Below, piece after piece: positions 1 to 64,000 of a DNA stretch of 64,000 nt (position 1 is its first letter; each line of letters starts with the position of its first letter). Both the position numbers and the translations under genes were made by a program. The notes below the pieces were generated by a model that did no database searches, was not told the origin of the DNA, and saw only the letters and a program-made list of their open reading frames with translations. Source of the DNA: Duncaniella sp. (lineage in GTDB: Bacteria > Bacteroidota > Bacteroidia > Bacteroidales > Muribaculaceae); assembly GCA_023664955.1 (NCBI GenBank), contig JAMPEV010000001.1, positions 159,765 through 223,764 on the forward strand, in the 5' to 3' direction.

Positions 1-61
1 GCTTGAACCTACGACTCCCTGATTATGAGTCAGGTGCTCTAACCAACTGAGCTAAAGGACC
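1..61 (-). tRNA. tRNA with CAT anticodon (Met or Ile2), cut by window edge
   Basis: Read on the minus strand from 61, a 7-base acceptor strand (GGTCCTT), TA, a D arm (GCTC...GAGC) and an anticodon arm CCTGA-CTCATAA-TCAGG are visible, so the anticodon is CAT. The 3' side of the T arm and the acceptor stem lie beyond base 1. CAT can belong to elongator Met, or to Ile2 after lysidine modification; the identity elements needed to decide are outside the window. Confidence 0.9.
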
Positions 62-114
62 TCGAACGATTTCATTTATGCCTCGCATTCACGAGGTGTC
101 CGATTTTCAGTGTG

Positions 115-146
115 CAAAGTTATAGATTCTTTTTTGAATTTGCAAG
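115..146 (-). promoter_or_regulatory. Promoter of the CAT tRNA
   Basis: On the minus strand a perfect Bacteroidota -7 box TAACTTTG (122-115) lies 20 bases after CTTG (146-143, a 3/4 match to the -33 TTTG). The predicted start, near 108, leaves a leader of about 45 nt before the tRNA. Confidence 0.7.
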
Positions 147-254
147 AACATATGCGGCTTTTTTCGGATTCTTTATTAAAAATCTTCTTGATCTTCTTGA
201 AATGTCATCGCGGAAGTTATGCCAAGCTTCGATTAAATTTTATGACTAATCTTC

Positions 255-1698
255 CTATTTAATTTTCAAGAATTTTGGCATCCAAGCCTTGACCTCAATT
301 GGTTGACTCATGCCAAAGACAGGAACTGCCGCATCTGTGTCGCTGAAAATTCCCACAACCTTATTTCCTGTCTTTATGTCATACTTAGTCACCACGAGTA
401 CCTCGCCATCACTTTCTACCGGATTGAAAGTATAGAATATAGACTCCCCTCTCCACATAGCAGGGTTTGCCGCCCTGAATGTCATTACCTGAGAGATATA
501 ATCCTTGAGAGCCTCCTCTTGCGGATTGCGTGGCTCTAGGTGACCGGTGGTGCGCTATGTTGTCCTTTTGCGCCCCGATACTGTTGCGGCTCATATCCGC
601 ATACTCATCTCCATAATACAATGTAATCGGACCGGTATATGCCGCCAAAATCGCATTACGAGTCATCAATTTCTGATAGAAATACGGGTCAGACGGATCA
701 AAATGGTCGGCAACGCGGTATCCATCATGGTTAGAAAGAAACAAATTTGGCATAACCGAGTCATTAAGGTAACCGCGGTCAGTAGGTGGCGATATCACAG
801 TTATCACATCGTCCCAACCATTTTCAAGCCCTTCTGACCCGAGCTCCTGCATGGCTCCGCTTATAAGTTCCTTGCCATCAAAATCAAACGCACTTTTCAG
901 TCCGCCATCTTTATATACTCCCTTATTTATGACATCGGCAGTTCCCCAATCCTCGCCCACCATATATCCGAGGATTCCCCATCTCTCATTATTAGCCTTA
1001 CGCTTATTTACCACAGAATCGACAGCCTCTGTAATCTCTATCCAATAATTATGTCCATTCTGAGTTGCCTGGTAAGCCTGGTCAAGACGCCATCCGTCAA
1101 CTCCATATTCATCAATCCAATATGTGGCAAGCTCCTTGAAATACTCCAGCGATCCTGGATAGGCCACATTGCCTGTGCCACCCTGCTCTCCGCGATTGCT
1201 GTACACTCGTGTAGTGTCTATCATATTGCCCTTGGGTGAGGGTGCAGTCACTCCGCCATGGTGCCCAAATACTCCATCAAGAAACACATACAGACCTCGT
1301 TTATGAGCTTTATCCACAAGCTCACGAAAATCTGACTCAGTGCCGAAATGGGGGTCTATTTTGAAATAGTCGTTTGTGAAATAGCCTGTGGCTTGGAGTT
1401 TATCTCCTCCAAGCGCCGTAGAACAGTCGAATATTGGAGTCAACCAAATCGCATTAACCCCCAAACCCTTAATATGGTCGAGCGCATTGATGATTCCGCG
1501 AAGATTGCCATTCTTTATGGCATCATCAGGCCCCCACATGGCTGTATAGCCGGTTGCTCCGGATGGGTCATGTTGGAACGACGCAACCATTATTTGATAT
1601 ATCGACAACGAGCGTGGACCGACTCCTTCCGGTGACGATGCAAATGCTTTGCCAAATAACGAGGCGAAGAATGCGAACAGCATGATTCTTAATTTCAT
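255..1698 (-). pseudogene. GH13 alpha-amylase, secreted, frameshifted near its C-terminus
   Basis: Extracellular or periplasmic starch-type glycoside hydrolase of family GH13. A signal peptide (residues 1-20, ending near AFAS) is followed by the catalytic barrel. Visible GH13 motifs are GWRLDQ (nucleophile Asp), VGEDWG (acid/base Glu) and LSNHDG. The first frame runs 1698-409, but its last 35 or so residues look like nonsense. The frame from about 552 to 255 reads on with normal GH13 sequence, including TGHLEPRNPQEEAL and MTFRAANPAMWRG. The join falls at GCGC (552-555): restoring GCGCGC would give NIARTTGHLEP in one frame of about 480 residues. All catalytic residues precede the break; the C-terminal beta domain is lost or garbled. 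It may be a true slip in a GC dinucleotide run or an assembly error. A TATTTTTG box lies upstream at 1776-1769. Confidence 0.85.
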
Positions 1699-1906
1699 AA
1701 TTGAAAATAATGATTTGAAAAATTGTTCACCAGCAATAACCTTACCATATATAAAATAATCTCCAACGCAAAAATAACAAATTAATCCAGCTTACAACCT
1801 AATATCAATCCAAATTTTAGGCATATCACTTCGTTAATTCGTGTTAACATAACAACAGGTAACAATATTGTGTCACGATTGTAACCACTCTGTAATATCC
1901 AATAAC

Positions 1907-1914
1907 TAATTTTG
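1907..1914 (+). promoter_or_regulatory. -7 box of a possible small RNA
   Basis: TAATTTTG matches the Bacteroidota TAnnTTTG element. No TTTG stands at the ideal -33 spacing, so the call rests on the -7 box and on the terminator 125 nt downstream. Confidence 0.4.
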
Positions 1915-1920
1915 CATCGT

Positions 1921-2066
1921 GAAACAAATAAATCTCCTATCAGAGATTTTCAAGATATAAAAATCAATACCTAAACACGAAAATTTTACGGTTGCAAAAT
2001 AGTTTTTAGTAGACAAAACCAAGAATTTATCACATTTCGAAAAGGCTGTCAATCGACAGCCTTTTC
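1921..2066 (+). ncRNA. Candidate small RNA
   Basis: About 145 nt lie between a TAATTTTG promoter box (1907-1914) and an intrinsic terminator (2040-2065), with no ATG-started frame. A hairpin AAATCTC/GAGATTT with a six-base loop sits at 1930-1949, near the predicted 5' end. It runs divergently from the amylase gene. No known family is recognised; this is an inference from promoter, structure and terminator only. Confidence 0.4.
2040..2066 (+). terminator. Intrinsic terminator
   Basis: An 11-bp stem AAAAGGCTGTC/GACAGCCTTTT around a four-base AATC loop, followed by CTTGTT. The A-rich and T-rich flanks would let it act on either strand. No protein gene precedes it on the plus strand. Confidence 0.75.
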
Positions 2067-2782
2067 TTGTTATCCGCTATTACCTCAATTCCCCAATTCT
2101 CTTACCAATTTTACCTGGGAAAATCCAATACCCTCTCACATACTCGTTTCTTTATCTTCTCGTAATTCAGAGGAGGACGGTAGGTACTTCTCCCCCAAGA
2201 GTCGCATCATTGTTTACCCTTCAGAAGCAGATCCAGCATAACTTTGGATACAATTATTCCTCTTATCCGACTATGAGCTGAAGAGACACCCTGATTCATC
2301 TCCCATGGAGCGAAGCGCAGGTAAAAATTTAGCTGTCCCCACAGAGCGCCGATGGTCCTGGTTAACCAAGGATGATACGCAACCCAAGTAAAAAGCGCAA
2401 TCCACCAGTACCACGGAGCGGTGGTGAGTATGGTTAACCCCGGGTTATACTCAGCCAAAGCAAAAAAAAACATTCCACCAGTACCGCATAGCGGTTGTGA
2501 TTGTGGCTAACCCTGGGTGCAGCGAAGCGGAACCCGGAGTTGGCGCTTACCAAAACAACAGAACCCCGGAGGGGCGATGTTGTGGCATCCATTATTCTAC
2601 TAAATTACACTACAGGCATCGTTACATCAAAACCAACTCCACAGCATTAATTAAAATGCCAATTTAAACCCATTCAACCTGAAACGAAAGAATTAAATAC
2701 ATCAGATCACATGGTATTTTAGTATATTTATTGGTCTATTATACGGTTTTTAGCAATTGTTTTAAAATTTCTTTGAAAAATA
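2067..2782. other. Intergenic region without a credible gene
   Basis: Apart from the repeat array at 2330-2545, nothing coding is supported. The longest minus frame (2207-2473) is made of the repeat itself and has no start context or family match. The stretch after 2600 is plain AT-rich DNA leading to the tRNA-Asp promoter. Confidence 0.6.
2330..2545. repeat. Three degenerate tandem copies of a 72-73 bp intergenic repeat
   Basis: The anchor GGTTAACC or GGCTAACC recurs at 2360, 2432 and 2505, that is every 72-73 bp. The last two copies share CCAGTACC, a GGAGCGGTGGTG-like block and CCCCGGGTT or CCCTGGGT. The tail (2540-2590) carries further GC-rich short repeats such as ACCCCGGAGGGG. Copies have drifted, so this looks like an old repeat array rather than coding DNA. 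A related fragment lies at 29685-29705. Confidence 0.6.
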
Positions 2783-2814
2783 TTTGCACAATTTTGAAAT
2801 CGGTCTTAACTTTG
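2783..2814 (+). promoter_or_regulatory. Promoter of tRNA-Asp
   Basis: TTTG (2783-2786), 20 bases, then TAACTTTG (2807-2814): a full match to the Bacteroidota primary-sigma consensus. The tRNA starts 75 bases downstream. Confidence 0.8.
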
Positions 2815-2889
2815 CACTCGCAAAACGGGAACAACGGCAATGCTGAGAGAAGCAAAGAAAAGCAAGAGTTTCCAATATGACTCAAACTT

Positions 2890-2963
2890 GGTGTGGTAGT
2901 TCAGCTGGTTAGAATACCTGCCTGTCACGCAGGGGGTCGCGGGTTCGAGTCCCGTCCGCACCG
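2890..2963 (+). tRNA. tRNA-Asp (GTC)
   Basis: A complete cloverleaf: acceptor GGTGTGG/CCGCACC with one G-T pair, D arm, anticodon arm CCTGC-CTGTCAC-GCAGG with anticodon GTC, and T arm GCGGG-TTCGAGT-CCCGT. The discriminator base is G. The 3' CCA is not encoded and must be added by the CCA enzyme, which is encoded at 48429-49859. Confidence 0.97.
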
Positions 2964-2978
2964 CTGAGGAGAGAGGAG

Positions 2979-3024
2979 AATGACTAATTGTTTTGACTTC
3001 GGTCAACGTTAGTCATTCTTTTTT
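2979..3024 (+). terminator. Terminator after tRNA-Asp
   Basis: A long stem AATGACTAA/TTAGTCATT encloses an inner hairpin TTGAC-TTCG-GTCAA and is followed by CTTTTTTAT. It closes the tRNA-Asp transcript. Confidence 0.85.
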
Positions 3025-3051
3025 ATATATCTTATATATCTTATCCTAAAT

Positions 3052-3083
3052 AAAAAATCCGGGCTGGAATCAATCTCCAGTCC
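3052..3083 (-). terminator. Terminator of the LEA-like lipoprotein gene
   Basis: The stem GGGCTGGA/TCCAGTCC (one G-T pair, seven-base loop) at 3061-3083 is followed on the minus strand by a run of six T (3057-3052). It lies 40 bp after the stop codon at 3123. Confidence 0.8.
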
Positions 3084-3122
3084 AGATTATTATTCATGCA
3101 ATTACCAATTTTCTATCCTGCT

Positions 3123-3674
3123 TCACTTTGAAAGTGCGTCTCTGAGCTTGTCAGCACCTTGCTGGACAGCATTTGCTGCCTTCTCTTTAGCCGCTGCGGT
3201 GGCCTCAGCTGTCTTCTGAGCTGCTGCATCCTTCACAGATGATGCAGTTTCTGCCACTTTATCCTTAGCCGATACTGCGGCATCCTTAGCCGCACCCTTC
3301 GCCTGATCTACCTTCGAGGACACCGAGTCAGAAACCTCCTGAACTTTGTCTTTAGCTACAGCAGCAAGGGAATCAACCGCTTCCTTTGCCTTAAGCTCTG
3401 CAAACGATGCCGCTGCAACCGGATCCTTAGCCTGGACAGCAGGCACAACCTCATCCATGAATGCGTTAGCTGCATCATCCTTACCCTCCTTCACGAGTTT
3501 ATCTGCATACTCCTGAGCCTGACGTACGTAAATCTTCATACTGTCAGGATCGGTGCAGTTTTCGATCCTTGACTTAATAGTTGCACCCTCATCCTCTGCT
3601 TTCTTTTCTGTTGAACCACATGATGCAGTCAACATCGCTGCCAATACGGCAACACCTAAAATTAGCTTTTTCAT
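3123..3674 (-). CDS. Lipoprotein with LEA-like amphipathic repeats
   Basis: 183 residues. The start at 3674 is chosen because it opens a lipoprotein signal (MKKLILG... LTASC, lipid Cys19); the frame runs further upstream but that part looks non-coding. After a short acidic linker, residues from about 100 to the end are an Ala/Lys/Asp-rich helix with quasi-11-residue repeats (AKDKVQEV, AKDAAVSAKDKVAETA, AAAKEKAANAVQQGADKLRDAL). This resembles LEA group 3 or apolipophorin-like helices. That suggests an envelope-anchored amphipathic or coiled-coil protein, perhaps for stress or membrane shielding; the function is not known. It follows porU by 109 bp and ends at its own terminator. Confidence 0.8.
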   Translation of the reverse strand: MKKLILGVAVLAAMLTASCGSTEKKAEDEGATIKSRIENCTDPDSMKIYVRQAQEYADKLVKEGKDDAANAFMDEVVPAVQAKDPVAAASFAELKAKEAVDSLAAVAKDKVQEVSDSVSSKVDQAKGAAKDAAVSAKDKVAETASSVKDAAAQKTAEATAAAKEKAANAVQQGADKLRDALSK

Positions 3675-3783
3675 AATTTTAATAATAATTGTACCTTTGA
3701 TCGATATGCCAAAGCATATTCTATAATAATGCACAGTTACGTTAAAATGTTCACAGAAATTAGGCACTAATAAAACAACAAGT

Positions 3784-6700
3784 TTATTTTTCAGCTACTA
3801 CAGCAAGCTTCTTGGACATTGATGAGCTTTTAGTTTCACCTTCGGCCACAGATTCGGCCGTAACTGTGACACAGTAGACGTAAATTCCGGCTGGAACACG
3901 CGCTCCATTGTTTCCTGCCAAATTCCACTTAACTGGACTTGCTACATACATTTCGGACTTTCCCTGACTCTCGGAATGCCACACCCTATTGCCAGCTATA
4001 TCATAAACCTCAATTCTCACCTTCAGCATGGCATCAGGACGATTATGAACAACATAGAAATTTGCTTCCACCGACACAGGATTGGCATCAGTGTGAACGT
4101 CAAATATCTTAGGTGCCTGCTGGGGATCTACAAAGAATTCCACCTCCGCCTCCGCTGAATTACCACCGACATCCCATACCTTCAACTTTGCGCTATGGTA
4201 TCCGGACGTCAGTTCAGGCATACGATAGCGAATCTCCCCCGCAGGCACGCCCCTGTCATCCGGGTAATAACTCGGCACTAAATCGGTAAACACCTTGTCA
4301 CTATCAATAGTCAACGACATGGCACGCCCTACTCCACCGGCCGACATGTTTATCCCCACATTATCACTCACACGAGCAAGCAACATTGGCTCGTCGTTAA
4401 CTTTATCACCTTGCCGGAACGACTCATGATTAAGATAAATATACTCTATCACAGGAGCTACGGAGTCCATCGATGCCCCCTCATCTAAACCATAGATATA
4501 AAAATTGCGGTTAACACCGGCTGCTTCCATGCACCCGTCTTCAGATAAAGCATACATACTCATAGCGGCATTTCGGAAATTATTGGAGATCTCCCCCGGG
4601 ATGGGGACAGAGATTTTAAATTCCCCGTTGACTACCATCGTACGCCCTGCAAAGAGTCGGTCACCCTGTTCATCATATACCACTTCGTCGCCATCTGCTC
4701 CGTTACCCTTCGTTATGTAGCTCCTTTCAGCATCGTAGACGGAAATATCCATCATACCATTAAACAAGCCGACCTTTCCACCTCCTACGTCCCGTACACT
4801 GCCACATAACTCTGCAATGTGCATCCCGTTAATGACAATCTGCGCCTCACCATCTGCAGCCTCACCATCCACTGAATCTAACTGAATCCTTAATTCCGGC
4901 ACGGCAAGCCGCATAGCAGGGTCGCCAAGAAGCACATATCTAAGTTTATTATCATCCCTTATCTGGTTTTTTGCCCTCCGGAGCAACTCGCCAATCGGAC
5001 GAATTCTTCCTTCCCCGTCACGACTTGACAACTCTCTGCCAAGGGCTGATGTAAGCATGCCATTTCGCGCCATCAGCACCTTTCTGACAGCCGAAATACC
5101 CGCTATTACACCACCACTCTCTCTCATCACTAACTGTTCCAGGCCCGATACGGCAACTCCATCCCACTTGCCAAAATCACACGTCGCTCCCATAAACACC
5201 GGCGGACGTCGCAGGTAAAGCCGAGCCAAATCTGTTGATGTGAAAATTCCCTCCGATGTGAATGAATTGATATTTGCATGACCTATATAGTTCCACCATA
5301 CAACACCCTCATCCAACAGTCGATAGAGTTTTTCGCGGGCTTCCTGATATACGCCGTCACGGAGTTCATATGTATCAATGTAAACCTTTTTGAACAAGAA
5401 TGATTCATGCAAACTTTCATCTCTATTATCTTCACCTCGAATCGCACACTCCAATTGGTCCGATTGTCGTAAATGCAATCCATTGTCACCATCATCCGCA
5501 AGAAGGAGAATCTTATTCCGCCATTCCCCGGCTGGTGCCACTGTGACATATGCGACTAACCGATCAACATAATTCTTTGCCTCAGTCAAATTATGCGCAG
5601 GAATACGCCCCACTGTCACTTCCATCTCCTCTCCACCAGCCATAATCCCGGATCCGTCTGCGAGAAAACACATCGGGTCATCACTGCAGAATGAGCTGTT
5701 CTCACTAATGCACATGTCACTTTGCCACGTAGGGAGGCTCGTATCACGGCTTTGCCGAATTGCTTCCGTGAGCCGTCTATGATCGTGGGTAACGGAGCCT
5801 ATGAGAAGGAGGTGTTGTAGTTTTCCTCTGGTTGCAGATGCTTTATCACGGTCATAGAACATTTTCATCATCTTACGTATGGCATTGACATCTGCCACTC
5901 CAGAACCAAATTCATTAGCCACTTCATCCATAGTAACCACAATCACACTCATACCATCAACATCCTCGTGCAATCGTGCCACTCGCTCCGCCTCGCTCAA
6001 TAGTTGCGGATGTGTAACTATCACCATATTTGGCACTTCTTCACCATGGATATTCTGATTTAGCACCTGCCCGGCATAATCAGGAGTGAAGAAATTCGCA
6101 TCCTCATTCCAAGCAACATAGCTCCTAATTCCATAATTAGGATTCTTCCACCCCACCCCATCGCTGACCGACGCTGTGTTCATTTTCACTATTGAACGGG
6201 GGTGCGTCACATCCCATATACGGGTGTCTGTCGATGCCCCTTTGAGTCTAAGGGAGGAGGATGATGTTGAAAAGCTGAGCAATTTATCATCCGGAAGGGT
6301 TAATGAGCGCGTATATGTGATTGCAATATTATCGAGATGGGCAAGAGTGACCGTTCCGCTAACAGAGAGCCGCATCCCCAATGCAAGGTTAGCACCAAAG
6401 ACAGGGAATCGACAGTGAATCCGACAAGTATCCCCATAATCAGAATGAGAAGTCATGGCTCTCTCACTACCCGATATTGTAGCACCGTTGGCACTTAGCA
6501 TCCATGTGGCAGGACCGGAAACTGTCTTCGCATAGAACACAGCATCCACTCCTACATCAGTACCTTCAACTCTGTTCGTTAGCTTGAAATCGAGCGTCCG
6601 CGACGGGGTAAACCTGAAATCCTCACCCAAAAGCTGATGTCCACTCTCCGCGGGACTCACCATCTCCAGTTCATGATAAATACGCTCCTCAAACTTATTA

Positions 6701-7140
6701 TCAAGGCTTTTCTCATCAAGTTCAGTTATACCATCAACCGGAATAGGTCTTCCACCTATATCAGTTTCCGTCAGAAAATAATACCCCTTTATGGAATAAG
6801 GATTCAACTCCGGTCCGACAGCATAAAATACTATTCCCTTATCAGTCAATTCACTCTGCACCCGCGGCAAATCATCAACATAATTCTGCAAGGTCAGGAT
6901 ATCCGGTATACGTCTGCCACCATAACCGAAGACCCCCACACTCTCAGGTGTTGTAAAACCCCATTTCCTCAATTCAGAATTGGAGATAAGATACAGACCT
7001 GTCTTGACAACACTTATTTTTACCCACCGGCCCGAACTCAACGCAGATTTCTGAGCGTATGAATCCACGCCAAACGCCCATGCGCTCAGTGTTGAAACCG
7101 CCAGCATTAGTAGTACAATATGCCGCAAGATACCGATCAT
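3784..7140 (-). CDS. porU: Type IX secretion system sortase PorU
   Basis: 1118 residues, full length for the family. PorU is a gingipain-like (C25) cysteine peptidase on the cell surface that removes the C-terminal signal of type IX cargo and links it to the outer membrane. Seen here: a signal peptide (1-23), an N-terminal beta domain, then the caspase-like core with catalytic His621 in YIGHANINSF and Cys654 in GATCDFGKWD. The conserved VLLGDPAMRL follows. The C-terminus (GNNGARVPAGIYVYCVTV) is a FlgD/CTD-like Ig fold. It lies 17 bp after the WYL gene, so the two are probably co-transcribed. A functioning type IX system is implied, although porV and the motor genes are not in the window. Confidence 0.95.
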   Translation of the reverse strand: MIGILRHIVLLMLAVSTLSAWAFGVDSYAQKSALSSGRWVKISVVKTGLYLISNSELRKWGFTTPESVGVFGYGGRRIPDILTLQNYVDDLPRVQSELTDKGIVFYAVGPELNPYSIKGYYFLTETDIGGRPIPVDGITELDEKSLDNKFEERIYHELEMVSPAESGHQLLGEDFRFTPSRTLDFKLTNRVEGTDVGVDAVFYAKTVSGPATWMLSANGATISGSERAMTSHSDYGDTCRIHCRFPVFGANLALGMRLSVSGTVTLAHLDNIAITYTRSLTLPDDKLLSFSTSSSSLRLKGASTDTRIWDVTHPRSIVKMNTASVSDGVGWKNPNYGIRSYVAWNEDANFFTPDYAGQVLNQNIHGEEVPNMVIVTHPQLLSEAERVARLHEDVDGMSVIVVTMDEVANEFGSGVADVNAIRKMMKMFYDRDKASATRGKLQHLLLIGSVTHDHRRLTEAIRQSRDTSLPTWQSDMCISENSSFCSDDPMCFLADGSGIMAGGEEMEVTVGRIPAHNLTEAKNYVDRLVAYVTVAPAGEWRNKILLLADDGDNGLHLRQSDQLECAIRGEDNRDESLHESFLFKKVYIDTYELRDGVYQEAREKLYRLLDEGVVWWNYIGHANINSFTSEGIFTSTDLARLYLRRPPVFMGATCDFGKWDGVAVSGLEQLVMRESGGVIAGISAVRKVLMARNGMLTSALGRELSSRDGEGRIRPIGELLRRAKNQIRDDNKLRYVLLGDPAMRLAVPELRIQLDSVDGEAADGEAQIVINGMHIAELCGSVRDVGGGKVGLFNGMMDISVYDAERSYITKGNGADGDEVVYDEQGDRLFAGRTMVVNGEFKISVPIPGEISNNFRNAAMSMYALSEDGCMEAAGVNRNFYIYGLDEGASMDSVAPVIEYIYLNHESFRQGDKVNDEPMLLARVSDNVGINMSAGGVGRAMSLTIDSDKVFTDLVPSYYPDDRGVPAGEIRYRMPELTSGYHSAKLKVWDVGGNSAEAEVEFFVDPQQAPKIFDVHTDANPVSVEANFYVVHNRPDAMLKVRIEVYDIAGNRVWHSESQGKSEMYVASPVKWNLAGNNGARVPAGIYVYCVTVTAESVAEGETKSSSMSKKLAVVAEK

Positions 7141-7157
7141 CCTATAATCTGAACACT

Positions 7158-8060
7158 CTATGGTTGTGGCTCATACTGCGCCAATGTATCCCTAAGAGAA
7201 GTGATGACCATCGCCCTTAACTCCGGTGGATTTACCACCTTTACCGAAGGTCCAAATGAAAGTAGCTCCCTGACAAAGTCATCTGTAAGTCGTAATTTAT
7301 AGTAAAATAGGGAATACTCATCATGCACCACCTCTCGCTGAGAATGATGGAGTGGCAATGTGCGAAGATATTTCGATTGGCGACTGTCTGCTCGCAATAT
7401 CACCTCTTTCGGCTCGCCCTGCGTATAAACTATCCCAAACGTATCACTGACATAGCTCTCAAGGTCGAAAGTATCATCAACATCAAATGTGTCGTCCTCT
7501 ATCTTCACCTCCTCCATACGGTCAAGGGCATAAGTCTTAATCTTATTATCCTTGACATTCCGCCCGGTCACATACCATCGCTGGCGGAATATTTTAAGGA
7601 AATAGGGTTCGATAACCACATCAGGCGTGGCATTGATTCGGGTATATGGACGATAGGTGAAGCGTATGGAATGTCTACCTCGCAGTGCCGAAATTACTTG
7701 GGAAAGGAAGAGTCGTGCCGAGGGCACATCCTCAAGGAATATCCTATCCGAAACATCGCTGACACTCGCCAGGACATTACTCATCGCCGCTGAATTGAGC
7801 AGCCAGTCGGTCATGCTTTCCCTGCGGTCATCACCCGAATCTATATAGTATTCGTAGGTTGACGTGTTACATTCTATGTTGATATTGAACAGCTCCTCAA
7901 TAGCCATCCGGTAATTATAGAATGTGCGTCGTGGCAACGGTTCCCCTTCGGAATACGGGGAGAAAATCCACAATTCATTCAGCTTTTCGCGTGTGATTGT
8001 GCCATATCGCCTGATTGTGTCAATGAGCCATATATATCGTCCAAGTAGATTTCGAGCCAT
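7158..8060 (-). CDS. WYL-domain transcriptional regulator
   Basis: 300 residues. The N-terminal 70 or so residues (RYIWLIDTIRRYGTITREKLNELW) look like a winged helix. The WYL domain follows from about residue 125 (RHSIRFTYRPY, PYFLKIFRQRWYVTGRN, TYALDRMEEV), where the usual W-Y-L is represented by RWYVTG. WYL proteins are ligand-sensing regulators, and some bind single-stranded DNA. It sits between nhaC (30 bp) and porU (17 bp) in a tight minus-strand run, so it may control them, but its operator is not recognisable. No CRISPR or other defence genes are adjacent. Confidence 0.88.
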   Translation of the reverse strand: MARNLLGRYIWLIDTIRRYGTITREKLNELWIFSPYSEGEPLPRRTFYNYRMAIEELFNINIECNTSTYEYYIDSGDDRRESMTDWLLNSAAMSNVLASVSDVSDRIFLEDVPSARLFLSQVISALRGRHSIRFTYRPYTRINATPDVVIEPYFLKIFRQRWYVTGRNVKDNKIKTYALDRMEEVKIEDDTFDVDDTFDLESYVSDTFGIVYTQGEPKEVILRADSRQSKYLRTLPLHHSQREVVHDEYSLFYYKLRLTDDFVRELLSFGPSVKVVNPPELRAMVITSLRDTLAQYEPQP

Positions 8061-8090
8061 GTCCTGATTTTAGATTTTAGGTTTTTGATG

Positions 8091-9428
8091 TTAGTTTTTA
8101 GAGGTTCTTTTTTGCTTCGCAAGATAACGCGGGTACTGGAACAGAATCGACAATAGGATCATCAGCGCAAGCACCCACGGATAATATAAGTAGGGGAAGG
8201 GTGATGCCGGCGAAATTCCTGCAAGAGAGGTGGCAAGCAGCGTCTGTGCCCCGTAGGGTATGAGACATTGCACCACACATGATGCCGAGTCGAGCAACGA
8301 TGCGCTTTTGCGCGGGTCTATTCCATAGCGTTCGCTCACATCCCGTGCAATTCCTCCGACGGTTATAATCGCCACCGTGTTGTTCGCCGTGCATAAATTA
8401 ACAAGCCCGACCAGAAGAGCAAGCACACTCTGTGCCCCCCTTGTGCCTGATATATGAGCTGTCAATGTTTGAAGAAGGTACTGAATACCACCGGCGGCTT
8501 TAATCAATCCCAACATTCCTGCTGCAAGAAGGGTTATGATGATCAGATTTCCCATCGAATCGATTCCGCTGCCCATTAACCCGGCAAGCTCAATCATCGA
8601 ATGTCCGTCAATAATCCCCATAACCAAAGCAGTGACAATACCGAGCGATAACACAACTGTCACATTGATTCCTATCACAGCCGTGACTATCACAATAATA
8701 TAAGGAAGTATCAACCAAGGATTTGAGTAATATATCATTCGTATCTCTGGCGTATCGTCGCTCATGATGATATATGCGCCAAGGGTCACTATCGCAGCCG
8801 GAAGTGCTATCCATAGGTTTGCCTTAAATTTATCGCCCATGTTACAACCCTGCGAACGAGTAGCGGCTATCGTGGTATCGGATATGAACGACAGGTTATC
8901 GCCGAAAAAAGCACCTCCCAACACTACCGCCACATAGAATGGCACCTGCGCGCCGGCCATCTGTGCCATCTCTACTGCAAGAGGTGTCAACGCTACCACT
9001 GTACCCACTGATGTCCCTATCGACAAGGATATGAAACACGATGCGAAGAATAGCGTGGGCACCACAAACTCAGGGGGGAATACCCTCAAGGCAAACTGGA
9101 CTGTGGCATCTACCGCTCCTATCTCCTTTGCTAAAGTGGCAAATGCCCCGGCAAGCACAAACACCCATATCATATATAAGATATTGAAATGCCCGGCAGC
9201 TCGTGAAAATACTTCTATCCTATCGAGCAACGACCCTCCTCGGTAAATCATCACAGCCCAAACCGATGCTACAACCAGCGCCACGCTTATCGGCATCTTA
9301 TAGAAGTCGCCAATAACCACTGACACTGCCACATAAAGAATCAAAAAAAGCATAACAGGCGTAAGTGCCAAGAGACCTTTTGCGGTGGGCACTCGACGGT
9401 TGGTATCTATCGTGGGGATTTCAATCAT
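8091..9428 (-). CDS. nhaC: NhaC-family Na+/H+ antiporter
   Basis: 445 residues with about 11-12 hydrophobic segments. It belongs to the NhaC/ArsB-like ion transporters, which exchange cytoplasmic Na+ for H+ at the inner membrane. Recognisable signatures are SLSIGTSVGTVVALTPLAV, GGAFFGDNLSFISDTTIAATRSQGC and CTANNTVAIITVGG. The family also includes malate/lactate and tyrosine exchangers, so the exact substrate is uncertain. It lies 31 bp downstream of the GH25 gene and 30 bp upstream of the WYL gene. Confidence 0.9.
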   Translation of the reverse strand: MIEIPTIDTNRRVPTAKGLLALTPVMLFLILYVAVSVVIGDFYKMPISVALVVASVWAVMIYRGGSLLDRIEVFSRAAGHFNILYMIWVFVLAGAFATLAKEIGAVDATVQFALRVFPPEFVVPTLFFASCFISLSIGTSVGTVVALTPLAVEMAQMAGAQVPFYVAVVLGGAFFGDNLSFISDTTIAATRSQGCNMGDKFKANLWIALPAAIVTLGAYIIMSDDTPEIRMIYYSNPWLILPYIIVIVTAVIGINVTVVLSLGIVTALVMGIIDGHSMIELAGLMGSGIDSMGNLIIITLLAAGMLGLIKAAGGIQYLLQTLTAHISGTRGAQSVLALLVGLVNLCTANNTVAIITVGGIARDVSERYGIDPRKSASLLDSASCVVQCLIPYGAQTLLATSLAGISPASPFPYLYYPWVLALMILLSILFQYPRYLAKQKRTSKN

Positions 9429-9459
9429 TTTATGGAGAATAATAGGATTATGAGTGTGT

Positions 9460-10191
9460 CTAATTTAAGGGCAGCTCTACATCATCGCATATCGGGGTAA
9501 TCAATTCATTCCAGTCGTGCATATTGCCGCTGAAAGCATTGATATCGACAGGATGTTCGATTCCATTTACTTTTCCATTGTGTGTTGCCTGCCAAAACAT
9601 CCATTCCACCTCTTCCGGCTCATCCACCAATGAGCATATCCAAAGGGGATAGCTTTCAAGCCGTCCTTTGATGAATCGTGAATATCCGTTTTTATTTGTG
9701 TAAAGCATCACGTTGTAACCGTGCTCTTCGAGATGGTCTATCATCTCATTGAGCTGATTTAGCACTTTGGGGGTCGGCTGGCTGTTGGGATTCGCCCATT
9801 CTTCAATATCAATTGCCACGGGCAAGTCAAGTTTACGGCCGCGTAGCGAGTTCACAAAGTTCAGCCCTTGCATATAGCCGGGTGTGTCGAACCGGAAAAA
9901 GTGGTAGGCTCCCACTTTCAGACCGGCCATGCGTGCCTTTTTCAGATTTTCGATAAACTTCTTATCCTTAAACGTACCGCCCTCCGTAGCTTTAATCATC
10001 ACAAAGCTGATTCCGTCTGCAGCCACCTTGTCAAAGTCTATATCGCCATTATGCGCACTTACATCTATGCCCAACACGGCAAATTTCTCCGGATCGGGAT
10101 AGCGCGCCAATATCTGCTGACTGTTGTCCTTACAGCCGGTAATAACCAATGCCACAACGCACAATGTGATAATTCTGAGGATATTTATCAT
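9460..10191 (-). CDS. GH25 lysozyme-family lipoprotein
   Basis: 243 residues. The start at 10191 gives a lipoprotein signal (MINILRIITL...VITGC, Cys20); the longer open frame adds an unlikely leader. The GH25 (muramidase) core shows LGIDVSAHNGDIDF with the conserved Asp, FVMIKATEG, GAYHFFR, the catalytic pair in AIDIEEW and a terminal DINAF. GH25 enzymes cleave the MurNAc-GlcNAc bond of peptidoglycan. Lipid anchoring points to an envelope-attached cell-wall hydrolase. It is the first gene of a probable run with nhaC, WYL and porU. Confidence 0.93.
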   Translation of the reverse strand: MINILRIITLCVVALVITGCKDNSQQILARYPDPEKFAVLGIDVSAHNGDIDFDKVAADGISFVMIKATEGGTFKDKKFIENLKKARMAGLKVGAYHFFRFDTPGYMQGLNFVNSLRGRKLDLPVAIDIEEWANPNSQPTPKVLNQLNEMIDHLEEHGYNVMLYTNKNGYSRFIKGRLESYPLWICSLVDEPEEVEWMFWQATHNGKVNGIEHPVDINAFSGNMHDWNELITPICDDVELPLN

Positions 10192-10294
10192 AATGTGCAA
10201 AAATAGTATAAAAGATGGAAATATCCGAATTTTACCAATTAAATTAATGTCGGAAGGGCAATATTTTGGCACATACCTTCAATATTAAGGCAAT

Positions 10295-10397
10295 AAAAAA
10301 GGGTAAGCTTACTACATCGCACCGCTACAACCCGATACCGTTGCTTCGATCAAGACCTGGCGGAGTTTTCGGGGAGCTGGTCGTGTAGGACTTACCC
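10295..10397 (-). ncRNA. ffs: Signal recognition particle RNA (small, bacterial type)
   Basis: On the minus strand the RNA begins GGGTAAGTCC and ends GCTTACCC followed by six T, so its ends pair into one long hairpin of about 97 nt. Near the apex is CCAGGTC...GAAGCAACGG, matching the SRP Alu-less domain IV core (CAGGTC...GAAGCA). The apical bases TTGATC differ from the textbook CGGAAG. A consensus promoter ends six bases upstream. Confidence 0.87.
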
Positions 10398-10402
10398 GGC
10401 TG

Positions 10403-10433
10403 CAAAGGTACAACTATTTTCTTATTCTCCAAA
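10403..10433 (-). promoter_or_regulatory. Promoter of SRP RNA
   Basis: TTTG (10433-10430), 19 bases, TACCTTTG (10410-10403) on the minus strand: a perfect Bacteroidota promoter placing the start at the first base of the SRP hairpin. Confidence 0.85.
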
Positions 10434-10487
10434 ATTTATATCAAGTAAAAATTCCCCATCCTTCATAACACACTGATAGTCCATCAA

Positions 10488-12098
10488 TTACTCATCAGCT
10501 GATTGTTGGTCAATGTCGAGTTGAAAGGCTTTAAGGACAGCGTTGCGTATACGCTGGGCATCGACTTTGTCCTCTTTCAAAATTTTAAGTATCGCCCTGA
10601 TATACACATCTTTGTCATCGCGGCGCAATCCGCAGGCACGTGCCACATGACTTTCAGATAGCATTGTCTTTCGGTTATAAACCATCAGCACCGATGCATA
10701 ATCGTCCTCTTGGAGGTAACGGCGGAAGTTGCGGCAATAATCCTCGTAAAGCCCGCGGGGATTTATAGACTGGCACAGGTCGTTGATATGCTCCTCAAGT
10801 TTGTTGATATTTGCAAACTTTCCATCAATGCGATGTTCCACGGTCTTTTTCACCTTGTGGCGGGTATGTTGCAATGCCTGCTGCCGCAAGTCTGTCTCAA
10901 ATAGTCGCATTATGGACTTCTTTACATGTGCAAACACCTCGTTCTCATCCTTTCGATAATGGCTCGCCACCGCGCGCACCACCTCCTCTATCATGAAAAT
11001 ATTCTCAATCTCAGCCACATTTGGAACAAATACCTTTCGGCGGCGCAGATAACCCACCTCGGCCTCGTCGCGGCGGTCGCGATCCACTATCCCGAATGCG
11101 TCAAGATTGTGGAAGCTTCGCAGACTGTTGAATGTGCGGGTCGATTCTATCACTCTATCGCAGCCGCCGAGTGATCGGACGGTATATTGCTTGAATATCA
11201 ACGGATAAAGTTTCGCATCAATTGAGTTAACCCCATCTCCTTCGATGAACAGCACCGGCTTTCGAGCCCCGAGGATTGCCAAGTAAACCTCATCGCTGAT
11301 ACCTTCGGTGGATGGGAGAAAATCGTAATCCCATTTTCCGATGGTGGGATCGCAGCTCTTTACCCATATCGTTAATCCATCTCCGCGGGTTGTGGCAAAC
11401 GATAAGTCGTGGGTCACATATATAAAAGTACAGTCGCTGCGCATCTGCTCGATCATATCCCACACCGCGCGTATGGAAGTGGGATGGAGGAACATGTCAG
11501 GTGAATCCACAAAAATAGCCGCTCCGGGAGGTGCAAACATCGATGCGCCTATATAATACATCACCGCTCGCTCTCCATCTGAAAGTTTTGCTGATGAATA
11601 TGTGTCGTCAGTGCTTTCTCGGCTAAACAACATTTTACCGCTCTCTATCAACACCTTATTATCCGGAAACACTTTTTGCCACTGGCGTATCATCTTATCG
11701 AGACGTGTGGCCTGGAGATGATTGTTGGAATTTCTTTTTGCCCCTTCCACATTCATCTGATACTTGAACGAGATTAGATTAAGTATCTCTTCATTGATGA
11801 GAAGTGCCAACATTCTCTCAAATTCGCCTTTTATGTCGTCGCGGATTATACCAGATTGCTTAACAACTTGATGGTAAAGCGAGTCAATAGAATTTTCGTT
11901 GGAATCTTCCTGTTCCTTGCCATAGAGAGCTTTCAGAGCCGACATGCGGAACGCATTTGGTCCAAGGTCAGCGGCAAGGCGATTGGCAAAGCGCGTTTTA
12001 CCTGACCCATTTGCCCCGATTATAGTCAGTTGATAATTATCGGATGTGTCGACCGTTGGTGTTTCTCCTCCGATGCGGGGTGGTAATATAACTTTCAT
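10488..12098 (-). CDS. Fused ABC-type ATPase and DUF4435 (TOPRIM-like) protein, PARIS/OLD-like
   Basis: 536 residues. The N-terminal half is an ABC/AAA15 ATPase: Walker A GANGSGKT (28-35), signature LSDGER (172-177), Walker B IFVDSPDMFLHP (195-206) and H-loop YVTHD (His230). The usual Walker B glutamate is Ser199 here. The C-terminal half is a DUF4435/TOPRIM-like fold: LFIEGDG (Glu286), GIVDRDRR (Asp339, Asp341) and NVAEIENIF. ATPase plus DUF4435 is the composition of the PARIS anti-phage system (AriA plus AriB), known also as single-chain fusions; OLD nucleases are the wider relatives. It overlaps the AraC gene by four bases (ATGA), so the two are translationally coupled. Whether it is defence or a housekeeping relative cannot be told from sequence. 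Confidence 0.8.
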   Translation of the reverse strand: MKVILPPRIGGETPTVDTSDNYQLTIIGANGSGKTRFANRLAADLGPNAFRMSALKALYGKEQEDSNENSIDSLYHQVVKQSGIIRDDIKGEFERMLALLINEEILNLISFKYQMNVEGAKRNSNNHLQATRLDKMIRQWQKVFPDNKVLIESGKMLFSRESTDDTYSSAKLSDGERAVMYYIGASMFAPPGAAIFVDSPDMFLHPTSIRAVWDMIEQMRSDCTFIYVTHDLSFATTRGDGLTIWVKSCDPTIGKWDYDFLPSTEGISDEVYLAILGARKPVLFIEGDGVNSIDAKLYPLIFKQYTVRSLGGCDRVIESTRTFNSLRSFHNLDAFGIVDRDRRDEAEVGYLRRRKVFVPNVAEIENIFMIEEVVRAVASHYRKDENEVFAHVKKSIMRLFETDLRQQALQHTRHKVKKTVEHRIDGKFANINKLEEHINDLCQSINPRGLYEDYCRNFRRYLQEDDYASVLMVYNRKTMLSESHVARACGLRRDDKDVYIRAILKILKEDKVDAQRIRNAVLKAFQLDIDQQSADE

Positions 12099-13000
12099 GA
12101 CCGTTGAAATTCTGATGGCGACATTCCGGTGAGATGTTTGAAATACTTACCGAACGACGACTGGTTGGGGAAATTAAGTTCGTATGCTACCTGCTGAATA
12201 TTCTTTCCGGAGAAACGGAGCAAATTTTTTGCCTCAAGTATCACATATTCATCGATTACTTCCGCGGCCGAGCGTCCTACGGTCTCTTTGATAATCAGCG
12301 AGAGGTATTTCGGCGATATGAATAGCTTCTCTGCGTAAAAAGACACCATCCTCTCTCGCTTGTAGTTGCTCCTCACAAGTTTCATGAACTCGCTGACATA
12401 GCCGGAACGGCGCGACCGGCGATAGTCCGGTTCATCGCTCTTGGTGCGTGTCATCAGCATCTGCACCATCTGATAGGTCAGAGCGGCGATTATACACCGG
12501 GCTATTGACTTGGCGTAAAGTTTGTCAGGATTATATGATGAGTTTTGATGCAGTATTTCGTAATAGTTTTTAAGCAATCTCATTTCTTCATCGCTGATCT
12601 GCATCATCTTCTTTTCCTTTTGGCCTCCGTTTACCGGTACCGAGGCAAACACATTCAAGTCATAGTTGATGTCGCGCATGAATTCAGGGGACACGAATAG
12701 GATATAGCAGTCCATCTTTTTCCAATCCACCCCTTTAATCTCGACAATAGAGCCCGGCATAATGACCGACACTGTGTTGGCCGACATTGAATATGGCGAT
12801 AAGTTTACCTCGATATCAATCTTTCCGCTCACACACAGCATCCATGCCATCCCGTCGATTCTTACAGGATGGGAGGTGAGCAATGGAATCTTATTGGACT
12901 CCGTGATTCGAGTGAATATATAGTCATCGCTGAGTGCTGAGAACTCTGAGGTGACCTTCGAGAGTGAATTGAGTTGTGATAAATTAACGATTCTTTCCAT
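12095..13000 (-). CDS. AraC-family transcriptional regulator
   Basis: 301 residues. An N-terminal cupin-like sensing domain (about 20-130, MAWMLCVSGKIDIEVNLSPYSM) is followed by a C-terminal pair of helix-turn-helix motifs (about 200-300). The first motif includes KLFISPKYLSLIIKETVG, the second IQQVAYELNFPNQSSFGKYFKHLTGMSPSEFQ. It overlaps the ATPase/DUF4435 gene by four bases, and is the likely regulator of that transcript. A minus-strand TAAATTTG box at 13050-13043 is a plausible promoter. Confidence 0.92.
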   Translation of the reverse strand: MERIVNLSQLNSLSKVTSEFSALSDDYIFTRITESNKIPLLTSHPVRIDGMAWMLCVSGKIDIEVNLSPYSMSANTVSVIMPGSIVEIKGVDWKKMDCYILFVSPEFMRDINYDLNVFASVPVNGGQKEKKMMQISDEEMRLLKNYYEILHQNSSYNPDKLYAKSIARCIIAALTYQMVQMLMTRTKSDEPDYRRSRRSGYVSEFMKLVRSNYKRERMVSFYAEKLFISPKYLSLIIKETVGRSAAEVIDEYVILEAKNLLRFSGKNIQQVAYELNFPNQSSFGKYFKHLTGMSPSEFQRS

Positions 13001-13480
13001 TATAATTTGGAATTGCTTAACTTCTCGCGTGGAATGATGTTACAAATTTAGTCAAAATTTCCACAATCTATCACAATTTACCACTAAATTTCGCCGATAA
13101 GGCGAAATGTTTACCCATAATGACCCATACATTCATCGCCAAAGCCGACATCACTCCCGGCTAAACTCTCGCCGCTGTAATCCTAATTGGGAGTTAGGTC
13201 ACTTAGGCGATTGTTACAATATTTCAATGTGCGCTTGCCGTGCGAGTTATAATCCGGTTTTTTATATGGTATACGGACTATTTTTAGGTGCGGAGCACGG
13301 CGTACCGCTATATTCGTCGGAATTGGGATGATGTGGCTGATTCGGCGACCTCGATTTGGGAGGACGCACCATGGTGCGTCCCTACATCAGGGATGGTGAT
13401 TTCGATGATGATTGGCGGGGGCGAGGTGCGGCCGGTTGATTCATGTCGGGGTGAGTTATGAATGGGTGGGATGAAGTGGA
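13001..13480. other. Intergenic region with a hairpin and a palindromic repeat
   Basis: No credible gene. It holds the AraC promoter region, a small hairpin ATTTCGCC/GGCGAAAT with a five-base loop (13088-13108), and copy 1 of the palindromic repeat (13333-13385). The rest shows no obvious signal. Confidence 0.6.
13333..13385 (+). repeat. Dispersed palindromic repeat, copy 1
   Basis: Contains GATTCGGCGACC, then GGACGCACCATGGTGCGTCC (13362-13381), a perfect 20-bp palindrome, then CTAC. The second copy lies at 14010-14059 in the same orientation. It is a REP-like intergenic element. Confidence 0.8.
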
Positions 13481-13512
13481 TTTGGAATATTGCGGCTTTG
13501 TTATTAAATTTG
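13481..13512 (+). promoter_or_regulatory. Promoter of the 125-residue unknown gene
   Basis: TTTG (13481-13484), 20 bases, TAAATTTG (13505-13512): a full match to the Bacteroidota consensus, 35 bases before the ATG at 13547. Confidence 0.8.
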
Positions 13513-13546
13513 CAGCGTAAAAAAACCGACCACGTTCATATCGACC

Positions 13547-13924
13547 ATGGAACAAGAATTAAAGAAACAACTTTCACAGGATCCCGACGGTCTCCTGACC
13601 TACGAATATATAGCTAATCACATTGGGGCATGCGACGACATACTCGATGAACTCGTCGACAACATGATTCTTGTTGACGGTACAGGACAGTTTGTGGTTT
13701 CAGCGGCACGTTATCTTTATGCCATTGACGGAGAACGCCATGCCTCTGCCATCAGTAAGCTTATATCATCGGCCATCGAAAAGGACCGTGAACACAGGTA
13801 TCTTCCGGACTTGATTCAAAGTATCTGGGGACCTGACTACGAGTCGCGTGCCGAGCAACTCGCTGCATTTGATGACAATTTCCGCCGCATCTATAAGCGA
13901 CTGATGCCTAAGCCGGGTATCTAA
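13547..13924 (+). CDS. Conserved-looking small protein of unknown function
   Basis: 125 residues, soluble and acidic, with no signal peptide or membrane segment. The first half (LLTYEYIANHIGACDDILDELVDNMILVDGTGQFVVSAARYLYA) could form a small winged-helix-like unit. The second half is helical and ends YKRLMPKPGI. I do not recognise a family. A full-consensus promoter directly upstream and good codon use support a real gene. It is monocistronic and lies between two copies of the palindromic repeat. Confidence 0.75.
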   Translation: MEQELKKQLSQDPDGLLTYEYIANHIGACDDILDELVDNMILVDGTGQFVVSAARYLYAIDGERHASAISKLISSAIEKDREHRYLPDLIQSIWGPDYESRAEQLAAFDDNFRRIYKRLMPKPGI

Positions 13925-14009
13925 GCTGGAAAACGTATTACTGAACGTATTTTCGATAATTGCCCTCCAGAAAAGCGGCAATGGTCTATGGTGCTTTAAA
14001 GTAAATTTA

Positions 14010-14059
14010 GTGGATTCGGCGACCCCGATCGGGGATGACGCACCATGGTGCGTCCCTAC
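14010..14059 (+). repeat. Dispersed palindromic repeat, copy 2
   Basis: GATTCGGCGACC, then GACGCACCATGGTGCGTC (14037-14054), then CCTAC, near-identical to copy 1 at 13333-13385. It lies between the stop of the unknown gene and the 3' end of the convergent glycosyltransferase. Confidence 0.8.
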
Positions 14060-14089
14060 GGGTCAAAGGATTAGCCTCATCAATCTATA

Positions 14090-15214
14090 TCAATCTGCCA
14101 GCTTCCGGTAGAATTGTAGAAGCTTGGTTCTAAGGGCTTCGTCAGTGAAGTTTAGGATGTGTCGCTTCCCCTCCTCAATAAGCTCGTTACGCATGGACTC
14201 GGAATCCAGGAGCTTGTGCATAGCAGATGCAACCTCGTCGGAGTCGAACGGAGCACAATAAATCGCACCCTTTCCACCCGCTTCCTCCAGGCATGAACCG
14301 GTTGCTGCTATCACCGGAACCCCGCTTGTGATACCTTCAAGCACCGGTATGCCAAATCCCTCAAAATACGAAAGATAGATAGCGAACTCGCATCCTTGGT
14401 ATAGAGCCGGAAGATGCTTCAACGGCACACTGTTTACAATTTTCACGCGGTTCTGAAGCCCGAGACGCATTATCTGCTCCTCGAGTTTACGCTGCAATGA
14501 CGTCTTCTTGCTGACAATCACAAGAGGCACGTCATCCTCCAGTTTTGCGAGGGCGTCAATCACTGTGGTGTGATTTTTTCGGTCCTCAATCGTGCCAACA
14601 GCGAGCATATACCGCTCGGGCAACCCATAAATACCCTTTACCTCAGCGATTTCCTTTGCTGACACCTTCTGCTTAAACAGGTCATGGCATCCTTGGTACA
14701 GCACATCTATCTTTTCAGGCGAAATGCCGTAAAATTCCACAATGTCACGCTTAGTCTGCTCGCTTACCGCGATAATCCTATCGGCAACCCGGCAGGCATA
14801 GCGAGTCTTCGCCTCAAGGATTTTCCTTGAAAGCCAGTCGTAAGTTTTGGGAAATCGCAGGAAAATCAAGTCGTGAATGGTCACAACCGTCTTGCAGCCA
14901 GCCCGTTGTATTCCAAAAGGCAATTCATTACTAAGTCCATGGAAAATTTCAACTTCTGACTTGCGAATGTCATCAACCATTGAGAAATTGCGCCAATAGT
15001 TTCGGACTATCCCTGAGCCACTTTTGCAATACACATATTCAATGTCCTCGCTCGGATGCAAGCCGGCAAGGCATCGCTCCTCTCCCGGTTTGGGTGCGAA
15101 AAGCACACATTCATTTTCACCCTCATCAGTCAGGAGGTTCACAATCCCGCGGCTATAACTTCCTATCCCCGTGAGATTAGACATTATCTTCTTAGCGTCA
15201 AATCCGATTCGCAT
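14090..15214 (-). CDS. Family 4 glycosyltransferase
   Basis: 374 residues, a full-length GT-B enzyme of family GT4. An N-terminal Rossmann domain (MRIGFDAKKI...TGIGSYSRG), a linker, and a C-terminal donor-binding domain are visible. The C-terminal half has LAVGTIEDRKNH and the EX7E element EGFGIPVLE (Glu-x7-Glu), where the nucleotide sugar is bound. Such enzymes act at the cytoplasmic face in polysaccharide or glycolipid synthesis. No other polysaccharide genes flank it, so its acceptor is unknown. It is transcribed alone. Confidence 0.9.
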   Translation of the reverse strand: MRIGFDAKKIMSNLTGIGSYSRGIVNLLTDEGENECVLFAPKPGEERCLAGLHPSEDIEYVYCKSGSGIVRNYWRNFSMVDDIRKSEVEIFHGLSNELPFGIQRAGCKTVVTIHDLIFLRFPKTYDWLSRKILEAKTRYACRVADRIIAVSEQTKRDIVEFYGISPEKIDVLYQGCHDLFKQKVSAKEIAEVKGIYGLPERYMLAVGTIEDRKNHTTVIDALAKLEDDVPLVIVSKKTSLQRKLEEQIMRLGLQNRVKIVNSVPLKHLPALYQGCEFAIYLSYFEGFGIPVLEGITSGVPVIAATGSCLEEAGGKGAIYCAPFDSDEVASAMHKLLDSESMRNELIEEGKRHILNFTDEALRTKLLQFYRKLAD

Positions 15215-15366
15215 TTTTAAGTAAGTGAGCAGAATTATGTTTATTAGGAGGGCTTCTTAAAATTGAAGTCGATTATTATTCTGATTTTTATATGCAAAAG
15301 TAAGCATTTTTCATCTTGTTTTTACATTTTATATAACCTTAAAACCATTCTTTTAATGAAAAATAG

Positions 15367-15374
15367 TAACTTTG
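15367..15374 (+). promoter_or_regulatory. -7 box of the cyclophilin gene
   Basis: TAACTTTG, a perfect TAnnTTTG, 69 bases before the ATG at 15443. No clear TTTG at -33. Confidence 0.5.
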
Positions 15375-15442
15375 CTATCTCCAAATAGGTTATAACTATA
15401 ATCATAAGTTCTATTTTCAACAACAAACACGCGTTTAACCAT

Positions 15443-16303
15443 ATGAAACTGAAATATTTCACCACCGTAATCGTTGCGCTGACCGTACTGCTCGGCCTTA
15501 GGGCGCAAGACACCAATAAAAATATGGACAACTATACACCACAACCCGGCGACGTCAAAGTGCTCCTCAAAACCACACTTGGCGACATCACCATCCTGCT
15601 CTACGGCGACACACCCCGCCATCGTGACAACTTCGTGAAACTCGTGGAAGAAGGCCACTACGACGGTGTGCTTTTCCACCGCGTGATCAATGATTTCATG
15701 GTTCAGACCGGCGACCCCAACTCCAAGAACGCACCCAAAGGCAAACTTTTGGGTGACGGCGATATGCCCTATGAAATCGAAGCTGAATTCCTCTTCCCCA
15801 CCCACTATCACCACCGCGGAGCACTCGCAGCCGCGCGCCAAGGTGACAATGTGAATCCCGAGAGAAAATCATCAGCATCACAATTCTATATCGTCACCGG
15901 AAAGAAATTCTCAGAAGGACAGCTTGATAATATGGAGCATCAAGCCATTATGCGCCACAAGCAGGAAGTGTTTGACTCATTGACAAAGCAAAATCGCGAC
16001 TCAATCATGAGCCTTCGCCGCAACCGAGACCAGGCCGGACTCCAGGCCCTTCAAGAGCAACTCATCAACGAAACTGAAAAGCTCACCTCCGGTGACTCGG
16101 TAATCTACACTCCCGAAATGCGGCAAGTGTATATGAACGAAGGCGGCACGCCCCATCTCGACGGCACATACACAGTGTTTGGCCGCGTACTTTCAGGAAT
16201 GGACGTTGTAGACAAAATCCAAAAGGCCGAAACCGACGGCAACGACCGTCCCCTTGAGGACATCAGGATAATCTCAGCAACAATCCTCCCCGACAACAAA
16301 TAG
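15443..16303 (+). CDS. Secreted cyclophilin-type peptidyl-prolyl isomerase
   Basis: 286 residues. A signal peptide (MKLKYFTTVIVALTVLLGLRAQ) exports it to the periplasm. The cyclophilin fold spans the rest: VKVLLKTTLGDITILLY, NFVKLVEEGHYDGVLFHRVINDFMVQTGDP (with the catalytic Arg), SSASQFYIVTG, and YTVFGRVLSGMDVVDKI. A charged helical insertion of about 60 residues (QAIMRHKQEVF...LINETEKLTSG) separates the two halves, as in other Bacteroidota homologues. It catalyses cis-trans isomerisation at proline during folding of envelope proteins. Confidence 0.93.
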   Translation: MKLKYFTTVIVALTVLLGLRAQDTNKNMDNYTPQPGDVKVLLKTTLGDITILLYGDTPRHRDNFVKLVEEGHYDGVLFHRVINDFMVQTGDPNSKNAPKGKLLGDGDMPYEIEAEFLFPTHYHHRGALAAARQGDNVNPERKSSASQFYIVTGKKFSEGQLDNMEHQAIMRHKQEVFDSLTKQNRDSIMSLRRNRDQAGLQALQEQLINETEKLTSGDSVIYTPEMRQVYMNEGGTPHLDGTYTVFGRVLSGMDVVDKIQKAETDGNDRPLEDIRIISATILPDNK

Positions 16304-16435
16304 CGTGCGCTCAATCTGTCGGGGGAAAAAATCAGTAAGAAATTAATTCGGCTATTTTTTGCCTATGAGTGTGTCTAAAAATAACTTGGTAAACTTTTCC
16401 ATGTTATTTTTTTAACGTCACTAAGTAAATTTTAT

Positions 16436-16443
16436 TACCTTTG
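16436..16443 (+). promoter_or_regulatory. -7 box of the pfkA operon
   Basis: TACCTTTG, 24 bases before the pfkA ATG (16467). A T-run lies at the -33 position instead of TTTG. Confidence 0.5.
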
Positions 16444-16466
16444 TAACTGAACAAATATTTAAAGAT

Positions 16467-17447
16467 ATGTCACAAATCAAATGCGTGGGTATCCTCACCT
16501 CAGGAGGTGACGCACCCGGTATGAACGCCGCCATCCGCGCGGTCACGAGATCAGCCATTTACGGCGGTCTGCGTGTCAAAGGAATATATCGCGGCTATCG
16601 AGGTCTTATAACCGACGAAATCGTCGAGTTTAAAACCCAGAATGTGTCAAACATCATTCAGGCCGGTGGCACCATTCTCAAAACCGCGCGTTGCAAGGAG
16701 TTCACCACCCCCGAGGGTCGTCAGCTGGCCTACGATAATCTCAAGCGTCACGAAATCGACGCTCTGGTGGTGATTGGCGGCGACGGCTCACTAACCGGCG
16801 CCCGTATCTTCGCAAATGAGTTTAACCTCCCCATCATCGGTCTGCCCGGAACTATCGACAACGACCTTTACGGCACGGACTCCACCATAGGCTACGATAC
16901 AGCCCTCAACACAATCATGGAATGTGTGGACAAAATCCGCGACACCGCCACCAGCCATGAACGGCTGTTCTTCATTGAAGTAATGGGCCGAGATGCCGGC
17001 TTCCTTGCGCTCAATGGGGCTATCGCTTCGGGCGCCGAGGCCGCAATTATCCCGGAAATCTCCACAGAGGTGGACCAGCTTGCCGAACTAATCCAAAACG
17101 GCTTCCGAAAGAGCAAGAACTCTTCAATCGTCCTTGTGGCCGAAAGCCCCGTCACCGGAGGCGCCATGGGTCTTGCCGAGCGTGTTAAAAACGAGTATCC
17201 CGGTTACGACGTGCGCGTGTCAATTCTTGGTCACCTACAGCGCGGCGGATCCCCGACGGCTTACGACCGTATCATCGCATCACGCATGGGTGCAGCAGCG
17301 ATTGACGCACTCATTGAGGACCAGCGCAACGTAATGATCGGCATCCGAAACGATGAGATTTGCTACGTACCGTTCTCCAAGGCAATCAAGAACGACAAGC
17401 CCATCAACCGCGAACTGCTCAACACGCTTCGCCGTCTTTCTATCTAA
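16467..17447 (+). CDS. pfkA: ATP-dependent 6-phosphofructokinase
   Basis: 326 residues, the normal length. It phosphorylates fructose 6-phosphate to the 1,6-bisphosphate in glycolysis. Visible motifs: [18 protein letters not shown] (ATP site), [19 protein letters not shown] (the Gly after GGD fits ATP rather than PPi use), the catalytic [21 protein letters not shown] and [15 protein letters not shown]. It is followed after 21 bp by lolD. Confidence 0.96.
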
Positions 17448-17468
17448 GATCCATCTTTTACCCGCATC

Positions 17469-18122
17469 ATGATTGAGGTAAAGAATATCACAAAGAGTTA
17501 CGACCGGCTCCGCGTACTCGACAATGTGAGTCTCACCATCAACGATGGCGAGTTTCTCTCGATTGTCGGGCCAAGCGGCGCCGGTAAGACTACTTTGTTG
17601 CAGATTATCGGCTCACTTGAAGCCCCTGACTCAGGGAGCGTGCTATATGACGGGGTAGACATCGTGAAAATGAAAAGCTCCCCTCTCGCCCGCTTCCGTA
17701 ATTCCAACATAGGCTTCGTGTTCCAGTTCCATCAACTTCTGCCGGAATTTACCATCACAGAAAATGTCGCCATGCCGGCGATGATTGCCGGTGAGAACCG
17801 CAAACCGGCACTAACACGAGCAGCCGAACTCCTAACCCGCTTTGGGCTTGGCAACCGCCTTGACCATCGTCCCAACCAGCTTTCAGGTGGCGAACGCCAA
17901 CGAGCCGCAGCCGCCCGCGCTCTTATCAACGACCCTAAGGTTATTCTCGCCGACGAACCGTCGGGAAGCCTTGATTCTCACAACCGAGAGGAGCTCTACG
18001 CCCTATTTTTCGAATTGCGTGAGTCAACCGGCAAAACATTTATCATTGTGACCCACGATGAATCACTGGCCCTCACCTCCGACCGCATAATCCACATGTC
18101 AGACGGACGAATTATCACATGA
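17469..18122 (+). CDS. lolD: LolD-like ABC transporter ATP-binding protein
   Basis: 217 residues. Walker [10 protein letters not shown]-loop [13 protein letters not shown], signature LSGGERQR, Walker [13 protein letters not shown] and H-loop VTHD are all present. The sequence around the Q-loop and DEPSGSLD places it in the LolD/MacB/FtsE group. LolD powers release of lipoproteins from the inner membrane to LolA. The LolCE permease is not adjacent, so the assignment within the group is by similarity only. It overlaps the next gene by four bases. Confidence 0.85.
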
Positions 18123-18802
18123 CACGAACATTCATACACATATTCACCTTCATCTTATCACTTTCCGCACTCACCTCATGTCTTTCCGACAAAGGGCATG
18201 ATGGGCCGGTGGATATGACCTACGCTGATATTGCCACATTCCAAGGCAACATCAACGGTCGAGCTCAATTTACAATACGCCAAGTAAATGACCTTCCGGA
18301 AGCAACGCTTATCGCCCAAGCGCCTCTGAACTATAATCCTGAAGATGACCCTACCGGAAAACGAATGTTCATTCGGTATACCCCGGTAAGCAAAAAACCC
18401 TATGAGTCAGGGGCGATGACACTGTTGAGTGCGGCCACCGTCAACCAGTCAGCCACCAAAATCGAAAGTATTTTAGACTATCCTGACTGGGGGCGTGACA
18501 AAGTATACCTCTACGCCGTGTGGCGCACCGGCAAATACCTTAATTTCAACGTATCGCTGACCTACGACAGCGAGCCTCGAGTATTTTGCATTGTCGCCGA
18601 CAAGTCAACCCTCTCCAACGACTATCCTGACCTCTACCTTGTCCACATAATGAAAGAACCAACCGACTACCACGACCGACGCTATTACGCATCGTTCGAC
18701 ATAAGCGAGATATGGGGCCGTGAGAATATCCTTGGGGTTAACCTCCATGTCTCCAACTCCAATCTCAATAAAGATATATTCACATTTGACAAGACATTAT
18801 AG
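18119..18802 (+). CDS. NigD-like lipoprotein
   Basis: 227 residues. A lipoprotein signal ends at LTSC (Cys21). The rest is beta-rich, and the last 70 or so residues ([27 protein letters not shown]) resemble the NigD-like family found next to bacteriocin or ABC genes in Bacteroidales. The function is unknown. The gene overlaps lolD by ATGA, so it is translated with the transporter subunit. Family assignment is by recall of sequence style, without a search. Confidence 0.6.
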
Positions 18803-18922
18803 GACAATTTATCGCCATAACGGATTAAATATTAGCACATTTGTCTAAATTGCTCACCTTTAGTGGAAATGTGCCAATGGTTAAAGTTTCATTAAATCAT
18901 ATTGGATAATAAGAAATTTTAA

Positions 18923-18930
18923 TAAATTTG
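18923..18930 (+). promoter_or_regulatory. -7 box of the oxoacid oxidoreductase operon
   Basis: TAAATTTG, a perfect -7 element, preceded by ATTG 18 bases earlier. It places the mRNA start near 18936, which excludes none of the ATG starts but favours the one at 19012. Confidence 0.5.
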
Positions 18931-19011
18931 TGTTGAAAAAGTATATACAACCTTGTGAGCTATCCAAAATATCCCTCCTCAATCATCGGCTCACAGCCAA
19001 CTCATAAGAAT

Positions 19012-19242
19012 ATGGCAAAAGTTATTGGAGCTGTAGAAATAAATCAGGAAAGATGTAAGGGGTGCGACCTATGCGTTGTCGCCTGTCCTTGCGATGTCCT
19101 CGTTCTACAGCCAAAAGAAGTAAATGACCGCGGTTATCACTTCGTCACCGATGATAATCCCGATAAATGCATAGGTTGCGCAGCTTGCGCCACCGTTTGC
19201 CCTGATGGGTGCATTACTGTATACCGACTGGTTGAAAAATAA
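19012..19242 (+). CDS. 2-oxoacid:ferredoxin oxidoreductase, ferredoxin-like (delta) subunit
   Basis: 76 residues carrying two 4Fe-4S motifs, CKGCDLCVVACP and CIGCAACATVCP, of the bacterial ferredoxin type. The start is the ATG at 19012 (MAKVIGAVEINQERC). A GTG at 18955 would add 19 residues not typical of the family. It passes electrons from the TPP-bearing subunit to ferredoxin. First gene of a four-gene operon at 19012-21700. Confidence 0.93.
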   Translation: MAKVIGAVEINQERCKGCDLCVVACPCDVLVLQPKEVNDRGYHFVTDDNPDKCIGCAACATVCPDGCITVYRLVEK

Positions 19243-19277
19243 TCTTAACAACTCTCACACCTCACTCAAAAACATAT

Positions 19278-20360
19278 ATGGAAGAAGAAGTTAAACTAAT
19301 GAAAGGCAATGAAGCGATAGCCCATGCGGCCGTGAGATATGGCGTTGACGGCTATTTCGGCTACCCTATCACGCCACAAAGCGAAATCCTGGAGACACTC
19401 GAGGAGCTTATGCCTTGGGAAACAACCGGGATGGTAGTGCTTCAAGCCGAGAGCGAGGTAGCCGCAATCAACATGGTTTATGGCGGCGCCGCCACCGGTA
19501 AAGCCTGCATGACATCTTCATCAAGCCCCGGCGTTAGCCTTAAGCAAGAAGGTATCTCATATATAGCCGCAGGAGAACTTCCTGCACTCATTGTCAACTG
19601 TATGCGCGGAGGGCCCGGGCTCGGCACGATTCAGCCATCCCAGGCCGATTATTTCCAAGCTACCAAAGGGGGTGGACATGGTGACTACCATTTAATAGTC
19701 CTCGCACCCGCTTCAGTCCAGGAAATGGCAGATTTCGTAGGTCTTGGATTTGACCTCGCATTTAAATACCGGAATCCGGTGATGATGCTAGCCGACGGTA
19801 TCGTCGGACAGATGATGGAAAAGGTGGTTTTACCGCCCCAACGTCCGCGTCGCACGGATGAGGAAATAGCTCTTCAATGTCCATGGGCCGTAACCGGCAA
19901 ACCTGCCACTCGCAAGCCCAACATCATGACGACCCTCGAGCTCGACCCCGTTGCCATGGAAAAAAATAACATTCGTCTGCAAGCCACCTACTCCCTGATA
20001 ACAGAAAACGAGGTTCGCTACGATGAATATGCCACGGAGGATTGTGAATACCTTATTGTTGCATTTGGTTCTGTGGCACGTATCTGCCAAAAAGCCATCG
20101 AAGAAGCCCGTCAGGAAGGGATAAAAGTCGGTCTACTTCGTCCTATCACCCTCTGGCCATTCCCCTATAAGGAAATAGACCGTTTAAGCCGCCAAGTGAA
20201 GAAGATTTTAGTGGTGGAACTTAATGCCGGCCAGATGATAGAAGATGTTCGCCTGAGCCTCACGGAATTCAAACCGGTGAAACATTTCGGACGCATGGGC
20301 GGTATAGTGATGGATCCCGACGAGGTCCTTGTCGCTCTCAAAAACTTGATCAATGAATAA
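19278..20360 (+). CDS. vorB: 2-oxoacid:ferredoxin oxidoreductase alpha subunit (VorB/KorA-like)
   Basis: 360 residues. The N-terminal part (KGNEAIAHAAVRYGVDGYFGYPITPQSEI) is the pyrimidine-binding domain of the POR family, followed by EVAAINMVYGGAATG and the MTSSSSPG loop. The C-terminal transketolase-like domain has YLIVAFGSVARICQKAI. It oxidatively decarboxylates a branched-chain or other 2-oxoacid to the acyl-CoA, reducing ferredoxin. The name VorB (3-methyl-2-oxobutanoate) follows common practice for Bacteroidales homologues; 2-oxoglutarate is also possible. It overlaps the beta subunit gene by eight bases. Confidence 0.9.
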   Translation: MEEEVKLMKGNEAIAHAAVRYGVDGYFGYPITPQSEILETLEELMPWETTGMVVLQAESEVAAINMVYGGAATGKACMTSSSSPGVSLKQEGISYIAAGELPALIVNCMRGGPGLGTIQPSQADYFQATKGGGHGDYHLIVLAPASVQEMADFVGLGFDLAFKYRNPVMMLADGIVGQMMEKVVLPPQRPRRTDEEIALQCPWAVTGKPATRKPNIMTTLELDPVAMEKNNIRLQATYSLITENEVRYDEYATEDCEYLIVAFGSVARICQKAIEEARQEGIKVGLLRPITLWPFPYKEIDRLSRQVKKILVVELNAGQMIEDVRLSLTEFKPVKHFGRMGGIVMDPDEVLVALKNLINE

Positions 20361-21126
20361 AGAAGAAATCATAAAGAAAGGTACCGTCGTTGAAACAAAG
20401 CCCCGTTTGCTCAACGATAACACGATGCACTACTGCCCGGGATGTTCCCATGGCGTGGTACACAAACTCGTGGCTGAAGTCATCGAGGAAATGGGTGCCG
20501 AGAACATAGCCATCGGCATTGCTCCCGTGGGATGCGCCGTTATGGCATATAATTATGTCGATATCGACTGGATTGAAGCCGCCCATGGTCGTGCGCCAGC
20601 TATAGCCACGGCGGTAAAACGTCTCAACCCGTCTCGATTGGTGTTTTCATACCAGGGGGACGGCGACCTTGCCGCCATCGGGACTGCCGAGACCATCCAT
20701 GCCTCCAATCGTGGTGAAAATATCGCAATCATATTTATTAACAACGGTATATATGGCATGACAGGCGGTCAGATGGCGCCCACCACTCTTGAAGGGATGG
20801 TGACCTCCACCACACCTTACGGCCGACGAGTCGATCTCAATGGATATCCACTGCGCATAACGGACCTCTTAATCCATCTTGACGGCACATGCTATGTGAC
20901 TCGCCAGAGTGTCCACACAGCGGCATCCGTGCGAAAGGCAAAGAAAGCTATCCGTAAGGCTTTTGAAAATTCCATGAAGGGACTGGGAACCTCGATAGTT
21001 GAAGTTGTATCTACATGTAATTCAGGTTGGAAAATGTCACCAGAGAAGGCTAACGACTGGATGGCCGAACACATGTTTGAAAAATATCCATTAGGGGACC
21101 TCAAGGATACCACTTCCGATAAGTAA
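20353..21126 (+). CDS. 2-oxoacid:ferredoxin oxidoreductase beta subunit (TPP-binding)
   Basis: 257 residues. The TPP-binding motif is GDGDLAAIGTAETIHA...NNGIYGMTGGQ, preceded by HYCPGCSHG and IAPVGCAVMA. This subunit holds thiamine pyrophosphate and a 4Fe-4S cluster and carries out the decarboxylation with VorB. It starts inside the end of the alpha gene, which indicates coupled translation. Confidence 0.92.
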   Translation: MNKEEIIKKGTVVETKPRLLNDNTMHYCPGCSHGVVHKLVAEVIEEMGAENIAIGIAPVGCAVMAYNYVDIDWIEAAHGRAPAIATAVKRLNPSRLVFSYQGDGDLAAIGTAETIHASNRGENIAIIFINNGIYGMTGGQMAPTTLEGMVTSTTPYGRRVDLNGYPLRITDLLIHLDGTCYVTRQSVHTAASVRKAKKAIRKAFENSMKGLGTSIVEVVSTCNSGWKMSPEKANDWMAEHMFEKYPLGDLKDTTSDK

Positions 21127-21157
21127 TCTTATCCAGATCTATTAAACTGAAAAGAAA

Positions 21158-21700
21158 ATGAAGGAAGAAATAATCATAGCAGGATTTGGCGGACAGGGAG
21201 TGCTTTCAATGGGTAAAATCCTCGCCTATGCCGGACTGATGGATGGGTTGGAAGTCACATGGATGCCCGCCTACGGGCCCGAACAGCGGGGCGGCACGGC
21301 AAATGTGACCGTAATCCTCTCAGATGAGCCGATTAGCAGCCCTGTGTTAAACTCCTACGATACAGCCGTCATCCTCAATCAGCAGAGTCTCGATAAGTTC
21401 GAAAATAAGGTAAAGCCCGGTGGTACGTTGATTTACGATCCGTACAGCATCCATCATGCACCCACACGCACCGACATAAACATATATCCGGTAGACGCGA
21501 TGGAAACGGTGTTTGAGCTTTCTTCAAGCAAGTCGTACAATATGGTACTGTTAGGCGCGTTACTTAAAGTGCGTCCCCTCGTGCCTATTGAGGCTGTGAT
21601 GAATGGCTTGAAGAAAACCCTCCCGGAGCGACATCATCACCTCCTCCCTATCAATAAAGAGGCTGTACTTAAGGGGATGGAATTACCTAAAATCAATTGA
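21158..21700 (+). CDS. 2-oxoacid:ferredoxin oxidoreductase gamma subunit
   Basis: 180 residues, with the family opening IIIAGFGGQGVLSMGKILAYAG and PAYGPEQRGGTANVTVILS. This subunit contributes to coenzyme A binding and completes the four-subunit complex. It ends the operon; the next gene converges from the other strand. Confidence 0.92.
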   Translation: MKEEIIIAGFGGQGVLSMGKILAYAGLMDGLEVTWMPAYGPEQRGGTANVTVILSDEPISSPVLNSYDTAVILNQQSLDKFENKVKPGGTLIYDPYSIHHAPTRTDINIYPVDAMETVFELSSSKSYNMVLLGALLKVRPLVPIEAVMNGLKKTLPERHHHLLPINKEAVLKGMELPKIN

Positions 21701-21795
21701 GAATTGGGAGTTGAGAATTGAGAATTAAGAGCTGATAGCCGAGAATGTGGGGTCAAGAATCTTTGGCACCTTGATTTCTTGATTTCTTGATTTCT
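21700..21795. repeat. Short tandem repeats downstream of the oxidoreductase operon
   Basis: First a GAGAATT-rich stretch (GAGAATTGGGAGTTGAGAATTGAGAATTAAGAG split over 21700-21733), then three exact 8-bp units TTGATTTC at 21771-21794. These are simple intergenic repeats with no visible function. Confidence 0.6.
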
Positions 21796-21809
21796 CAAAT
21801 TTTTCATTT

Positions 21810-21864
21810 ACGAATAATCAATTGCGGGATGCTGAAATTCAGCATCCCGCAATTGATTATTCGT
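21810..21864. terminator. 27-bp perfect palindrome between convergent genes, likely bidirectional terminator
   Basis: Two 27-base arms pair perfectly around a single base (21837). The core is CAATTGCGGGATGCTGAA. It lies between the stop of the gamma subunit gene (21700) and that of mltD (21898), where a bidirectional terminator is expected. There is no strong T-run on either side, so the mechanism is uncertain. Confidence 0.6.
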
Positions 21865-21897
21865 CACTTTCGGAGAAGTTTCCTACTTACCTACTAC

Positions 21898-23649
21898 TTA
21901 TCTTCTTCTGCTGCTTTTAGCGGTTTTTGCGGGGATTTTGAGTTTGTCACCGATATTTATACGAGTATTGCTACCCATTCCATTTGCCGCCTGGATAGCT
22001 GCAACAGTCGTACCATTACGGCGGGCAATCTTTTCAAGGGTGTCACCTTTCTTAACTCGATAAGTGGTTGGGCCAGTATTGGCTGTCTTAGCCGGAGTAT
22101 TTTTCACGGTTGTGTTCTTCACAGTAGCCTTCTTCTGGGTTGGAGATGCTTGCTTAACCGGAGCTGCAGGTTTATTATTTTCAACTACATTCTGAGAAGC
22201 GACATTGTTATCTGATGCAGGCTCTGACTCTACTTCTTGACGGGGCATAGTCTGAGCAACTTCCTGAGCGGTAACAACCTTAACCTGTTCAGGAGTAATA
22301 TGTTCAACCACCTCTATAATAAGATTGTCACCCTCTTTGACTTTACCGCGACGAAGCTTGTTCCAACGCTTAATATCAGTTGCCGACACGCCATACTGTC
22401 GAGCAATATCTCTAATACTCTCGCCACGAGTCACCACGTGGGTCTTTTTTACGACACGGCTTGTCTGAGTCTGGGCTATTTCATTGTTGGCCGTCGCATT
22501 CATGGACTGTTGGCTCGCATTTGCCATATTAGCGACACCGTTATCGTTGGGAATCTCTTGAGTGAGTGCTTCGCCTGGTTCGGCACTGGTGCGGCGAGCA
22601 TAAAGATGGGCATCATAATCCGCTATTCTCTTCTCGCTCATCACATAGCTCAGACACTGCTGAGTGGGTAGTGTGAGAGTGTAAGGACGATAGTCGCCGG
22701 GGATTATATCTTTACGAAACTGCGGATTCAGCATTCTGATTTCTTCAACCGGGATATTCAGCACAGCCGCTATCTGGTTGAAATGAATATATTTATCAAC
22801 CTGAATAGTATCCGTGGTGAGTTGGCGTTTCACAACTGTCGGTGTGATTCCATGCTGTTTATAGTAATTCATCACATAATTGGCGGCAATGAAGGCGGGG
22901 ACATATCCGCGAGTTTCCTGTGGGAGATAGTTGTATATTTCCCAAAAGTCCTTCTTACCCTCTCCGCCGGCTCTTCGTAACGCCTTGTTTACATTGCCGG
23001 GGCCACAATTGTAGGCCGCAATGGCGAGCGACCAATCATTGTATATACCGTAAAGCTGCTTAAGATATCTTGCAGCATTTCGAGACGAAAGGCGCGGATC
23101 ACGGCGTTCATCCACAAGTGAGTTTACCTCCATCCCGAGACCTTGAGCAGTAGGTGCCATAAACTGCCAAAGACCCGCAGCTCCGGCTCTTGAAACAGCA
23201 TTTGGATTGATAGCTGACTCTATCACTGGGAGATATTGTAACTCGGTGGGCATTCCTTCCTTTAGTAATTCCTCAACGAAAATTCGCCCGTAATAGTTAT
23301 GTAGAGCGAGCATGTCGGCCACCAGCGAACGCCTCTTCGTCAAGTACATGTCAATGAATTTTCCCACTATGGAATTGTAGGGAAGCTCGATTTCAGTGGG
23401 TAGCTTAGTGAGACGGCTTTCGTACTCCGCCGGAGTTGCTGTCATGTTAGTACCCATATCCATGCCGGGTACTACAAAATTCTTCAAATAGAAATTTTCT
23501 TCGAGCAGACGAGTTTGGGTTTCAAAACTTTCCGGTGCTATGACATTATCATCAGTGATAGAATGTTTTATCTCCAAAATAGAGGAAAGTGCGGAGGCTG
23601 TGAAAGCCATTCCGAAGCCGAGAAGAGTCGTTATAATTAATTTTTTCAT
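21898..23649 (-). CDS. mltD: MltD-type membrane-bound lytic transglycosylase with LysM domains
   Basis: 583 residues. A signal peptide is followed by a GH23 SLT domain (about 115-290) with catalytic Glu144 in LPVIESAINPNAVSRAGAAGLWQF and the AYNCGPGNVNKAL motif. After a low-complexity linker come two LysM modules at about 403-446 (HVVTRGESIRDIARQYGV) and 528-572 (YRVKKGDTLEKIARRNGT). It cleaves peptidoglycan to 1,6-anhydro-muropeptides. The order parA-parB-DUF5683-mltD is a conserved Bacteroidota cluster. Confidence 0.95.
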   Translation of the reverse strand: MKKLIITTLLGFGMAFTASALSSILEIKHSITDDNVIAPESFETQTRLLEENFYLKNFVVPGMDMGTNMTATPAEYESRLTKLPTEIELPYNSIVGKFIDMYLTKRRSLVADMLALHNYYGRIFVEELLKEGMPTELQYLPVIESAINPNAVSRAGAAGLWQFMAPTAQGLGMEVNSLVDERRDPRLSSRNAARYLKQLYGIYNDWSLAIAAYNCGPGNVNKALRRAGGEGKKDFWEIYNYLPQETRGYVPAFIAANYVMNYYKQHGITPTVVKRQLTTDTIQVDKYIHFNQIAAVLNIPVEEIRMLNPQFRKDIIPGDYRPYTLTLPTQQCLSYVMSEKRIADYDAHLYARRTSAEPGEALTQEIPNDNGVANMANASQQSMNATANNEIAQTQTSRVVKKTHVVTRGESIRDIARQYGVSATDIKRWNKLRRGKVKEGDNLIIEVVEHITPEQVKVVTAQEVAQTMPRQEVESEPASDNNVASQNVVENNKPAAPVKQASPTQKKATVKNTTVKNTPAKTANTGPTTYRVKKGDTLEKIARRNGTTVAAIQAANGMGSNTRINIGDKLKIPAKTAKSSRRR

Positions 23650-23679
23650 TGCCGTTTATGATATGAAGAGGTAAGGTTA

Positions 23680-24531
23680 TCAGAAGTTCAATGCCCAATA
23701 AAGTCCTATGGCAGGGGAATTGGATCGCAAGTCGTTGTTCATCAATGTGGCCGCGACATCCATTGATAATTCGGGGGATATGTCGAAATGCGATAACGAC
23801 GCATCCACGTAGGCATCCACCATCGAAAGCAGGTACACCCCAACCATGCAGATTATACATAAGTCGCGGTTGCGTCGGTAATAATTTTTGCGTGTACGCA
23901 GCAGATTAGTAAGCCACGTTTTATCTAAATTTTCTTCCTTGACCGTCGGAGCAAAGAAGTCCATATAGCTTTTCGTATTCGGGTCATTGTCCATAATGTC
24001 GGCATAGGCTGTGGTGTAATCCTTTAGCATGGTGTTATTCCATGAAGTTGCATACCCAAGCCCCATATATGCACCCACGACTATCGGCAGTTTCCAGTAT
24101 CGCCGATTATACAATTGTCCCAATCCCGGGAAAAGAGCAGACATCCACACAGCCTTAGTGGGGTTGGGGACGAATGTGAATTTAGCCTCCACAGGTTCTT
24201 GGGGCGTCAACTTTGAAGGCTGTTTCGGTTGTGGCATATTGGGAGCATTGACAATAGCAAGCGAGTCTACCGGAATTATAGACACCGAATCTCCTACCGC
24301 CGACAGACTATCTACTACCACCATAGCCGGGGTCTTCACTGGTGCACCTACCACTATTGAATCGGGGACTTCGACCAAAGGAGTAGTAGGACGGCGCGTC
24401 GGTCTAACCGGTTTATTAGGTTTTTGAGAAAAAATGTTAACAGGGCTGACCAACGTGTAGATTATCACGCCGACCAGCACCATTAGTATACGATATTTAT
24501 GTGAGGGCACTTTTCCCGAAGCGAAATACAT
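23680..24531 (-). CDS. DUF5683 membrane protein
   Basis: 283 residues. An N-terminal hydrophobic segment (about 14-33) is followed by a Pro/Thr/Val-rich linker and the DUF5683 core: PTKAVWMSALFPGLGQLYNRRYWKLPIVVGAYMGL. A second membrane segment follows near the C-terminus (LCIICMVGVYLLSMVDAYVDASL). The function is unknown. Its constant place between parB and mltD suggests a link between chromosome partitioning and the cell wall, which is inference. Confidence 0.85.
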   Translation of the reverse strand: MYFASGKVPSHKYRILMVLVGVIIYTLVSPVNIFSQKPNKPVRPTRRPTTPLVEVPDSIVVGAPVKTPAMVVVDSLSAVGDSVSIIPVDSLAIVNAPNMPQPKQPSKLTPQEPVEAKFTFVPNPTKAVWMSALFPGLGQLYNRRYWKLPIVVGAYMGLGYATSWNNTMLKDYTTAYADIMDNDPNTKSYMDFFAPTVKEENLDKTWLTNLLRTRKNYYRRNRDLCIICMVGVYLLSMVDAYVDASLSHFDISPELSMDVAATLMNNDLRSNSPAIGLYWALNF

Positions 24532-24605
24532 TTTAATTCATTATACTGATAATCAGCATCAAACGGCAATTTACAACACTTACCTTATGGCTGTCCTTGC
24601 GCTTG

Positions 24606-25493
24606 TCACTGTTTTGCAGTGTCAAAGATAGCAATTAATCTCTCAAGTTCCGCATCATCTTTGAAAGAAAATGAAATTGTTCCCTTTCCTGATGAATTGC
24701 AAGTGAGCTTTACAGGGGTGTTAAACCGCTGTGAAAGGTGATTCTTTAAAATATCATAATCATTGTTAGAAAACCTTTTGTCAACTTTCTCGTCAGGATT
24801 TTTTCCATCGAGAGAAGCCTGTTGGTACTTTTTAGCAAGCTCCTCGACACGACGCACCGACAGACCCTGTTTCACAATCTGTTCAAAAAGTTTCGACTGC
24901 AAAATAGGATCCTCGATACTTAGGAGAGCACGAGCATGTCCCATGTCAATCTGCTTGAACTTCAATCCGAGCTGCACGTCGGCGGGCAAGCGGAGAAGAC
25001 GAAGGAAATTGGCAACAGTGGCGCGTTTTTTCCCGATGCGTTCGCTCAGACGCTCCTGTGTGAGCTTATATTGGTCGATAAGCTTCTTGAATGTCAGGGC
25101 AATTTCAATGGCGTTCAAGTCCTCACGCTGGATATTCTCGATAAGAGCCATCTCGGTGAGCTCAGAATCATTTGCAGTACGAATGTAAGCCGGGACTTTG
25201 GTGAGTCCGGCCATTATAGCGGCACGATAACGGCGTTCGCCGGCGATAATCTGATATGAGTTATCCCCTATCTCTCTGAGCGACAAGGGCTGTATTATAC
25301 CAAGTTCACGGATTGAACGTGAGAGTTCCTCCAAAGCTTCCTCGTCAAAGATGGAACGAGGTTGCTCCGGATTAGGCGTGATACGGTCTATGTCGATATC
25401 ATTAATAGCGGAAGTTCCCTGTGCGGGGGTGTCATCCATGGCTATTAATGAGTCTAATCCTCTTCCAAGAGCGGGGCGTTTTGGTCCTGACAT
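24606..25493 (-). CDS. parB: Chromosome-partitioning protein ParB
   Basis: 295 residues. The ParB/Spo0J nuclease-like N-domain has the CTP-binding sequences NPEQPR and GERRYRAA, followed by IENIQREDLNAIE. A central helix-turn-helix (LTQERLSERIGKKRATVANFLRLLRLP) reads parS, and a C-terminal dimerisation domain ends the protein. It loads on parS and works with ParA to segregate the origin region. No convincing parS site was found in the window. Confidence 0.96.
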   Translation of the reverse strand: MSGPKRPALGRGLDSLIAMDDTPAQGTSAINDIDIDRITPNPEQPRSIFDEEALEELSRSIRELGIIQPLSLREIGDNSYQIIAGERRYRAAIMAGLTKVPAYIRTANDSELTEMALIENIQREDLNAIEIALTFKKLIDQYKLTQERLSERIGKKRATVANFLRLLRLPADVQLGLKFKQIDMGHARALLSIEDPILQSKLFEQIVKQGLSVRRVEELAKKYQQASLDGKNPDEKVDKRFSNNDYDILKNHLSQRFNTPVKLTCNSSGKGTISFSFKDDAELERLIAIFDTAKQ

Positions 25494-25552
25494 AGCTTTT
25501 GTAATTTATATGGTAATATAATTCTGACTTATAGTGTGTACGATAATAAGCG

Positions 25553-26320
25553 TTATATGCTGTTTTTCGATATAAGTTCCTTGGCAAGAGCTATATGTGA
25601 TGTAGCGCCTCTTGACAGGGGGTCATACAGAATAGCCGGAAGCCCATGGCTTGGAGCCTCGCTCAGACGGATGTTACGTGGTATAACTGTGTCAAACACC
25701 ATCGAACCGAAATGGCCCTTCAGCTCTTCATATATCTGATTGGCCAGACGGAGGCGCGCGTCGTACATTGTCAAAAGGAAGCCCTCGATTTCGAGCTTCG
25801 GATTCAGTTTTGACTTGATAATACGGATAGTGTTAAGCAACTTTGTTATACCCTCCAGGGCGAAATACTCAGCCTGGACCGGTATAATCACAGAATTGGC
25901 AGCAGTTAGAGCGTTGACAGTGATAAGGCCAAGCGAAGGTGAGCAGTCGATAAGTATGTAGTCATACTTATCAGCCACCGGTGACACGGCTTTTTTGAGT
26001 ACATTCTCTCGTGAAGGTTTATTAATAAGTTCAATCTCAGCGCCAGCAAGGTCTATGCGAGACCCTACAAGGTCGAGCCCCTCACAGCAGGTGGCCACTT
26101 GTGAGCCATCCATAGGATACTCGTCCACAAGGCACTCATATATAGAAGAGCGCATCGACTTGGGGTCGATTCCATAGCCTGAGGTGGCGTTGGCCTGGGG
26201 ATCAGCATCTATAATCAATGTCTTTTTCCCCTCCGCTGCAAGTGATGCTGCGAGATTGATTGTTGTGGTGGTTTTTCCTACTCCACCTTTCTGATTTGCG
26301 ATAGCGATTATTTTACCCAT
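25553..26320 (-). CDS. parA: Chromosome-partitioning ATPase ParA (Soj)
   Basis: 255 residues. The deviant Walker A is KGGVGKTTT near the N-terminus (IAIANQKGGVGKTTTTINLAASLA). IIDADPQANATSG, YILIDCSPSLG and the C-terminal VIPRNIRLSEAPSHG are all typical of Soj-type ParA. It forms an ATP-dependent, DNA-bound gradient that moves ParB-parS. It lies upstream of parB by 59 bp. Confidence 0.96.
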   Translation of the reverse strand: MGKIIAIANQKGGVGKTTTTINLAASLAAEGKKTLIIDADPQANATSGYGIDPKSMRSSIYECLVDEYPMDGSQVATCCEGLDLVGSRIDLAGAEIELINKPSRENVLKKAVSPVADKYDYILIDCSPSLGLITVNALTAANSVIIPVQAEYFALEGITKLLNTIRIIKSKLNPKLEIEGFLLTMYDARLRLANQIYEELKGHFGSMVFDTVIPRNIRLSEAPSHGLPAILYDPLSRGATSHIALAKELISKNSI

Positions 26321-26472
26321 ATATTGGTTTTTACGTGAACCTCAAAAAACATTCTACGTTCACTATAACGATGCAAAGTAACCAAAAAATCGCCAAATAA
26401 TCACACTATTAACTATCAAAACGTGTTAAAATGTTGATAACTCTCCCAAAATGTTAACAACCTGCCAAGACA

Positions 26473-26505
26473 ACAATGCACCAAGTTGACGACTTGGTGC
26501 ATTGT
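26473..26505 (-). terminator. Terminator of the sensor-kinase-like gene
   Basis: Two perfect 14-base arms ACAATGCACCAAGT/ACTTGGTGCATTGT around a five-base loop, followed on the minus strand by TGTCTTGG. It lies 40 bp after the stop at 26545 and separates that gene from parA. Confidence 0.75.
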
Positions 26506-26544
26506 CCTTCATTATACAATGGCAACATTCTATGACTATAATCG

Positions 26545-28008
26545 TTAACTATGCACGGTCAGGACATATGACGCACCTTTTGTCACGTCAGGGTCGAGGG
26601 CAAGGCTTCCGTTTATGTTCTTTGCACGGACTGCACAGACGGGGAGAAGGAGGATGTCGCCTTCGGAAAGTTGGTGTGACAAATCAAAGGGGTTGAAGAT
26701 CGTCTCCCGCTTTTCTGAAGTGACGGCCGGTCCGTTGTCAGTGACCACAAACTGGTGGCTCTTGGCACCTCGTTTTTTATAAGTCACCACAATTTTTCCG
26801 TTGGCCGGCGTGTTAGCCGCCGCATTTTTCAGCAAGTCCTTGAGGATTGTTTCCACCTCATTGGGAGCAATATGTGCCACACCCTTGCAACCTGACATTG
26901 TGACGATTACACCGGGTTTCAGCAACAGGCGAATCTCATCAATCACCTTACCGCAGAATTTCTCGAGGTCAACATCTTCGAGAGCAGATTCATCTACCCG
27001 GGCATCAGCGAGGTCAGCATCAGAATATTCACCAAGCCTCTTGATATAAGTGCGAAGATTTTCCATTTCCGGAGCATCGCTTTCGATACTGTTCAATGCA
27101 GGTTCAATGACATTTGACATATTATGGAGCATTTTGCTCTTTGCTTCGCTCTGTTCGTTGGCCGAGATGATCTCCTGTTTGAGTTTGCGGTTACGTGCGA
27201 GGGAGCGCATATATATAACCACACCCACAACCAATGCAACAGCCAAGATTACGATTATGGCAACTAAAGTGCCGATAACGCCGTTTTTCACATTGATAGT
27301 ATGATCCTTATCGGCAATTGCAGACTGAGCGATGGAAAGTTCCTTCTTCGCTTTTGCGAGGTCCGATTCAGCATTCATTTCAGCGATTGAGTCAGTCCAA
27401 GCCATATAACTTTTGTAGACATGGCTCACGAGAGCAGCATCGTCGGCCGCAACACCTCTATTGATGAGTCCAAGAAACTCCTTCTTCACAGTTTCAACGT
27501 CACTGCCAGCTCCGGTTTCTTTGACCAATCGACCTATGCAATTATCACCTTTTGCAGACTGTCCGAGGGCATAATAATATGTGGCTTCGCTGAGTAGCAT
27601 TTCACGGGTAATATCCTTATTATTGGCTTTCTTAGCATAGGAGGCCATCTTTTGTATTGCATTCGACGCACTGGAATTGTTTTTTAGGCGCATGTATAGA
27701 TTATACTTACCCTTCTCCAAAGTGAAGTAAACAGCGGGCAAGGAGTCAGGAGTGATGTTATGCTGAGCGAGATACTGCGCCGTGGTGGTGAGCAAACGGA
27801 AAGCGCCATCATAGTTCTTTGCATCGGCGCACAGAGCTGAAGCGTCAACGGCCGACCTTGCTGCCGGTAAATACTGATGGGAAGTCAACTGGGAGTTATA
27901 GCTTTTAATCAGTCTGTCGAAATTATTCTGAGCCACCGCCGTCATCCCAAGGGCGCTTAACGTGACCACAAGAATCATAATCAATGAACGTTTCATATCC
28001 AATTTCAT
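26545..28008 (-). CDS. Sensor histidine kinase-like protein with degenerate H-box
   Basis: 487 residues. A signal sequence (1-27, ending AVAQ) is followed by a periplasmic helical, TPR-like region (to about 235). One membrane helix (about 242-268, VIGTLVAIIVILAVALVVGVVIY) leads to a cytoplasmic kinase region. The His of the H-box is present (KMLHNMSNVIEPALNSI), but the usual HE(I/F)RTPL has become HNMSNVIEPAL. The ATPase domain has an N-box (LKDLLKNAAANT) and a G1 motif (VVTDNGPAV). It could be a divergent kinase or a pseudo-kinase sensing envelope state. No response regulator is adjacent. Confidence 0.8.
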   Translation of the reverse strand: MKLDMKRSLIMILVVTLSALGMTAVAQNNFDRLIKSYNSQLTSHQYLPAARSAVDASALCADAKNYDGAFRLLTTTAQYLAQHNITPDSLPAVYFTLEKGKYNLYMRLKNNSSASNAIQKMASYAKKANNKDITREMLLSEATYYYALGQSAKGDNCIGRLVKETGAGSDVETVKKEFLGLINRGVAADDAALVSHVYKSYMAWTDSIAEMNAESDLAKAKKELSIAQSAIADKDHTINVKNGVIGTLVAIIVILAVALVVGVVIYMRSLARNRKLKQEIISANEQSEAKSKMLHNMSNVIEPALNSIESDAPEMENLRTYIKRLGEYSDADLADARVDESALEDVDLEKFCGKVIDEIRLLLKPGVIVTMSGCKGVAHIAPNEVETILKDLLKNAAANTPANGKIVVTYKKRGAKSHQFVVTDNGPAVTSEKRETIFNPFDLSHQLSEGDILLLPVCAVRAKNINGSLALDPDVTKGASYVLTVHS

Positions 28009-28212
28009 TTGTGCGTTCTTTAAATAAATAGTTTTACGTGTGCCGCATAATTCAACCTATGTTGAGTTTTATATAAGCAGGTTTATATGTTGCATCACAG
28101 TTATTTAGTAGTTTCTTACCTTACAAACACATATCCCCCCAAAAAAGTTATGGAATTGTCAAGAATTAACCTTTCATCTATTGATAATTGATAATGGACA
28201 CTGGATTTTTAG

Positions 28213-28220
28213 TACTTTTG
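28213..28220 (+). promoter_or_regulatory. -7 box of the HipA-like/DUF3037 pair
   Basis: TACTTTTG fits TAnnTTTG; an ATTG lies 22 bases upstream. It is 72 bases before the ATG at 28292. Confidence 0.45.
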
Positions 28221-28291
28221 CATTAGATAATGAATGTCAGGCGGGAGAACTTCTTCCCGATTGACTTGGTTATTATTCTAAAACGTTTTAT

Positions 28292-29065
28292 ATGAAACTA
28301 CCTGAACTTCGACGTGCCGAAGTGACACGATACATAACTCCGCTTCGTGAGGGCGGTTCGCTTCCTGCCCTTGCGGAGGCCGACGACGATTTCAAATATG
28401 TGGTTAAGTTTCGTGGTGCCGGCCATGGGACCAAGGCTCTTATTGCCGAGCTGGTGGGCGGTGAGATAGCGAGGGCGGCGGGTCTTCGTGTACCGGAACT
28501 CGTGTTCCTTGACCTTGGCGAGGAGTTCGGTCGCACCGAGGGCGACGAAGAAATTCAGGATCTGCTTAAAGGGAGCCGGGGATTGAACATTGGGTTGCAT
28601 TTTCTCACCGGAGCAATGACATGGGATGTCGCCGTAAATCATGCCACGCCATTGGAAGCTTCAATGATAGTGTGGCTCGATGCTTTCCTCACGAACGTTG
28701 ACCGCACGGTTCGTAACACCAACATGCTTCTCTGGCACCGTGAGTTGTGGCTCATCGACAATGGGGCCTCACTCTATTTCCACCATTCATGGGAAGGATG
28801 GGAGAAGACAGCTCTCACCCCCTTCCCCTATATCAAAGACCATGCTCTCCTTCGCGATGCTTCGATGCTCCGGGAAGCTGATGAAATAATGCGCCAACGT
28901 ATCACGCCCCGGCTAATTGATGCTGTTGTTGATACCATACCCGACGAGTGGCTTGAATCTCCACAGGAGCAACGAGATGTGTATCGCCAATTTTTGAAAA
29001 TCCGTCTTGAAAATTCCAAAATCTTTACCGACCATGCAATCACAGCCCGAGAATCACTTATATGA
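28292..29065 (+). CDS. HipA-like kinase-fold protein
   Basis: 257 residues, much shorter than toxin HipA. It resembles the HipA_2-type family: YVVKFRGAGHGTKALIAELVGGEIARAAGLRVPE (Lys-bearing nucleotide-binding strand and helix), then WLDAFLTNVDRTVRNTNMLLWHRELWLIDNGASLYFHH. In the latter, NVDR and IDNG correspond to the catalytic loop (Asp, Asn) and the metal-binding DNG. Family members are Ser/Thr kinase-like proteins. It overlaps the DUF3037 gene by 32 bases; the two occur as a pair in many bacteria. Target and role are not known. Confidence 0.82.
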   Translation: MKLPELRRAEVTRYITPLREGGSLPALAEADDDFKYVVKFRGAGHGTKALIAELVGGEIARAAGLRVPELVFLDLGEEFGRTEGDEEIQDLLKGSRGLNIGLHFLTGAMTWDVAVNHATPLEASMIVWLDAFLTNVDRTVRNTNMLLWHRELWLIDNGASLYFHHSWEGWEKTALTPFPYIKDHALLRDASMLREADEIMRQRITPRLIDAVVDTIPDEWLESPQEQRDVYRQFLKIRLENSKIFTDHAITARESLI

Positions 29066-29423
29066 ATATGCCGTAGTGAGGTATGTACCTCGCGTTGAGC
29101 GCGAAGAGTTTATCAACGTAGGGTTGGTGATGATGTGTAAGCGTCGTCGATGGCTCCGTGTAAAGTTAAATTGCGACAACCGGCGCATCGCAGCCCTATG
29201 GAAGGATGCCGACATCGACACCCTCAACCGTCAGCTTAAATCCTTCACAGACATAGCAGAAGGGAAAGGATGCAGTCCGGTGGCCCAATTCGAAACGCAC
29301 GAACGATTTCGCTGGCTAACGGCTGTGAGAAGTGCCTCTATCGCAACATCCCGCCCCCATCCCGGCTTGACCTCCGACCTCGATGCCACATTCCAAAGAC
29401 TCTATTCGGAGCTAATAGAATAA
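29034..29423 (+). CDS. DUF3037 protein
   Basis: 129 residues. The start at 29034 (MQSQPENHLYEYAVVRYVPRVEREEFINVGLVMM) gives the family's usual beginning; an in-frame ATG nine codons earlier is less likely. YAVVRYVPRVEREEFINVG is the DUF3037 hallmark. It overlaps the HipA-like gene by 32 bases, which means coupled translation and probably physical partnership. The function is unknown. Confidence 0.85.
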   Translation: MQSQPENHLYEYAVVRYVPRVEREEFINVGLVMMCKRRRWLRVKLNCDNRRIAALWKDADIDTLNRQLKSFTDIAEGKGCSPVAQFETHERFRWLTAVRSASIATSRPHPGLTSDLDATFQRLYSELIE

Positions 29424-29759
29424 GAGAGTGTAAAAGTTTTATTGTCGCTCTTGTTTGGCTTTCTCATTTTTTTTATATCTTTACATTGTGAAAACCTTCC
29501 GTGCTAAAAAGTTCTAATTTCAGCCATAGTTTAGCGAAACTTCCTGAAAACTGCCGGATTTTATTGTCCGATACTGTCCGTTTTCATCGCACAAATTGTT
29601 ATTCTTTTGTATGAAATCATGGGTTAGATCAATTCAAAAAAATAATTAAACTACAAATTCAAAAATAATGAAACCACAATCACCACCGCTCCGCGGTTCT
29701 GAGGAAACGATATGTATATTGGATTGAGAAGGGTGACTGATTATTAGATATTCAAAGAC
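29424..29759. other. Intergenic region, mostly featureless
   Basis: About 340 bp of AT-rich DNA with no gene. At 29685-29705 CACCACCGCTCCGCGGTTC is, on the other strand, close to the ACCACGGAGCGGTGGTG block of the 72-bp repeats near 2410-2427. It is therefore a fragment of the same repeat family. Confidence 0.5.
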
Positions 29760-29765
29760 AGGAGG
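29760..29765 (+). promoter_or_regulatory. Strong Shine-Dalgarno site
   Basis: AGGAGG eight bases before the ATG at 29774. Bacteroidota genes rarely have such a site, and the others in this window do not show one as clear. It fixes the start of the amidase/golvesin gene. Confidence 0.6.
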
Positions 29766-29773
29766 CACTAAAA

Positions 29774-32665
29774 ATGAGAAGATTACTGTCAATCATAATG
29801 ATAATATGCGCGCTTGCAGCAGGAGCGGCTCCCGCGACGGCTCCGCGCAAGTCGAAAGCGAAGAAGGCTCGTACCACAAAGGTTATCAAACCGGTCAAAA
29901 AAGTGGCACGTCAGCCGTTTGTGACTCGTGTCGACGCGCCCAAAGCGCCCTCAGGTCTTGACGGTAAGAATATAGCGCTTTGGCAAAGCCATGGCAGATA
30001 CTTTGACCAAAATGAGGAACGATGGACATGGCAACGAGCCCGCCTCATGGGCACTGTCGAAGATCTCTTTCCACAGGCATTCGTGTTACCCTATCTCATT
30101 CCGATGCTTGAAAATGCCGGAGCTTACGTACTAACTCCCCGAGAACGAGACCTCAACACTACAGAGATAATCGTGGACTTCGATGGTGGATTTGCCCAAC
30201 CAACATACAGCGAAACCGACGGTTCACACAAATGGCAACAAACCCAGGGTGTGAAAGGATTCGGCTACGCCAAAGAGCAGCTTTCCACCGGAGATAACCC
30301 ATTCAAAATGGGCACCGTGAGAGAAGTAAAGACCGTCACCAACCCGAAGAAAGTGTCAACAGCCCAATGGTTTGCCGACTTTCCCAAAGCCGGCTCCTAC
30401 GCCGTGTATGTAAGCTATATATCCACCCCCGAAAGTGCGAAGGACGCACGCTATACTGTCAACTCCTTAAGCGGAAGCCAGGAATTTGAAGTGAATCAGA
30501 GCATCGGCGGTGGAACTTGGATATACCTTGGAACATTTCCATTTGCCTCCGGCAAGAGCAACACCCCTGTGGTTGAGCTTACCAACCTATCCTCCCAGGA
30601 TGGGAAAATAGTCACTGCCGACGCAGTTAAAATCGGTGGCGGCATGGGCAACGTGCTACGTTCAGCCCTTGGCGGCGAGCCGACTGTGAGCGAATATCCC
30701 CGTTTCACCGAGGGAGCCCGCTATTGGATGCAATGGGCAGGAATTCCTCAGAGTGTGTATAGCGTCACCGATGGCAAAAATGACTATGAGGATGACTACA
30801 AAGGTCGAGGTATGTGGGTAAATTACCTCTCCGGAGGGTCAAGCACCAATCCCGGACAGAAAGGTCTCGGAATTCCAATTGACCTTTCCCTCGCCTTCCA
30901 TACCGATGCCGGGACAACTTCCGACCCTAACTCAACCGTCGGCACACTCCCCATCGTCTACACTAAAGGAGGCTCACTTGGCAACGGAGATTCCCGAGCA
31001 CAGTCCACTAAGTATGCCACAATAGTTACTAACCAGATTGTGAATGACATACAGACCCTATATGAGCCAACTTGGGGTCAACGCAAACTTCGAGACAAAC
31101 CGTATCACGAGGCAAAAGAGCCACTGGTACCAGCAATGATTTTGGAACTTCTTAGCCACCAAAACTTTGCCGACATGCGCTACGGACTCGATCCGACATT
31201 CCGCTTCAATGTGAGCCGCGCAATATACAAAGGGATACTTAAATACTTGCACGAACGTGATGGTATCCCCTACGTGGTCCAACCACTTCCGGTTAAGGAA
31301 TTCCAGATTACGGGCAGCGGAAATAGGTATCGTCTGTCATGGACACCCGCAAATGACCCACTCGAACCTACCGCCAACGCTAAATATTTCATTGTCTACG
31401 AGAGAATTGACGATGGGCCATTTGTGGAATATGCCGTTGTCGATGACCCCAATATTAATATATCCATCAATGACAACAGTATTTACAGTTATAAAATAGT
31501 GGCAGGGAATGACGGAGGCATCAGCTTCCCGTCAGAGATACTGTCACTCTGCAATATGGGAAATGAAAATCCGCAAGTGAACATAGTCAATGGATTCACC
31601 CGAATCTCCGGACCGGCTGAGATTTACGCTGACGGAAAAGTGGGGTTCGATTACGAATCCGACCACGGTGTACCATATATAAGCGACATACAATTCACCG
31701 GTTATCAGACAGAATTCCGACCGACAGAAAAATGGATTAACAACGATGCCCCCGGTCATGGCGCAAGTCACGCCACATACGAAACCGAGGTATTCGCCGG
31801 CAACACGTTTGACTTCGTATATGTACATGGCCGCTCGCTCAAAGCCGCCGGATTCTCTTTCATATCCACCGGAGTAGATGCATTTGTCAACACCCATACC
31901 GACACCAAGATTGTTGACCTAATCTTAGGCAAGCAGAAAGAGATAATCGTGGGCACAGCGTCAGAAACCAAGTTCAAGCCCTTCACCACAGCCCTAAAAC
32001 AGCGACTCACGGAATTCTGCGATGCGGGAGGCGCACTCTTCGTGTCAGGCAGTTATGTAGGCACCGACCTCTTTGACAATAGTTATAGCAGCGGAGACGC
32101 AGCCCTTTCTGATCTGCGGTTTGCCCATCAAGTTCTCGGAATCGACTGGCAACAAGCCCAGTCAGCTATTACCGGAAAAGTGAAGGAGGTGAAATCAAAA
32201 TACACCGAATTCAAGCCCGGTTTCAACTTTACCTTCAACCAGGAACTGAATGCCGAATGCTATGCCGTGGAATCACCTGAATCATTCAAATCGATTGATG
32301 AGACATGTGGAGCCCCGATACTACGTTACTCAGAAAATGATAAGGTAGCAGGAATAGCATACGACCCGGGAACCCACCGCACAGTCGTGCTCGGCTTCCC
32401 ATTCGAGACCATCCAATCGGATGATGCCCGCGACACATTGATGAAGCAAATTCTCAACTTTTTCACCACACCCGAAGGAGTCCATCCCAACAATCGCACA
32501 AAAATATACCCCGAAAATATAATCGGGCAAGAAGCCCGGCCGCTCACACGTGCCGCCTCACCACGAAGCCGCAACGTTGACCCCCGCGAAACTGCAGGAA
32601 TCGCTGAAAATGAGGAATCACGACGGAACAAAGAGCGTCAAAACGGCAATAATAAGAAAACATAA
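29774..32665 (+). CDS. Secreted amidase-like protein with golvesin-type and FnIII domains
   Basis: 963 residues. A signal peptide (1-19) is followed by a basic linker. The N-terminal and middle parts look like an N-acetylmuramoyl-L-alanine amidase (Amidase_3 type) split by an insertion: IALWQSHGRYFD, then DLSLAFHTDAGTT (family 'SxHxN/D' strand) and MILELLSHQNFADMRYG with the conserved Glu. The insertion (about 130-290, WFADFPKAGSYAVYVSY) is a golvesin/xanthan-lyase-like beta domain. A fibronectin type III domain follows at about 510-600, then a domain of unknown type. It probably cuts peptide from glycan in peptidoglycan outside the cytoplasm. It leads the six-gene salvage locus ending at 40033. 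Confidence 0.8.
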   Translation: MRRLLSIIMIICALAAGAAPATAPRKSKAKKARTTKVIKPVKKVARQPFVTRVDAPKAPSGLDGKNIALWQSHGRYFDQNEERWTWQRARLMGTVEDLFPQAFVLPYLIPMLENAGAYVLTPRERDLNTTEIIVDFDGGFAQPTYSETDGSHKWQQTQGVKGFGYAKEQLSTGDNPFKMGTVREVKTVTNPKKVSTAQWFADFPKAGSYAVYVSYISTPESAKDARYTVNSLSGSQEFEVNQSIGGGTWIYLGTFPFASGKSNTPVVELTNLSSQDGKIVTADAVKIGGGMGNVLRSALGGEPTVSEYPRFTEGARYWMQWAGIPQSVYSVTDGKNDYEDDYKGRGMWVNYLSGGSSTNPGQKGLGIPIDLSLAFHTDAGTTSDPNSTVGTLPIVYTKGGSLGNGDSRAQSTKYATIVTNQIVNDIQTLYEPTWGQRKLRDKPYHEAKEPLVPAMILELLSHQNFADMRYGLDPTFRFNVSRAIYKGILKYLHERDGIPYVVQPLPVKEFQITGSGNRYRLSWTPANDPLEPTANAKYFIVYERIDDGPFVEYAVVDDPNINISINDNSIYSYKIVAGNDGGISFPSEILSLCNMGNENPQVNIVNGFTRISGPAEIYADGKVGFDYESDHGVPYISDIQFTGYQTEFRPTEKWINNDAPGHGASHATYETEVFAGNTFDFVYVHGRSLKAAGFSFISTGVDAFVNTHTDTKIVDLILGKQKEIIVGTASETKFKPFTTALKQRLTEFCDAGGALFVSGSYVGTDLFDNSYSSGDAALSDLRFAHQVLGIDWQQAQSAITGKVKEVKSKYTEFKPGFNFTFNQELNAECYAVESPESFKSIDETCGAPILRYSENDKVAGIAYDPGTHRTVVLGFPFETIQSDDARDTLMKQILNFFTTPEGVHPNNRTKIYPENIIGQEARPLTRAASPRSRNVDPRETAGIAENEESRRNKERQNGNNKKT

Positions 32666-32725
32666 TTCATTCCCAACCATGGACTGGCTTACCTAATTGT
32701 AGGCCAGTCTTCCAAAATTAACATA

Positions 32726-35026
32726 ATGTTCAGTAAGGAAAAATACCCATTGCTATCATCACAACGAATGAAAAGAATCGCCCTGAATGCGTTAGGCGAA
32801 TACACTATCGTGCCACTTTGCACTGATGAAATCATTTTCACATATCAAGGGCGCAGGCGAATGGAGCAAGTGATCCGCGACAGTAATGCCGCTCTTGTTT
32901 ATGCTGACTTTCGTGAAACGGATGAAAATGGCACAGTAACCAATCATCCACTCATAGACTATCAACCCGGATCGATCCGGGATGATTTCGATTTCGGGAA
33001 ATTCGTACTTGTAAAAACAAGCTATCTCCAAAATATTAGCGATTCTATAAATCATGACTATAGATGGGCCGGTTGGTATCATCTTCGCCTTCAGCTTTCA
33101 CTCAAAGGGGCTATCGTTCATATTCCCGAATTCCTCTACACCTCAACAGCTGTTAAGGCGAAGGAGGGGGAAAGCCAGTTCAACTATGTCGATCCCCGAA
33201 ATCGTGAATCACAAAAGGAGATGGAAGAAGTGGCGTCCGGCTACCTTAAGGCGATAAAGGCGTATATACCCCAATCCTACCATTATAAAACGGTATTCAA
33301 CACAGAGAGCTTCCCTGTGGAGGCCTCCGTGATAATTCCTGTTAAAAACCGCTGTCGCACAATAGCTGATGCCGTGGAAAGCGCGTTGTCACAGAAGACC
33401 GACTTTGAATTCAATGTCATAGTGGTCGATAACGGAAGTACCGACGGGACTTCTGAAATTCTCACCGGCATTGCCGCAAATGATTCCCGGCTCATAGTCA
33501 TAGACACTCGCATCACAGGTCACGAGGGGCTGGGAATAGGCGGTTGTTGGAACCTTGCTCTCAACTCACATCATTGCGGACAATTTGCCATCCAGCTTGA
33601 CAGTGATGACCTTTATAATGGCAATGATGTCATATCACGCATAGTCAAAACCTTTTATAAGAAAAAATGCGCGATGGTGATAGGATCCTACCTCCTCACC
33701 GATTTCAATAAAAACGTAATTCCCCCGGGACTCATCAGCCATGAAGAATGGACTGACCATAATGGTCGCAATAATGCATTGCGAATCAACGGCTTCGGGG
33801 CCCCGAGAGCTTTCTATGCGCCCATCGCACGCGAAATCAGCTTTCCTAACGTCAGCTATGGGGAGGACTATGCTATGGGATTGGCAATCAGCCGTAAATA
33901 CATCATCGGTCGTATATTCGACCCTTTATACCTCTGCCGTCGTTGGGAAGATAACACCGACCATGCGCTCCCATTGACTAAAATCAATGAACATAACCTT
34001 TATAAAGACCGCCTACGCACTATAGAAATTGAAGCGCGCAAGACATACATAAAGGACGAGGAAACCATAATAGAAGGGAAGATCGACAACTATGAAGATC
34101 TGATGTACTTCGAACATCACCGCAACGATATGCTGCTTAACAATCTTATCAGCATGGATGAGGCGTTGAACAATGAGAAAATCATAAAAATCGACAAGCA
34201 AAACAATCACATCTCAATCCGTCTACTTAATAACCGCAGAAAGTCCCTCTCAGCCAAAGTCGGAAAAAAGGATATTGCAAACCGTCCCTGCTTCCTATGC
34301 GCGAAAAACCGCCAACCCACCCAGTTGAGCTTCCCCATGGAGGACTATTGGGCCCTTGTAAATCCTTATCCTCTTGACTATACCCATTTCACACTTTCGC
34401 ACCACCGTCATCTCCCCCAGCGCATTAAAAATCGCATATCTGACATGGTAATGTTGACAGAAGAACTTGAAGATCTATGCGTGATATATAACGGGCCGCG
34501 CTGTGGAGCTTCCGCACCTGACCATCTTCATTTCCAAGCTATTCCTCATTATCATATATGGGATTATGAATTCATCACTGATGAAATGGAGAAGATTGGA
34601 GAGGTTGACAACAGCATAATCTTCCGGTCGCCGGATGATGCGCTTTTCCCATTTTTCACAATATGCTCCCACCGACCATATAAGTTAGATAAGGCGTTCA
34701 AAATCATTTACGACTCACTACCCGCTGCTGATCCGGAACCGATGATGAATATCGCGATGTTCCTTAACGACAGTGAACTTTTCACCATTATTTTCCCAAG
34801 AGCCAAGCACCGCCCTTCATTCTACGGCACCGGCGAAGGACAGGCTCTCGTAAGCCCGGCCACTGTCGAGATGCTCGGCACAATCATCACTTCACGCCAA
34901 GAAGATTTTGACAATATTAATAGTACGATGGTTAAGCGTATGTATGATGAGGTGTGCGTCAGCAAAGATGAATTCCATAAGATAGTGGGTAAAGTAAAAA
35001 AGTCCTTTAAGAAAAAGAAATCATAA
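32726..35026 (+). CDS. Fusion of family 2 glycosyltransferase and DUF4922 (GalT/HIT-like) protein
   Basis: 766 residues with no signal peptide. Residues about 198-430 are a GT2 domain (EASVIIPVKNR, VVDNGSTDGT, DSDD at 292-295, which binds metal and nucleotide sugar). An N-terminal 190 residues resemble a second, degenerate GT2-like segment. The C-terminal 250 are DUF4922, with CFLC (522-525), LSHHRHLPQ and HLHFQ (600-604). The H-x-H-x-Q pattern is the active-site signature of GalT/VTC2-type nucleotidyl transferases and phosphorylases. The stop directly abuts the next ATG, so it is co-translated with SpoIID. In this locus it may move a nucleotide to or from a salvaged sugar phosphate (inference). 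Confidence 0.85.
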   Translation: MFSKEKYPLLSSQRMKRIALNALGEYTIVPLCTDEIIFTYQGRRRMEQVIRDSNAALVYADFRETDENGTVTNHPLIDYQPGSIRDDFDFGKFVLVKTSYLQNISDSINHDYRWAGWYHLRLQLSLKGAIVHIPEFLYTSTAVKAKEGESQFNYVDPRNRESQKEMEEVASGYLKAIKAYIPQSYHYKTVFNTESFPVEASVIIPVKNRCRTIADAVESALSQKTDFEFNVIVVDNGSTDGTSEILTGIAANDSRLIVIDTRITGHEGLGIGGCWNLALNSHHCGQFAIQLDSDDLYNGNDVISRIVKTFYKKKCAMVIGSYLLTDFNKNVIPPGLISHEEWTDHNGRNNALRINGFGAPRAFYAPIAREISFPNVSYGEDYAMGLAISRKYIIGRIFDPLYLCRRWEDNTDHALPLTKINEHNLYKDRLRTIEIEARKTYIKDEETIIEGKIDNYEDLMYFEHHRNDMLLNNLISMDEALNNEKIIKIDKQNNHISIRLLNNRRKSLSAKVGKKDIANRPCFLCAKNRQPTQLSFPMEDYWALVNPYPLDYTHFTLSHHRHLPQRIKNRISDMVMLTEELEDLCVIYNGPRCGASAPDHLHFQAIPHYHIWDYEFITDEMEKIGEVDNSIIFRSPDDALFPFFTICSHRPYKLDKAFKIIYDSLPAADPEPMMNIAMFLNDSELFTIIFPRAKHRPSFYGTGEGQALVSPATVEMLGTIITSRQEDFDNINSTMVKRMYDEVCVSKDEFHKIVGKVKKSFKKKKS

Positions 35027-36385
35027 ATGCAGGAACCACAGGTAAAAGTCGGCATCCTATCAGCCCCAAAAGTCAACTTCACACTCACCGGCATCTACTC
35101 AACTTCCACCATCGACGTGGTGACCGGTGAGCAGGAAGTCAACATATCTGAGTCAGCATTGACATTGGAGTGGAATGGAATGACATTCACCGAATTAGAA
35201 TTTACACCGACATCATTCACGGGTGACAGTTTTGAAATTCAAGGTGTTACCATCGGCATTAATTTCCACTGGGAACGGAAGGAAAACCAGAAATTCCGGG
35301 GTTCTCTGCTTCTAAAGCCTATCGACGGCAAAGTATGCGTGATAAACGTGATAGGCATAGAGGATTACTTAGTTAGCGTAATCTCAAGCGAAATGAGTGC
35401 CACGTCTTCACTTCCGTTGTTGCGAGCACACTCGGTAATTTCCAGAAGTTGGGTACTCGCCCAGATGGAGAATCGAGGTAAAAAAAACAATAGAAAAAAT
35501 AATAATAAAGTCTCCGTTGGCTCTGATAACTCCGGGGGCTCTGAAATCTCCGAACGGTCCAGAGTGCTCATCCGCTATTGGGACCACGAAGATCATAAGG
35601 ACTTTGATGTGTGTGCCGATGACCATTGCCAACGCTATCAAGGTATTACACGAGTTGCTACTTCCGTGGCGGCAAGTGCAGTAGCCGATACCAGGGGCCA
35701 GGTGCTGACTTATCAGGGCAAACTATGCGATGCGCGTTTCTCGAAGTGCTGTGGAGGCGTGTTTGAGAAGTTTGAAAATTGTTGGGAGAAAGTTGAGCAC
35801 CCGTACCTGCAGCCACGTCGTGACGCAGTGGATGAGTTAAATTATCCCGACCTTACCAAGGAAGAAGCAGCTGCTGATTGGATTATATCGGAACCTGACG
35901 CGTTCTGTAACACTACAAATCAGCAAGTACTTTCGCAAGTCCTGAATAATTACGATAGAGAGACCACTCATTTCTACCGTTGGACAGAGAACATAAGTCA
36001 AGCAAAAGCCAAGCAGTTAGTGGCTACTCGACTAAATATTGACCTTGGAGACATCAAAAGCCTCGTTCCCCTGAGTAGAGGCACCTCCGGACGCATCTAT
36101 GAGCTTCGCATTGAAGGGACAAAGGGTGGAATAACCATCGGAAAAGAATTGATGATACGAAGAGTCCTGTCCGATTCCCATCTCTACAGTTCGGCATTTA
36201 CCGTTGAGCGAGTGGATGTTAGCTCTGACGATGTTCCTGCTGAATTCATTCTACATGGAGCCGGATGGGGACACGGAGTTGGGCTATGCCAAATTGGAGC
36301 TGCAATGATGGGAGAAAAAGGATATCGCTATAACGAGATACTTGCCCATTACTACCCGAATTCATCACTTACAAAATTATACTAA
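35027..36385 (+). CDS. SpoIID/LytB-domain protein
   Basis: 452 residues. The SpoIID domain carries IEDYLVSVISSEMSATSSLPLLRAHSVISRSW with the catalytic Glu in SSEM. The late motif AGWGHGVGLCQIGAAMMGEKG and a Cys-rich middle (DARFSKCCGGVFEKFENCW) follow. SpoIID proteins are lytic transglycosylases acting on denuded glycan. No signal peptide is visible (MQEPQVKVGIL...), which is odd for a cell-wall enzyme. Either it acts in the cytoplasm on imported fragments or the start is elsewhere; no upstream start fits because the preceding gene ends at the base before. Its stop overlaps the AmpG-like ATG by one base. Confidence 0.88.
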   Translation: MQEPQVKVGILSAPKVNFTLTGIYSTSTIDVVTGEQEVNISESALTLEWNGMTFTELEFTPTSFTGDSFEIQGVTIGINFHWERKENQKFRGSLLLKPIDGKVCVINVIGIEDYLVSVISSEMSATSSLPLLRAHSVISRSWVLAQMENRGKKNNRKNNNKVSVGSDNSGGSEISERSRVLIRYWDHEDHKDFDVCADDHCQRYQGITRVATSVAASAVADTRGQVLTYQGKLCDARFSKCCGGVFEKFENCWEKVEHPYLQPRRDAVDELNYPDLTKEEAAADWIISEPDAFCNTTNQQVLSQVLNNYDRETTHFYRWTENISQAKAKQLVATRLNIDLGDIKSLVPLSRGTSGRIYELRIEGTKGGITIGKELMIRRVLSDSHLYSSAFTVERVDVSSDDVPAEFILHGAGWGHGVGLCQIGAAMMGEKGYRYNEILAHYYPNSSLTKLY

Positions 36386-37683
36386 TGAAAACTGAAAATA
36401 TTACGCCGAAACCAGCCGTAAAACGCAATCCCTGGTTGTGGATACCGACCCTATACTTTGCACAAGGGCTACCATACGTGGCGGTGATGACACTCTCGGT
36501 GATAATGTATAAACGCTTAGGTATATCTAACACCAACATAGCTCTTTACACCGGTTGGTTATATCTTCCATGGGTCATTAAGCCGTTTTGGAGTCCATTT
36601 GTGGATATAATCAGCACCAAGCGCCGATGGACCATCCTTATGCAGTGTTTTATGGCGATTGGCTTTTCAGGTATAGCCTTCACCATCCCGTCACCACCCT
36701 TTTTCCAGCTTACTTTAGCGATATTCTGGCTTGTTGCCTTTACTTCAGCCACCCATGACATAGCCGCTGATGGATACTATATGCTCGCCCTCACAGAGCA
36801 TGAACAATCGCTCTATGTGGGAATCCGATCGACATTTTACCGTGTAGCCACAGTCATAGGTCAAGGAGTACTCGTTATCATAGCCGGACATATCGAAACC
36901 ACCTCCGGAAATATTCCGCTCGCATGGACAATGGTATTTGGAATACTTTCTGCCCTATTTTTTGGGTTTGCCCTTTATCACTGCAGGGCAATGCCATCAG
37001 TAGAGAAGCCGGCTGATGAGCCTGCGAAGAAATCGGAGATATGGCGAGATTTTATCAATGTGTTTGTTGCTTTCTTCAAGAAAAAGCAGGTGGTGGTAGC
37101 AATAATCTTTATGCTTCTTTACCGGTTGCCTGAAGCTCAGTTGGTTAAGCTCATAAATCCGTTCCTACTGGATCCCGAAAATACCGGTGGATTAGGACTC
37201 TCCACAAGTGAGGTGGGTTTGGTGTATGGCACAGTTGGGATTATCGGTTTGACTTTGGGAGGCATTATTGGTGGTATAGTAGCTGCCATGGGCGGGTTGA
37301 AACGGTGGCTCCGTCCGATGGCATGGAGCATGTCTCTGACCTGTCTGACGTTTGTCTATCTAAGTTTCGCCAAAGCCCCATCACTTCTCTCAGTCAACAT
37401 ATGCGTGTTCATCGAGCAGTTTGGTTACGGCTTCGGCTTCACCGCCTATATGCTTTATCTCATCTACTTCTCGGAAGGCAAGCACCGTACAGCGCATTAC
37501 AGTATCTGTACCGGCTTTATGGCTCTCGGGATGATGCTTCCGGGGATGGCCGCCGGATGGATTCAGGAGACGATCGGATATCAAAACTTTTTCATATGGA
37601 CAATGGTATGTTGTATCGCCACAATCGGTGTGACATACCTCCTGAAAATCGATCCGAACTTCGGGAAAAAACAGAAAAAGTGA
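36385..37683 (+). CDS. AmpG-like MFS muropeptide transporter
   Basis: 432 residues with about 12 membrane helices. The opening NPWLWIPTLYFAQGLPYVAVMTLSVIMYKRLG and LYLPWVIKPFWSPFVD are typical of AmpG-like MFS carriers, which bring anhydro-muropeptides or amino-sugar disaccharides into the cytoplasm. SATHDIAADGYYMLAL is also conserved. Its place between cell-wall hydrolases and NamZ/MurK-type genes supports a peptidoglycan-fragment substrate. Start and stop are tightly packed with SpoIID. Confidence 0.88.
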   Translation: MKTENITPKPAVKRNPWLWIPTLYFAQGLPYVAVMTLSVIMYKRLGISNTNIALYTGWLYLPWVIKPFWSPFVDIISTKRRWTILMQCFMAIGFSGIAFTIPSPPFFQLTLAIFWLVAFTSATHDIAADGYYMLALTEHEQSLYVGIRSTFYRVATVIGQGVLVIIAGHIETTSGNIPLAWTMVFGILSALFFGFALYHCRAMPSVEKPADEPAKKSEIWRDFINVFVAFFKKKQVVVAIIFMLLYRLPEAQLVKLINPFLLDPENTGGLGLSTSEVGLVYGTVGIIGLTLGGIIGGIVAAMGGLKRWLRPMAWSMSLTCLTFVYLSFAKAPSLLSVNICVFIEQFGYGFGFTAYMLYLIYFSEGKHRTAHYSICTGFMALGMMLPGMAAGWIQETIGYQNFFIWTMVCCIATIGVTYLLKIDPNFGKKQKK

Positions 37684-37776
37684 TATTTGAGATTCACAAT
37701 GTTAATAAATCTAAGGCATTAGGGAATGAATCGTTGTCGGTTGTTATAAGAATATGTTCACTAAAGCCTTGACAAT

Positions 37777-39066
37777 ATGACAAAATTTATGAATCTGCTT
37801 TCATTAGCATTAATCACCGTATCATTGGCGAGCTGCGGGCAGCGTTCCACAGACTCAGCCGATAAAGTCGACTCGGTAGCAGTGGTTAACCAGATTGTAA
37901 AACCCGGAATCGAAGTTCTTGCAGAGAAGAAATTCGCACCTCTTCGGGGAAAACGAGTGGGGTTGATTACTAATCCCACCGGGGTTGACAATTCACTAAA
38001 GTCGACCATCGACATCCTCAACGAGGCGCCAGATGTACAGCTCACAGCGCTTTTCGCACCTGAACACGGGGTAAGAGGTGATTATGTGGCCGGAGCATCT
38101 GTTGCCAACGAAGTGGATGCCAAAACAGGTGTCAAGGTTTACTCTCTTCATGGAGCCACAAAAAAGCCTACTGCTGCCATGCTTGAAAACGTGGATGTGT
38201 TAGTCTATGATATTCAAGATATTGGATGTCGCAGTTACACATTCATATCCACTATGGGAAAAGCCATGGAAGCCGCAGCCCAGAATGGTAAAGAGTTCAT
38301 GGTGCTCGACCGGCCAAATCCCCTTGGAGGGAATAAGGTAGAGGGAAGCCTTGTGGAGCCGGGTTGTCACTCATTTGTCAGCCAGTACTCCATACCTTAT
38401 ATATATGGATTGACACCGGGCGAACTTGCCATGTATCTCAACAATGAGGGTGCACTTGCCGATAGTCTCAAAGCCAATCTCACAGTCATACCGATGAGAG
38501 GATGGAAACGAGACATGACATTTGAAGACACCGGAATGCCGTGGGTTCTCCCCTCTCCGCATATCCCGACATCTGAGACAGCACTTTTCTATCCTTCAAC
38601 AGGAATAATGGGGGAACTCAACTATGTGTCGGTAGGTGTAGGGTATACTCTGCCATTTAAATTGGCAGGGGCCACATGGATTAACTCTCAGCGACTTGCG
38701 GAACGGCTCACTGATTTAGATATTCCGGGGGTTGAATTCCGACCTATACACTATAAACCATTCTATGCCCTTTTCAAAGGGGAAAATCTGAGCGGGGTGG
38801 AGATATATATAACAGATTCTGAGAAGGCGCCACTGTCGCTCATCCAATTCTATATCATGCAAGAACTTGCAGCAATGAACCCTGCCAAGCAGCCATTTGC
38901 CGGAGCCACAAAGTCAAGGCTAAACATGTTTGACTTGGTGGTAGGGAGCCCAAAGATTCGCGAACTCTTCGGCAAGGAATATAAGGTTGAGGATATGCGA
39001 GGATATTGGGATAAGGATGTGAACACATGGAAAGAGAAGACGTCTAAGTATTTACTTTACAAGTAG
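37777..39066 (+). CDS. namZ: NamZ-type exo-beta-N-acetylmuramidase (DUF1343/GH171) lipoprotein
   Basis: 429 residues with lipoprotein Cys20 (VSLASC). The DUF1343 core shows GKRVGLITNPTGVD, FAPEHGVRGDYVAG, VYDIQDIGCRSYTFISTM, LDRPNPLGG, PWVLPSPHIPT and GVGYTLPF. NamZ releases MurNAc from the non-reducing end of peptidoglycan fragments (established for Bacillus and Tannerella homologues). The lipid anchor puts it in the envelope, upstream of uptake. It follows the transporter gene by 93 bp and precedes the sugar kinase by 43 bp. Confidence 0.92.
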   Translation: MTKFMNLLSLALITVSLASCGQRSTDSADKVDSVAVVNQIVKPGIEVLAEKKFAPLRGKRVGLITNPTGVDNSLKSTIDILNEAPDVQLTALFAPEHGVRGDYVAGASVANEVDAKTGVKVYSLHGATKKPTAAMLENVDVLVYDIQDIGCRSYTFISTMGKAMEAAAQNGKEFMVLDRPNPLGGNKVEGSLVEPGCHSFVSQYSIPYIYGLTPGELAMYLNNEGALADSLKANLTVIPMRGWKRDMTFEDTGMPWVLPSPHIPTSETALFYPSTGIMGELNYVSVGVGYTLPFKLAGATWINSQRLAERLTDLDIPGVEFRPIHYKPFYALFKGENLSGVEIYITDSEKAPLSLIQFYIMQELAAMNPAKQPFAGATKSRLNMFDLVVGSPKIRELFGKEYKVEDMRGYWDKDVNTWKEKTSKYLLYK

Positions 39067-39109
39067 CTGTAACTGACAAAAAGATTTTGACCAATCATAT
39101 ATCATCACA

Positions 39110-40033
39110 ATGAGAATAATAGCTGACTGCGGGAGCACCAAAATAGACTGGGTGGTGCTTAGTGATAAAAATAAAGTCACTATTCGGGTGACCACTCGCG
39201 GCTATAACGCCTTGTCAAGGATTGAGAAGGAGTTAACTGACATTATCGAGAGCGAAGCCGCGGTGCTGAAAGAGATTTCTGACCGGGTTATACAGGTGTC
39301 GTTTTTCGGGGCCGGTTGTGGCACTGAGGCCACATGTGAAAGGGTTAGGGAGGAACTCATTAGCATTTTCCCGGGGGCAAATTGCCTTGTGGGGAGTGAT
39401 ATGCTTGCCGCGGCTATTGCTCTATGTGGCAATGAGCCGGGAATTGCATGTATTCTTGGTACCGGTTCAAACTCCTGCCTATTTGACGGTCAGAAGATTA
39501 TTGCCAATGTATCACCGTTAGGATTCATTCTCGGAGATGAAGGAAGCGGAGCAGTGCTTGGATGCAAATTACTTGGGGGGATATTCAAACGACAATTTTC
39601 TATCAAGGTAATTGAACGTTTCAATGCGAAATACCAAGGACTTAAGCCGAATGATATCATTGAAGAGGTGTATCGCGGAGTTCAACCTCGTGCTTATCTT
39701 GCATCATTTGCCCCCTTCTTATCGGAAAATACTGACCTGAAAGAAATTGATGATTTTGTAGTGGAAGAGTTTTGCCGTTTTTTCAAAAGGAATATACAAG
39801 TTTACAGCTTGGAAGCGAACACGGCTCCGGAAATGCACCCGACATCTGAAATGCGAATGGCTCCGGAACGAAATAGTGTCATTGAAGTAGAAAACCTTCC
39901 AGTTCATTTCACCGGTTCAATAGCACTCAACTTTCAGTCACAACTCCAACGTGCAGCGCAACAATCAGGTCGAATACTCGGCCATATACTTAAATCGCCA
40001 ATGGAAGCACTGATTCAAGGCGAGAAAATATAA
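39110..40033 (+). CDS. murK: BadF/BadG-type amino-sugar kinase (MurK-like)
   Basis: 307 residues of the ASKHA fold: MRIIADCGSTKIDWVVL (phosphate-1), GSDMLAAAIAL, ILGTGSNSCLFDG (phosphate-2) and GFILGDEGSGAVLG. Homologues in this context phosphorylate MurNAc and/or GlcNAc at C6 after uptake. The gene symbol is by context, not proof. An unusual segment at about 232-262 (TAPEMHPTSEMRMAPERN) interrupts the stretch before LPVHFTGSIA. It contains a near-duplicate APEM/APER motif and looks like a small insertion. The next step (MurQ) is not in the window. Confidence 0.87.
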   Translation: MRIIADCGSTKIDWVVLSDKNKVTIRVTTRGYNALSRIEKELTDIIESEAAVLKEISDRVIQVSFFGAGCGTEATCERVREELISIFPGANCLVGSDMLAAAIALCGNEPGIACILGTGSNSCLFDGQKIIANVSPLGFILGDEGSGAVLGCKLLGGIFKRQFSIKVIERFNAKYQGLKPNDIIEEVYRGVQPRAYLASFAPFLSENTDLKEIDDFVVEEFCRFFKRNIQVYSLEANTAPEMHPTSEMRMAPERNSVIEVENLPVHFTGSIALNFQSQLQRAAQQSGRILGHILKSPMEALIQGEKI

Positions 40034-40044
40034 GATTAATATAT

Positions 40045-40096
40045 TTTATAAATCTTATAAACCTTATAAGTCTTATATATCTTATAAGTCTTATTG
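40045..40096. repeat. CTTATAA-type short repeats
   Basis: CTTATAA, CTTATAAG, CTTATAT and CTTATAAG units follow each other with spacers of a few bases between the kinase and cyclo-ligase genes, which converge here. A similar short run (ATATATCTTATATATCTTAT) lies at 3026-3045. No clear stem-and-T-run terminator is seen. Confidence 0.6.
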
Positions 40097-40104
40097 TCCA
40101 CAGT

Positions 40105-40650
40105 TTACTTTATGATGTAGTGATGTGACTCAGTGATGATTACATCAACGCGTACATCATGAGGGGCAGCATCAATTTCATCGACAACCTGAAAATCGTA
40201 GGCCACGCCCACTTTGCGGGCCTTACTATCGGCGAGCAGACGGTCGTAGTATCCCTTTCCACGCCCCACTCGATTGCCTTTTCGGTCGTAAGCCACCGCC
40301 GGGACTACTATCATCTCGATATCATCAATGGAACTTGTGTCGCTACCGGTGGGTTCCTCAATGTGAAAAGAACCCAATGCAAGCTGAGATTCATCATATG
40401 GTAGAATTTCAAGGTTCACACCATTTACCCTTGGGAGATAAAAATGCTTCGACGAACTCCATTTATGAATAAATTCACGAGTTGACAGCTCGTCGGGGAG
40501 AGAATGATACATTAGAATCCTGTCAGACAACAAGAAATCAGCTGTCCGCTCCAAGAGGTTAAACACACGCTCGGCCGCCGAAAGCTTTTCAGCCTCGGAA
40601 AGCAATGTCTTACGAGCTTTTATATTTCTGCGAATCTCATCTTTTTTCAT
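40105..40650 (-). CDS. 5-formyltetrahydrofolate cyclo-ligase
   Basis: 181 residues, the usual length. It converts 5-formyl-THF to 5,10-methenyl-THF with ATP. The family motifs MKKDEIRRNIKARKTLL, ILMYHSLPDELSTREFI, MIVVPAVAYDRKGNRVGRGKGYYDRLL and VGVAYDFQ are present. It lies 25 bp after the CtpA-like gene and is probably co-transcribed with it. Confidence 0.94.
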   Translation of the reverse strand: MKKDEIRRNIKARKTLLSEAEKLSAAERVFNLLERTADFLLSDRILMYHSLPDELSTREFIHKWSSSKHFYLPRVNGVNLEILPYDESQLALGSFHIEEPTGSDTSSIDDIEMIVVPAVAYDRKGNRVGRGKGYYDRLLADSKARKVGVAYDFQVVDEIDAAPHDVRVDVIITESHHYIIK

Positions 40651-40675
40651 CGGATCTGAGTTAACTTACCCGCCC

Positions 40676-42307
40676 CTATTTTTCACCGTCGGAAGCGGAA
40701 ATCGGGAAAGCCGCGGAACCTGAATTAAGTGCTTCAACCGCACGCACCACTGTCGGGTCAGTTTCATTCATTACCTCGAAGTATCCGGGCACGCCGAGCA
40801 CATTCCGGGCTATCATGGCTTTCAGTGAGTTAACAATCAAATCGCGGGAAATGTTTATAAGCCCCCATCGCGGGGTAATCCCATTGGTCTTGGCATAAGC
40901 CACGAAATCCTCTAGGAGCATATCATCGTCAGGGAGCATCGCCACTATTTCTTCTGCCTTTTTAGCTTTTTCGAGTCGCGGACGGTTACGGTCAGAATAG
41001 TCAAAGGTGTAACGCTGAATCAGACCGGCATTTATCACATTAATATAATAAGAGGTAACACCGACGGTGTCATTTGGCACAAAGATATCGGGCATTATAC
41101 CTCCGCCGCCATACACGGTGCGTCCGTGAAGTGTTGTAAATGCGAGGTCCTTATTAAGCTTGATTGAATCAACATTGTAAAACTCGCCATGCTCGTAACG
41201 GTTAAGGAGGTCACGGTCGTAGTCAGTCCCGGGAGCGTAAGTTTTTTGGATACAACGTCCGGAAGGAGTGTAATAACGGGCAATAGTCAGACGAAGTGCG
41301 CTGCTATCCGGCAGTTCCATCTGATTCTGCACCAAACCCTTGCCAAATGAACGGCGACCAATTACCAATCCGCGGTCGTTATCCTGAATCGCACCGGCGA
41401 AAATCTCGCTTGAGCTTGCGGATATCTCGTCAAGAAGCACCACAAGTTCCATCTTCTGGAATGAACCGGAGCCATCGCTCATCGTGGGTGAACTGTTTCG
41501 AGTGGTCTTTCCCTTCATTGACACAATCGGCGAACCAGCCGGAAGGAATTCATTGGCCATCAGCACAGCCGGCTCCATGAAACCGCCGCCATTACCTCGA
41601 AGGTCAAGCACGAACTTCTCAGAACCTTCCGAAATAAGATTAATCATCGAAGTGAGGAATTCGCTATAAGTTGAAGCTCCAAATTTATTGATTTTTATAT
41701 ACCCGACACCGGGTGAAATCAAATATGCCGCATCGATTGAAGTAACCGGAATATCGCCACGCACCACCTCGAAGGTAAGAATCTCCTTAGCTGTGGGACG
41801 TTTAATACCGAGTTTAACGGTCGAACCCTTAGCACCGCGCAGGGAACTGCGAACTTTAACATCGGTCCAGTCCTTTCCCGACACTATGGTGTCATTTATC
41901 GAGATTATACGATCACCCGGCAATAGCCCTACCTTTTCCGACGGACCGCCGGAAATCACTTCAAGCACATTAATAGTATCGTTCAGCATATTGAATGAAA
42001 TACCGATACCGGAGAACGAGCCAACAAGCTCCTCATTCACGCCCTGTAGGTCCTTAGCAGGGATATATAGCGAATGGGGGTCAAGACGCGACATCAGACT
42101 TGGGAATGAAGCCTCAAGCAGGCTATCGGTGTCGATGTCATCGACATAATTGCTGTCAATGAGCTCAAGGACAGTGTTGAGCTTTGCCTTTGCACCCCAC
42201 TTTCCAGAAGTGTTTAAAAATGATTTGCCAATCCACATACCTGCGACAAGAGCCACAGTAAGCGCGAGAGGCACCCACACAGAGGTCTTTTTTAAACGGT
42301 TATTCAT
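40676..42307 (-). CDS. Carboxy-terminal processing protease (S41, CtpA/Prc type)
   Basis: 543 residues. An N-terminal signal anchor (about 10-28) holds it in the inner membrane, facing the periplasm. A PDZ domain (about 95-170, GIGISFNMLNDTINVLEVISGGPSEKVGLLPGDRIISIND) precedes the S41 core. The core has LDLRGNGGG, the nucleophile in DEISASSSEIFAGAIQDNDRG and the Lys in GRRSFGKGLVQ. It cuts C-terminal tails of envelope proteins. It lies 144 bp downstream of the dCMP deaminase gene. Confidence 0.95.
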   Translation of the reverse strand: MNNRLKKTSVWVPLALTVALVAGMWIGKSFLNTSGKWGAKAKLNTVLELIDSNYVDDIDTDSLLEASFPSLMSRLDPHSLYIPAKDLQGVNEELVGSFSGIGISFNMLNDTINVLEVISGGPSEKVGLLPGDRIISINDTIVSGKDWTDVKVRSSLRGAKGSTVKLGIKRPTAKEILTFEVVRGDIPVTSIDAAYLISPGVGYIKINKFGASTYSEFLTSMINLISEGSEKFVLDLRGNGGGFMEPAVLMANEFLPAGSPIVSMKGKTTRNSSPTMSDGSGSFQKMELVVLLDEISASSSEIFAGAIQDNDRGLVIGRRSFGKGLVQNQMELPDSSALRLTIARYYTPSGRCIQKTYAPGTDYDRDLLNRYEHGEFYNVDSIKLNKDLAFTTLHGRTVYGGGGIMPDIFVPNDTVGVTSYYINVINAGLIQRYTFDYSDRNRPRLEKAKKAEEIVAMLPDDDMLLEDFVAYAKTNGITPRWGLINISRDLIVNSLKAMIARNVLGVPGYFEVMNETDPTVVRAVEALNSGSAAFPISASDGEK

Positions 42308-42451
42308 AGATTTATTCAGAATTTAGCTTCTTGATAAGTATATTAGCATTTTGATAATTTCACATTGCGGCGTCGCCACTTGGGGCGACAATCCTCAGGG
42401 GAACAGCTCCTTCAGCTAAGTTATGGTTGTAGAGAAGAGATAAATTAATCG

Positions 42452-42883
42452 TTAATCCACATCGGGCAAATGACAACAAATCACCCCGGCACGCTCCAGC
42501 AATTCGATTCCATCGTTAATCCGGTAGAGTTCATTGAACACCACCCTTTTGATTCCGGCCTGGATTATCAACTTGGCACAATCAAGACAAGGCGAGGCAG
42601 TGACATAAAGCGTGGAACCTTCACTGGAATTGTTGGAACATGCCACTTTGGTGATGGCGTTTGCTTCAGCATGAAGCACGTATCGCTTTGTTACACCGTC
42701 CTCATCTTCGCACACATTTTCAAATCCGGCAGGCGTACCATTAAACCCATCGGAAATTATGGCGCGCTCCTTTACCAACAACGCACCGACCTTACGACGC
42801 TCACAATAGGAATTCTCTGCCCATATACGAGCCATGCGCAGATAACGCCTGTCAAGCAATGTTTGCTTACCGGTTTGATCCAT
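42452..42883 (-). CDS. dCMP deaminase (ComEB family)
   Basis: 143 residues. The zinc site is HAEAN with PCLDCAKLI, and the family opening RRYLRMARIWAENSYCERRKVGALLV is clear. It deaminates dCMP to dUMP for thymidylate synthesis. The start at 42883 is preferred over the Met at 42925. A minus-strand TATCTTTG box (42910-42903) lies between the two, so the longer form would begin upstream of the promoter. Confidence 0.93.
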   Translation of the reverse strand: MDQTGKQTLLDRRYLRMARIWAENSYCERRKVGALLVKERAIISDGFNGTPAGFENVCEDEDGVTKRYVLHAEANAITKVACSNNSSEGSTLYVTASPCLDCAKLIIQAGIKRVVFNELYRINDGIELLERAGVICCHLPDVD

Positions 42884-42902
42884 CTCGTTCGTTTTGACAC
42901 TG

Positions 42903-42910
42903 CAAAGATA
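42903..42910 (-). promoter_or_regulatory. -7 box of the dCMP deaminase gene
   Basis: TATCTTTG on the minus strand fits TAnnTTTG and lies 20 bases before the ATG at 42883. No -33 match. Confidence 0.5.
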
Positions 42911-42948
42911 CGATAAAAATTGCATATTACATGACTAAAAATTCACTT

Positions 42949-42966
42949 AGTAATCGTAAAAAATAA
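42949..42966 (+). repeat. 18-bp direct repeat, left copy
   Basis: AGTAATCGTAAAAAATAA, identical to 45991-46008. It lies just upstream of the C10 protease gene. The two copies bracket exactly the protease-serpin cassette. Confidence 0.7.
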
Positions 42967-43069
42967 TATTTTTGGTCTTTTTGTTAAAAACTATTAATAT
43001 GGATGAGGAAATTTTTTACTTTTACTTTATTTTGTTTACTTTGCAAATATTAACCTAAATAACTCTGTA

Positions 43070-44422
43070 ATGGATAATAGTAACTTTAAACCAAAGATTG
43101 CCATTGCTGCATTATTCGCCTTGTCAATATCAGCTTGTAGTAACGATGAAGATTTCATTTGTGAAATCGAACATAATCCCGAAATTGAAAATCTACAGGG
43201 TATTCAGCGTGATATCATGATGAATATAGCCTTATCAAAAGCTACGAATGTCAACCAAAAAGGTCCAATGTCAAGAGCTATTAATGACGTGCGACTTACT
43301 CCATACATTCAGGATGGAGATACTATTCTTTATGTCGCTCAATATTCTGATGGTTGGGAAATTTATTCAGGCAGCAGATTGACCAACATGATCCTATTTT
43401 CGTCAGAACATGGAGTTCTTGACTTGAATGAAGATGGATTCCCAGAATCATTGAAGTTCCTCATTGATGCTAATGCAAATGATATAAAATCATTACCGCG
43501 CGAGACGAGTCCCGAACAAGTGCATCCTACATGGGGAGCGTCCTCTGTTACTGATGAAGACCTACGAAATGGCCACATAACTGTAAAAGTAAAATCTCGC
43601 GCCACACAAAGGCGAACTATAAGCTATAGCGACCTCCCTCCGGGACATTGGGAGTGGTATTCGACAGAAAAGTTGGATGAAACAAATGATATCTCTCAGA
43701 AGCTCACAAATACTGAATGGACACAGGATGCACCTTGGAATGAATATTCTAAGAAACTTCTGTTCAACAACGTCTTAACATCAGCTAAGGCTGGATGCGT
43801 ACCAGTAGCATTAGGTCAATATTTCTATTATACTCATTTTAAAGATAATTGTCCTTTAAATACAGTGACGACAGCTACCTCATTACCGGATAATAAAGAT
43901 TTTGTTTTTTCAGGGGAGGATTCGACAATATGGAATGTCATGCCACTTAAAAGTGGATATTTCGGGAATTACGGGGCAGCAGCGATGCTGATTGGAAATA
44001 TTGGTCGTAAACTTGATGCTAATTATGGTTTAGCTTCGACAAGTGTTGAAACTTATAAAATAGCGCCATTTTTACAAAGTATATACGACATATCTTTCCC
44101 CTTAAATGACTTTGATTATTACTATGTTAAACAGTCGATTAATGCCGGCTATCCTGTAATAGCTCATGCCTGGTCAAACATCAAGAATGGAGCAACGATT
44201 AACGGAATAATTGGTCATACTTTTTTGGTCGATCGATATAAAACTACAACTCGAACAATGAAGTATACTTACGTTTATAAACGCGATCCCCTTCCTCCTG
44301 GCACAGAGGATCGGTGGGAAAGCGACGACGTAGATGAAAATGGCAACGTGATCAATTGGGCATATACTAATGAATTCACTAACGAGGTGCACGAAGAAAG
44401 TATCTCTATGAATTGGGGCTAG
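43070..44422 (+). CDS. C10 (streptopain/Spi-type) cysteine protease lipoprotein, interrupted by TAG near the end
   Basis: 450 residues to the stop. A lipoprotein signal ends ISAC (Cys23), then a propeptide (to about 180), then the C10 peptidase domain. The nucleophile Cys243 is in AKAGCVPVALGQ and the His is His383 in IIGHTFLVDRY. The frame stops in NWG-TAG-G (44420-44422) exactly where C10 enzymes have NWGWG. A change of TGG to TAG would explain it. Beyond the stop the same frame stays open for 33 codons with sensible sequence (GHLYNSVYYSPFGNWVYADITFNLEHK) to a TAA at 44522-44524. All catalytic residues remain but the last strand pair is lost. The gene is AT-richer than its neighbours. A serpin gene follows directly. 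Confidence 0.88.
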   Translation: MDNSNFKPKIAIAALFALSISACSNDEDFICEIEHNPEIENLQGIQRDIMMNIALSKATNVNQKGPMSRAINDVRLTPYIQDGDTILYVAQYSDGWEIYSGSRLTNMILFSSEHGVLDLNEDGFPESLKFLIDANANDIKSLPRETSPEQVHPTWGASSVTDEDLRNGHITVKVKSRATQRRTISYSDLPPGHWEWYSTEKLDETNDISQKLTNTEWTQDAPWNEYSKKLLFNNVLTSAKAGCVPVALGQYFYYTHFKDNCPLNTVTTATSLPDNKDFVFSGEDSTIWNVMPLKSGYFGNYGAAAMLIGNIGRKLDANYGLASTSVETYKIAPFLQSIYDISFPLNDFDYYYVKQSINAGYPVIAHAWSNIKNGATINGIIGHTFLVDRYKTTTRTMKYTYVYKRDPLPPGTEDRWESDDVDENGNVINWAYTNEFTNEVHEESISMNWG

Positions 44423-44524
44423 GGACATTTGTATAATTCAGTGTACTATTCTCCCTTCGGTAATTGGGTATATGCTGATATTACATTTAATCTTGAACAC
44501 AAAATGAATAAAAGACAAATATAA
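44420..44524 (+). pseudogene. Lost C-terminal tail of the C10 protease
   Basis: In frame with the protease, 33 sense codons follow the TAG and end with TAA at 44522-44524. The tail resembles the final beta strands of C10 peptidases. It is either the remains of the full-length gene or is reached by readthrough. Confidence 0.65.
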
Positions 44525-44536
44525 ACAATCAATATT

Positions 44537-45778
44537 ATGAAAATTAAACAGTTATTATATTTGTTTTCTCTCTTTGCTACCTTAGTAGCTGGATGTTCCT
44601 CTGATGAGCCGCAAATGGCTGGGAAGGTGGAGAAACAAGAGATAAAACTTGATGTAAAGTCGCGTGCCGTATGTGATAAATTGTCAGATTTCTATATTCG
44701 TTTCACATCTGACGTCCTTAAAATGGAGACTGAGACCGGGAATGTTTCTAATATAATTGTTTCTCCCTTATCAGCGTCCATGGCTCTTGGTATGTTAGCA
44801 AACGGTGTAGAGGATTCAGCTGTACAACAAATATACACGTATCTCGGTACAGATGATATTAACAGTCTTAATAATCTATCGTTGTCATTAACTCGTGAGC
44901 TTCCAGTCGCAGATCAGAAATCCACATTAGCAATGGCAAATTCAGTGTGGTATAATAAAACATTTTCGTTGTGTGATAGATTTAAAACCGTGATGCGAGA
45001 TTATTATGCTCCTGAGATTCAACCTATATCCTTCTACGATGGAGACAAGGCTAAAATCGCAATTAATAATTGGATAGAACGAAAAACCAGCGGCCTTATT
45101 AACAAATTCAACGATTGGATTAGCCCTGATACTGAAGTGATGTTGTTAAATACATTGTATTTCAAAAGTATCTGGGAGGAGGAATTTTTCAAGGAAGTTA
45201 ATACAAGTAACAGAGTGTTCCATGGTGCAAATGGGGATTCCAATGTGGAATTTATGGGATCCTATAAAACAAACTTCATGGTGTCGATTAGTGAGTATTT
45301 CAAAGCTGTAAAGCTCCCCTTTGGCAACGGAGCATTTACTCTTACCATAATAGTCCCAAAGGAATACACAGCGATTAATGACATTGAGGAGAATCTCAAC
45401 TCTAACCAAATAAAAGAATTAAATGAAAATTATTTCAAAAAGGACGTGATAATTAATTTACCCAAATTTAAAATTTCGACAACAACCGATTTAACTAAGC
45501 TTTTAAATCTTGACTGCTTAAGCAGCTTAAAGTGTGCAGAATATACCATTTTTAACGAGACACTTCCAAAACTCATAACTACATTTAAACAAGGGTGTTC
45601 TTTCCAAATAGACGAAAAAGGTGTTGAGAGCGCAGCCGTATCTCAAATTGGGTCTTGGACTTCAGCAAATTTAGGCTCATTACCCGAAAATTGGGTGATC
45701 GATCGTCCTTTTTATTTCTTAATCAATGAATATAGTACCGGCGCATGCCTGCTCTCTGGTAGAATCTCCGACCTTTAG
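44537..45778 (+). CDS. Serpin-family protease inhibitor lipoprotein
   Basis: 413 residues. A lipoprotein signal ends LVAGC (Cys20). The serpin fold is clear: NIIVSPLSASMALGMLANG, NSVWYNKTFSL, NTLYFKSIWEEEF, KLPFGNGAFTLTIIVPKE. The hinge and reactive loop are QIDEKGVESAAVSQIGSWTSANLGSLPENWVIDRPFYFLI, split here as DEKGVESAAVSQ (small residues, so it can insert, an inhibitory type) followed by the exposed loop. By position P1 is probably Ser or Ala in WTSAN, which is inference. Serpins from related bacteria inhibit serine and papain-like cysteine proteases. It starts 13 bp after the end of the C10 readthrough frame, so it may guard against that protease or a host enzyme. Confidence 0.93.
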   Translation: MKIKQLLYLFSLFATLVAGCSSDEPQMAGKVEKQEIKLDVKSRAVCDKLSDFYIRFTSDVLKMETETGNVSNIIVSPLSASMALGMLANGVEDSAVQQIYTYLGTDDINSLNNLSLSLTRELPVADQKSTLAMANSVWYNKTFSLCDRFKTVMRDYYAPEIQPISFYDGDKAKIAINNWIERKTSGLINKFNDWISPDTEVMLLNTLYFKSIWEEEFFKEVNTSNRVFHGANGDSNVEFMGSYKTNFMVSISEYFKAVKLPFGNGAFTLTIIVPKEYTAINDIEENLNSNQIKELNENYFKKDVIINLPKFKISTTTDLTKLLNLDCLSSLKCAEYTIFNETLPKLITTFKQGCSFQIDEKGVESAAVSQIGSWTSANLGSLPENWVIDRPFYFLINEYSTGACLLSGRISDL

Positions 45779-45810
45779 AGTGTATCTGAAGATAAATTCT
45801 TGATATTTAA

Positions 45811-45850
45811 GCTCCCTCAGTTTTTCAATAAGTTGAGGGAGAACTTTTTA
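45811..45850 (+). terminator. Terminator of the protease-serpin operon
   Basis: Stem CTCCCTCA/TGAGGGAG (45812-45819 with 45834-45841) followed by AACTTTTTAT, 33 bp after the serpin stop. Confidence 0.8.
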
Positions 45851-45928
45851 TATAAAGTAAGATTTAGATAATTACATGATTGACTTAGAAATGCTATTTT
45901 AGGACCCTTGTCATATTTTGATGTGCGG

Positions 45929-45961
45929 ATTGATTCAATTAATATTTTTTTATTAATTTTG
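45929..45961 (+). promoter_or_regulatory. Promoter-like element downstream of the serpin gene
   Basis: ATTG (45929-45932), 21 bases, TAATTTTG (45954-45961). It could start a transcript leading to the META-domain gene at 46314, with a 340-nt leader, or a small RNA. Nothing else supports it. Confidence 0.35.
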
Positions 45962-45990
45962 TAGTATAATCATTAATTGATGACAGGTTG

Positions 45991-46008
45991 AGTAATCGTA
46001 AAAAATAA
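45991..46008 (+). repeat. 18-bp direct repeat, right copy
   Basis: AGTAATCGTAAAAAATAA, same orientation as 42949-42966, 3,042 bp apart, with the C10 protease and serpin genes between. The flanking bases differ, so the match is 18 bp only. Confidence 0.7.
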
Positions 46009-46313
46009 GTCGATAAGAATTTTATGAAAGATTTTTGAGGGATTTTTATTTTTAACTTGATGGCCCATAGCGAGCTATGCAACTGAAAGTAAAAGTAAAA
46101 ATAAAAAGAACCAAAAGGATGAATAAAATTTACCAAGTTATTTTTTGAAGATTACTAAAAATATGAAAATAGCTTTATCGCTGTCAAATCACAATGTGAG
46201 GTCGCACAAAGAAGGGATAAGAAATGTTATATATTTCATACAATCCCAATTGGTGACATCGGTAATACCCTATTATTTAGATTCACCCATAACTCTAAAA
46301 CTTACTGCTTCTT

Positions 46314-47195
46314 ATGAAAACTCTATCACTATTTATTACGACATTATCCGTCACGGCACTTTTGTCCGGCTGCAATATTCTCAGCAAACACGGCACAACC
46401 GTCAATTCAGGCGGTTCCGTGGTGAAAACCACTATTGTTACGGATAATCCTGAAATTCCATCAGTCCCGGTTACCGATGAATTCATAGGACAATGGTCAG
46501 TGGTGGAAATTTTAGGCGAGAAGGTAACCGTAAACGGTGAAAATCACCCCAAGATCACATTCCAACGTTTAGAAGATATGCCCGATGCCCTGATGGTAAT
46601 CGGATTCAATGGCTGCAATTACCTAAACGGCACATGGAAAGTCACTACATCAGGAATCGCACCACAAGGAGAGCTAATTTCCACAATGCGCTCATGTCCC
46701 GACGCACCTTACGAATTCACTATGAATAAAGCTCTAAATGAATCCACAACATACTCATTCGGAGCCGATTCTTCACTTGAGCTAAAGAACAGCAATGATG
46801 TCACAGTCATGAAATTGCGCAAGCGACAATTGTCATTCCTCAACGGCGCATGGCAGGTAGATGCCATCAAGGGTGTGAAAGTCCCATCATCGGCCAATGT
46901 AAAAATAGTTATCGATGTGGATGACTGTAAAGTGCATGGCAATGCCGGATGCAATCTTCTAAACGGCGAAATTACCGTGAACCTCGATAAGAGCGACGGT
47001 TTAGAGTTTAAGAATCTCGCAACCACACGCATGGCTTGTCCCGATATGGCGACCGAACAGCAATTCCTGCTCGCCCTAGAGATGGTGGACACAGCCACTA
47101 TGGGGGGGGATGAAAACGAAGCTGTAATGAAGGATGCACAAGGAACCGTAGTTCTTAGCATGCATCGTATATCAGCCGATGAACTAAAGGATTAA
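46314..47195 (+). CDS. Lipoprotein with two META (HslJ-like) domains
   Basis: 293 residues. Lipobox LLSGC (Cys20). Two repeats of the META fold follow. The first (about 60-165) has FIGQWSVVEILGEKV, GFNGCNYLNGTW and MRSCPDAPYEFTMNKALN. The second (about 172-285) has LNGAWQVDAIKGVKV, GNAGCNLLNGEI and TRMACPDMATEQQFLLALEMV. META domains occur in heat-shock protein HslJ and in envelope stress proteins; the exact function is unknown. It lies 25 bp upstream of the M24 peptidase gene. Confidence 0.9.
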   Translation: MKTLSLFITTLSVTALLSGCNILSKHGTTVNSGGSVVKTTIVTDNPEIPSVPVTDEFIGQWSVVEILGEKVTVNGENHPKITFQRLEDMPDALMVIGFNGCNYLNGTWKVTTSGIAPQGELISTMRSCPDAPYEFTMNKALNESTTYSFGADSSLELKNSNDVTVMKLRKRQLSFLNGAWQVDAIKGVKVPSSANVKIVIDVDDCKVHGNAGCNLLNGEITVNLDKSDGLEFKNLATTRMACPDMATEQQFLLALEMVDTATMGGDENEAVMKDAQGTVVLSMHRISADELKD

Positions 47196-47220
47196 TCCAT
47201 CATCTTAAGCATTAGAAATC

Positions 47221-48414
47221 ATGATAGAACCTATCGATATAAAAAACATTCCACTCCTACCCCGCGACGAATTTCTGCGGCGAGTGGAGAAGGTACGCGC
47301 CCAAATGGCTAAGGATGGCACTAAGGCCGTGCTTATCAGCGACAATGCCAATGTTTATTATCTCACAGGTCGAGTGTATACAGGTTATGTCTACATTCCG
47401 ATTCGCGGCGAGGTGATATTCTTCGTTAAACGCCCCGTGAAACTCGTCGGAGATGGGATCGTGTATATCCGTAAACCTGAAGAGATTGCCGAGACCATCG
47501 GCCTGAATGTGCCTGAGAATATCGGCATAGAGCTTGATGTGACATCCTACACCGCGGCTGAAAGATTACGCAAAATCTTCCCGCAGAGCGAGCTTCGCAA
47601 CGCTTCAACCGTCATGCGAAATGCCCGCGCAGAGAAAACCGCTTTTGAAATCGAAATGATTCGCAAATCAGGCGTGAAACACGTCCACGTCTACAGCCGA
47701 ATCCCCCACCTCTTCACCGAAGGGATGACCGATATGGAGCTGCAGGTTGAAATAGAACGCACAAGTCGCCTTGAAGGGTGTCTTGGGCAGTTCCGCATAA
47801 GCGGCGACTCCATGGAACTTTACATGGGCAATGTGCTTGTGGGTGAAAACGCCGACACCCCCTCACCCTACGACTTCGCAATGGGCGGTGAGGGACTCGA
47901 CCCGTCACTCCCGGTGGGAGCCAACGACACTGAAATAAAACCGGGCAATACAGTGATGGTGGACATGAATGGCAATTTCGATGGTTACATGACCGACATG
48001 ACTCGTGTGTTTGCCCTCGGAGATATTCCACAACTTGCACTCATAGCTCATCAATGTTCCATCAATATCCATCGTACCCTCGTGGAAATGATGAAGCCCG
48101 GGGCTGAAGCAAAAGACCTGTACCACACCGCTGAAGAGATGGTAAAGGCTGAAGGCCTTACGGAATATTATATGGGGCACACCCAACATGCCGGATTCAT
48201 AGGCCACGGCGTGGGAATAGAAATAAACGAGCTGCCGGTGATAGCACCCAGAAGCCGCGACTTCATCAAGGAGGGGAACGTGATAGCCCTCGAGCCGAAA
48301 TTTGTAATACCCCATGTGGGAGCAGTGGGAATCGAGAACACCTATGCAGTTTATACTGACCACGTTGAGTGCTTGACGCCCGCCCCGGAAGAGATAATCT
48401 ACTTCATGGTTTAA
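47221..48414 (+). CDS. M24-family Xaa-Pro aminopeptidase-like protein
   Basis: 397 residues. An N-terminal creatinase-like domain (LLPRDEFLRRVEKVRAQMAKDGTKAVLISDNANVYYLTG) is followed by the pita-bread metallopeptidase domain. Metal ligands are visible in VDMNGNFDGYMTDMTRVF (two Asp), GHGVGIEINELP (His), ALEPKF (Glu) and GIENTYAV (Glu). It is cytoplasmic (no signal peptide) and probably removes an N-terminal residue before proline, or acts on a related dipeptide. Confidence 0.9.
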   Translation: MIEPIDIKNIPLLPRDEFLRRVEKVRAQMAKDGTKAVLISDNANVYYLTGRVYTGYVYIPIRGEVIFFVKRPVKLVGDGIVYIRKPEEIAETIGLNVPENIGIELDVTSYTAAERLRKIFPQSELRNASTVMRNARAEKTAFEIEMIRKSGVKHVHVYSRIPHLFTEGMTDMELQVEIERTSRLEGCLGQFRISGDSMELYMGNVLVGENADTPSPYDFAMGGEGLDPSLPVGANDTEIKPGNTVMVDMNGNFDGYMTDMTRVFALGDIPQLALIAHQCSINIHRTLVEMMKPGAEAKDLYHTAEEMVKAEGLTEYYMGHTQHAGFIGHGVGIEINELPVIAPRSRDFIKEGNVIALEPKFVIPHVGAVGIENTYAVYTDHVECLTPAPEEIIYFMV

Positions 48415-48428
48415 CCCTGACATAATTG

Positions 48429-49859
48429 ATGCAATCATTTGAAACAGTACTAAAGAAGCTTGACAACAAGCTATTTCATGCCATAGGTGAGGCGGCGGAT
48501 TCAATCTGTCGCCCCTGCTATGCTGTGGGCGGATGTGTCCGTGACATGTTCTTGGATCGTCCGTCAAAAGATATTGACTTTGTGACCGTGGGAAGCGGCA
48601 TTGAGCTTGCACAGATAGTGACCGAGCGACTTGGTCACGGCACTCATCTTAGCGTGTTCCGAAACTTCGGAACTGCCCAAGTGAAAAAACGCGACATCGA
48701 GCTGGAATTCGTGGGAGCACGAAAAGAATCCTATAAGCGCAACTCCCGTAATCCGATAGTGGAGGATGGAACCCTCGAGGAGGATCTGTCACGTCGCGAT
48801 TTCACCATTAACGCCCTTGCAATCCAGGTAAATACCAAGGGATTCGGAACATTAGTGGATATGTTTGACGGACAAGGAGACATGGAACGACGGATTCTCC
48901 GTACTCCTCTTGACCCCGATATAACGTTCAGCGATGATCCTCTGAGAATGATGAGGGCCATCAGATTTGCCACACAGCTCCAATTTGAAATATATCCTGA
49001 AACATTCGAGGCAATACGCCGGAACGCCCAGCGTATCAAGATTATATCCAAAGAGCGAGTGGTAGATGAGCTAATGAAGATAATGGCTTCGCCCAAGCCC
49101 TCGATAGGCTGGGATTTACTGCTTAAATCAGGGCTTTTGACCTTAATATTCCCTGAATTGGCAGCAATGCGTGGTGTAGAAGTTGTGAACGGGCGAGGAC
49201 ATAAGGATAATTTCTACCACACACTTGCGGTGCTTGACAATGTAGCAGCAAAAAGTAACAACGAGTGGTTGCGATGGGCAGCCCTAATGCACGATATCGC
49301 CAAACCTGTTACCAAGCGATGGGATGATAAAATCGGATGGACTTTCCATAATCATAATTTCATCGGTTCAAAGATGGTGCCGAAGATTTTCCGCAATATG
49401 CGATTGCCACAGGATACAAAAATGAAATATGTGGCAAAACTTGTGGAACTGCACATGCGCCCGATAGCTCTCGTGGAGGACGAAGTGACTGACTCGGCCG
49501 TGCGTCGCCTCATTAATGATGCCGGTGATGACCTGGAGGACCTGATGATGCTTTGCGAGGCCGACATAACGTCGAAGAACCAGGAGAAAGTGCGCAAGAT
49601 TCTTGACAATTTCACGCTGGTTCGTCACAAGATTGTTGATCTCAACGAGCGTGACCATATCAGGAATTTCAGTCCACCTATTGATGGGAATGAGATAATG
49701 GAAACGTTCGGAATCACAGGCGGACCGATAGTAGGTCGTATTAAAAGCGCAATTAAAAACGCCATACTTGACGGCGTTATCCACAATGATTACGAAGAAG
49801 CGCACCAGTTGATGCTTAATCTCGCAAAGGAGGAAGGATTGACCCCCATCAATCAATAG
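48429..49859 (+). CDS. cca: CCA tRNA nucleotidyltransferase with HD domain
   Basis: 476 residues. ATG at 48429 is chosen over the TTG just before it. The class II nucleotidyltransferase core has CYAVGGCVRDMFLDRPSKDIDFVTVG (metal-binding DxD in DID), RRDFTINALAI and DPLRMMRAIRFA. The HD phosphohydrolase domain (about 250-400) shows HTLAVLDNV and LMHDIAKP. It adds or repairs the 3' CCA of tRNAs; the tRNA-Asp gene in this window lacks an encoded CCA. It lies 14 bp after the M24 gene. Confidence 0.95.
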   Translation: MQSFETVLKKLDNKLFHAIGEAADSICRPCYAVGGCVRDMFLDRPSKDIDFVTVGSGIELAQIVTERLGHGTHLSVFRNFGTAQVKKRDIELEFVGARKESYKRNSRNPIVEDGTLEEDLSRRDFTINALAIQVNTKGFGTLVDMFDGQGDMERRILRTPLDPDITFSDDPLRMMRAIRFATQLQFEIYPETFEAIRRNAQRIKIISKERVVDELMKIMASPKPSIGWDLLLKSGLLTLIFPELAAMRGVEVVNGRGHKDNFYHTLAVLDNVAAKSNNEWLRWAALMHDIAKPVTKRWDDKIGWTFHNHNFIGSKMVPKIFRNMRLPQDTKMKYVAKLVELHMRPIALVEDEVTDSAVRRLINDAGDDLEDLMMLCEADITSKNQEKVRKILDNFTLVRHKIVDLNERDHIRNFSPPIDGNEIMETFGITGGPIVGRIKSAIKNAILDGVIHNDYEEAHQLMLNLAKEEGLTPINQ

Positions 49860-49918
49860 CAAAGGCTAAGAGTGTGTCTAATACTAAATAATGTATTCCA
49901 CAAGATTGACTACTTTAT

Positions 49919-50251
49919 ATGTACTATATAACAAAACGATTTGAGCTGGCCGGATGCCACAGTCTGAAACTGTCGTACGAAAGCAAATGCAGTCGCCTTC
50001 ATGGCCATAACTGGATTGTCACTGTTCATTGCCGCTCTAAAGAGTTGAACTGCGACGGCATGGTGGTGGATTTCTCACACATCAAAGAGCGTATCACCAC
50101 ATATCTTGACCACGGTAATCTCAATGAGCTCCTGCCATTCAATCCCACGGCTGAAAATATAGCCCGCTGGATTTGTGAACAGATTCCCCACTGCTATCGT
50201 GTGGATGTACAAGAAAGTGAGGGTAACACAGCAAGTTATGTATCTGATTAA
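49919..50251 (+). CDS. queD: 6-carboxy-5,6,7,8-tetrahydropterin synthase
   Basis: 110 residues. Zinc ligands His in GCHSLKL and HGH in CSRLHGHNWIVTV are present, along with MVVDFSHIKERITTYLDHGNLNEL and PTAENIARWI. It makes carboxy-tetrahydropterin in the queuosine pathway. It overlaps queE by 14 bases, so the two are coupled. Confidence 0.94.
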   Translation: MYYITKRFELAGCHSLKLSYESKCSRLHGHNWIVTVHCRSKELNCDGMVVDFSHIKERITTYLDHGNLNELLPFNPTAENIARWICEQIPHCYRVDVQESEGNTASYVSD

Positions 50252-50804
50252 CGAGATTTTCTATTCCCTGCAGGGTGAAGGGTTCTTTACAGGGACAGCC
50301 GCTGTGTTTCTGCGTTTTAGCGGTTGTAATCTGAAATGTGAATTTTGTGACACAAATCACACTGGTTACACCGAAATGAACGCATCTCAACTACTCGAAG
50401 CAGTGTCGGCTCACCCCTCACGCCACCTCGTTATCACCGGCGGTGAGCCATCGTTACAGCTTGACAATAACCTTGTGGACATGCTTCACGATGCCGGATT
50501 TTTCATCCAGGTGGAAACAAACGGCACACATGAACTGCCTGAGACGGTCGACTGGGTGACATGCTCACCGAAAGGTCACCATGAAGTCAAATTGAAACAT
50601 GTGGATGAACTAAAGGTGGTATACTTAGGACAGGATGTTGAAAGTATAGCTGACAGTGTCAATGCGTTTCATTATTTTCTCCAACCCTGTTCTTCATCAA
50701 ACTACCCCAAAGGCTCCAATCTTGATGATACTATTAACTATATCCTAGACCATCCCCACTGGAGACTATCGTTGCAGACACATAAGATGATTAACATACA
50801 GTAA
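50238..50804 (+). CDS. queE: 7-carboxy-7-deazaguanine synthase
   Basis: 188 residues from the ATG at 50238 (MYLINEIFYSLQGEG, the usual family start; earlier in-frame Mets lie inside queD and read as non-family sequence). It is a short radical SAM enzyme: SGCNLKCEFCDT holds the CxxxCxxC cluster, and HLVITGGEPSLQ and VETNGT follow. It contracts the QueD product to the deazaguanine of queuosine. Confidence 0.94.
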   Translation: MYLINEIFYSLQGEGFFTGTAAVFLRFSGCNLKCEFCDTNHTGYTEMNASQLLEAVSAHPSRHLVITGGEPSLQLDNNLVDMLHDAGFFIQVETNGTHELPETVDWVTCSPKGHHEVKLKHVDELKVVYLGQDVESIADSVNAFHYFLQPCSSSNYPKGSNLDDTINYILDHPHWRLSLQTHKMINIQ

Positions 50805-50866
50805 CCGACTCAACCTTAACAAGCTTCCGATTGTTGTAAAAGTAACGTTTCAAATGATAACTTACT

Positions 50867-51955
50867 ATGGCAACAATCGGGAATACACACAGCAATCACT
50901 CAGCCAAGTTTGGACAGATAATAAAAATAGTTCTCTCAATAAGTATCTCTGCGGGATTGATACTGTGGTTATTTCACAAAGTCAATATCCACCAAATTGA
51001 ATCAATTATCAAGCAGGGTGTTGACTATAGATACATACTTTTGATGATGGCGATAACGGTGCTATCACATGTGATACGAGGTGTGAGGTGGGGCATTCAA
51101 CTTCGCGCCGCCGGAATCCCCAGAATACCGGTAATGGCCGAAAGCGTGTCAATCTTCGGTGCTTATGCATTGAATCTTGTTTTTCCATTCCTTGGCGAAG
51201 CGTGGCGATGCGTATATATCACAAAGAGAGAGGACGCAAAACTATCGACGATTGTGGGGACAGACTTAGGCGACCGTGCCTCGGACGGTATAATGATTCT
51301 TCTACTACTTATCGTGACCATGATAGTGGCACGCCCGGAAATGGACAAATTCCTCGATAAGTATCCGTTGGGCGAGAATATCGACCGGATAGCCACCGAC
51401 GGAGTGCTATGGGCATGGATTGCCGGGGTTATTGTGTTGTCCGCCTTAGGGTGCTATCTGTTCCGGCGCACGAGCTTTGTGCAAGGGATGAAATTGAGCG
51501 CACTGAGAATGTGGAATGGTTTCAAAGTGTTGTTTCACATGAAAGGGACTGGTCTATACATTGTGCTGACGTTCGGAATTTGGATTTGTTACTTCTTCGA
51601 GACATACGTCTGCTTCTTCGCCTTCCCCTTCACTCGCGAGCTAATCACAGGACATGGTTACTGGCTCGGACTGATTCCCGGCCTTGTGGTATTTGTGTTT
51701 GGGTCGTGCAGTATGGGAGTGCCCTCCAATGGAGGGCTCGGTCCTTGGAACATTGCGGTGATGTTTGCCCTTAGTCTTTTTGGTATAAAGGATGCTGACG
51801 GTGCGGCCTATTCGATAGTCTGCTGGAGTTTCCAGTCATTGATACTTGTGATATGCGGAATATATAGCGCATTCTACATCATGAGTTCCAAGAAAAAATC
51901 AGCAAAACGTCCGCTGACAAATAACGCAGGTCAACCATTTACTCCGCATAAGTGA
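50867..51955 (+). CDS. Flippase-like integral membrane protein (LPG synthase TM domain, UPF0104)
   Basis: 362 residues with about eight membrane helices. It belongs to the AglD/MprF-like domain family: LSHVIRGVRWGIQLRAAGIPRIPVMAESVSIFGAYALNLVFPFLGEAWRCVYITKRE and SMGVPSNGGLGPWNIAVMFAL, both quoted here only in outline. MprF itself adds a synthase domain, which is absent. Such proteins are proposed lipid or lipid-linked flippases; the substrate is unknown. Confidence 0.85.
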   Translation: MATIGNTHSNHSAKFGQIIKIVLSISISAGLILWLFHKVNIHQIESIIKQGVDYRYILLMMAITVLSHVIRGVRWGIQLRAAGIPRIPVMAESVSIFGAYALNLVFPFLGEAWRCVYITKREDAKLSTIVGTDLGDRASDGIMILLLLIVTMIVARPEMDKFLDKYPLGENIDRIATDGVLWAWIAGVIVLSALGCYLFRRTSFVQGMKLSALRMWNGFKVLFHMKGTGLYIVLTFGIWICYFFETYVCFFAFPFTRELITGHGYWLGLIPGLVVFVFGSCSMGVPSNGGLGPWNIAVMFALSLFGIKDADGAAYSIVCWSFQSLILVICGIYSAFYIMSSKKKSAKRPLTNNAGQPFTPHK

Positions 51956-52001
51956 ACATGAATATTACAATACTAATTCTTCATATTTGAGGCTTTTTGA
52001 T

Positions 52002-52009
52002 TACCTTTG
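52002..52009 (+). promoter_or_regulatory. -7 box of the fucosidase gene
   Basis: TACCTTTG. It lies inside the longest open frame and so argues for a translation start downstream of 52015. Confidence 0.5.
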
Positions 52010-52040
52010 TGGTGATGTTGAATCCAATACAATCATTACC

Positions 52041-53846
52041 ATGAATAAGGCTAATCATAGTAAAATCAGCTCTGGTCTCACAATGTCAAATATAATGCGG
52101 AGAGTATGGGTGAACTACACTCTGATTACTGCGACTTGCTTTGTGTCATTAGCGCAAACTAATATTGCACCATCTCTCCCAGAGTTGCCTCCTTACCCTG
52201 AAGTCCATTCCCCGTTACTTGTCGAATCGGTAAAACTTGGTGACATTGACAACTTTGAGGAGGTGCAGCTAGGACTGCCAATCACACCCGGTCCATTTGA
52301 AGCCACATGGGAATCGATTGAGAAGAATTATCCCGGCAGCCCCCAATGGCTCAGAGACGCTAAAATAGGTTTTTGGGTGCATTTCGGTCCGCAAGCATCG
52401 GGTGAAAGCGGCGACTGGTATGCCCGCAATTTGTATAAACCCGGACATATCGCTTACGAGAACCATCTTAAGAATTTCGGACATCCATCGGAAGTGGGAT
52501 ATAAAGAAGTGTTACGTGACTGGAAACCATCGAAACTTGACCCTGAAGCATTAGCATCACTGTATAAAAAGGCAGGTGCGAGATTTCTGCTAATCCAGGG
52601 TGTGCACCATGACAATTATGACCTATGGGACTCACAGTATCAGCCTTGGAATTCTGTTAACATTGGGCCGAAACGTGACATTTTAAAGGAGTGGGTCGAG
52701 GCATGCCACAAGAATGAATTACGGTTCGGAGTGACATTTCATCACGAATATACTTGGTGGTGGTGGCAAACAGCATTTGCAGCTGACTCCTCAGGAGATA
52801 AAGCCGGCATCCCTTACGATGGCACATTGACACTTGGCGACGGCAAAGATAAATGGTGGGAAGGATATGACCCGCGGTTGCTATATGGAATAGATTTACG
52901 TGAATATGAAACCGTCGAGAGCAAGACTCATACACCCACAGGCCAGCCAGGGCCGGGAATCTACACCGGGCATCTTGAATATTGTAAATGGTATGCTACT
53001 CAGTGGGCTCTTCGTATCATGGACGTAACAGCCAACTATAAGCCCGATTTCATTTACACTGATGGCAACACTCAAGGTCCATTTACCGGTCGTAAGACCG
53101 GAGTAGGATATAAATGCAATGCCATGCAGACTGTTATGGCTGACTATTTTAATCGCCAGCTCCGCGACAAAGGGGTAGTGGACGGTTTTGCGATAATCAA
53201 ATTCCGCAAAGGGACCAACGGGGCAATGAATACCGCAGAGCACAACTTTCCTGACACCATCAATCGCTCTCAGCCTTGGATTCGCGAAGCTCCTATCGGT
53301 GATTGGTTCTACGCTCCGGGGTTTGTCTATGATTCAGGAACTGTAATCCGATTCATTATCGAAGCGATAGCGCGTGACGGGAACGTTGCACTCAACATCC
53401 CTATGCTCCCTGACGGATCCATAGAGGATAAATGTGTGTCAATGCTTGAGGAAGTGGGCAGATGGCTTGACATAAATGGGGAAGCAATCTACGGAAGCCA
53501 TGCGTGGCACACATTAGGTGAGGGGGAGATGGTAAACGGCAAACTGAAAAAGCTACCCGGTGGACGCCTCGGGCAAATTCATGCCGATTTCAAATTTGAC
53601 TCAACCGATATCAGGTTCTCAGTAGGCAAGGACGGCTCACTTTATGCTTTTTGCATGAATCTGCCCGAAAAAGGGGAGAAAATAAGAATAAAATCGCTCG
53701 CAAAAGGAAATGGACTTGATGTCAAGTCGTTGAAACTATTAGGCGTAGATGAAGATCCGGAATGGGAGCAAACCTCCGAATCGCTAACAATCGAGGGACT
53801 CACCTCAATTCCATGCCAAACTTCCATTGTATTTAAAATTAACTAA
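52041..53846 (+). CDS. GH29 alpha-L-fucosidase, secreted
   Basis: 601 residues from the ATG at 52041. The frame is open from 51987, but a promoter box at 52002-52009 rules out that start; Mets at 52083 and 52095 are alternatives. The latter directly opens a signal peptide (MRRVWVNYTLITATCFVSLAQT). The GH29 barrel shows KIGFWVHFGPQA, KAGARFLLIQGVHHDNYDLWDS, the nucleophile Asp in PDFIYTDGN, and NVALNIPMLPDGS. A C-terminal beta domain follows. It releases fucose from host or plant glycans in the periplasm or outside. It stands alone, without SusCD genes. Confidence 0.92.
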   Translation: MNKANHSKISSGLTMSNIMRRVWVNYTLITATCFVSLAQTNIAPSLPELPPYPEVHSPLLVESVKLGDIDNFEEVQLGLPITPGPFEATWESIEKNYPGSPQWLRDAKIGFWVHFGPQASGESGDWYARNLYKPGHIAYENHLKNFGHPSEVGYKEVLRDWKPSKLDPEALASLYKKAGARFLLIQGVHHDNYDLWDSQYQPWNSVNIGPKRDILKEWVEACHKNELRFGVTFHHEYTWWWWQTAFAADSSGDKAGIPYDGTLTLGDGKDKWWEGYDPRLLYGIDLREYETVESKTHTPTGQPGPGIYTGHLEYCKWYATQWALRIMDVTANYKPDFIYTDGNTQGPFTGRKTGVGYKCNAMQTVMADYFNRQLRDKGVVDGFAIIKFRKGTNGAMNTAEHNFPDTINRSQPWIREAPIGDWFYAPGFVYDSGTVIRFIIEAIARDGNVALNIPMLPDGSIEDKCVSMLEEVGRWLDINGEAIYGSHAWHTLGEGEMVNGKLKKLPGGRLGQIHADFKFDSTDIRFSVGKDGSLYAFCMNLPEKGEKIRIKSLAKGNGLDVKSLKLLGVDEDPEWEQTSESLTIEGLTSIPCQTSIVFKIN

Positions 53847-53880
53847 TAACCTCGAATTAAGTAATCTTCAAAAAATTATG

Positions 53881-53888
53881 TAATTTTG
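53881..53888 (+). promoter_or_regulatory. -7 box of the 5'-nucleotidase gene
   Basis: TAATTTTG, 36 bases before the ATG at 53925. No -33 match. Confidence 0.45.
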
Positions 53889-53924
53889 CATCCGATTTCA
53901 CCATCATAAAAATATTGACCAATC

Positions 53925-55445
53925 ATGAATTTAAGGAACGCCATAACCAGTGTCGCCACAATTGCCACTCTTCTTATTACAGGTTGCAAGCCTGCGGCCG
54001 ATAGTAATCACCTTGTCATTCTCCACACCAATGACACCCACTCAGCCATCGAACCTACTAATAAGAATCTTGGTGGGATAGCTCGCAGGAAGGTGCTTAT
54101 TGACAGCGTGAGAGACATACGTGAAAATGTAATGCTTATTGATGCAGGTGACGCAGTGCAAGGCTCGTTGTACTACACTCTGTTTGGTGGAGAAGTAGAG
54201 CGTGTGCTGATGAACAAACTTAATTACGACATCCAAATACTTGGCAACCATGAGTTTGACAAGGGGATGGAACAGCTCGCCAAAGAATGGAAACAGCTCA
54301 ATGCCACACGCATAAGTACCAACTATGATGTGACCGGCTCAACACTCGATGGACTCTTCGTGCCATCGCTCGTAAAAGAGGTCTCAGGCAAGAAAATCGG
54401 ATTTATCGGTATTAACCTCAATCCGGCCGGGATGATAGTAGAGGAGAATTACAAAGGAGTGAAATATCAAGATGCCATAGAAGCTGCCAATGCCGAAGCT
54501 GCCAATCTTAAATCCGACGGAGTCGACATGGTCATAGCAGTGACCCACATCGGATATGATAATGGGAATGATTACAGCGACATCAAATTGGCCGAAGCGT
54601 CAAAAGATATCGACTTGATAATCGGAGGACATTCCCACACAGTGGTTGAGCCACAATCGCCTGAATCTCGATGGAGAGTGGCGAATTTGAAGGGTGACAC
54701 TGTATCGGTGTTCCAGACTGGTTCAAGTGGTGTTAATCTCGGAGAAATCGACATTGACCTCGACACGAAAGAGATTACTGCACGTTTGATTCCCGTGGAC
54801 TCGCGTCTTGACAGCCGCATCGATCCGCAGTTTGAGGCTATGATTACTCCCTACCGCAATGCCGTCGATTCCATGCGTTCAAGCAAAATTGGTGTTTCGC
54901 CCCAGGAATTTGAGCGTAAATCTCCAGAAATGGTTAATCTTTTGAGCGACTTCGTGAAAATGAGAGGTGAAGAATTAGCCAATCGCCACATTGATATGTC
55001 AATCATGAACAAGGGTGGTATTCGAAATGACCTACCAAAGGGCGACATCACCAAGGGCGCTGTAATCGATATTGTGCCATTTGACAATTCTATTGTAGTA
55101 ATGGAAATCAAGGGTAGTGATCTGCTCGACAATTTTAAAATCATGGCAGCGCAGGGAGGACAGGGAGTATCGAAAAATGTGAGCGCACTATTTGACCCTA
55201 ACACCCATGAACTCAACAATGTTACAATCGATGGCAAAAAAATAAATCCCGACGCCACATACACCATAGCAACCATCGACTATCTTGCAGCGGGTAATGA
55301 CTACATGACACCTCTGAGCAAAGGTAAAATTATCGCAGTGAGCCCGGAGATACTCTATACTATACTCATCGACTACATTTCAAGTAGCAAACTTGACAAT
55401 CTCCTAAATAACCACGACACCACTAACAGAATGACAAGTTTCTAA
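53925..55445 (+). CDS. 5'-nucleotidase/2',3'-cyclic phosphodiesterase lipoprotein (UshA-like)
   Basis: 506 residues. Lipobox LLITGC (Cys21). The metallophosphatase domain has LHTNDTHSA, DAGDAVQG, LGNHEFDKG, VTHIGYDN and GGHSHT (all five metal-binding blocks). The 5'-nucleotidase C-terminal domain (about 325-500) has MNKGGIRNDLPKGDIT, VPFDNSIVVMEIKGSDL and YLAAGNDY. Both domains are in one chain. It hydrolyses extracellular nucleotides in the envelope. Confidence 0.93.
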   Translation: MNLRNAITSVATIATLLITGCKPAADSNHLVILHTNDTHSAIEPTNKNLGGIARRKVLIDSVRDIRENVMLIDAGDAVQGSLYYTLFGGEVERVLMNKLNYDIQILGNHEFDKGMEQLAKEWKQLNATRISTNYDVTGSTLDGLFVPSLVKEVSGKKIGFIGINLNPAGMIVEENYKGVKYQDAIEAANAEAANLKSDGVDMVIAVTHIGYDNGNDYSDIKLAEASKDIDLIIGGHSHTVVEPQSPESRWRVANLKGDTVSVFQTGSSGVNLGEIDIDLDTKEITARLIPVDSRLDSRIDPQFEAMITPYRNAVDSMRSSKIGVSPQEFERKSPEMVNLLSDFVKMRGEELANRHIDMSIMNKGGIRNDLPKGDITKGAVIDIVPFDNSIVVMEIKGSDLLDNFKIMAAQGGQGVSKNVSALFDPNTHELNNVTIDGKKINPDATYTIATIDYLAAGNDYMTPLSKGKIIAVSPEILYTILIDYISSSKLDNLLNNHDTTNRMTSF

Positions 55446-55496
55446 TCGAGTATTTACCGGATTACACTAAAGCACTTTAACAGACACTAAGCCACT

Positions 55497-55874
55497 ATGA
55501 ACGGATGGTTAACCGTGGGATTACTCGTAATCTCCAATATATTCATGACTTTCGCTTGGTACGGACAGCTTAAACTCCAGGAAATGAAAGTCATCACATC
55601 AAACACTCCCCTATACATCGTTATACTCGTGTCGTGGGGGATAGCTTTGATTGAGTATTGCTTCATGATACCCGCCAACCGATATGGATTTCATGAAAAT
55701 GGAGGAGCCTTCTCGCTGATGCAACTAAAAGTGATACAGGAAGTAATATCACTCCTTATATTCACAGTGTTCACCATAGTATGCTTCCGTGGAGAAGCCC
55801 TGCACTGGAATCACTTCCTCGCCTTCTGCCTGCTCATCCTCGCCGTCTACTTCGTATTCATGGATGTGAATTAA
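55497..55874 (+). CDS. DUF486 (DMT superfamily) membrane protein
   Basis: 125 residues and four hydrophobic helices, the size of small multidrug-type half-transporters. LVISNIFMTFAWYGQLKL, ILVSWGIALIEYCFMIPANRYG and GGAFSLMQLKVIQEVISLLIF are typical of DUF486. The substrate is unknown. It follows the 5'-nucleotidase by 51 bp. Confidence 0.88.
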   Translation: MNGWLTVGLLVISNIFMTFAWYGQLKLQEMKVITSNTPLYIVILVSWGIALIEYCFMIPANRYGFHENGGAFSLMQLKVIQEVISLLIFTVFTIVCFRGEALHWNHFLAFCLLILAVYFVFMDVN

Positions 55875-55986
55875 GTGGTGTTTTAACATCCTCTTAATAA
55901 TAACAGTCCCAGACTCGACCTTGCAGATATAATGGGAGATTAGCATGACATCGGTCCAACGGACTCAGATGCAGCATAATGTTTCT

Positions 55987-56043
55987 CTACACCCTCCAAC
56001 TCTGAAATGCTCCGATGGGGCATCTCAGCATTGGAGGGTGTAG
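55987..56043 (+). terminator. Long hairpin after the DUF486 gene
   Basis: A 13-bp perfect outer stem CTACACCCTCCAA/TTGGAGGGTGTAG closes an inner arm (AATGC...GCATCT) and is followed by ATTTTGTT. It lies 113 bp after the DUF486 stop, so it may be its terminator. The 57-bp element could equally be a processed RNA. Confidence 0.5.
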
Positions 56044-56160
56044 ATTTTGTTGCAAAGTTATTACTCTTAATGGGTGAAAATAGTGAGAAATATAATAAAG
56101 TTGGTAAAAAACAGAAGCTAAAAAATGAAATGTTAAATTTATGTTTGACAACATTTTTAA

Positions 56161-56191
56161 TTGTAAGATATGAAATAATGTTTTATATTTG
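56161..56191 (+). promoter_or_regulatory. Promoter of the structured RNA
   Basis: TTG (56161-56163, in AATTG), 20 bases, TATATTTG (56184-56191). A start near 56197 is predicted. Confidence 0.65.
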
Positions 56192-56196
56192 TAGCG

Positions 56197-56501
56197 ACCT
56201 TACGCCGTGAGACTTCGCAAGAAGCCGGAACGAGGGAGGTCATTACATAATGAAAGCGTTTACTTACGCTTGATTCTTGACACCTAAGAACTTCGCAAAC
56301 TCTTTGACAAAGTCAGGAATGAAGCAACGGTAGATGCCTTGGGTATGATAAAAAATGCCTTTGGGTGGATTGTATCATTTATGATATTTCCCATAGGAGT
56401 TTCATATATCATACGGCGTAGGCTCTGCGTTGCTCGTTCAACTTTGTTGGGCAATGCGAAGGCCTTTAGGTGTAGGACGAGTACAGATCCTGCGCTTTTT
56501 T
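56197..56501 (+). ncRNA. Structured noncoding RNA, family not identified
   Basis: About 305 nt between a good promoter and a strong terminator, with no convincing reading frame. Stems seen in order: GACCT/AGGTC enclosing CTTC-GCAA-GAAG (a GNRA tetraloop) at 56199-56250; AAGCGT/ACGCTT with loop TTACTT; TTCTT/AAGAA; CTTTG/CAAAG; a long-range GTATGATA/TATCATAC; and the terminal arm GCGTAGGCTCTG/CAGATCCTGCGC, 11 of 12 paired. It lacks RNase P, tmRNA and SRP signatures. Rfam families such as Bacteroidales-1 or 6S-Flavo are possible but not verified. Confidence 0.6.
56416..56501 (+). terminator. 3' terminator arm of the structured RNA
   Basis: Outer stem 56416-56427 with 56484-56495, inner stem CTCGT/ACGAG, then six T (56496-56501). 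Confidence 0.65.
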
Positions 56502-56669
56502 GTTTTACAATGCCTCATGGGGATCGGAGACATAATTTCACAATTAAACACAGTTTGTATCAAAACATGCAAATTTTCGGTAATTAAACTACACTCACCT
56601 TAAAAGAGTCTACCGTAATACATGCTATAAGAAAACGTTTTCAATTAACCGAGTATTTATAATCTACCC

Positions 56670-57584
56670 ATGAGAAAATTTCTACTAATCATATTTTTTA
56701 TTTATCCACTAAGTATTTATGCACAAATACTTAAAGAAAAGCGTGTATATTACTTAGACTGTTCTTATTCAATGGTGTCGAATAAAATATGGGACATAGT
56801 ATGTGATAACTTGAAGAATGCTATTGATAACGTTAATGATGAAACCACGGAACTTGTAGTAATTCCATTTGCATTGAACCACGATGGTGGTATAACAACG
56901 TTCAAAGCGACTGCATCAGAGTCCGGTAAGCAAAAGTTGAAAGATCAGATCTCGTCAATTTCACCAAGTAAAAATTCAATGACTTATCATTTTGTTCCAC
57001 TTCAAGATTTTTATATTAATCAGGTGGATTCATCTAAAGTTACTTATATGTTTTTGATGACAGATGGTCAAGACGAGTACGGAGATAAACATAAATTCCC
57101 TGAAATGCTTCAGAAATGGGGTGAAAATTATGGCGACAAAAATGTTTACGGGTTCTATGTTATGCTACATAAATCTGCTCAAAACAAAGATATCGAAAAC
57201 ATATGTAATACACAAAAGCATCTTTGGAAGGTCGAAACGGCAGATATCAATGTAAATTTAACTCGATTGCATAATAATGCAATATTTAATGCACGCAATG
57301 ATAAATATTTTGATATACCAATCTATGGGAAATCAGATGTTACTTTAAACGCTAAGTTTGAAAATTCATCTCCATATTACGTTAGCAGTACGTCCATCCA
57401 AAATGGGAGATTACGTGTTAATGTAAAATTCAAAGGCGATGTACATCACTTACCTGTATCTAAAGTATATTCTCTTCATGTCGAAATGAAGGATGGTGGG
57501 CAATATGACTTTTTGGTCAATGACGTTATAAGTGTTAAGTGTGAGAGTAAACCAGAAAGGTCATTAAAAATTAATGTAAAATGA
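56670..57584 (+). CDS. Secreted von Willebrand factor A-domain protein
   Basis: 304 residues. A signal peptide (MRKFLLIIFFIYPLSIYA) is followed directly by a vWA domain with an intact MIDAS site: DCSYS (Asp30, Ser32, Ser34) and TDG (131-133), with a Thr near 105. The domain ends near residue 215. The C-terminal 90 residues are beta-rich (KSDVTLNAKFENSSPYYVSS...VHHLPVSKVYSLHVEM), like an Ig-type domain. It is AT-rich compared with genes before 56 kb. It opens a five-gene operon and overlaps the next gene by ATGA. A metal-dependent adhesion or assembly role in the envelope is inferred. Confidence 0.85.
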   Translation: MRKFLLIIFFIYPLSIYAQILKEKRVYYLDCSYSMVSNKIWDIVCDNLKNAIDNVNDETTELVVIPFALNHDGGITTFKATASESGKQKLKDQISSISPSKNSMTYHFVPLQDFYINQVDSSKVTYMFLMTDGQDEYGDKHKFPEMLQKWGENYGDKNVYGFYVMLHKSAQNKDIENICNTQKHLWKVETADINVNLTRLHNNAIFNARNDKYFDIPIYGKSDVTLNAKFENSSPYYVSSTSIQNGRLRVNVKFKGDVHHLPVSKVYSLHVEMKDGGQYDFLVNDVISVKCESKPERSLKINVK

Positions 57585-58465
57585 AGTTTGTAAACATTAT
57601 ATATCTTTTAATAGTACTAACGCTAATGTCATGCGATGACCAATCAGTCTCTTTTGGGAAAGTCGATTCTTACTCAGGTTTTTTATGGAAGGAAGCTAAT
57701 ATCTCACCTGTTAAGAAAACTATCGAATTTGATTTTAGCATAGATGCACAAAATGATAAAAGTTCCTTTGCTGAATTTCAATTCGTAGATAATGATGGTA
57801 CTCCTATCAGTACAAACATCATGCAAGTATATGATGGAGGGCTATTACTAAGTGACAATAAGTTCCGTGTATCAAGTGACGTTAAATCAAAAGAATTAAC
57901 CATTACATTTCAACCGGGAGCATCGGAAGGAAAATATCAGGGATATCTTAAGCTTGTTGACCATAATCTTGATCGATTCGAATCTACCCAACTAAGCCCT
58001 GACGAAGAATTGGAAGTTCTCCAATGGACATTACAATATGATAAGATTATGAATCCCTTGGCAAAGTCGCTTCTTATCATTGCATTAGATATTTTTGCAG
58101 GTCTTTTAATATGGTTTCTAATCTTGCGTCCAACACTTTATCCTCGTTTTGGTAAAATTACTAAATCAATCATAATCAAACAAAATGACACGATAGTTGG
58201 TCAATTGAATTATTCGTTTAAGGGAGCAAGGAAGGTTGTGTTTTATAACAAAAAAATAGACCAATCTATTTGGAATCGTATATTCCTTGGTGAAATAAAA
58301 ACATATGTCAATCCTATTTTTAAGAGTATGCTCTCATTTACGCCAAGAAAGAAAAATGCGACTGTATTTGGGCCCGGGTACACATCATCACCCAATCCTT
58401 TCCCTAAAAATGGAATCGCATCTATTAATAATTATTCAGAAAAATTATCACTAATATTACGTTGA
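57581..58465 (+). CDS. Lipoprotein with an additional membrane helix, unknown family
   Basis: 294 residues. Lipobox TLMSC (Cys18). A beta-rich outer domain (about 25-155) leads to one membrane helix (about 160-183, LAKSLLIIALDIFAGLLIWFLIL), followed by basic residues and a roughly 110-residue inner domain. This layout would link a periplasmic part to the cytoplasm, anchored at both sides. No family is recognised. It overlaps the vWA gene by four bases and precedes the tubulin-like gene by 11 bp. It is well placed to connect the secreted vWA protein with the cytoplasmic GTPase. Confidence 0.8.
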   Translation: MKFVNIIYLLIVLTLMSCDDQSVSFGKVDSYSGFLWKEANISPVKKTIEFDFSIDAQNDKSSFAEFQFVDNDGTPISTNIMQVYDGGLLLSDNKFRVSSDVKSKELTITFQPGASEGKYQGYLKLVDHNLDRFESTQLSPDEELEVLQWTLQYDKIMNPLAKSLLIIALDIFAGLLIWFLILRPTLYPRFGKITKSIIIKQNDTIVGQLNYSFKGARKVVFYNKKIDQSIWNRIFLGEIKTYVNPIFKSMLSFTPRKKNATVFGPGYTSSPNPFPKNGIASINNYSEKLSLILR

Positions 58466-58476
58466 AATAAGTAATT

Positions 58477-61260
58477 ATGGCAATCAAACTTAAAAAAACA
58501 CTTTTTGTTGGTCTCGGAGGTACAGGAGTTTCCGTATTGCTGAAGATTAAGAAGTGTTTTGTAGACAGCTATGGAGAAGTACCGCCTATGATAGGATTTA
58601 TCGCTATTGATACGGATGGGGCTTCTAATAACAAAAGTATAACAAGCAATCGTGGAGAAATCATAAAACTTGACCCCACAGAGTTACTGGTATGTACAGT
58701 AAAAGGCGCATTAAATGTCTATAATGCAAACCCCAAAATTTACGACTGGGTTCCTTCCAAAAATATTGATAAATTATCTTCGATACAAGGGGGCGGAGCT
58801 GGACAAGTTCGTTCTAATGGCAGATTTATTGCATATTACAATAACCAACTGATAAAGAGTAATATTCAAGCAGCTATCATAAAAATACATCAGCTTATCC
58901 CCAAGGATTCAAAATACGAAGTTGATACAAACATCGGCGGATTAGAATATCCAGCTACCGTTAATGTTTTTGCTTCCATAGCTGGCGGTACTGGAAGTGG
59001 CATGCTTGTTGATACATTATGCATAATCAGGTCTGCTCTCAATCAAAATGCACAGGCATTCAAACTTCATCCATGGATAGTGTTGCCAGAGGTTTTTAGA
59101 GCGATGAATCTCGGACCATCTATGTCAAATGTGCTATATAATTCTTACGGTGCGTTACGCACATTGGATTATATAATGCATTACGACCCTAAATCACCAG
59201 CTATTAATTTTGGTTATTCAAAAATTAATGAGGCTTTATTTGATTATGCCTACGTTGTAAACAACACAAATACTGCAGGCATATCTTTCAACAACTTAGA
59301 TGATCTCACGGATGTAATTGCAAAAAGCGCCTTTTTGCCAGCTAACAAGATGGGGGACGATTTGGCCTCGCCATTTGATAACATTGTTGCTCAAAAGATG
59401 GGTGGAACATATGATATCCTCAATAAGAAAGCATGGGCAGCTTCAGCAAGTAGTGCCGAACTTATATATGATAGCCAAGCCGTTGGTCGTGCAAATGCTT
59501 ACGTTGCAATCACTCAACTGTGTAATTCTATGTTGCAATCTCCTACAGATGGGTCAAAAGATGCAAATGCCTTTTTTGATGATCCAGATGTAATGATTAG
59601 AGAAAATAATGGTCGTGATGATATTATAAATGCCCTCTTATCACCTGCTCCCATATATTCTCTTCAGATAGATGAAAACACCACTGAATTTGATATAAAC
59701 TCTTATATTGAGAATAATTGTGGGCAAGCTCAATTAGAGAAGTCTCTAAAAGATGCTCTTTCTGAAAAATTGTCCTCTGCCAATGAGTATTTTGACAAAT
59801 ATATATCTGAGATTATGTCGAGGGCTCAAGGAAAGGTTGATGGGGCCATTAAATTCATACAGGCATTATCTGACATAATCACTATATGTAAGGGCGAAAT
59901 GGAGAATGAAGGGCAAGAATTGCGCACCCTTAATTCAATTCCAACTCAATGGGGAGCAATGCTTAATGCGGTAAAGGTTAAAGGATTAAAGAGCTTCTTT
60001 GGCAAATCTGTCGATGAAGATGCTGTTGAAATTCTTCAAAATAAATTGGTCGAAACAGTAATGAACAAACGCGAAGAAATCCGCCGTTCATGGGCACTTA
60101 AATTCTATACCTGTTTTGAAGAAACCATCAATCAAAAACTTCAGATGATTGAAGGTTTAAAGGCCATACTTATTCAAATAGGTAAGGACAATACTCGAAA
60201 CCTTCTAAAAGAGCAGAATGAATCTTCATCGAAGTCCACATTTCAAATATTCCTGCATGAAAACGATGTCATGGAAGCTTCAAGACTTAATATCGATGAT
60301 GTAGTAAAGGCTAACTTTGTTCAATATTTAAATGGAGGAGTCTCTTCTTGGATAGGGCAGCCAAGGGAATATATTGAGAAAAAATTATGGAACTTCGCGA
60401 AAGAGACACCAAGTGTAAAGGCCGCAGTCAATACTGAGATTGATGATATTTTAAAGAATCTATCTGAAGAGGATGTTAAGAGTTATCTCAAACATCTAAT
60501 GATTCTTGCTTCACCACTTTGGACATACAATACACAGGGATACAATAACACGAACCTACAACTTGATAGATTTGTTATCGTTGGCGTCGGTAACCGCGAC
60601 ACAAGTATTTTGAGCCAGGATGACAAGTACAAAACATTCTTCGATACAAACGGGAATAAAACATCATTTGCTTCTACCAATCAAAACGATAGGGTATACG
60701 TATTAGTTGTGGAAGATCTCTTGCCAATATATGCTGTCAATAATTTCTCATCTTATCAAATGGATAATGATGAAAAGACTACGAGAGGCTTCATGATGGC
60801 TAACTATATTGATGAGAAACTCAATAATCGCATGAACTCCGATAATTTTAGTATGGTCCCAACTATCGAGGCAGATAATGTGCTTCAATACTGGGTGTGG
60901 GGATTTGTCTTTGACTATATTCACTATGATGCGAACGAAAATCAGTATTGGATTCGTTCAAAAAGTCGTGGTGACGCGGTGAGAAAATACAGATTCAATT
61001 TAAGCCATCAGAGAGATGTGGCATTTGATATTTTCAAGAGCGAGGGCTTGTACAAAGAGGTTGAGGAAGGGCTGAACCGTCAAATAGCAAAAAATGGCAG
61101 ACAACCGATTGAAGAAAAGATTGCGAACATAAAGATGGAAGATTCATACTTGGAAGACTATGCCAATTTAAGTCAACTTGAAAAAAGCAATCTTGATGAG
61201 CCAAGATTTAGAGCCGTACGAGACCTTTTATCTCAGGAAATAGGTCTAATGTCTGAATAA
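58477..61260 (+). CDS. Bacterial tubulin/FtsZ-like GTPase (Tubulin_2 type)
   Basis: 927 residues, more than twice the size of FtsZ. The GTPase domain is N-terminal: TLFVGLGGTGVSVLLKIKK (12-17 GLGGTG), IAIDTDG (44-48), GGGAGQVRSNGR (105-116) and the tubulin signature SIAGGTGSGMLVDT (168-180). The remaining 600 or so residues are largely helical with no recognised domain (coiled-coil-like at about 430-480 and 570-610). It lacks a signal peptide and is cytoplasmic. Large tubulin-like proteins of this kind have been linked by comparative genomics with vWA proteins in predicted membrane-remodelling systems. It is third in the operon, 11 bp after the lipoprotein gene and 10 bp before the 745-residue gene. 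Confidence 0.85.
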   Translation: MAIKLKKTLFVGLGGTGVSVLLKIKKCFVDSYGEVPPMIGFIAIDTDGASNNKSITSNRGEIIKLDPTELLVCTVKGALNVYNANPKIYDWVPSKNIDKLSSIQGGGAGQVRSNGRFIAYYNNQLIKSNIQAAIIKIHQLIPKDSKYEVDTNIGGLEYPATVNVFASIAGGTGSGMLVDTLCIIRSALNQNAQAFKLHPWIVLPEVFRAMNLGPSMSNVLYNSYGALRTLDYIMHYDPKSPAINFGYSKINEALFDYAYVVNNTNTAGISFNNLDDLTDVIAKSAFLPANKMGDDLASPFDNIVAQKMGGTYDILNKKAWAASASSAELIYDSQAVGRANAYVAITQLCNSMLQSPTDGSKDANAFFDDPDVMIRENNGRDDIINALLSPAPIYSLQIDENTTEFDINSYIENNCGQAQLEKSLKDALSEKLSSANEYFDKYISEIMSRAQGKVDGAIKFIQALSDIITICKGEMENEGQELRTLNSIPTQWGAMLNAVKVKGLKSFFGKSVDEDAVEILQNKLVETVMNKREEIRRSWALKFYTCFEETINQKLQMIEGLKAILIQIGKDNTRNLLKEQNESSSKSTFQIFLHENDVMEASRLNIDDVVKANFVQYLNGGVSSWIGQPREYIEKKLWNFAKETPSVKAAVNTEIDDILKNLSEEDVKSYLKHLMILASPLWTYNTQGYNNTNLQLDRFVIVGVGNRDTSILSQDDKYKTFFDTNGNKTSFASTNQNDRVYVLVVEDLLPIYAVNNFSSYQMDNDEKTTRGFMMANYIDEKLNNRMNSDNFSMVPTIEADNVLQYWVWGFVFDYIHYDANENQYWIRSKSRGDAVRKYRFNLSHQRDVAFDIFKSEGLYKEVEEGLNRQIAKNGRQPIEEKIANIKMEDSYLEDYANLSQLEKSNLDEPRFRAVRDLLSQEIGLMSE

Positions 61261-61270
61261 TTAATTTAAT

Positions 61271-63508
61271 ATGGCAGCATTCATCGTAATAAGTTCTGAC
61301 AACCGTTTACATTATTTAGTGGATGGTATTGAAAAATGCCGTCCACTAAATCCCGATGTAATAACAGAAATTTCTACAGGAAAGATAACTAAATCAGATA
61401 CAGGATATGTTTATGAATATTCCATACAAGGTGAAGGGATTAGAGGTGATGGAGCAAAATCATTTAGTGACTTGCTGTCTAATCAACTTGCGTCTTTTCG
61501 TTTAGCATATTCTATTCCAAACGATGAACTTGTAAATATCTTTTTTTTAGAGAATCCTTTGACAATAAAAGATGTGGAAGAGTCGGAAGCTTGGTTACAA
61601 GACTTAGACCGATTATTCAATCGTGGTCGAGGACATGATACTGGTTTTTGCATATATCGTATAATATTCACCTATGACCCTGAATCGCCTAACGATATAA
61701 CCAATAAAATCGACCCAATATCTCTAAAGCAATTATTATATAGCCATAAAGCCGCTGCCGCATGCAGTTTGGGTGAAGCAGTAGAGCCAACCTATGAGCG
61801 ATATCTATTTTACATCGATAACCAAAAAAGCGACTCAGCAGCATTGTGCTTGAGAAAGGACGAGCATGATCTAAAGATGCCAAGAATTTTAATTGATTTT
61901 ATGATGCTGGTATCGAGCAGTTCCGATAGATATAACATTGTAGCTGCTATTAATCCGGCACATGTCAACAGTAGATGTTTCTCTGTCGGATATGCGGAAA
62001 GTATGTACTACTATCCTGACGTTGAGAGATATTATATTCATGCTGATAATCGCGACATTAATCATAGGTTCTTATTTTCTGATGATGAGATGTTGAACGA
62101 TGTGGGCTATACTACTATGGATGTTGAAAAATATCCTTTCGGACTCCGTAAACGTAAGGAACGTCTCGGTGTCATTTATGAAAACATACCGTTCTCTGAT
62201 AATATTAATGAACATCCCAACTCAGCGGATTTTAAAATCAACAACTGTATTGTATCACTTAAGGAATATTTCAAGCAAGAAAGGGAAAAGGAGTTTGAGG
62301 ATTTCATGAATTCGCCAGCGATAACAGGACGCAAAGAAATCATTGAGAATTACGAAAAGGAAATTTCTTTATGTCAACCTAAAGAAGATGAGACTTCTGA
62401 TGAGTTCAAAGAAAGAATTAAACGGTTATTCTCAGATAAAGAGAGTATAAGCCAAGAATTGGATTTACAAATAAGAAATTTTGAACCCGACTGTCCTGCA
62501 TACATTGACCGAGAAGAAATATACAATGAGTTATGTGTGACTGAAGAGGATGATAAAGAAACCGCCTGTGATTCTCTATCTACACGATATAACCGATTAG
62601 TGAGTTTTGCAAGATCCAAAAAATTTATGGATTATATTAAAGCGATTGACAATTCTTCATCTATATCAGAAATTCGTTCAAATAACACTAATGGTGAAAC
62701 AAAAAATCACGAAGAGGGCTCTGTTGAAAATCTTGGTTGTTTATTTTCTTGGTTGAAATTTTGGAAGTACAAGCATATCGATAACGACGAATTTCAGAAT
62801 AATGAAAATGCGACTCAGGATCGAAGTGTTAATATAATCAATTATATAACCATCATTAACCAACAAATTCGTTTGAAGAAACGTTTCTTTTCTTTTAAGG
62901 AAGATATTTCTTCTTTAGAACAAAAATATGATGAAGAAAAAAATTATTGCGACAACTTTAAACTCACATTGCATACAAATCATTTTTTCCCTCTAATAAA
63001 CATAAATGAGCTTAAGAGCAAGCACGATGAAACATCATCGTCGAGAATTCAGGAGTCAATAAATTCATGTAATAGAAATAAATCATCTTTTATGAGTGAT
63101 TTGCTCCAAATTGTTAGTGACAGAGCCTCAAAATATACCAAACTACATTATTTGTTTATCGATTGGAAAAATCCATGTTCTTTTGTGCAAACAATATCGG
63201 ATATAAATTTTCCAATAATATGCAATGAACTACAAAAGCGAGCAGCTCCTTTAGCAAATTACAATCTAACATCTGAAGTAAACGAGAATAAAGTTATTAG
63301 ATGCTTTTTTTCTGATAGACCCAATTTTAAAGATGAGTTTGAAAGTGTACGAGCTAAAATTCAAAATGGAAATGAAATATCAGCAACAGAATCAACCCAT
63401 ATAGCATCTAAGATATGCATGTTCCAATTCTTACCAATGGACAATGAAATTATTCAAAATTTGGTTGACCTTCAGGAACCGGATAAAAATGATATGGATA
63501 TCATTTAA
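61271..63508 (+). CDS. Large cytoplasmic protein of unknown family, partner of the tubulin-like GTPase
   Basis: 745 residues, no signal peptide or membrane helix. The N-terminal 330 residues look globular (MAAFIVISSDNRLHYLVDGIE..., FFLENPLTIKDVEESEAWLQ, YIDNQKSDSAALCLRKDEHDL). From about 330 to 640 the chain is charged and helical, coiled-coil-like, with a short hydrophobic patch NLGCLFSWLKFWKYKH near 485-500. I recognise no family. It follows the GTPase by 10 bp, so it is made with it. It might be an adaptor, effector or filament regulator; that is inference from position only. Confidence 0.75.
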   Translation: MAAFIVISSDNRLHYLVDGIEKCRPLNPDVITEISTGKITKSDTGYVYEYSIQGEGIRGDGAKSFSDLLSNQLASFRLAYSIPNDELVNIFFLENPLTIKDVEESEAWLQDLDRLFNRGRGHDTGFCIYRIIFTYDPESPNDITNKIDPISLKQLLYSHKAAAACSLGEAVEPTYERYLFYIDNQKSDSAALCLRKDEHDLKMPRILIDFMMLVSSSSDRYNIVAAINPAHVNSRCFSVGYAESMYYYPDVERYYIHADNRDINHRFLFSDDEMLNDVGYTTMDVEKYPFGLRKRKERLGVIYENIPFSDNINEHPNSADFKINNCIVSLKEYFKQEREKEFEDFMNSPAITGRKEIIENYEKEISLCQPKEDETSDEFKERIKRLFSDKESISQELDLQIRNFEPDCPAYIDREEIYNELCVTEEDDKETACDSLSTRYNRLVSFARSKKFMDYIKAIDNSSSISEIRSNNTNGETKNHEEGSVENLGCLFSWLKFWKYKHIDNDEFQNNENATQDRSVNIINYITIINQQIRLKKRFFSFKEDISSLEQKYDEEKNYCDNFKLTLHTNHFFPLININELKSKHDETSSSRIQESINSCNRNKSSFMSDLLQIVSDRASKYTKLHYLFIDWKNPCSFVQTISDINFPIICNELQKRAAPLANYNLTSEVNENKVIRCFFSDRPNFKDEFESVRAKIQNGNEISATESTHIASKICMFQFLPMDNEIIQNLVDLQEPDKNDMDII

Positions 63509-63574
63509 TTCACATAATCCACATAACTATATGACATATAAATTCTATCCCACATCATTAAAGTATGCAATAGT

Positions 63575-64000
63575 ATGAAGTTGAATGGATGCTGCAAGTG
63601 GATTAAAGGTGTCGGTGAAAGGGGCTGGGATACTTTGAAGTCTGTGAGATTTTGGGTTTCGCAGGGTATATTGTTGTTTATATATCTGTGCATTTATAAT
63701 TATGCCCAGTCGCATAACTTCTTAGAATTTCCACTTCAATTTATGTTGGAAAACGTTGATTCCATACTTTATATATTTGGGTTTTCGTTCTTCTTTATAT
63801 GTAACTTGTTGACAAAAATTCTTTGGCGAAGGTGTGGCTCGTGGGGTGCGTGTTTTGGTAGGACGTTACTTGTAATGATTGTTCTTTATTTAACATACGG
63901 ACAATTGATTCAAGCTCTTTTCTATATTGATGTGGTATATACCATGAATTCACCAAGATTGATATTTTTGGAATTTTATATGATTTTGACCATTCCGAAA
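63575..64000 (+). CDS. Multi-spanning membrane protein, cut by window end
   Basis: The frame opens with ATG at 63575 and stays open for 142 codons to the last base. It contains at least four hydrophobic segments: FWVSQGILLFIYLCIY, SILYIFGFSFFFICNLL, RTLLVMIVLYLTYG and RLIFLEFYMILTI. It follows the 745-residue gene by 66 bp on the same strand and shares its AT-rich composition, so it probably belongs to the same operon. The family is unknown, as the C-terminus is missing. Confidence 0.7.
   Translation, partial: MKLNGCCKWIKGVGERGWDTLKSVRFWVSQGILLFIYLCIYNYAQSHNFLEFPLQFMLENVDSILYIFGFSFFFICNLLTKILWRRCGSWGACFGRTLLVMIVLYLTYGQLIQALFYIDVVYTMNSPRLIFLEFYMILTIPK

Follow-up and report, generated by a model that had tools for sequence, protein, structure and literature searches.

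A tubulin-like GTPase and vWA operon of probable horizontal origin in Duncaniella sp., with a structured leader RNA as candidate attenuator

Results and Discussion

The operon at the 3' end of the window (the whole stretch of 64,000 nucleotides analysed) codes for a tubulin-like protein and for a sensor-type, metal-binding domain, the two being apparently linked through the inner membrane. We tentatively interpret it as a horizontally acquired, inducible device of envelope or membrane stress and conflict, under transcription attenuation, and hold this reading with slightly less than even confidence. The core idea, a tubulin-like GTPase together with a vWA protein, has been known since 2010. 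New are the fusion of the vWA and bridging parts in 23 of 26 like operons, which supports the bridge; the replacement of a papain-like partner by a rare 745-aa protein (4 genomes) and an unconserved membrane protein; and a leader of ~310 nt with no Rfam match, whose strongly covarying fold competes with a terminator. The features are detailed in Table 1.

Table 1. Position of the operon, its leader and the inserted block.
Feature	Position	Strand	Basis
Inserted block, 8204 bp	55875..64000 in the window, to window-equivalent 64078	+	Empty sites and low GC
Putative -7 promoter element TATATTTG of the Bacteroidetes type	56184..56191	+	Sequence only
Structured leader RNA of ~310 nt with terminator, attenuator candidate	56193..56505	+	Alignment, covariation, fold
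Secreted vWA protein, 304 aa	56670..57584	+	ORF, profile match, helix and motif reading
Bridging lipoprotein, 294 aa	57581..58465	+	ORF, profile match, helix prediction
Tubulin_2/FtsZl1-type GTPase, 927 aa	58477..61260	+	Pfam, invariant loop glycines, modelled helices
Protein of 745 aa without family match, in the third slot and lacking a protease domain	61271..63508	+	ORF, profile searches
Multi-spanning membrane protein, 169 aa	63575..64000, end 64084 beyond the window	+	ORF, helix prediction

Operon layout and acquisition

Five co-directional genes with intact frames were found as originally predicted, the vWA and bridging ORFs overlapping by 4 bp. The block that carries them is flanked by a small membrane-protein gene (ending at 55874) and by a convergent core gene (3' end at 64079), which we take to be peptidase-U32-like and which was found in 27/27 genus genomes searched. 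A look past base 64000 for further members or an integrase had been suggested; the convergent gene is the next one after the fifth gene, and no integrase was noticed beside the block when the ORF lists were inspected by eye.

The surroundings of the convergent gene were inspected in 16 of the 26 other genomes of the genus. In seven of them (L110-L115, L125) the flanking genes lie 8-214 bp apart, leaving an empty site, and the remaining nine have different neighbours there. The GC content of the operon is 0.32-0.375, against 0.458 for positions 1-55874 of the window. Of 397 family genomes, 56 (the source genome counted in) had Tubulin_2 above the cut-off of Pfam; among the 72 of these 397 genomes with any match, no second genome of the same genus was present, and at least 20 same-genus genomes among those listed had no match. 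Given the empty sites, the low GC and the lack of a Tubulin_2 match in other same-genus genomes, the block was most likely acquired by horizontal transfer, an origin previously proposed from AT-richness and now strengthened by the empty sites. Phage or plasmid cargo of recent date was rejected, since the collections searched gave only partial or remote matches: six plasmid records and one unannotated 9.8-kb phage-labelled contig by tblastn with the GTPase, each with at most 35% query coverage, and one remote locus in the viral-contig scan. An exact 19-mer of the leader had no match among viral contigs, nor the 745-aa protein in the plasmid collection. Elsewhere in the window, two further AT-rich genes (GC 0.37-0.39) are located at 43070-45778.

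The tubulin-like GTPase

On its profile match the 927-aa protein is assigned to Tubulin_2, of the FtsZl1 kind: PF13809 matched residues 9-353 with E 2.3e-45, as expected from the tubulin-like family first proposed. The T1 and T4 loops, GLGGTG and AGGTGSG, are present, and their glycines are invariant in a 10-row alignment. The AlphaFold model, built on four sequences only, had a mean pLDDT of 47.4, with values below 50 over residues 1-331, and showed long, mostly confident helices at 417-446, 453-487 and 514-584; this predicted long-helical middle is in keeping with the extended coiled-coil region that follows the GTPase domain of FtsZl1, a family whose T6-H7 elements defy confident identification. 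The best matches in a sequence search of the PDB were geminin (E 0.059) and gamma tubulin (E 0.1).

Types of tubulin operons

A total of 58 tubulin loci from family genomes, a subset of all Tubulin_2 matches, were compared and fell into four neighbourhood types: A (26 loci), B (20, including L036 and L037 from one genome), C (5) and D (7). Type A consists of a fused vWA-bridge protein of ~590 aa, a tubulin of ~927 aa and a partner of ~1100 aa (25/26). Its vWA-bridge lies directly before the tubulin gene in 24/26 loci, fused in 23 and split in one; of the other two, L058 begins close to the end of a contig and L063 has no called vWA-bridge gene. Type B usually has a 3-helix protein, a tubulin of ~1030 aa and several secreted-type proteins, and eight of its loci have a protein of a cluster whose scanned member carries an FGE-sulfatase domain. 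Type C has a vWA protein, a tubulin of ~1080 aa and proteins of ~1000 and ~850 aa, the latter with a transglutaminase-like domain in the one scanned, and type D a tubulin-like protein of ~550 aa with other partners. The window shares with type A a homologous vWA-bridge unit and tubulin gene, but instead of the ~1100-aa protein with a papain-like domain it has the 745-aa and 169-aa proteins in third place.

The vWA protein and the bridging lipoprotein

The 304-aa protein has a signal-type helix at residues 3-21, a MIDAS motif DCSYS (DxSxS) and TDG. In Pfam it had no vWA match on its own (DUF5068, E 6.5e-4, below the cut-off; DUF936, E 0.16), and the fused homologue of L039 matched VWA_2 weakly, also below the cut-off (E 4e-4). 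Searched against a set of 10 proteins, a profile built from 22 fused proteins of type A matched two proteins of the window: the vWA protein over positions 7-315, with E 4e-34, and the bridging one over positions 312-551, with E 3e-41. The motifs agree with the intact MIDAS that had been claimed. Among 25 vWA proteins (23 fused, L076 and the window), TDG was present in all and a MIDAS-like motif, read with a fixed pattern, in 21.

The 294-aa bridging protein is composed of an outer domain, one strong helix at 164-182 and an inner domain of ~110 aa, and bears a lipobox, LMSC, read by eye. Both parts are also split in L076, L095 and L097, and are fused in L094. Because the fused-homologue profile covers the two proteins, the split pair of the window is considered to correspond to one membrane-spanning unit, and the bridging topology over the inner membrane, part of the original prediction, is backed by the fused vWA-helix-inner-domain homologues of type A. 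When the four operon proteins scanned were compared with PADLOC, the best match was PDC-M13C to the vWA protein (E 0.0016).

The third slot

PF00112, the papain-like C1 family, was matched with E 1.1e-13 in the type A partner of L039, the one member scanned. Of the 25 partners, 18 were aligned; among these the Gln, His and Asn columns are kept in 18/18 and the Cys in 17/18; the exception is L039 itself, whose Cys sits one residue earlier. At least one membrane helix was counted by crude hydropathy in 23/25 partners.

For the 745-aa protein no peptidase match in Pfam and no effector domain were detected, the type A partner profile gave no significant match to it, and its AlphaFold model had a mean pLDDT of 43.7. 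Relatives were found in one other genome among 393 of the order and at three loci of the genome collection (L096 being the same place as L094), the latter by a scan with two short peptides that would miss distant relatives. The protein lies directly after the tubulin gene in all four genomes where it was found, and two of the relatives share just 31-33% identity with the protein of the window. What comes after it varies. In the window it is the 169-aa membrane protein; in L095 it is a zinc-ribbon protein with HExxH and in L094 a J-domain membrane protein (both named by eye); L097 has no apparent co-operonic gene. In the more distant operon L144 a fused vWA-bridge and a tubulin are accompanied by proteins of 770 aa and 119 aa, the latter with four helices. 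The claim that the genes travel together therefore stands for the vWA-bridge with the tubulin gene and for the 745-aa protein behind it, and fails for the 169-aa protein as a part of the operon core, since its best other match in 237 loci was at E 0.4, not beyond chance. From these few cases, and by analogy with the conflict systems that Kaur et al. describe, the operon seems to combine a constant core with an end that can be exchanged.

Profile comparison of the 745-aa protein with the protease proteins gave colinear, weak matches (probability 5-7%, E 0.005-0.0075), and with the 770-aa protein of L144 as a bridge a probability of 53% (E 1.4e-4). In a small protein set, the protease-family profile matched the L144 protein (E 6e-5), and also a type C protein in another region (E 7.5e-5). 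These matches are suggestive only of the 745-aa protein being a trimmed relative of the protease protein.

Comparison with known systems

In the accessible text of Makarova and Koonin 2010 (PMC2875224), FtsZl1 is tied to vWA proteins and membrane remodelling is predicted from gene context; Bacteroides caccae is included in their alignment. Their systems have in common with the window a Tubulin_2-kind GTPase with a helical middle, a vWA gene in the operon and lineage-specific extra genes. Unlike them, as far as that text describes them, the window has no P-loop GTPase, kinase or OmpA family among the four proteins scanned, and it has a split lipoprotein bridge, the 745-aa partner and the leader RNA. 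Kaur et al. 2020 (PMC7159879), in the portions available, report peptidase and FGS effectors in NTP-dependent conflict systems and restrict the tubulin-theme systems to firmicutes and actinobacteria; their DO-GTPase/GAP1-N2 tubulin theme likewise combines a tubulin with vWA domains, among them an extracellular one placed on a membrane protein. No Pfam or NCBIfam match to DO-GTPase, GAP1 or FNIII was obtained in the four larger operon proteins. Among the papers listed by a literature search that reached few subscription papers, there was no experimental study of an FtsZl1 system.

Structure of the leader RNA

The leader RNA had gone unmentioned in the first reading of the sequence. Its alignment comprised 26 copies over 360 columns, with a predicted consensus of 61 pairs, 19 of them with compensatory change. 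Two structures were distinguished, a long-range form and a terminator form, both named after a helix search on the same alignment, so that the following counts lean towards them. The long-range form had 98.3% paired cells, two-sided changes in 17/40 pairs (shuffled mean 11.5, 0/500), and 113 two-sided cells versus 33 shuffled. Its covariation score was 0.360, versus 0.149 shuffled (0/500) and no more than 0.085 when slid; in pair types it was not unusual (62/500). The terminator form, with 99.0% paired cells, had 2 pairs changed on both sides (43/500), 7 two-sided cells versus 2.8 (0/500), a score of 0.067 versus 0.052 (0/500) and pair types at 496/500. Covariation was therefore strong for the long-range fold and, since the terminator form is mostly invariant, modest for the terminator.

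The two forms compete for the same segments: columns 267-272 can pair with 146-151 or with 323-328, and columns 250/251-258 with 11-19 or with 339-346. Helix 11-19/250-258 is conserved, with no two-sided change. In L175 the segments 267-272, 146-151 and 323-328 are altered together. CCTGCGC before the T-run closes 25/26 copies. In the window leader ACGAG is present, the rest of the 320-328 arm is absent and the second terminator stem is kept in part; its fold has a z of -5.55 (100 shuffles), and it scored 322.6 bits with covariance model R1, built with the window copy included. The features expected of an attenuator are present: a conserved terminator, a conserved pairing that excludes it, a U-run and a nearby start codon.

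No Rfam family (4227 families) was above the gathering threshold in the window leader, and in five further loci with leader copies Rfam gave only cobalamin riboswitch and tRNA, at other places. Among the papers listed by a literature search on RNA terms, none was seen to describe the leader, and Bacteroid-, Prevotella, Muribacul- and Porphyromonas are never named in the term-searched text of two RNA surveys. The leader may be identical with Bacteroides-2 or GUCCY-hairpin, Bacteroidetes motifs that bear no Rfam number in the available text of a 2010 RNA survey and are outside the Rfam comparison. In published accounts, as far as accessible, the crcB riboswitch and T-box leaders likewise place a terminator overlapping an exclusive fold ahead of a start codon; the window leader differs from them in matching no Rfam family and in preceding many unlike accessory genes.

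Distribution of the leader and genes downstream

By DNA similarity, the leader was present in 276/397 family genomes, the source genome included, and with another copy as query in 16/374 order genomes, 12 of these outside the family. In the source genome, a second copy precedes a putative operon whose products were named by eye as HSP70, kinase-AAA and membrane proteins, and a weak third one (E 5e-6) precedes short ORFs of no evident kind. Seventy copies were examined: the second copy of the source genome, the 29 next best and, with one per genome, another 40 taken in order of rank. Some of them are near-identical, e.g. L155 and L169. A co-directional start codon, chosen mechanically, follows the U-run by 6-200 bp in 59/64 copies with a readable downstream ORF.

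A covariance model was run on 71 sources that contain tubulin loci or relatives, 1.18 Mb in all, with L037 excluded as a partial duplicate; it gave seven copies with E <2e-7, the next being at 0.33. Six of the seven are directly upstream, on the same strand, of a tubulin operon, of type A in L040 and L056, of type B or B-like in L033, L074 and L148 (this last from another family), and of type D in L089; the chance of this under random placement is ~3e-13, a rough value that assumes uniform placement. The distance from leader to gene is 38 bp in L148, 56 bp in L040, 58 bp in L056, 161 bp in L033 and 165 bp in the window; L074 and L089 have an uncertain first start codon. L033 also contains the seventh copy, which stands before a secreted-type protein of 1526 aa. 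The other tubulin loci of the 71 sources had no clear leader, the match exactly at the place in L095 having only E 3.

Downstream of the leader, 89 of 107 proteins were retained after removal of 18 whose genes were distant, on the opposite strand or second in line, and the first 25 of their 75 Pfam families include GmrSD, NERD, JAB, KAP, caspase and methylase; LRR_5 was found in 4/89 proteins and Big_2 in 2/89. HSP70, E2, HerA-like and kinase genes were named by eye, and many copies precede surface or lipoprotein genes. The upstream set, 89 of 123 proteins after 34, mostly short or second genes, were dropped by hand, was made up mostly of housekeeping families, with some mobile or defence ones (first 25 of 128). 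PADLOC gave no downstream excess, with 115 families downstream versus 153 upstream of the leader. These counts, with LRR_5 and Big_2 downstream, led us to reject the leader as a marker of defence genes only; on the lack of a PADLOC excess and the many surface or lipoprotein genes, it marks accessory genes rather than defence alone.

We consider it an even call that the leader represents an undescribed class of regulatory RNA of the Bacteroidales, governing an antitermination regulon of acquired operons: tubulin-vWA ones in three or more architectures, HSP70/kinase-AAA, JAB/E2 and restriction-type ones, and surface proteins. If so, one signal would switch on many conflict and envelope genes, and the leader would offer a handle on them, as the signal releasing the terminator would show when these systems act and which operons respond together.

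Proposed function and alternatives

In the proposed mechanism, transcription would start at the -7 element and normally stop at the terminator that closes the leader RNA. From the covariation we infer that a signal favours the competing long-range fold, upon which RNA polymerase would read into the operon. The vWA protein would bind a partner in the periplasm via a metal at its MIDAS, the lipoprotein would relay its state through the inner membrane, and the tubulin-like GTPase would assemble on the inner domain of the lipoprotein, the vWA-bridge unit being shown by homology. The fusions give this proposal a concrete membrane topology, and the protease-bearing relatives suggest an output, which the third component would carry; in most relatives this component has a papain-like domain and membrane helices by prediction. 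In the window the output would fall to the 745-aa protein and the small multi-spanning protein, most simply as an adaptor and a membrane-acting effector.

The device reading is supported by the fused homologues, by the papain-like, transglutaminase-like and FGE-sulfatase partners, which resemble described conflict effectors, by the patchy occurrence of tubulin loci among family genomes, by the covarying long-range fold and by the same leader before six other tubulin operons and before genes of defence or stress type. The other genes behind the leader and the enzyme-type partners favour conflict or envelope stress over housekeeping. Homology, fusion, insertion and the covariation and position of the RNA are established by the analysis, whereas switching, the direction of the signal, GTPase assembly and the output are deduced. 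Against it stand the failure of PADLOC to separate genes after the leader from genes before it, the many leader copies ahead of surface or lipoprotein genes, the modest covariation of the terminator and the helix 11-19/250-258 without two-sided change, the partial second terminator stem of the window leader, the clear leader at the operon in just 6/71 tubulin-locus sources, the best PADLOC match of the operon proteins at E 0.0016, and the 745-aa protein without a detected effector domain.

Unlikely, at perhaps one chance in a few, is a machine for membrane remodelling or vesicle formation, in which GTPase filaments would bend the inner membrane via the bridge with the vWA protein as an outer anchor. 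The 2010 context prediction, in its accessible text (PMC2875224), and the bridging topology speak for such a machine; however, the enzyme-type partners of the relatives fit an executor better than a shaper, and the operon is patchy and transferred.

Clearly less probable is an accessory function of surface or adhesion type, with the regulation of BspA-type surface proteins, whose genes have the leader too. The vWA domain often binds adhesion ligands, and LRR_5 and Big_2 genes follow the leader, but the GTPase is cytoplasmic, the partners in relatives are of protease type, and no outer-membrane or secretion gene was recognised in the operon.

We doubt strongly that the copy in the window has decayed into a non-functional variant through loss of its protease. 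The 745-aa protein without a protease domain, the shortened leader stem and the 169-aa partner unconserved across 237 loci would fit decay, but the five frames, the GTPase loops and the MIDAS are intact, and the protease-less layout recurs in four genomes, with two of the proteins as divergent as stated above.

Most improbable of all is that the leader is the structured, non-regulatory end of a mobile element that brought the operon: it does lie inside the inserted block of a transferred operon, but the two-sided changes in its long-range pairs, the terminator at its 3' end and the closely following co-directional start codon in nearly all readable copies argue for a regulatory role.

Tubulin-like operons and leader copies at other loci

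Two further types of tubulin-like operon were found in the same family, type C (loci L079-L083) and type D (L084-L090). Type C operons encode a transglutaminase-like protein (one such protein was scanned), and those of type D a tubulin-like protein of about 550 aa. By eye, an HSP70-like gene was also present in type D operons, and TerD-like genes besides in L089.

Copies of the structured RNA leader also precede genes of apparent BspA-type leucine-rich surface proteins and lipoproteins (L188, L192, L198, L206 and similar loci), which disfavours a role of the leader in defence only. The putative operon behind the second copy in the own genome encodes, with names assigned by eye, HSP70 and a kinase-AAA+ fusion, together with membrane/coiled-coil proteins and one that is TerB-like; a RhuM fragment and a cobalamin riboswitch are located nearby. 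In the copies of L056 (type A operon) and L148 (type B or B-like, another family), the central hairpin differs, showing CTCACGC with a GCGTG arm, and the nested stems and terminator are apparently unchanged; these copies possibly represent a leader subclass.

Two other AT-rich genes of the window look like a putative C10-type cysteine peptidase and a serpin.

Location of the leader copies and AT-rich genes
Feature	Location	Strand	Basis
Diverged leader copy	L056:12159-12387	-	central hairpin read by eye
Diverged leader copy	L148:10326-10574	-	central hairpin read by eye
Second leader copy and downstream operon	G000:C19 (L155) 318-8937	-	gene names by eye
Two adjoining AT-rich genes	window 43070-45778		gene identities by eye
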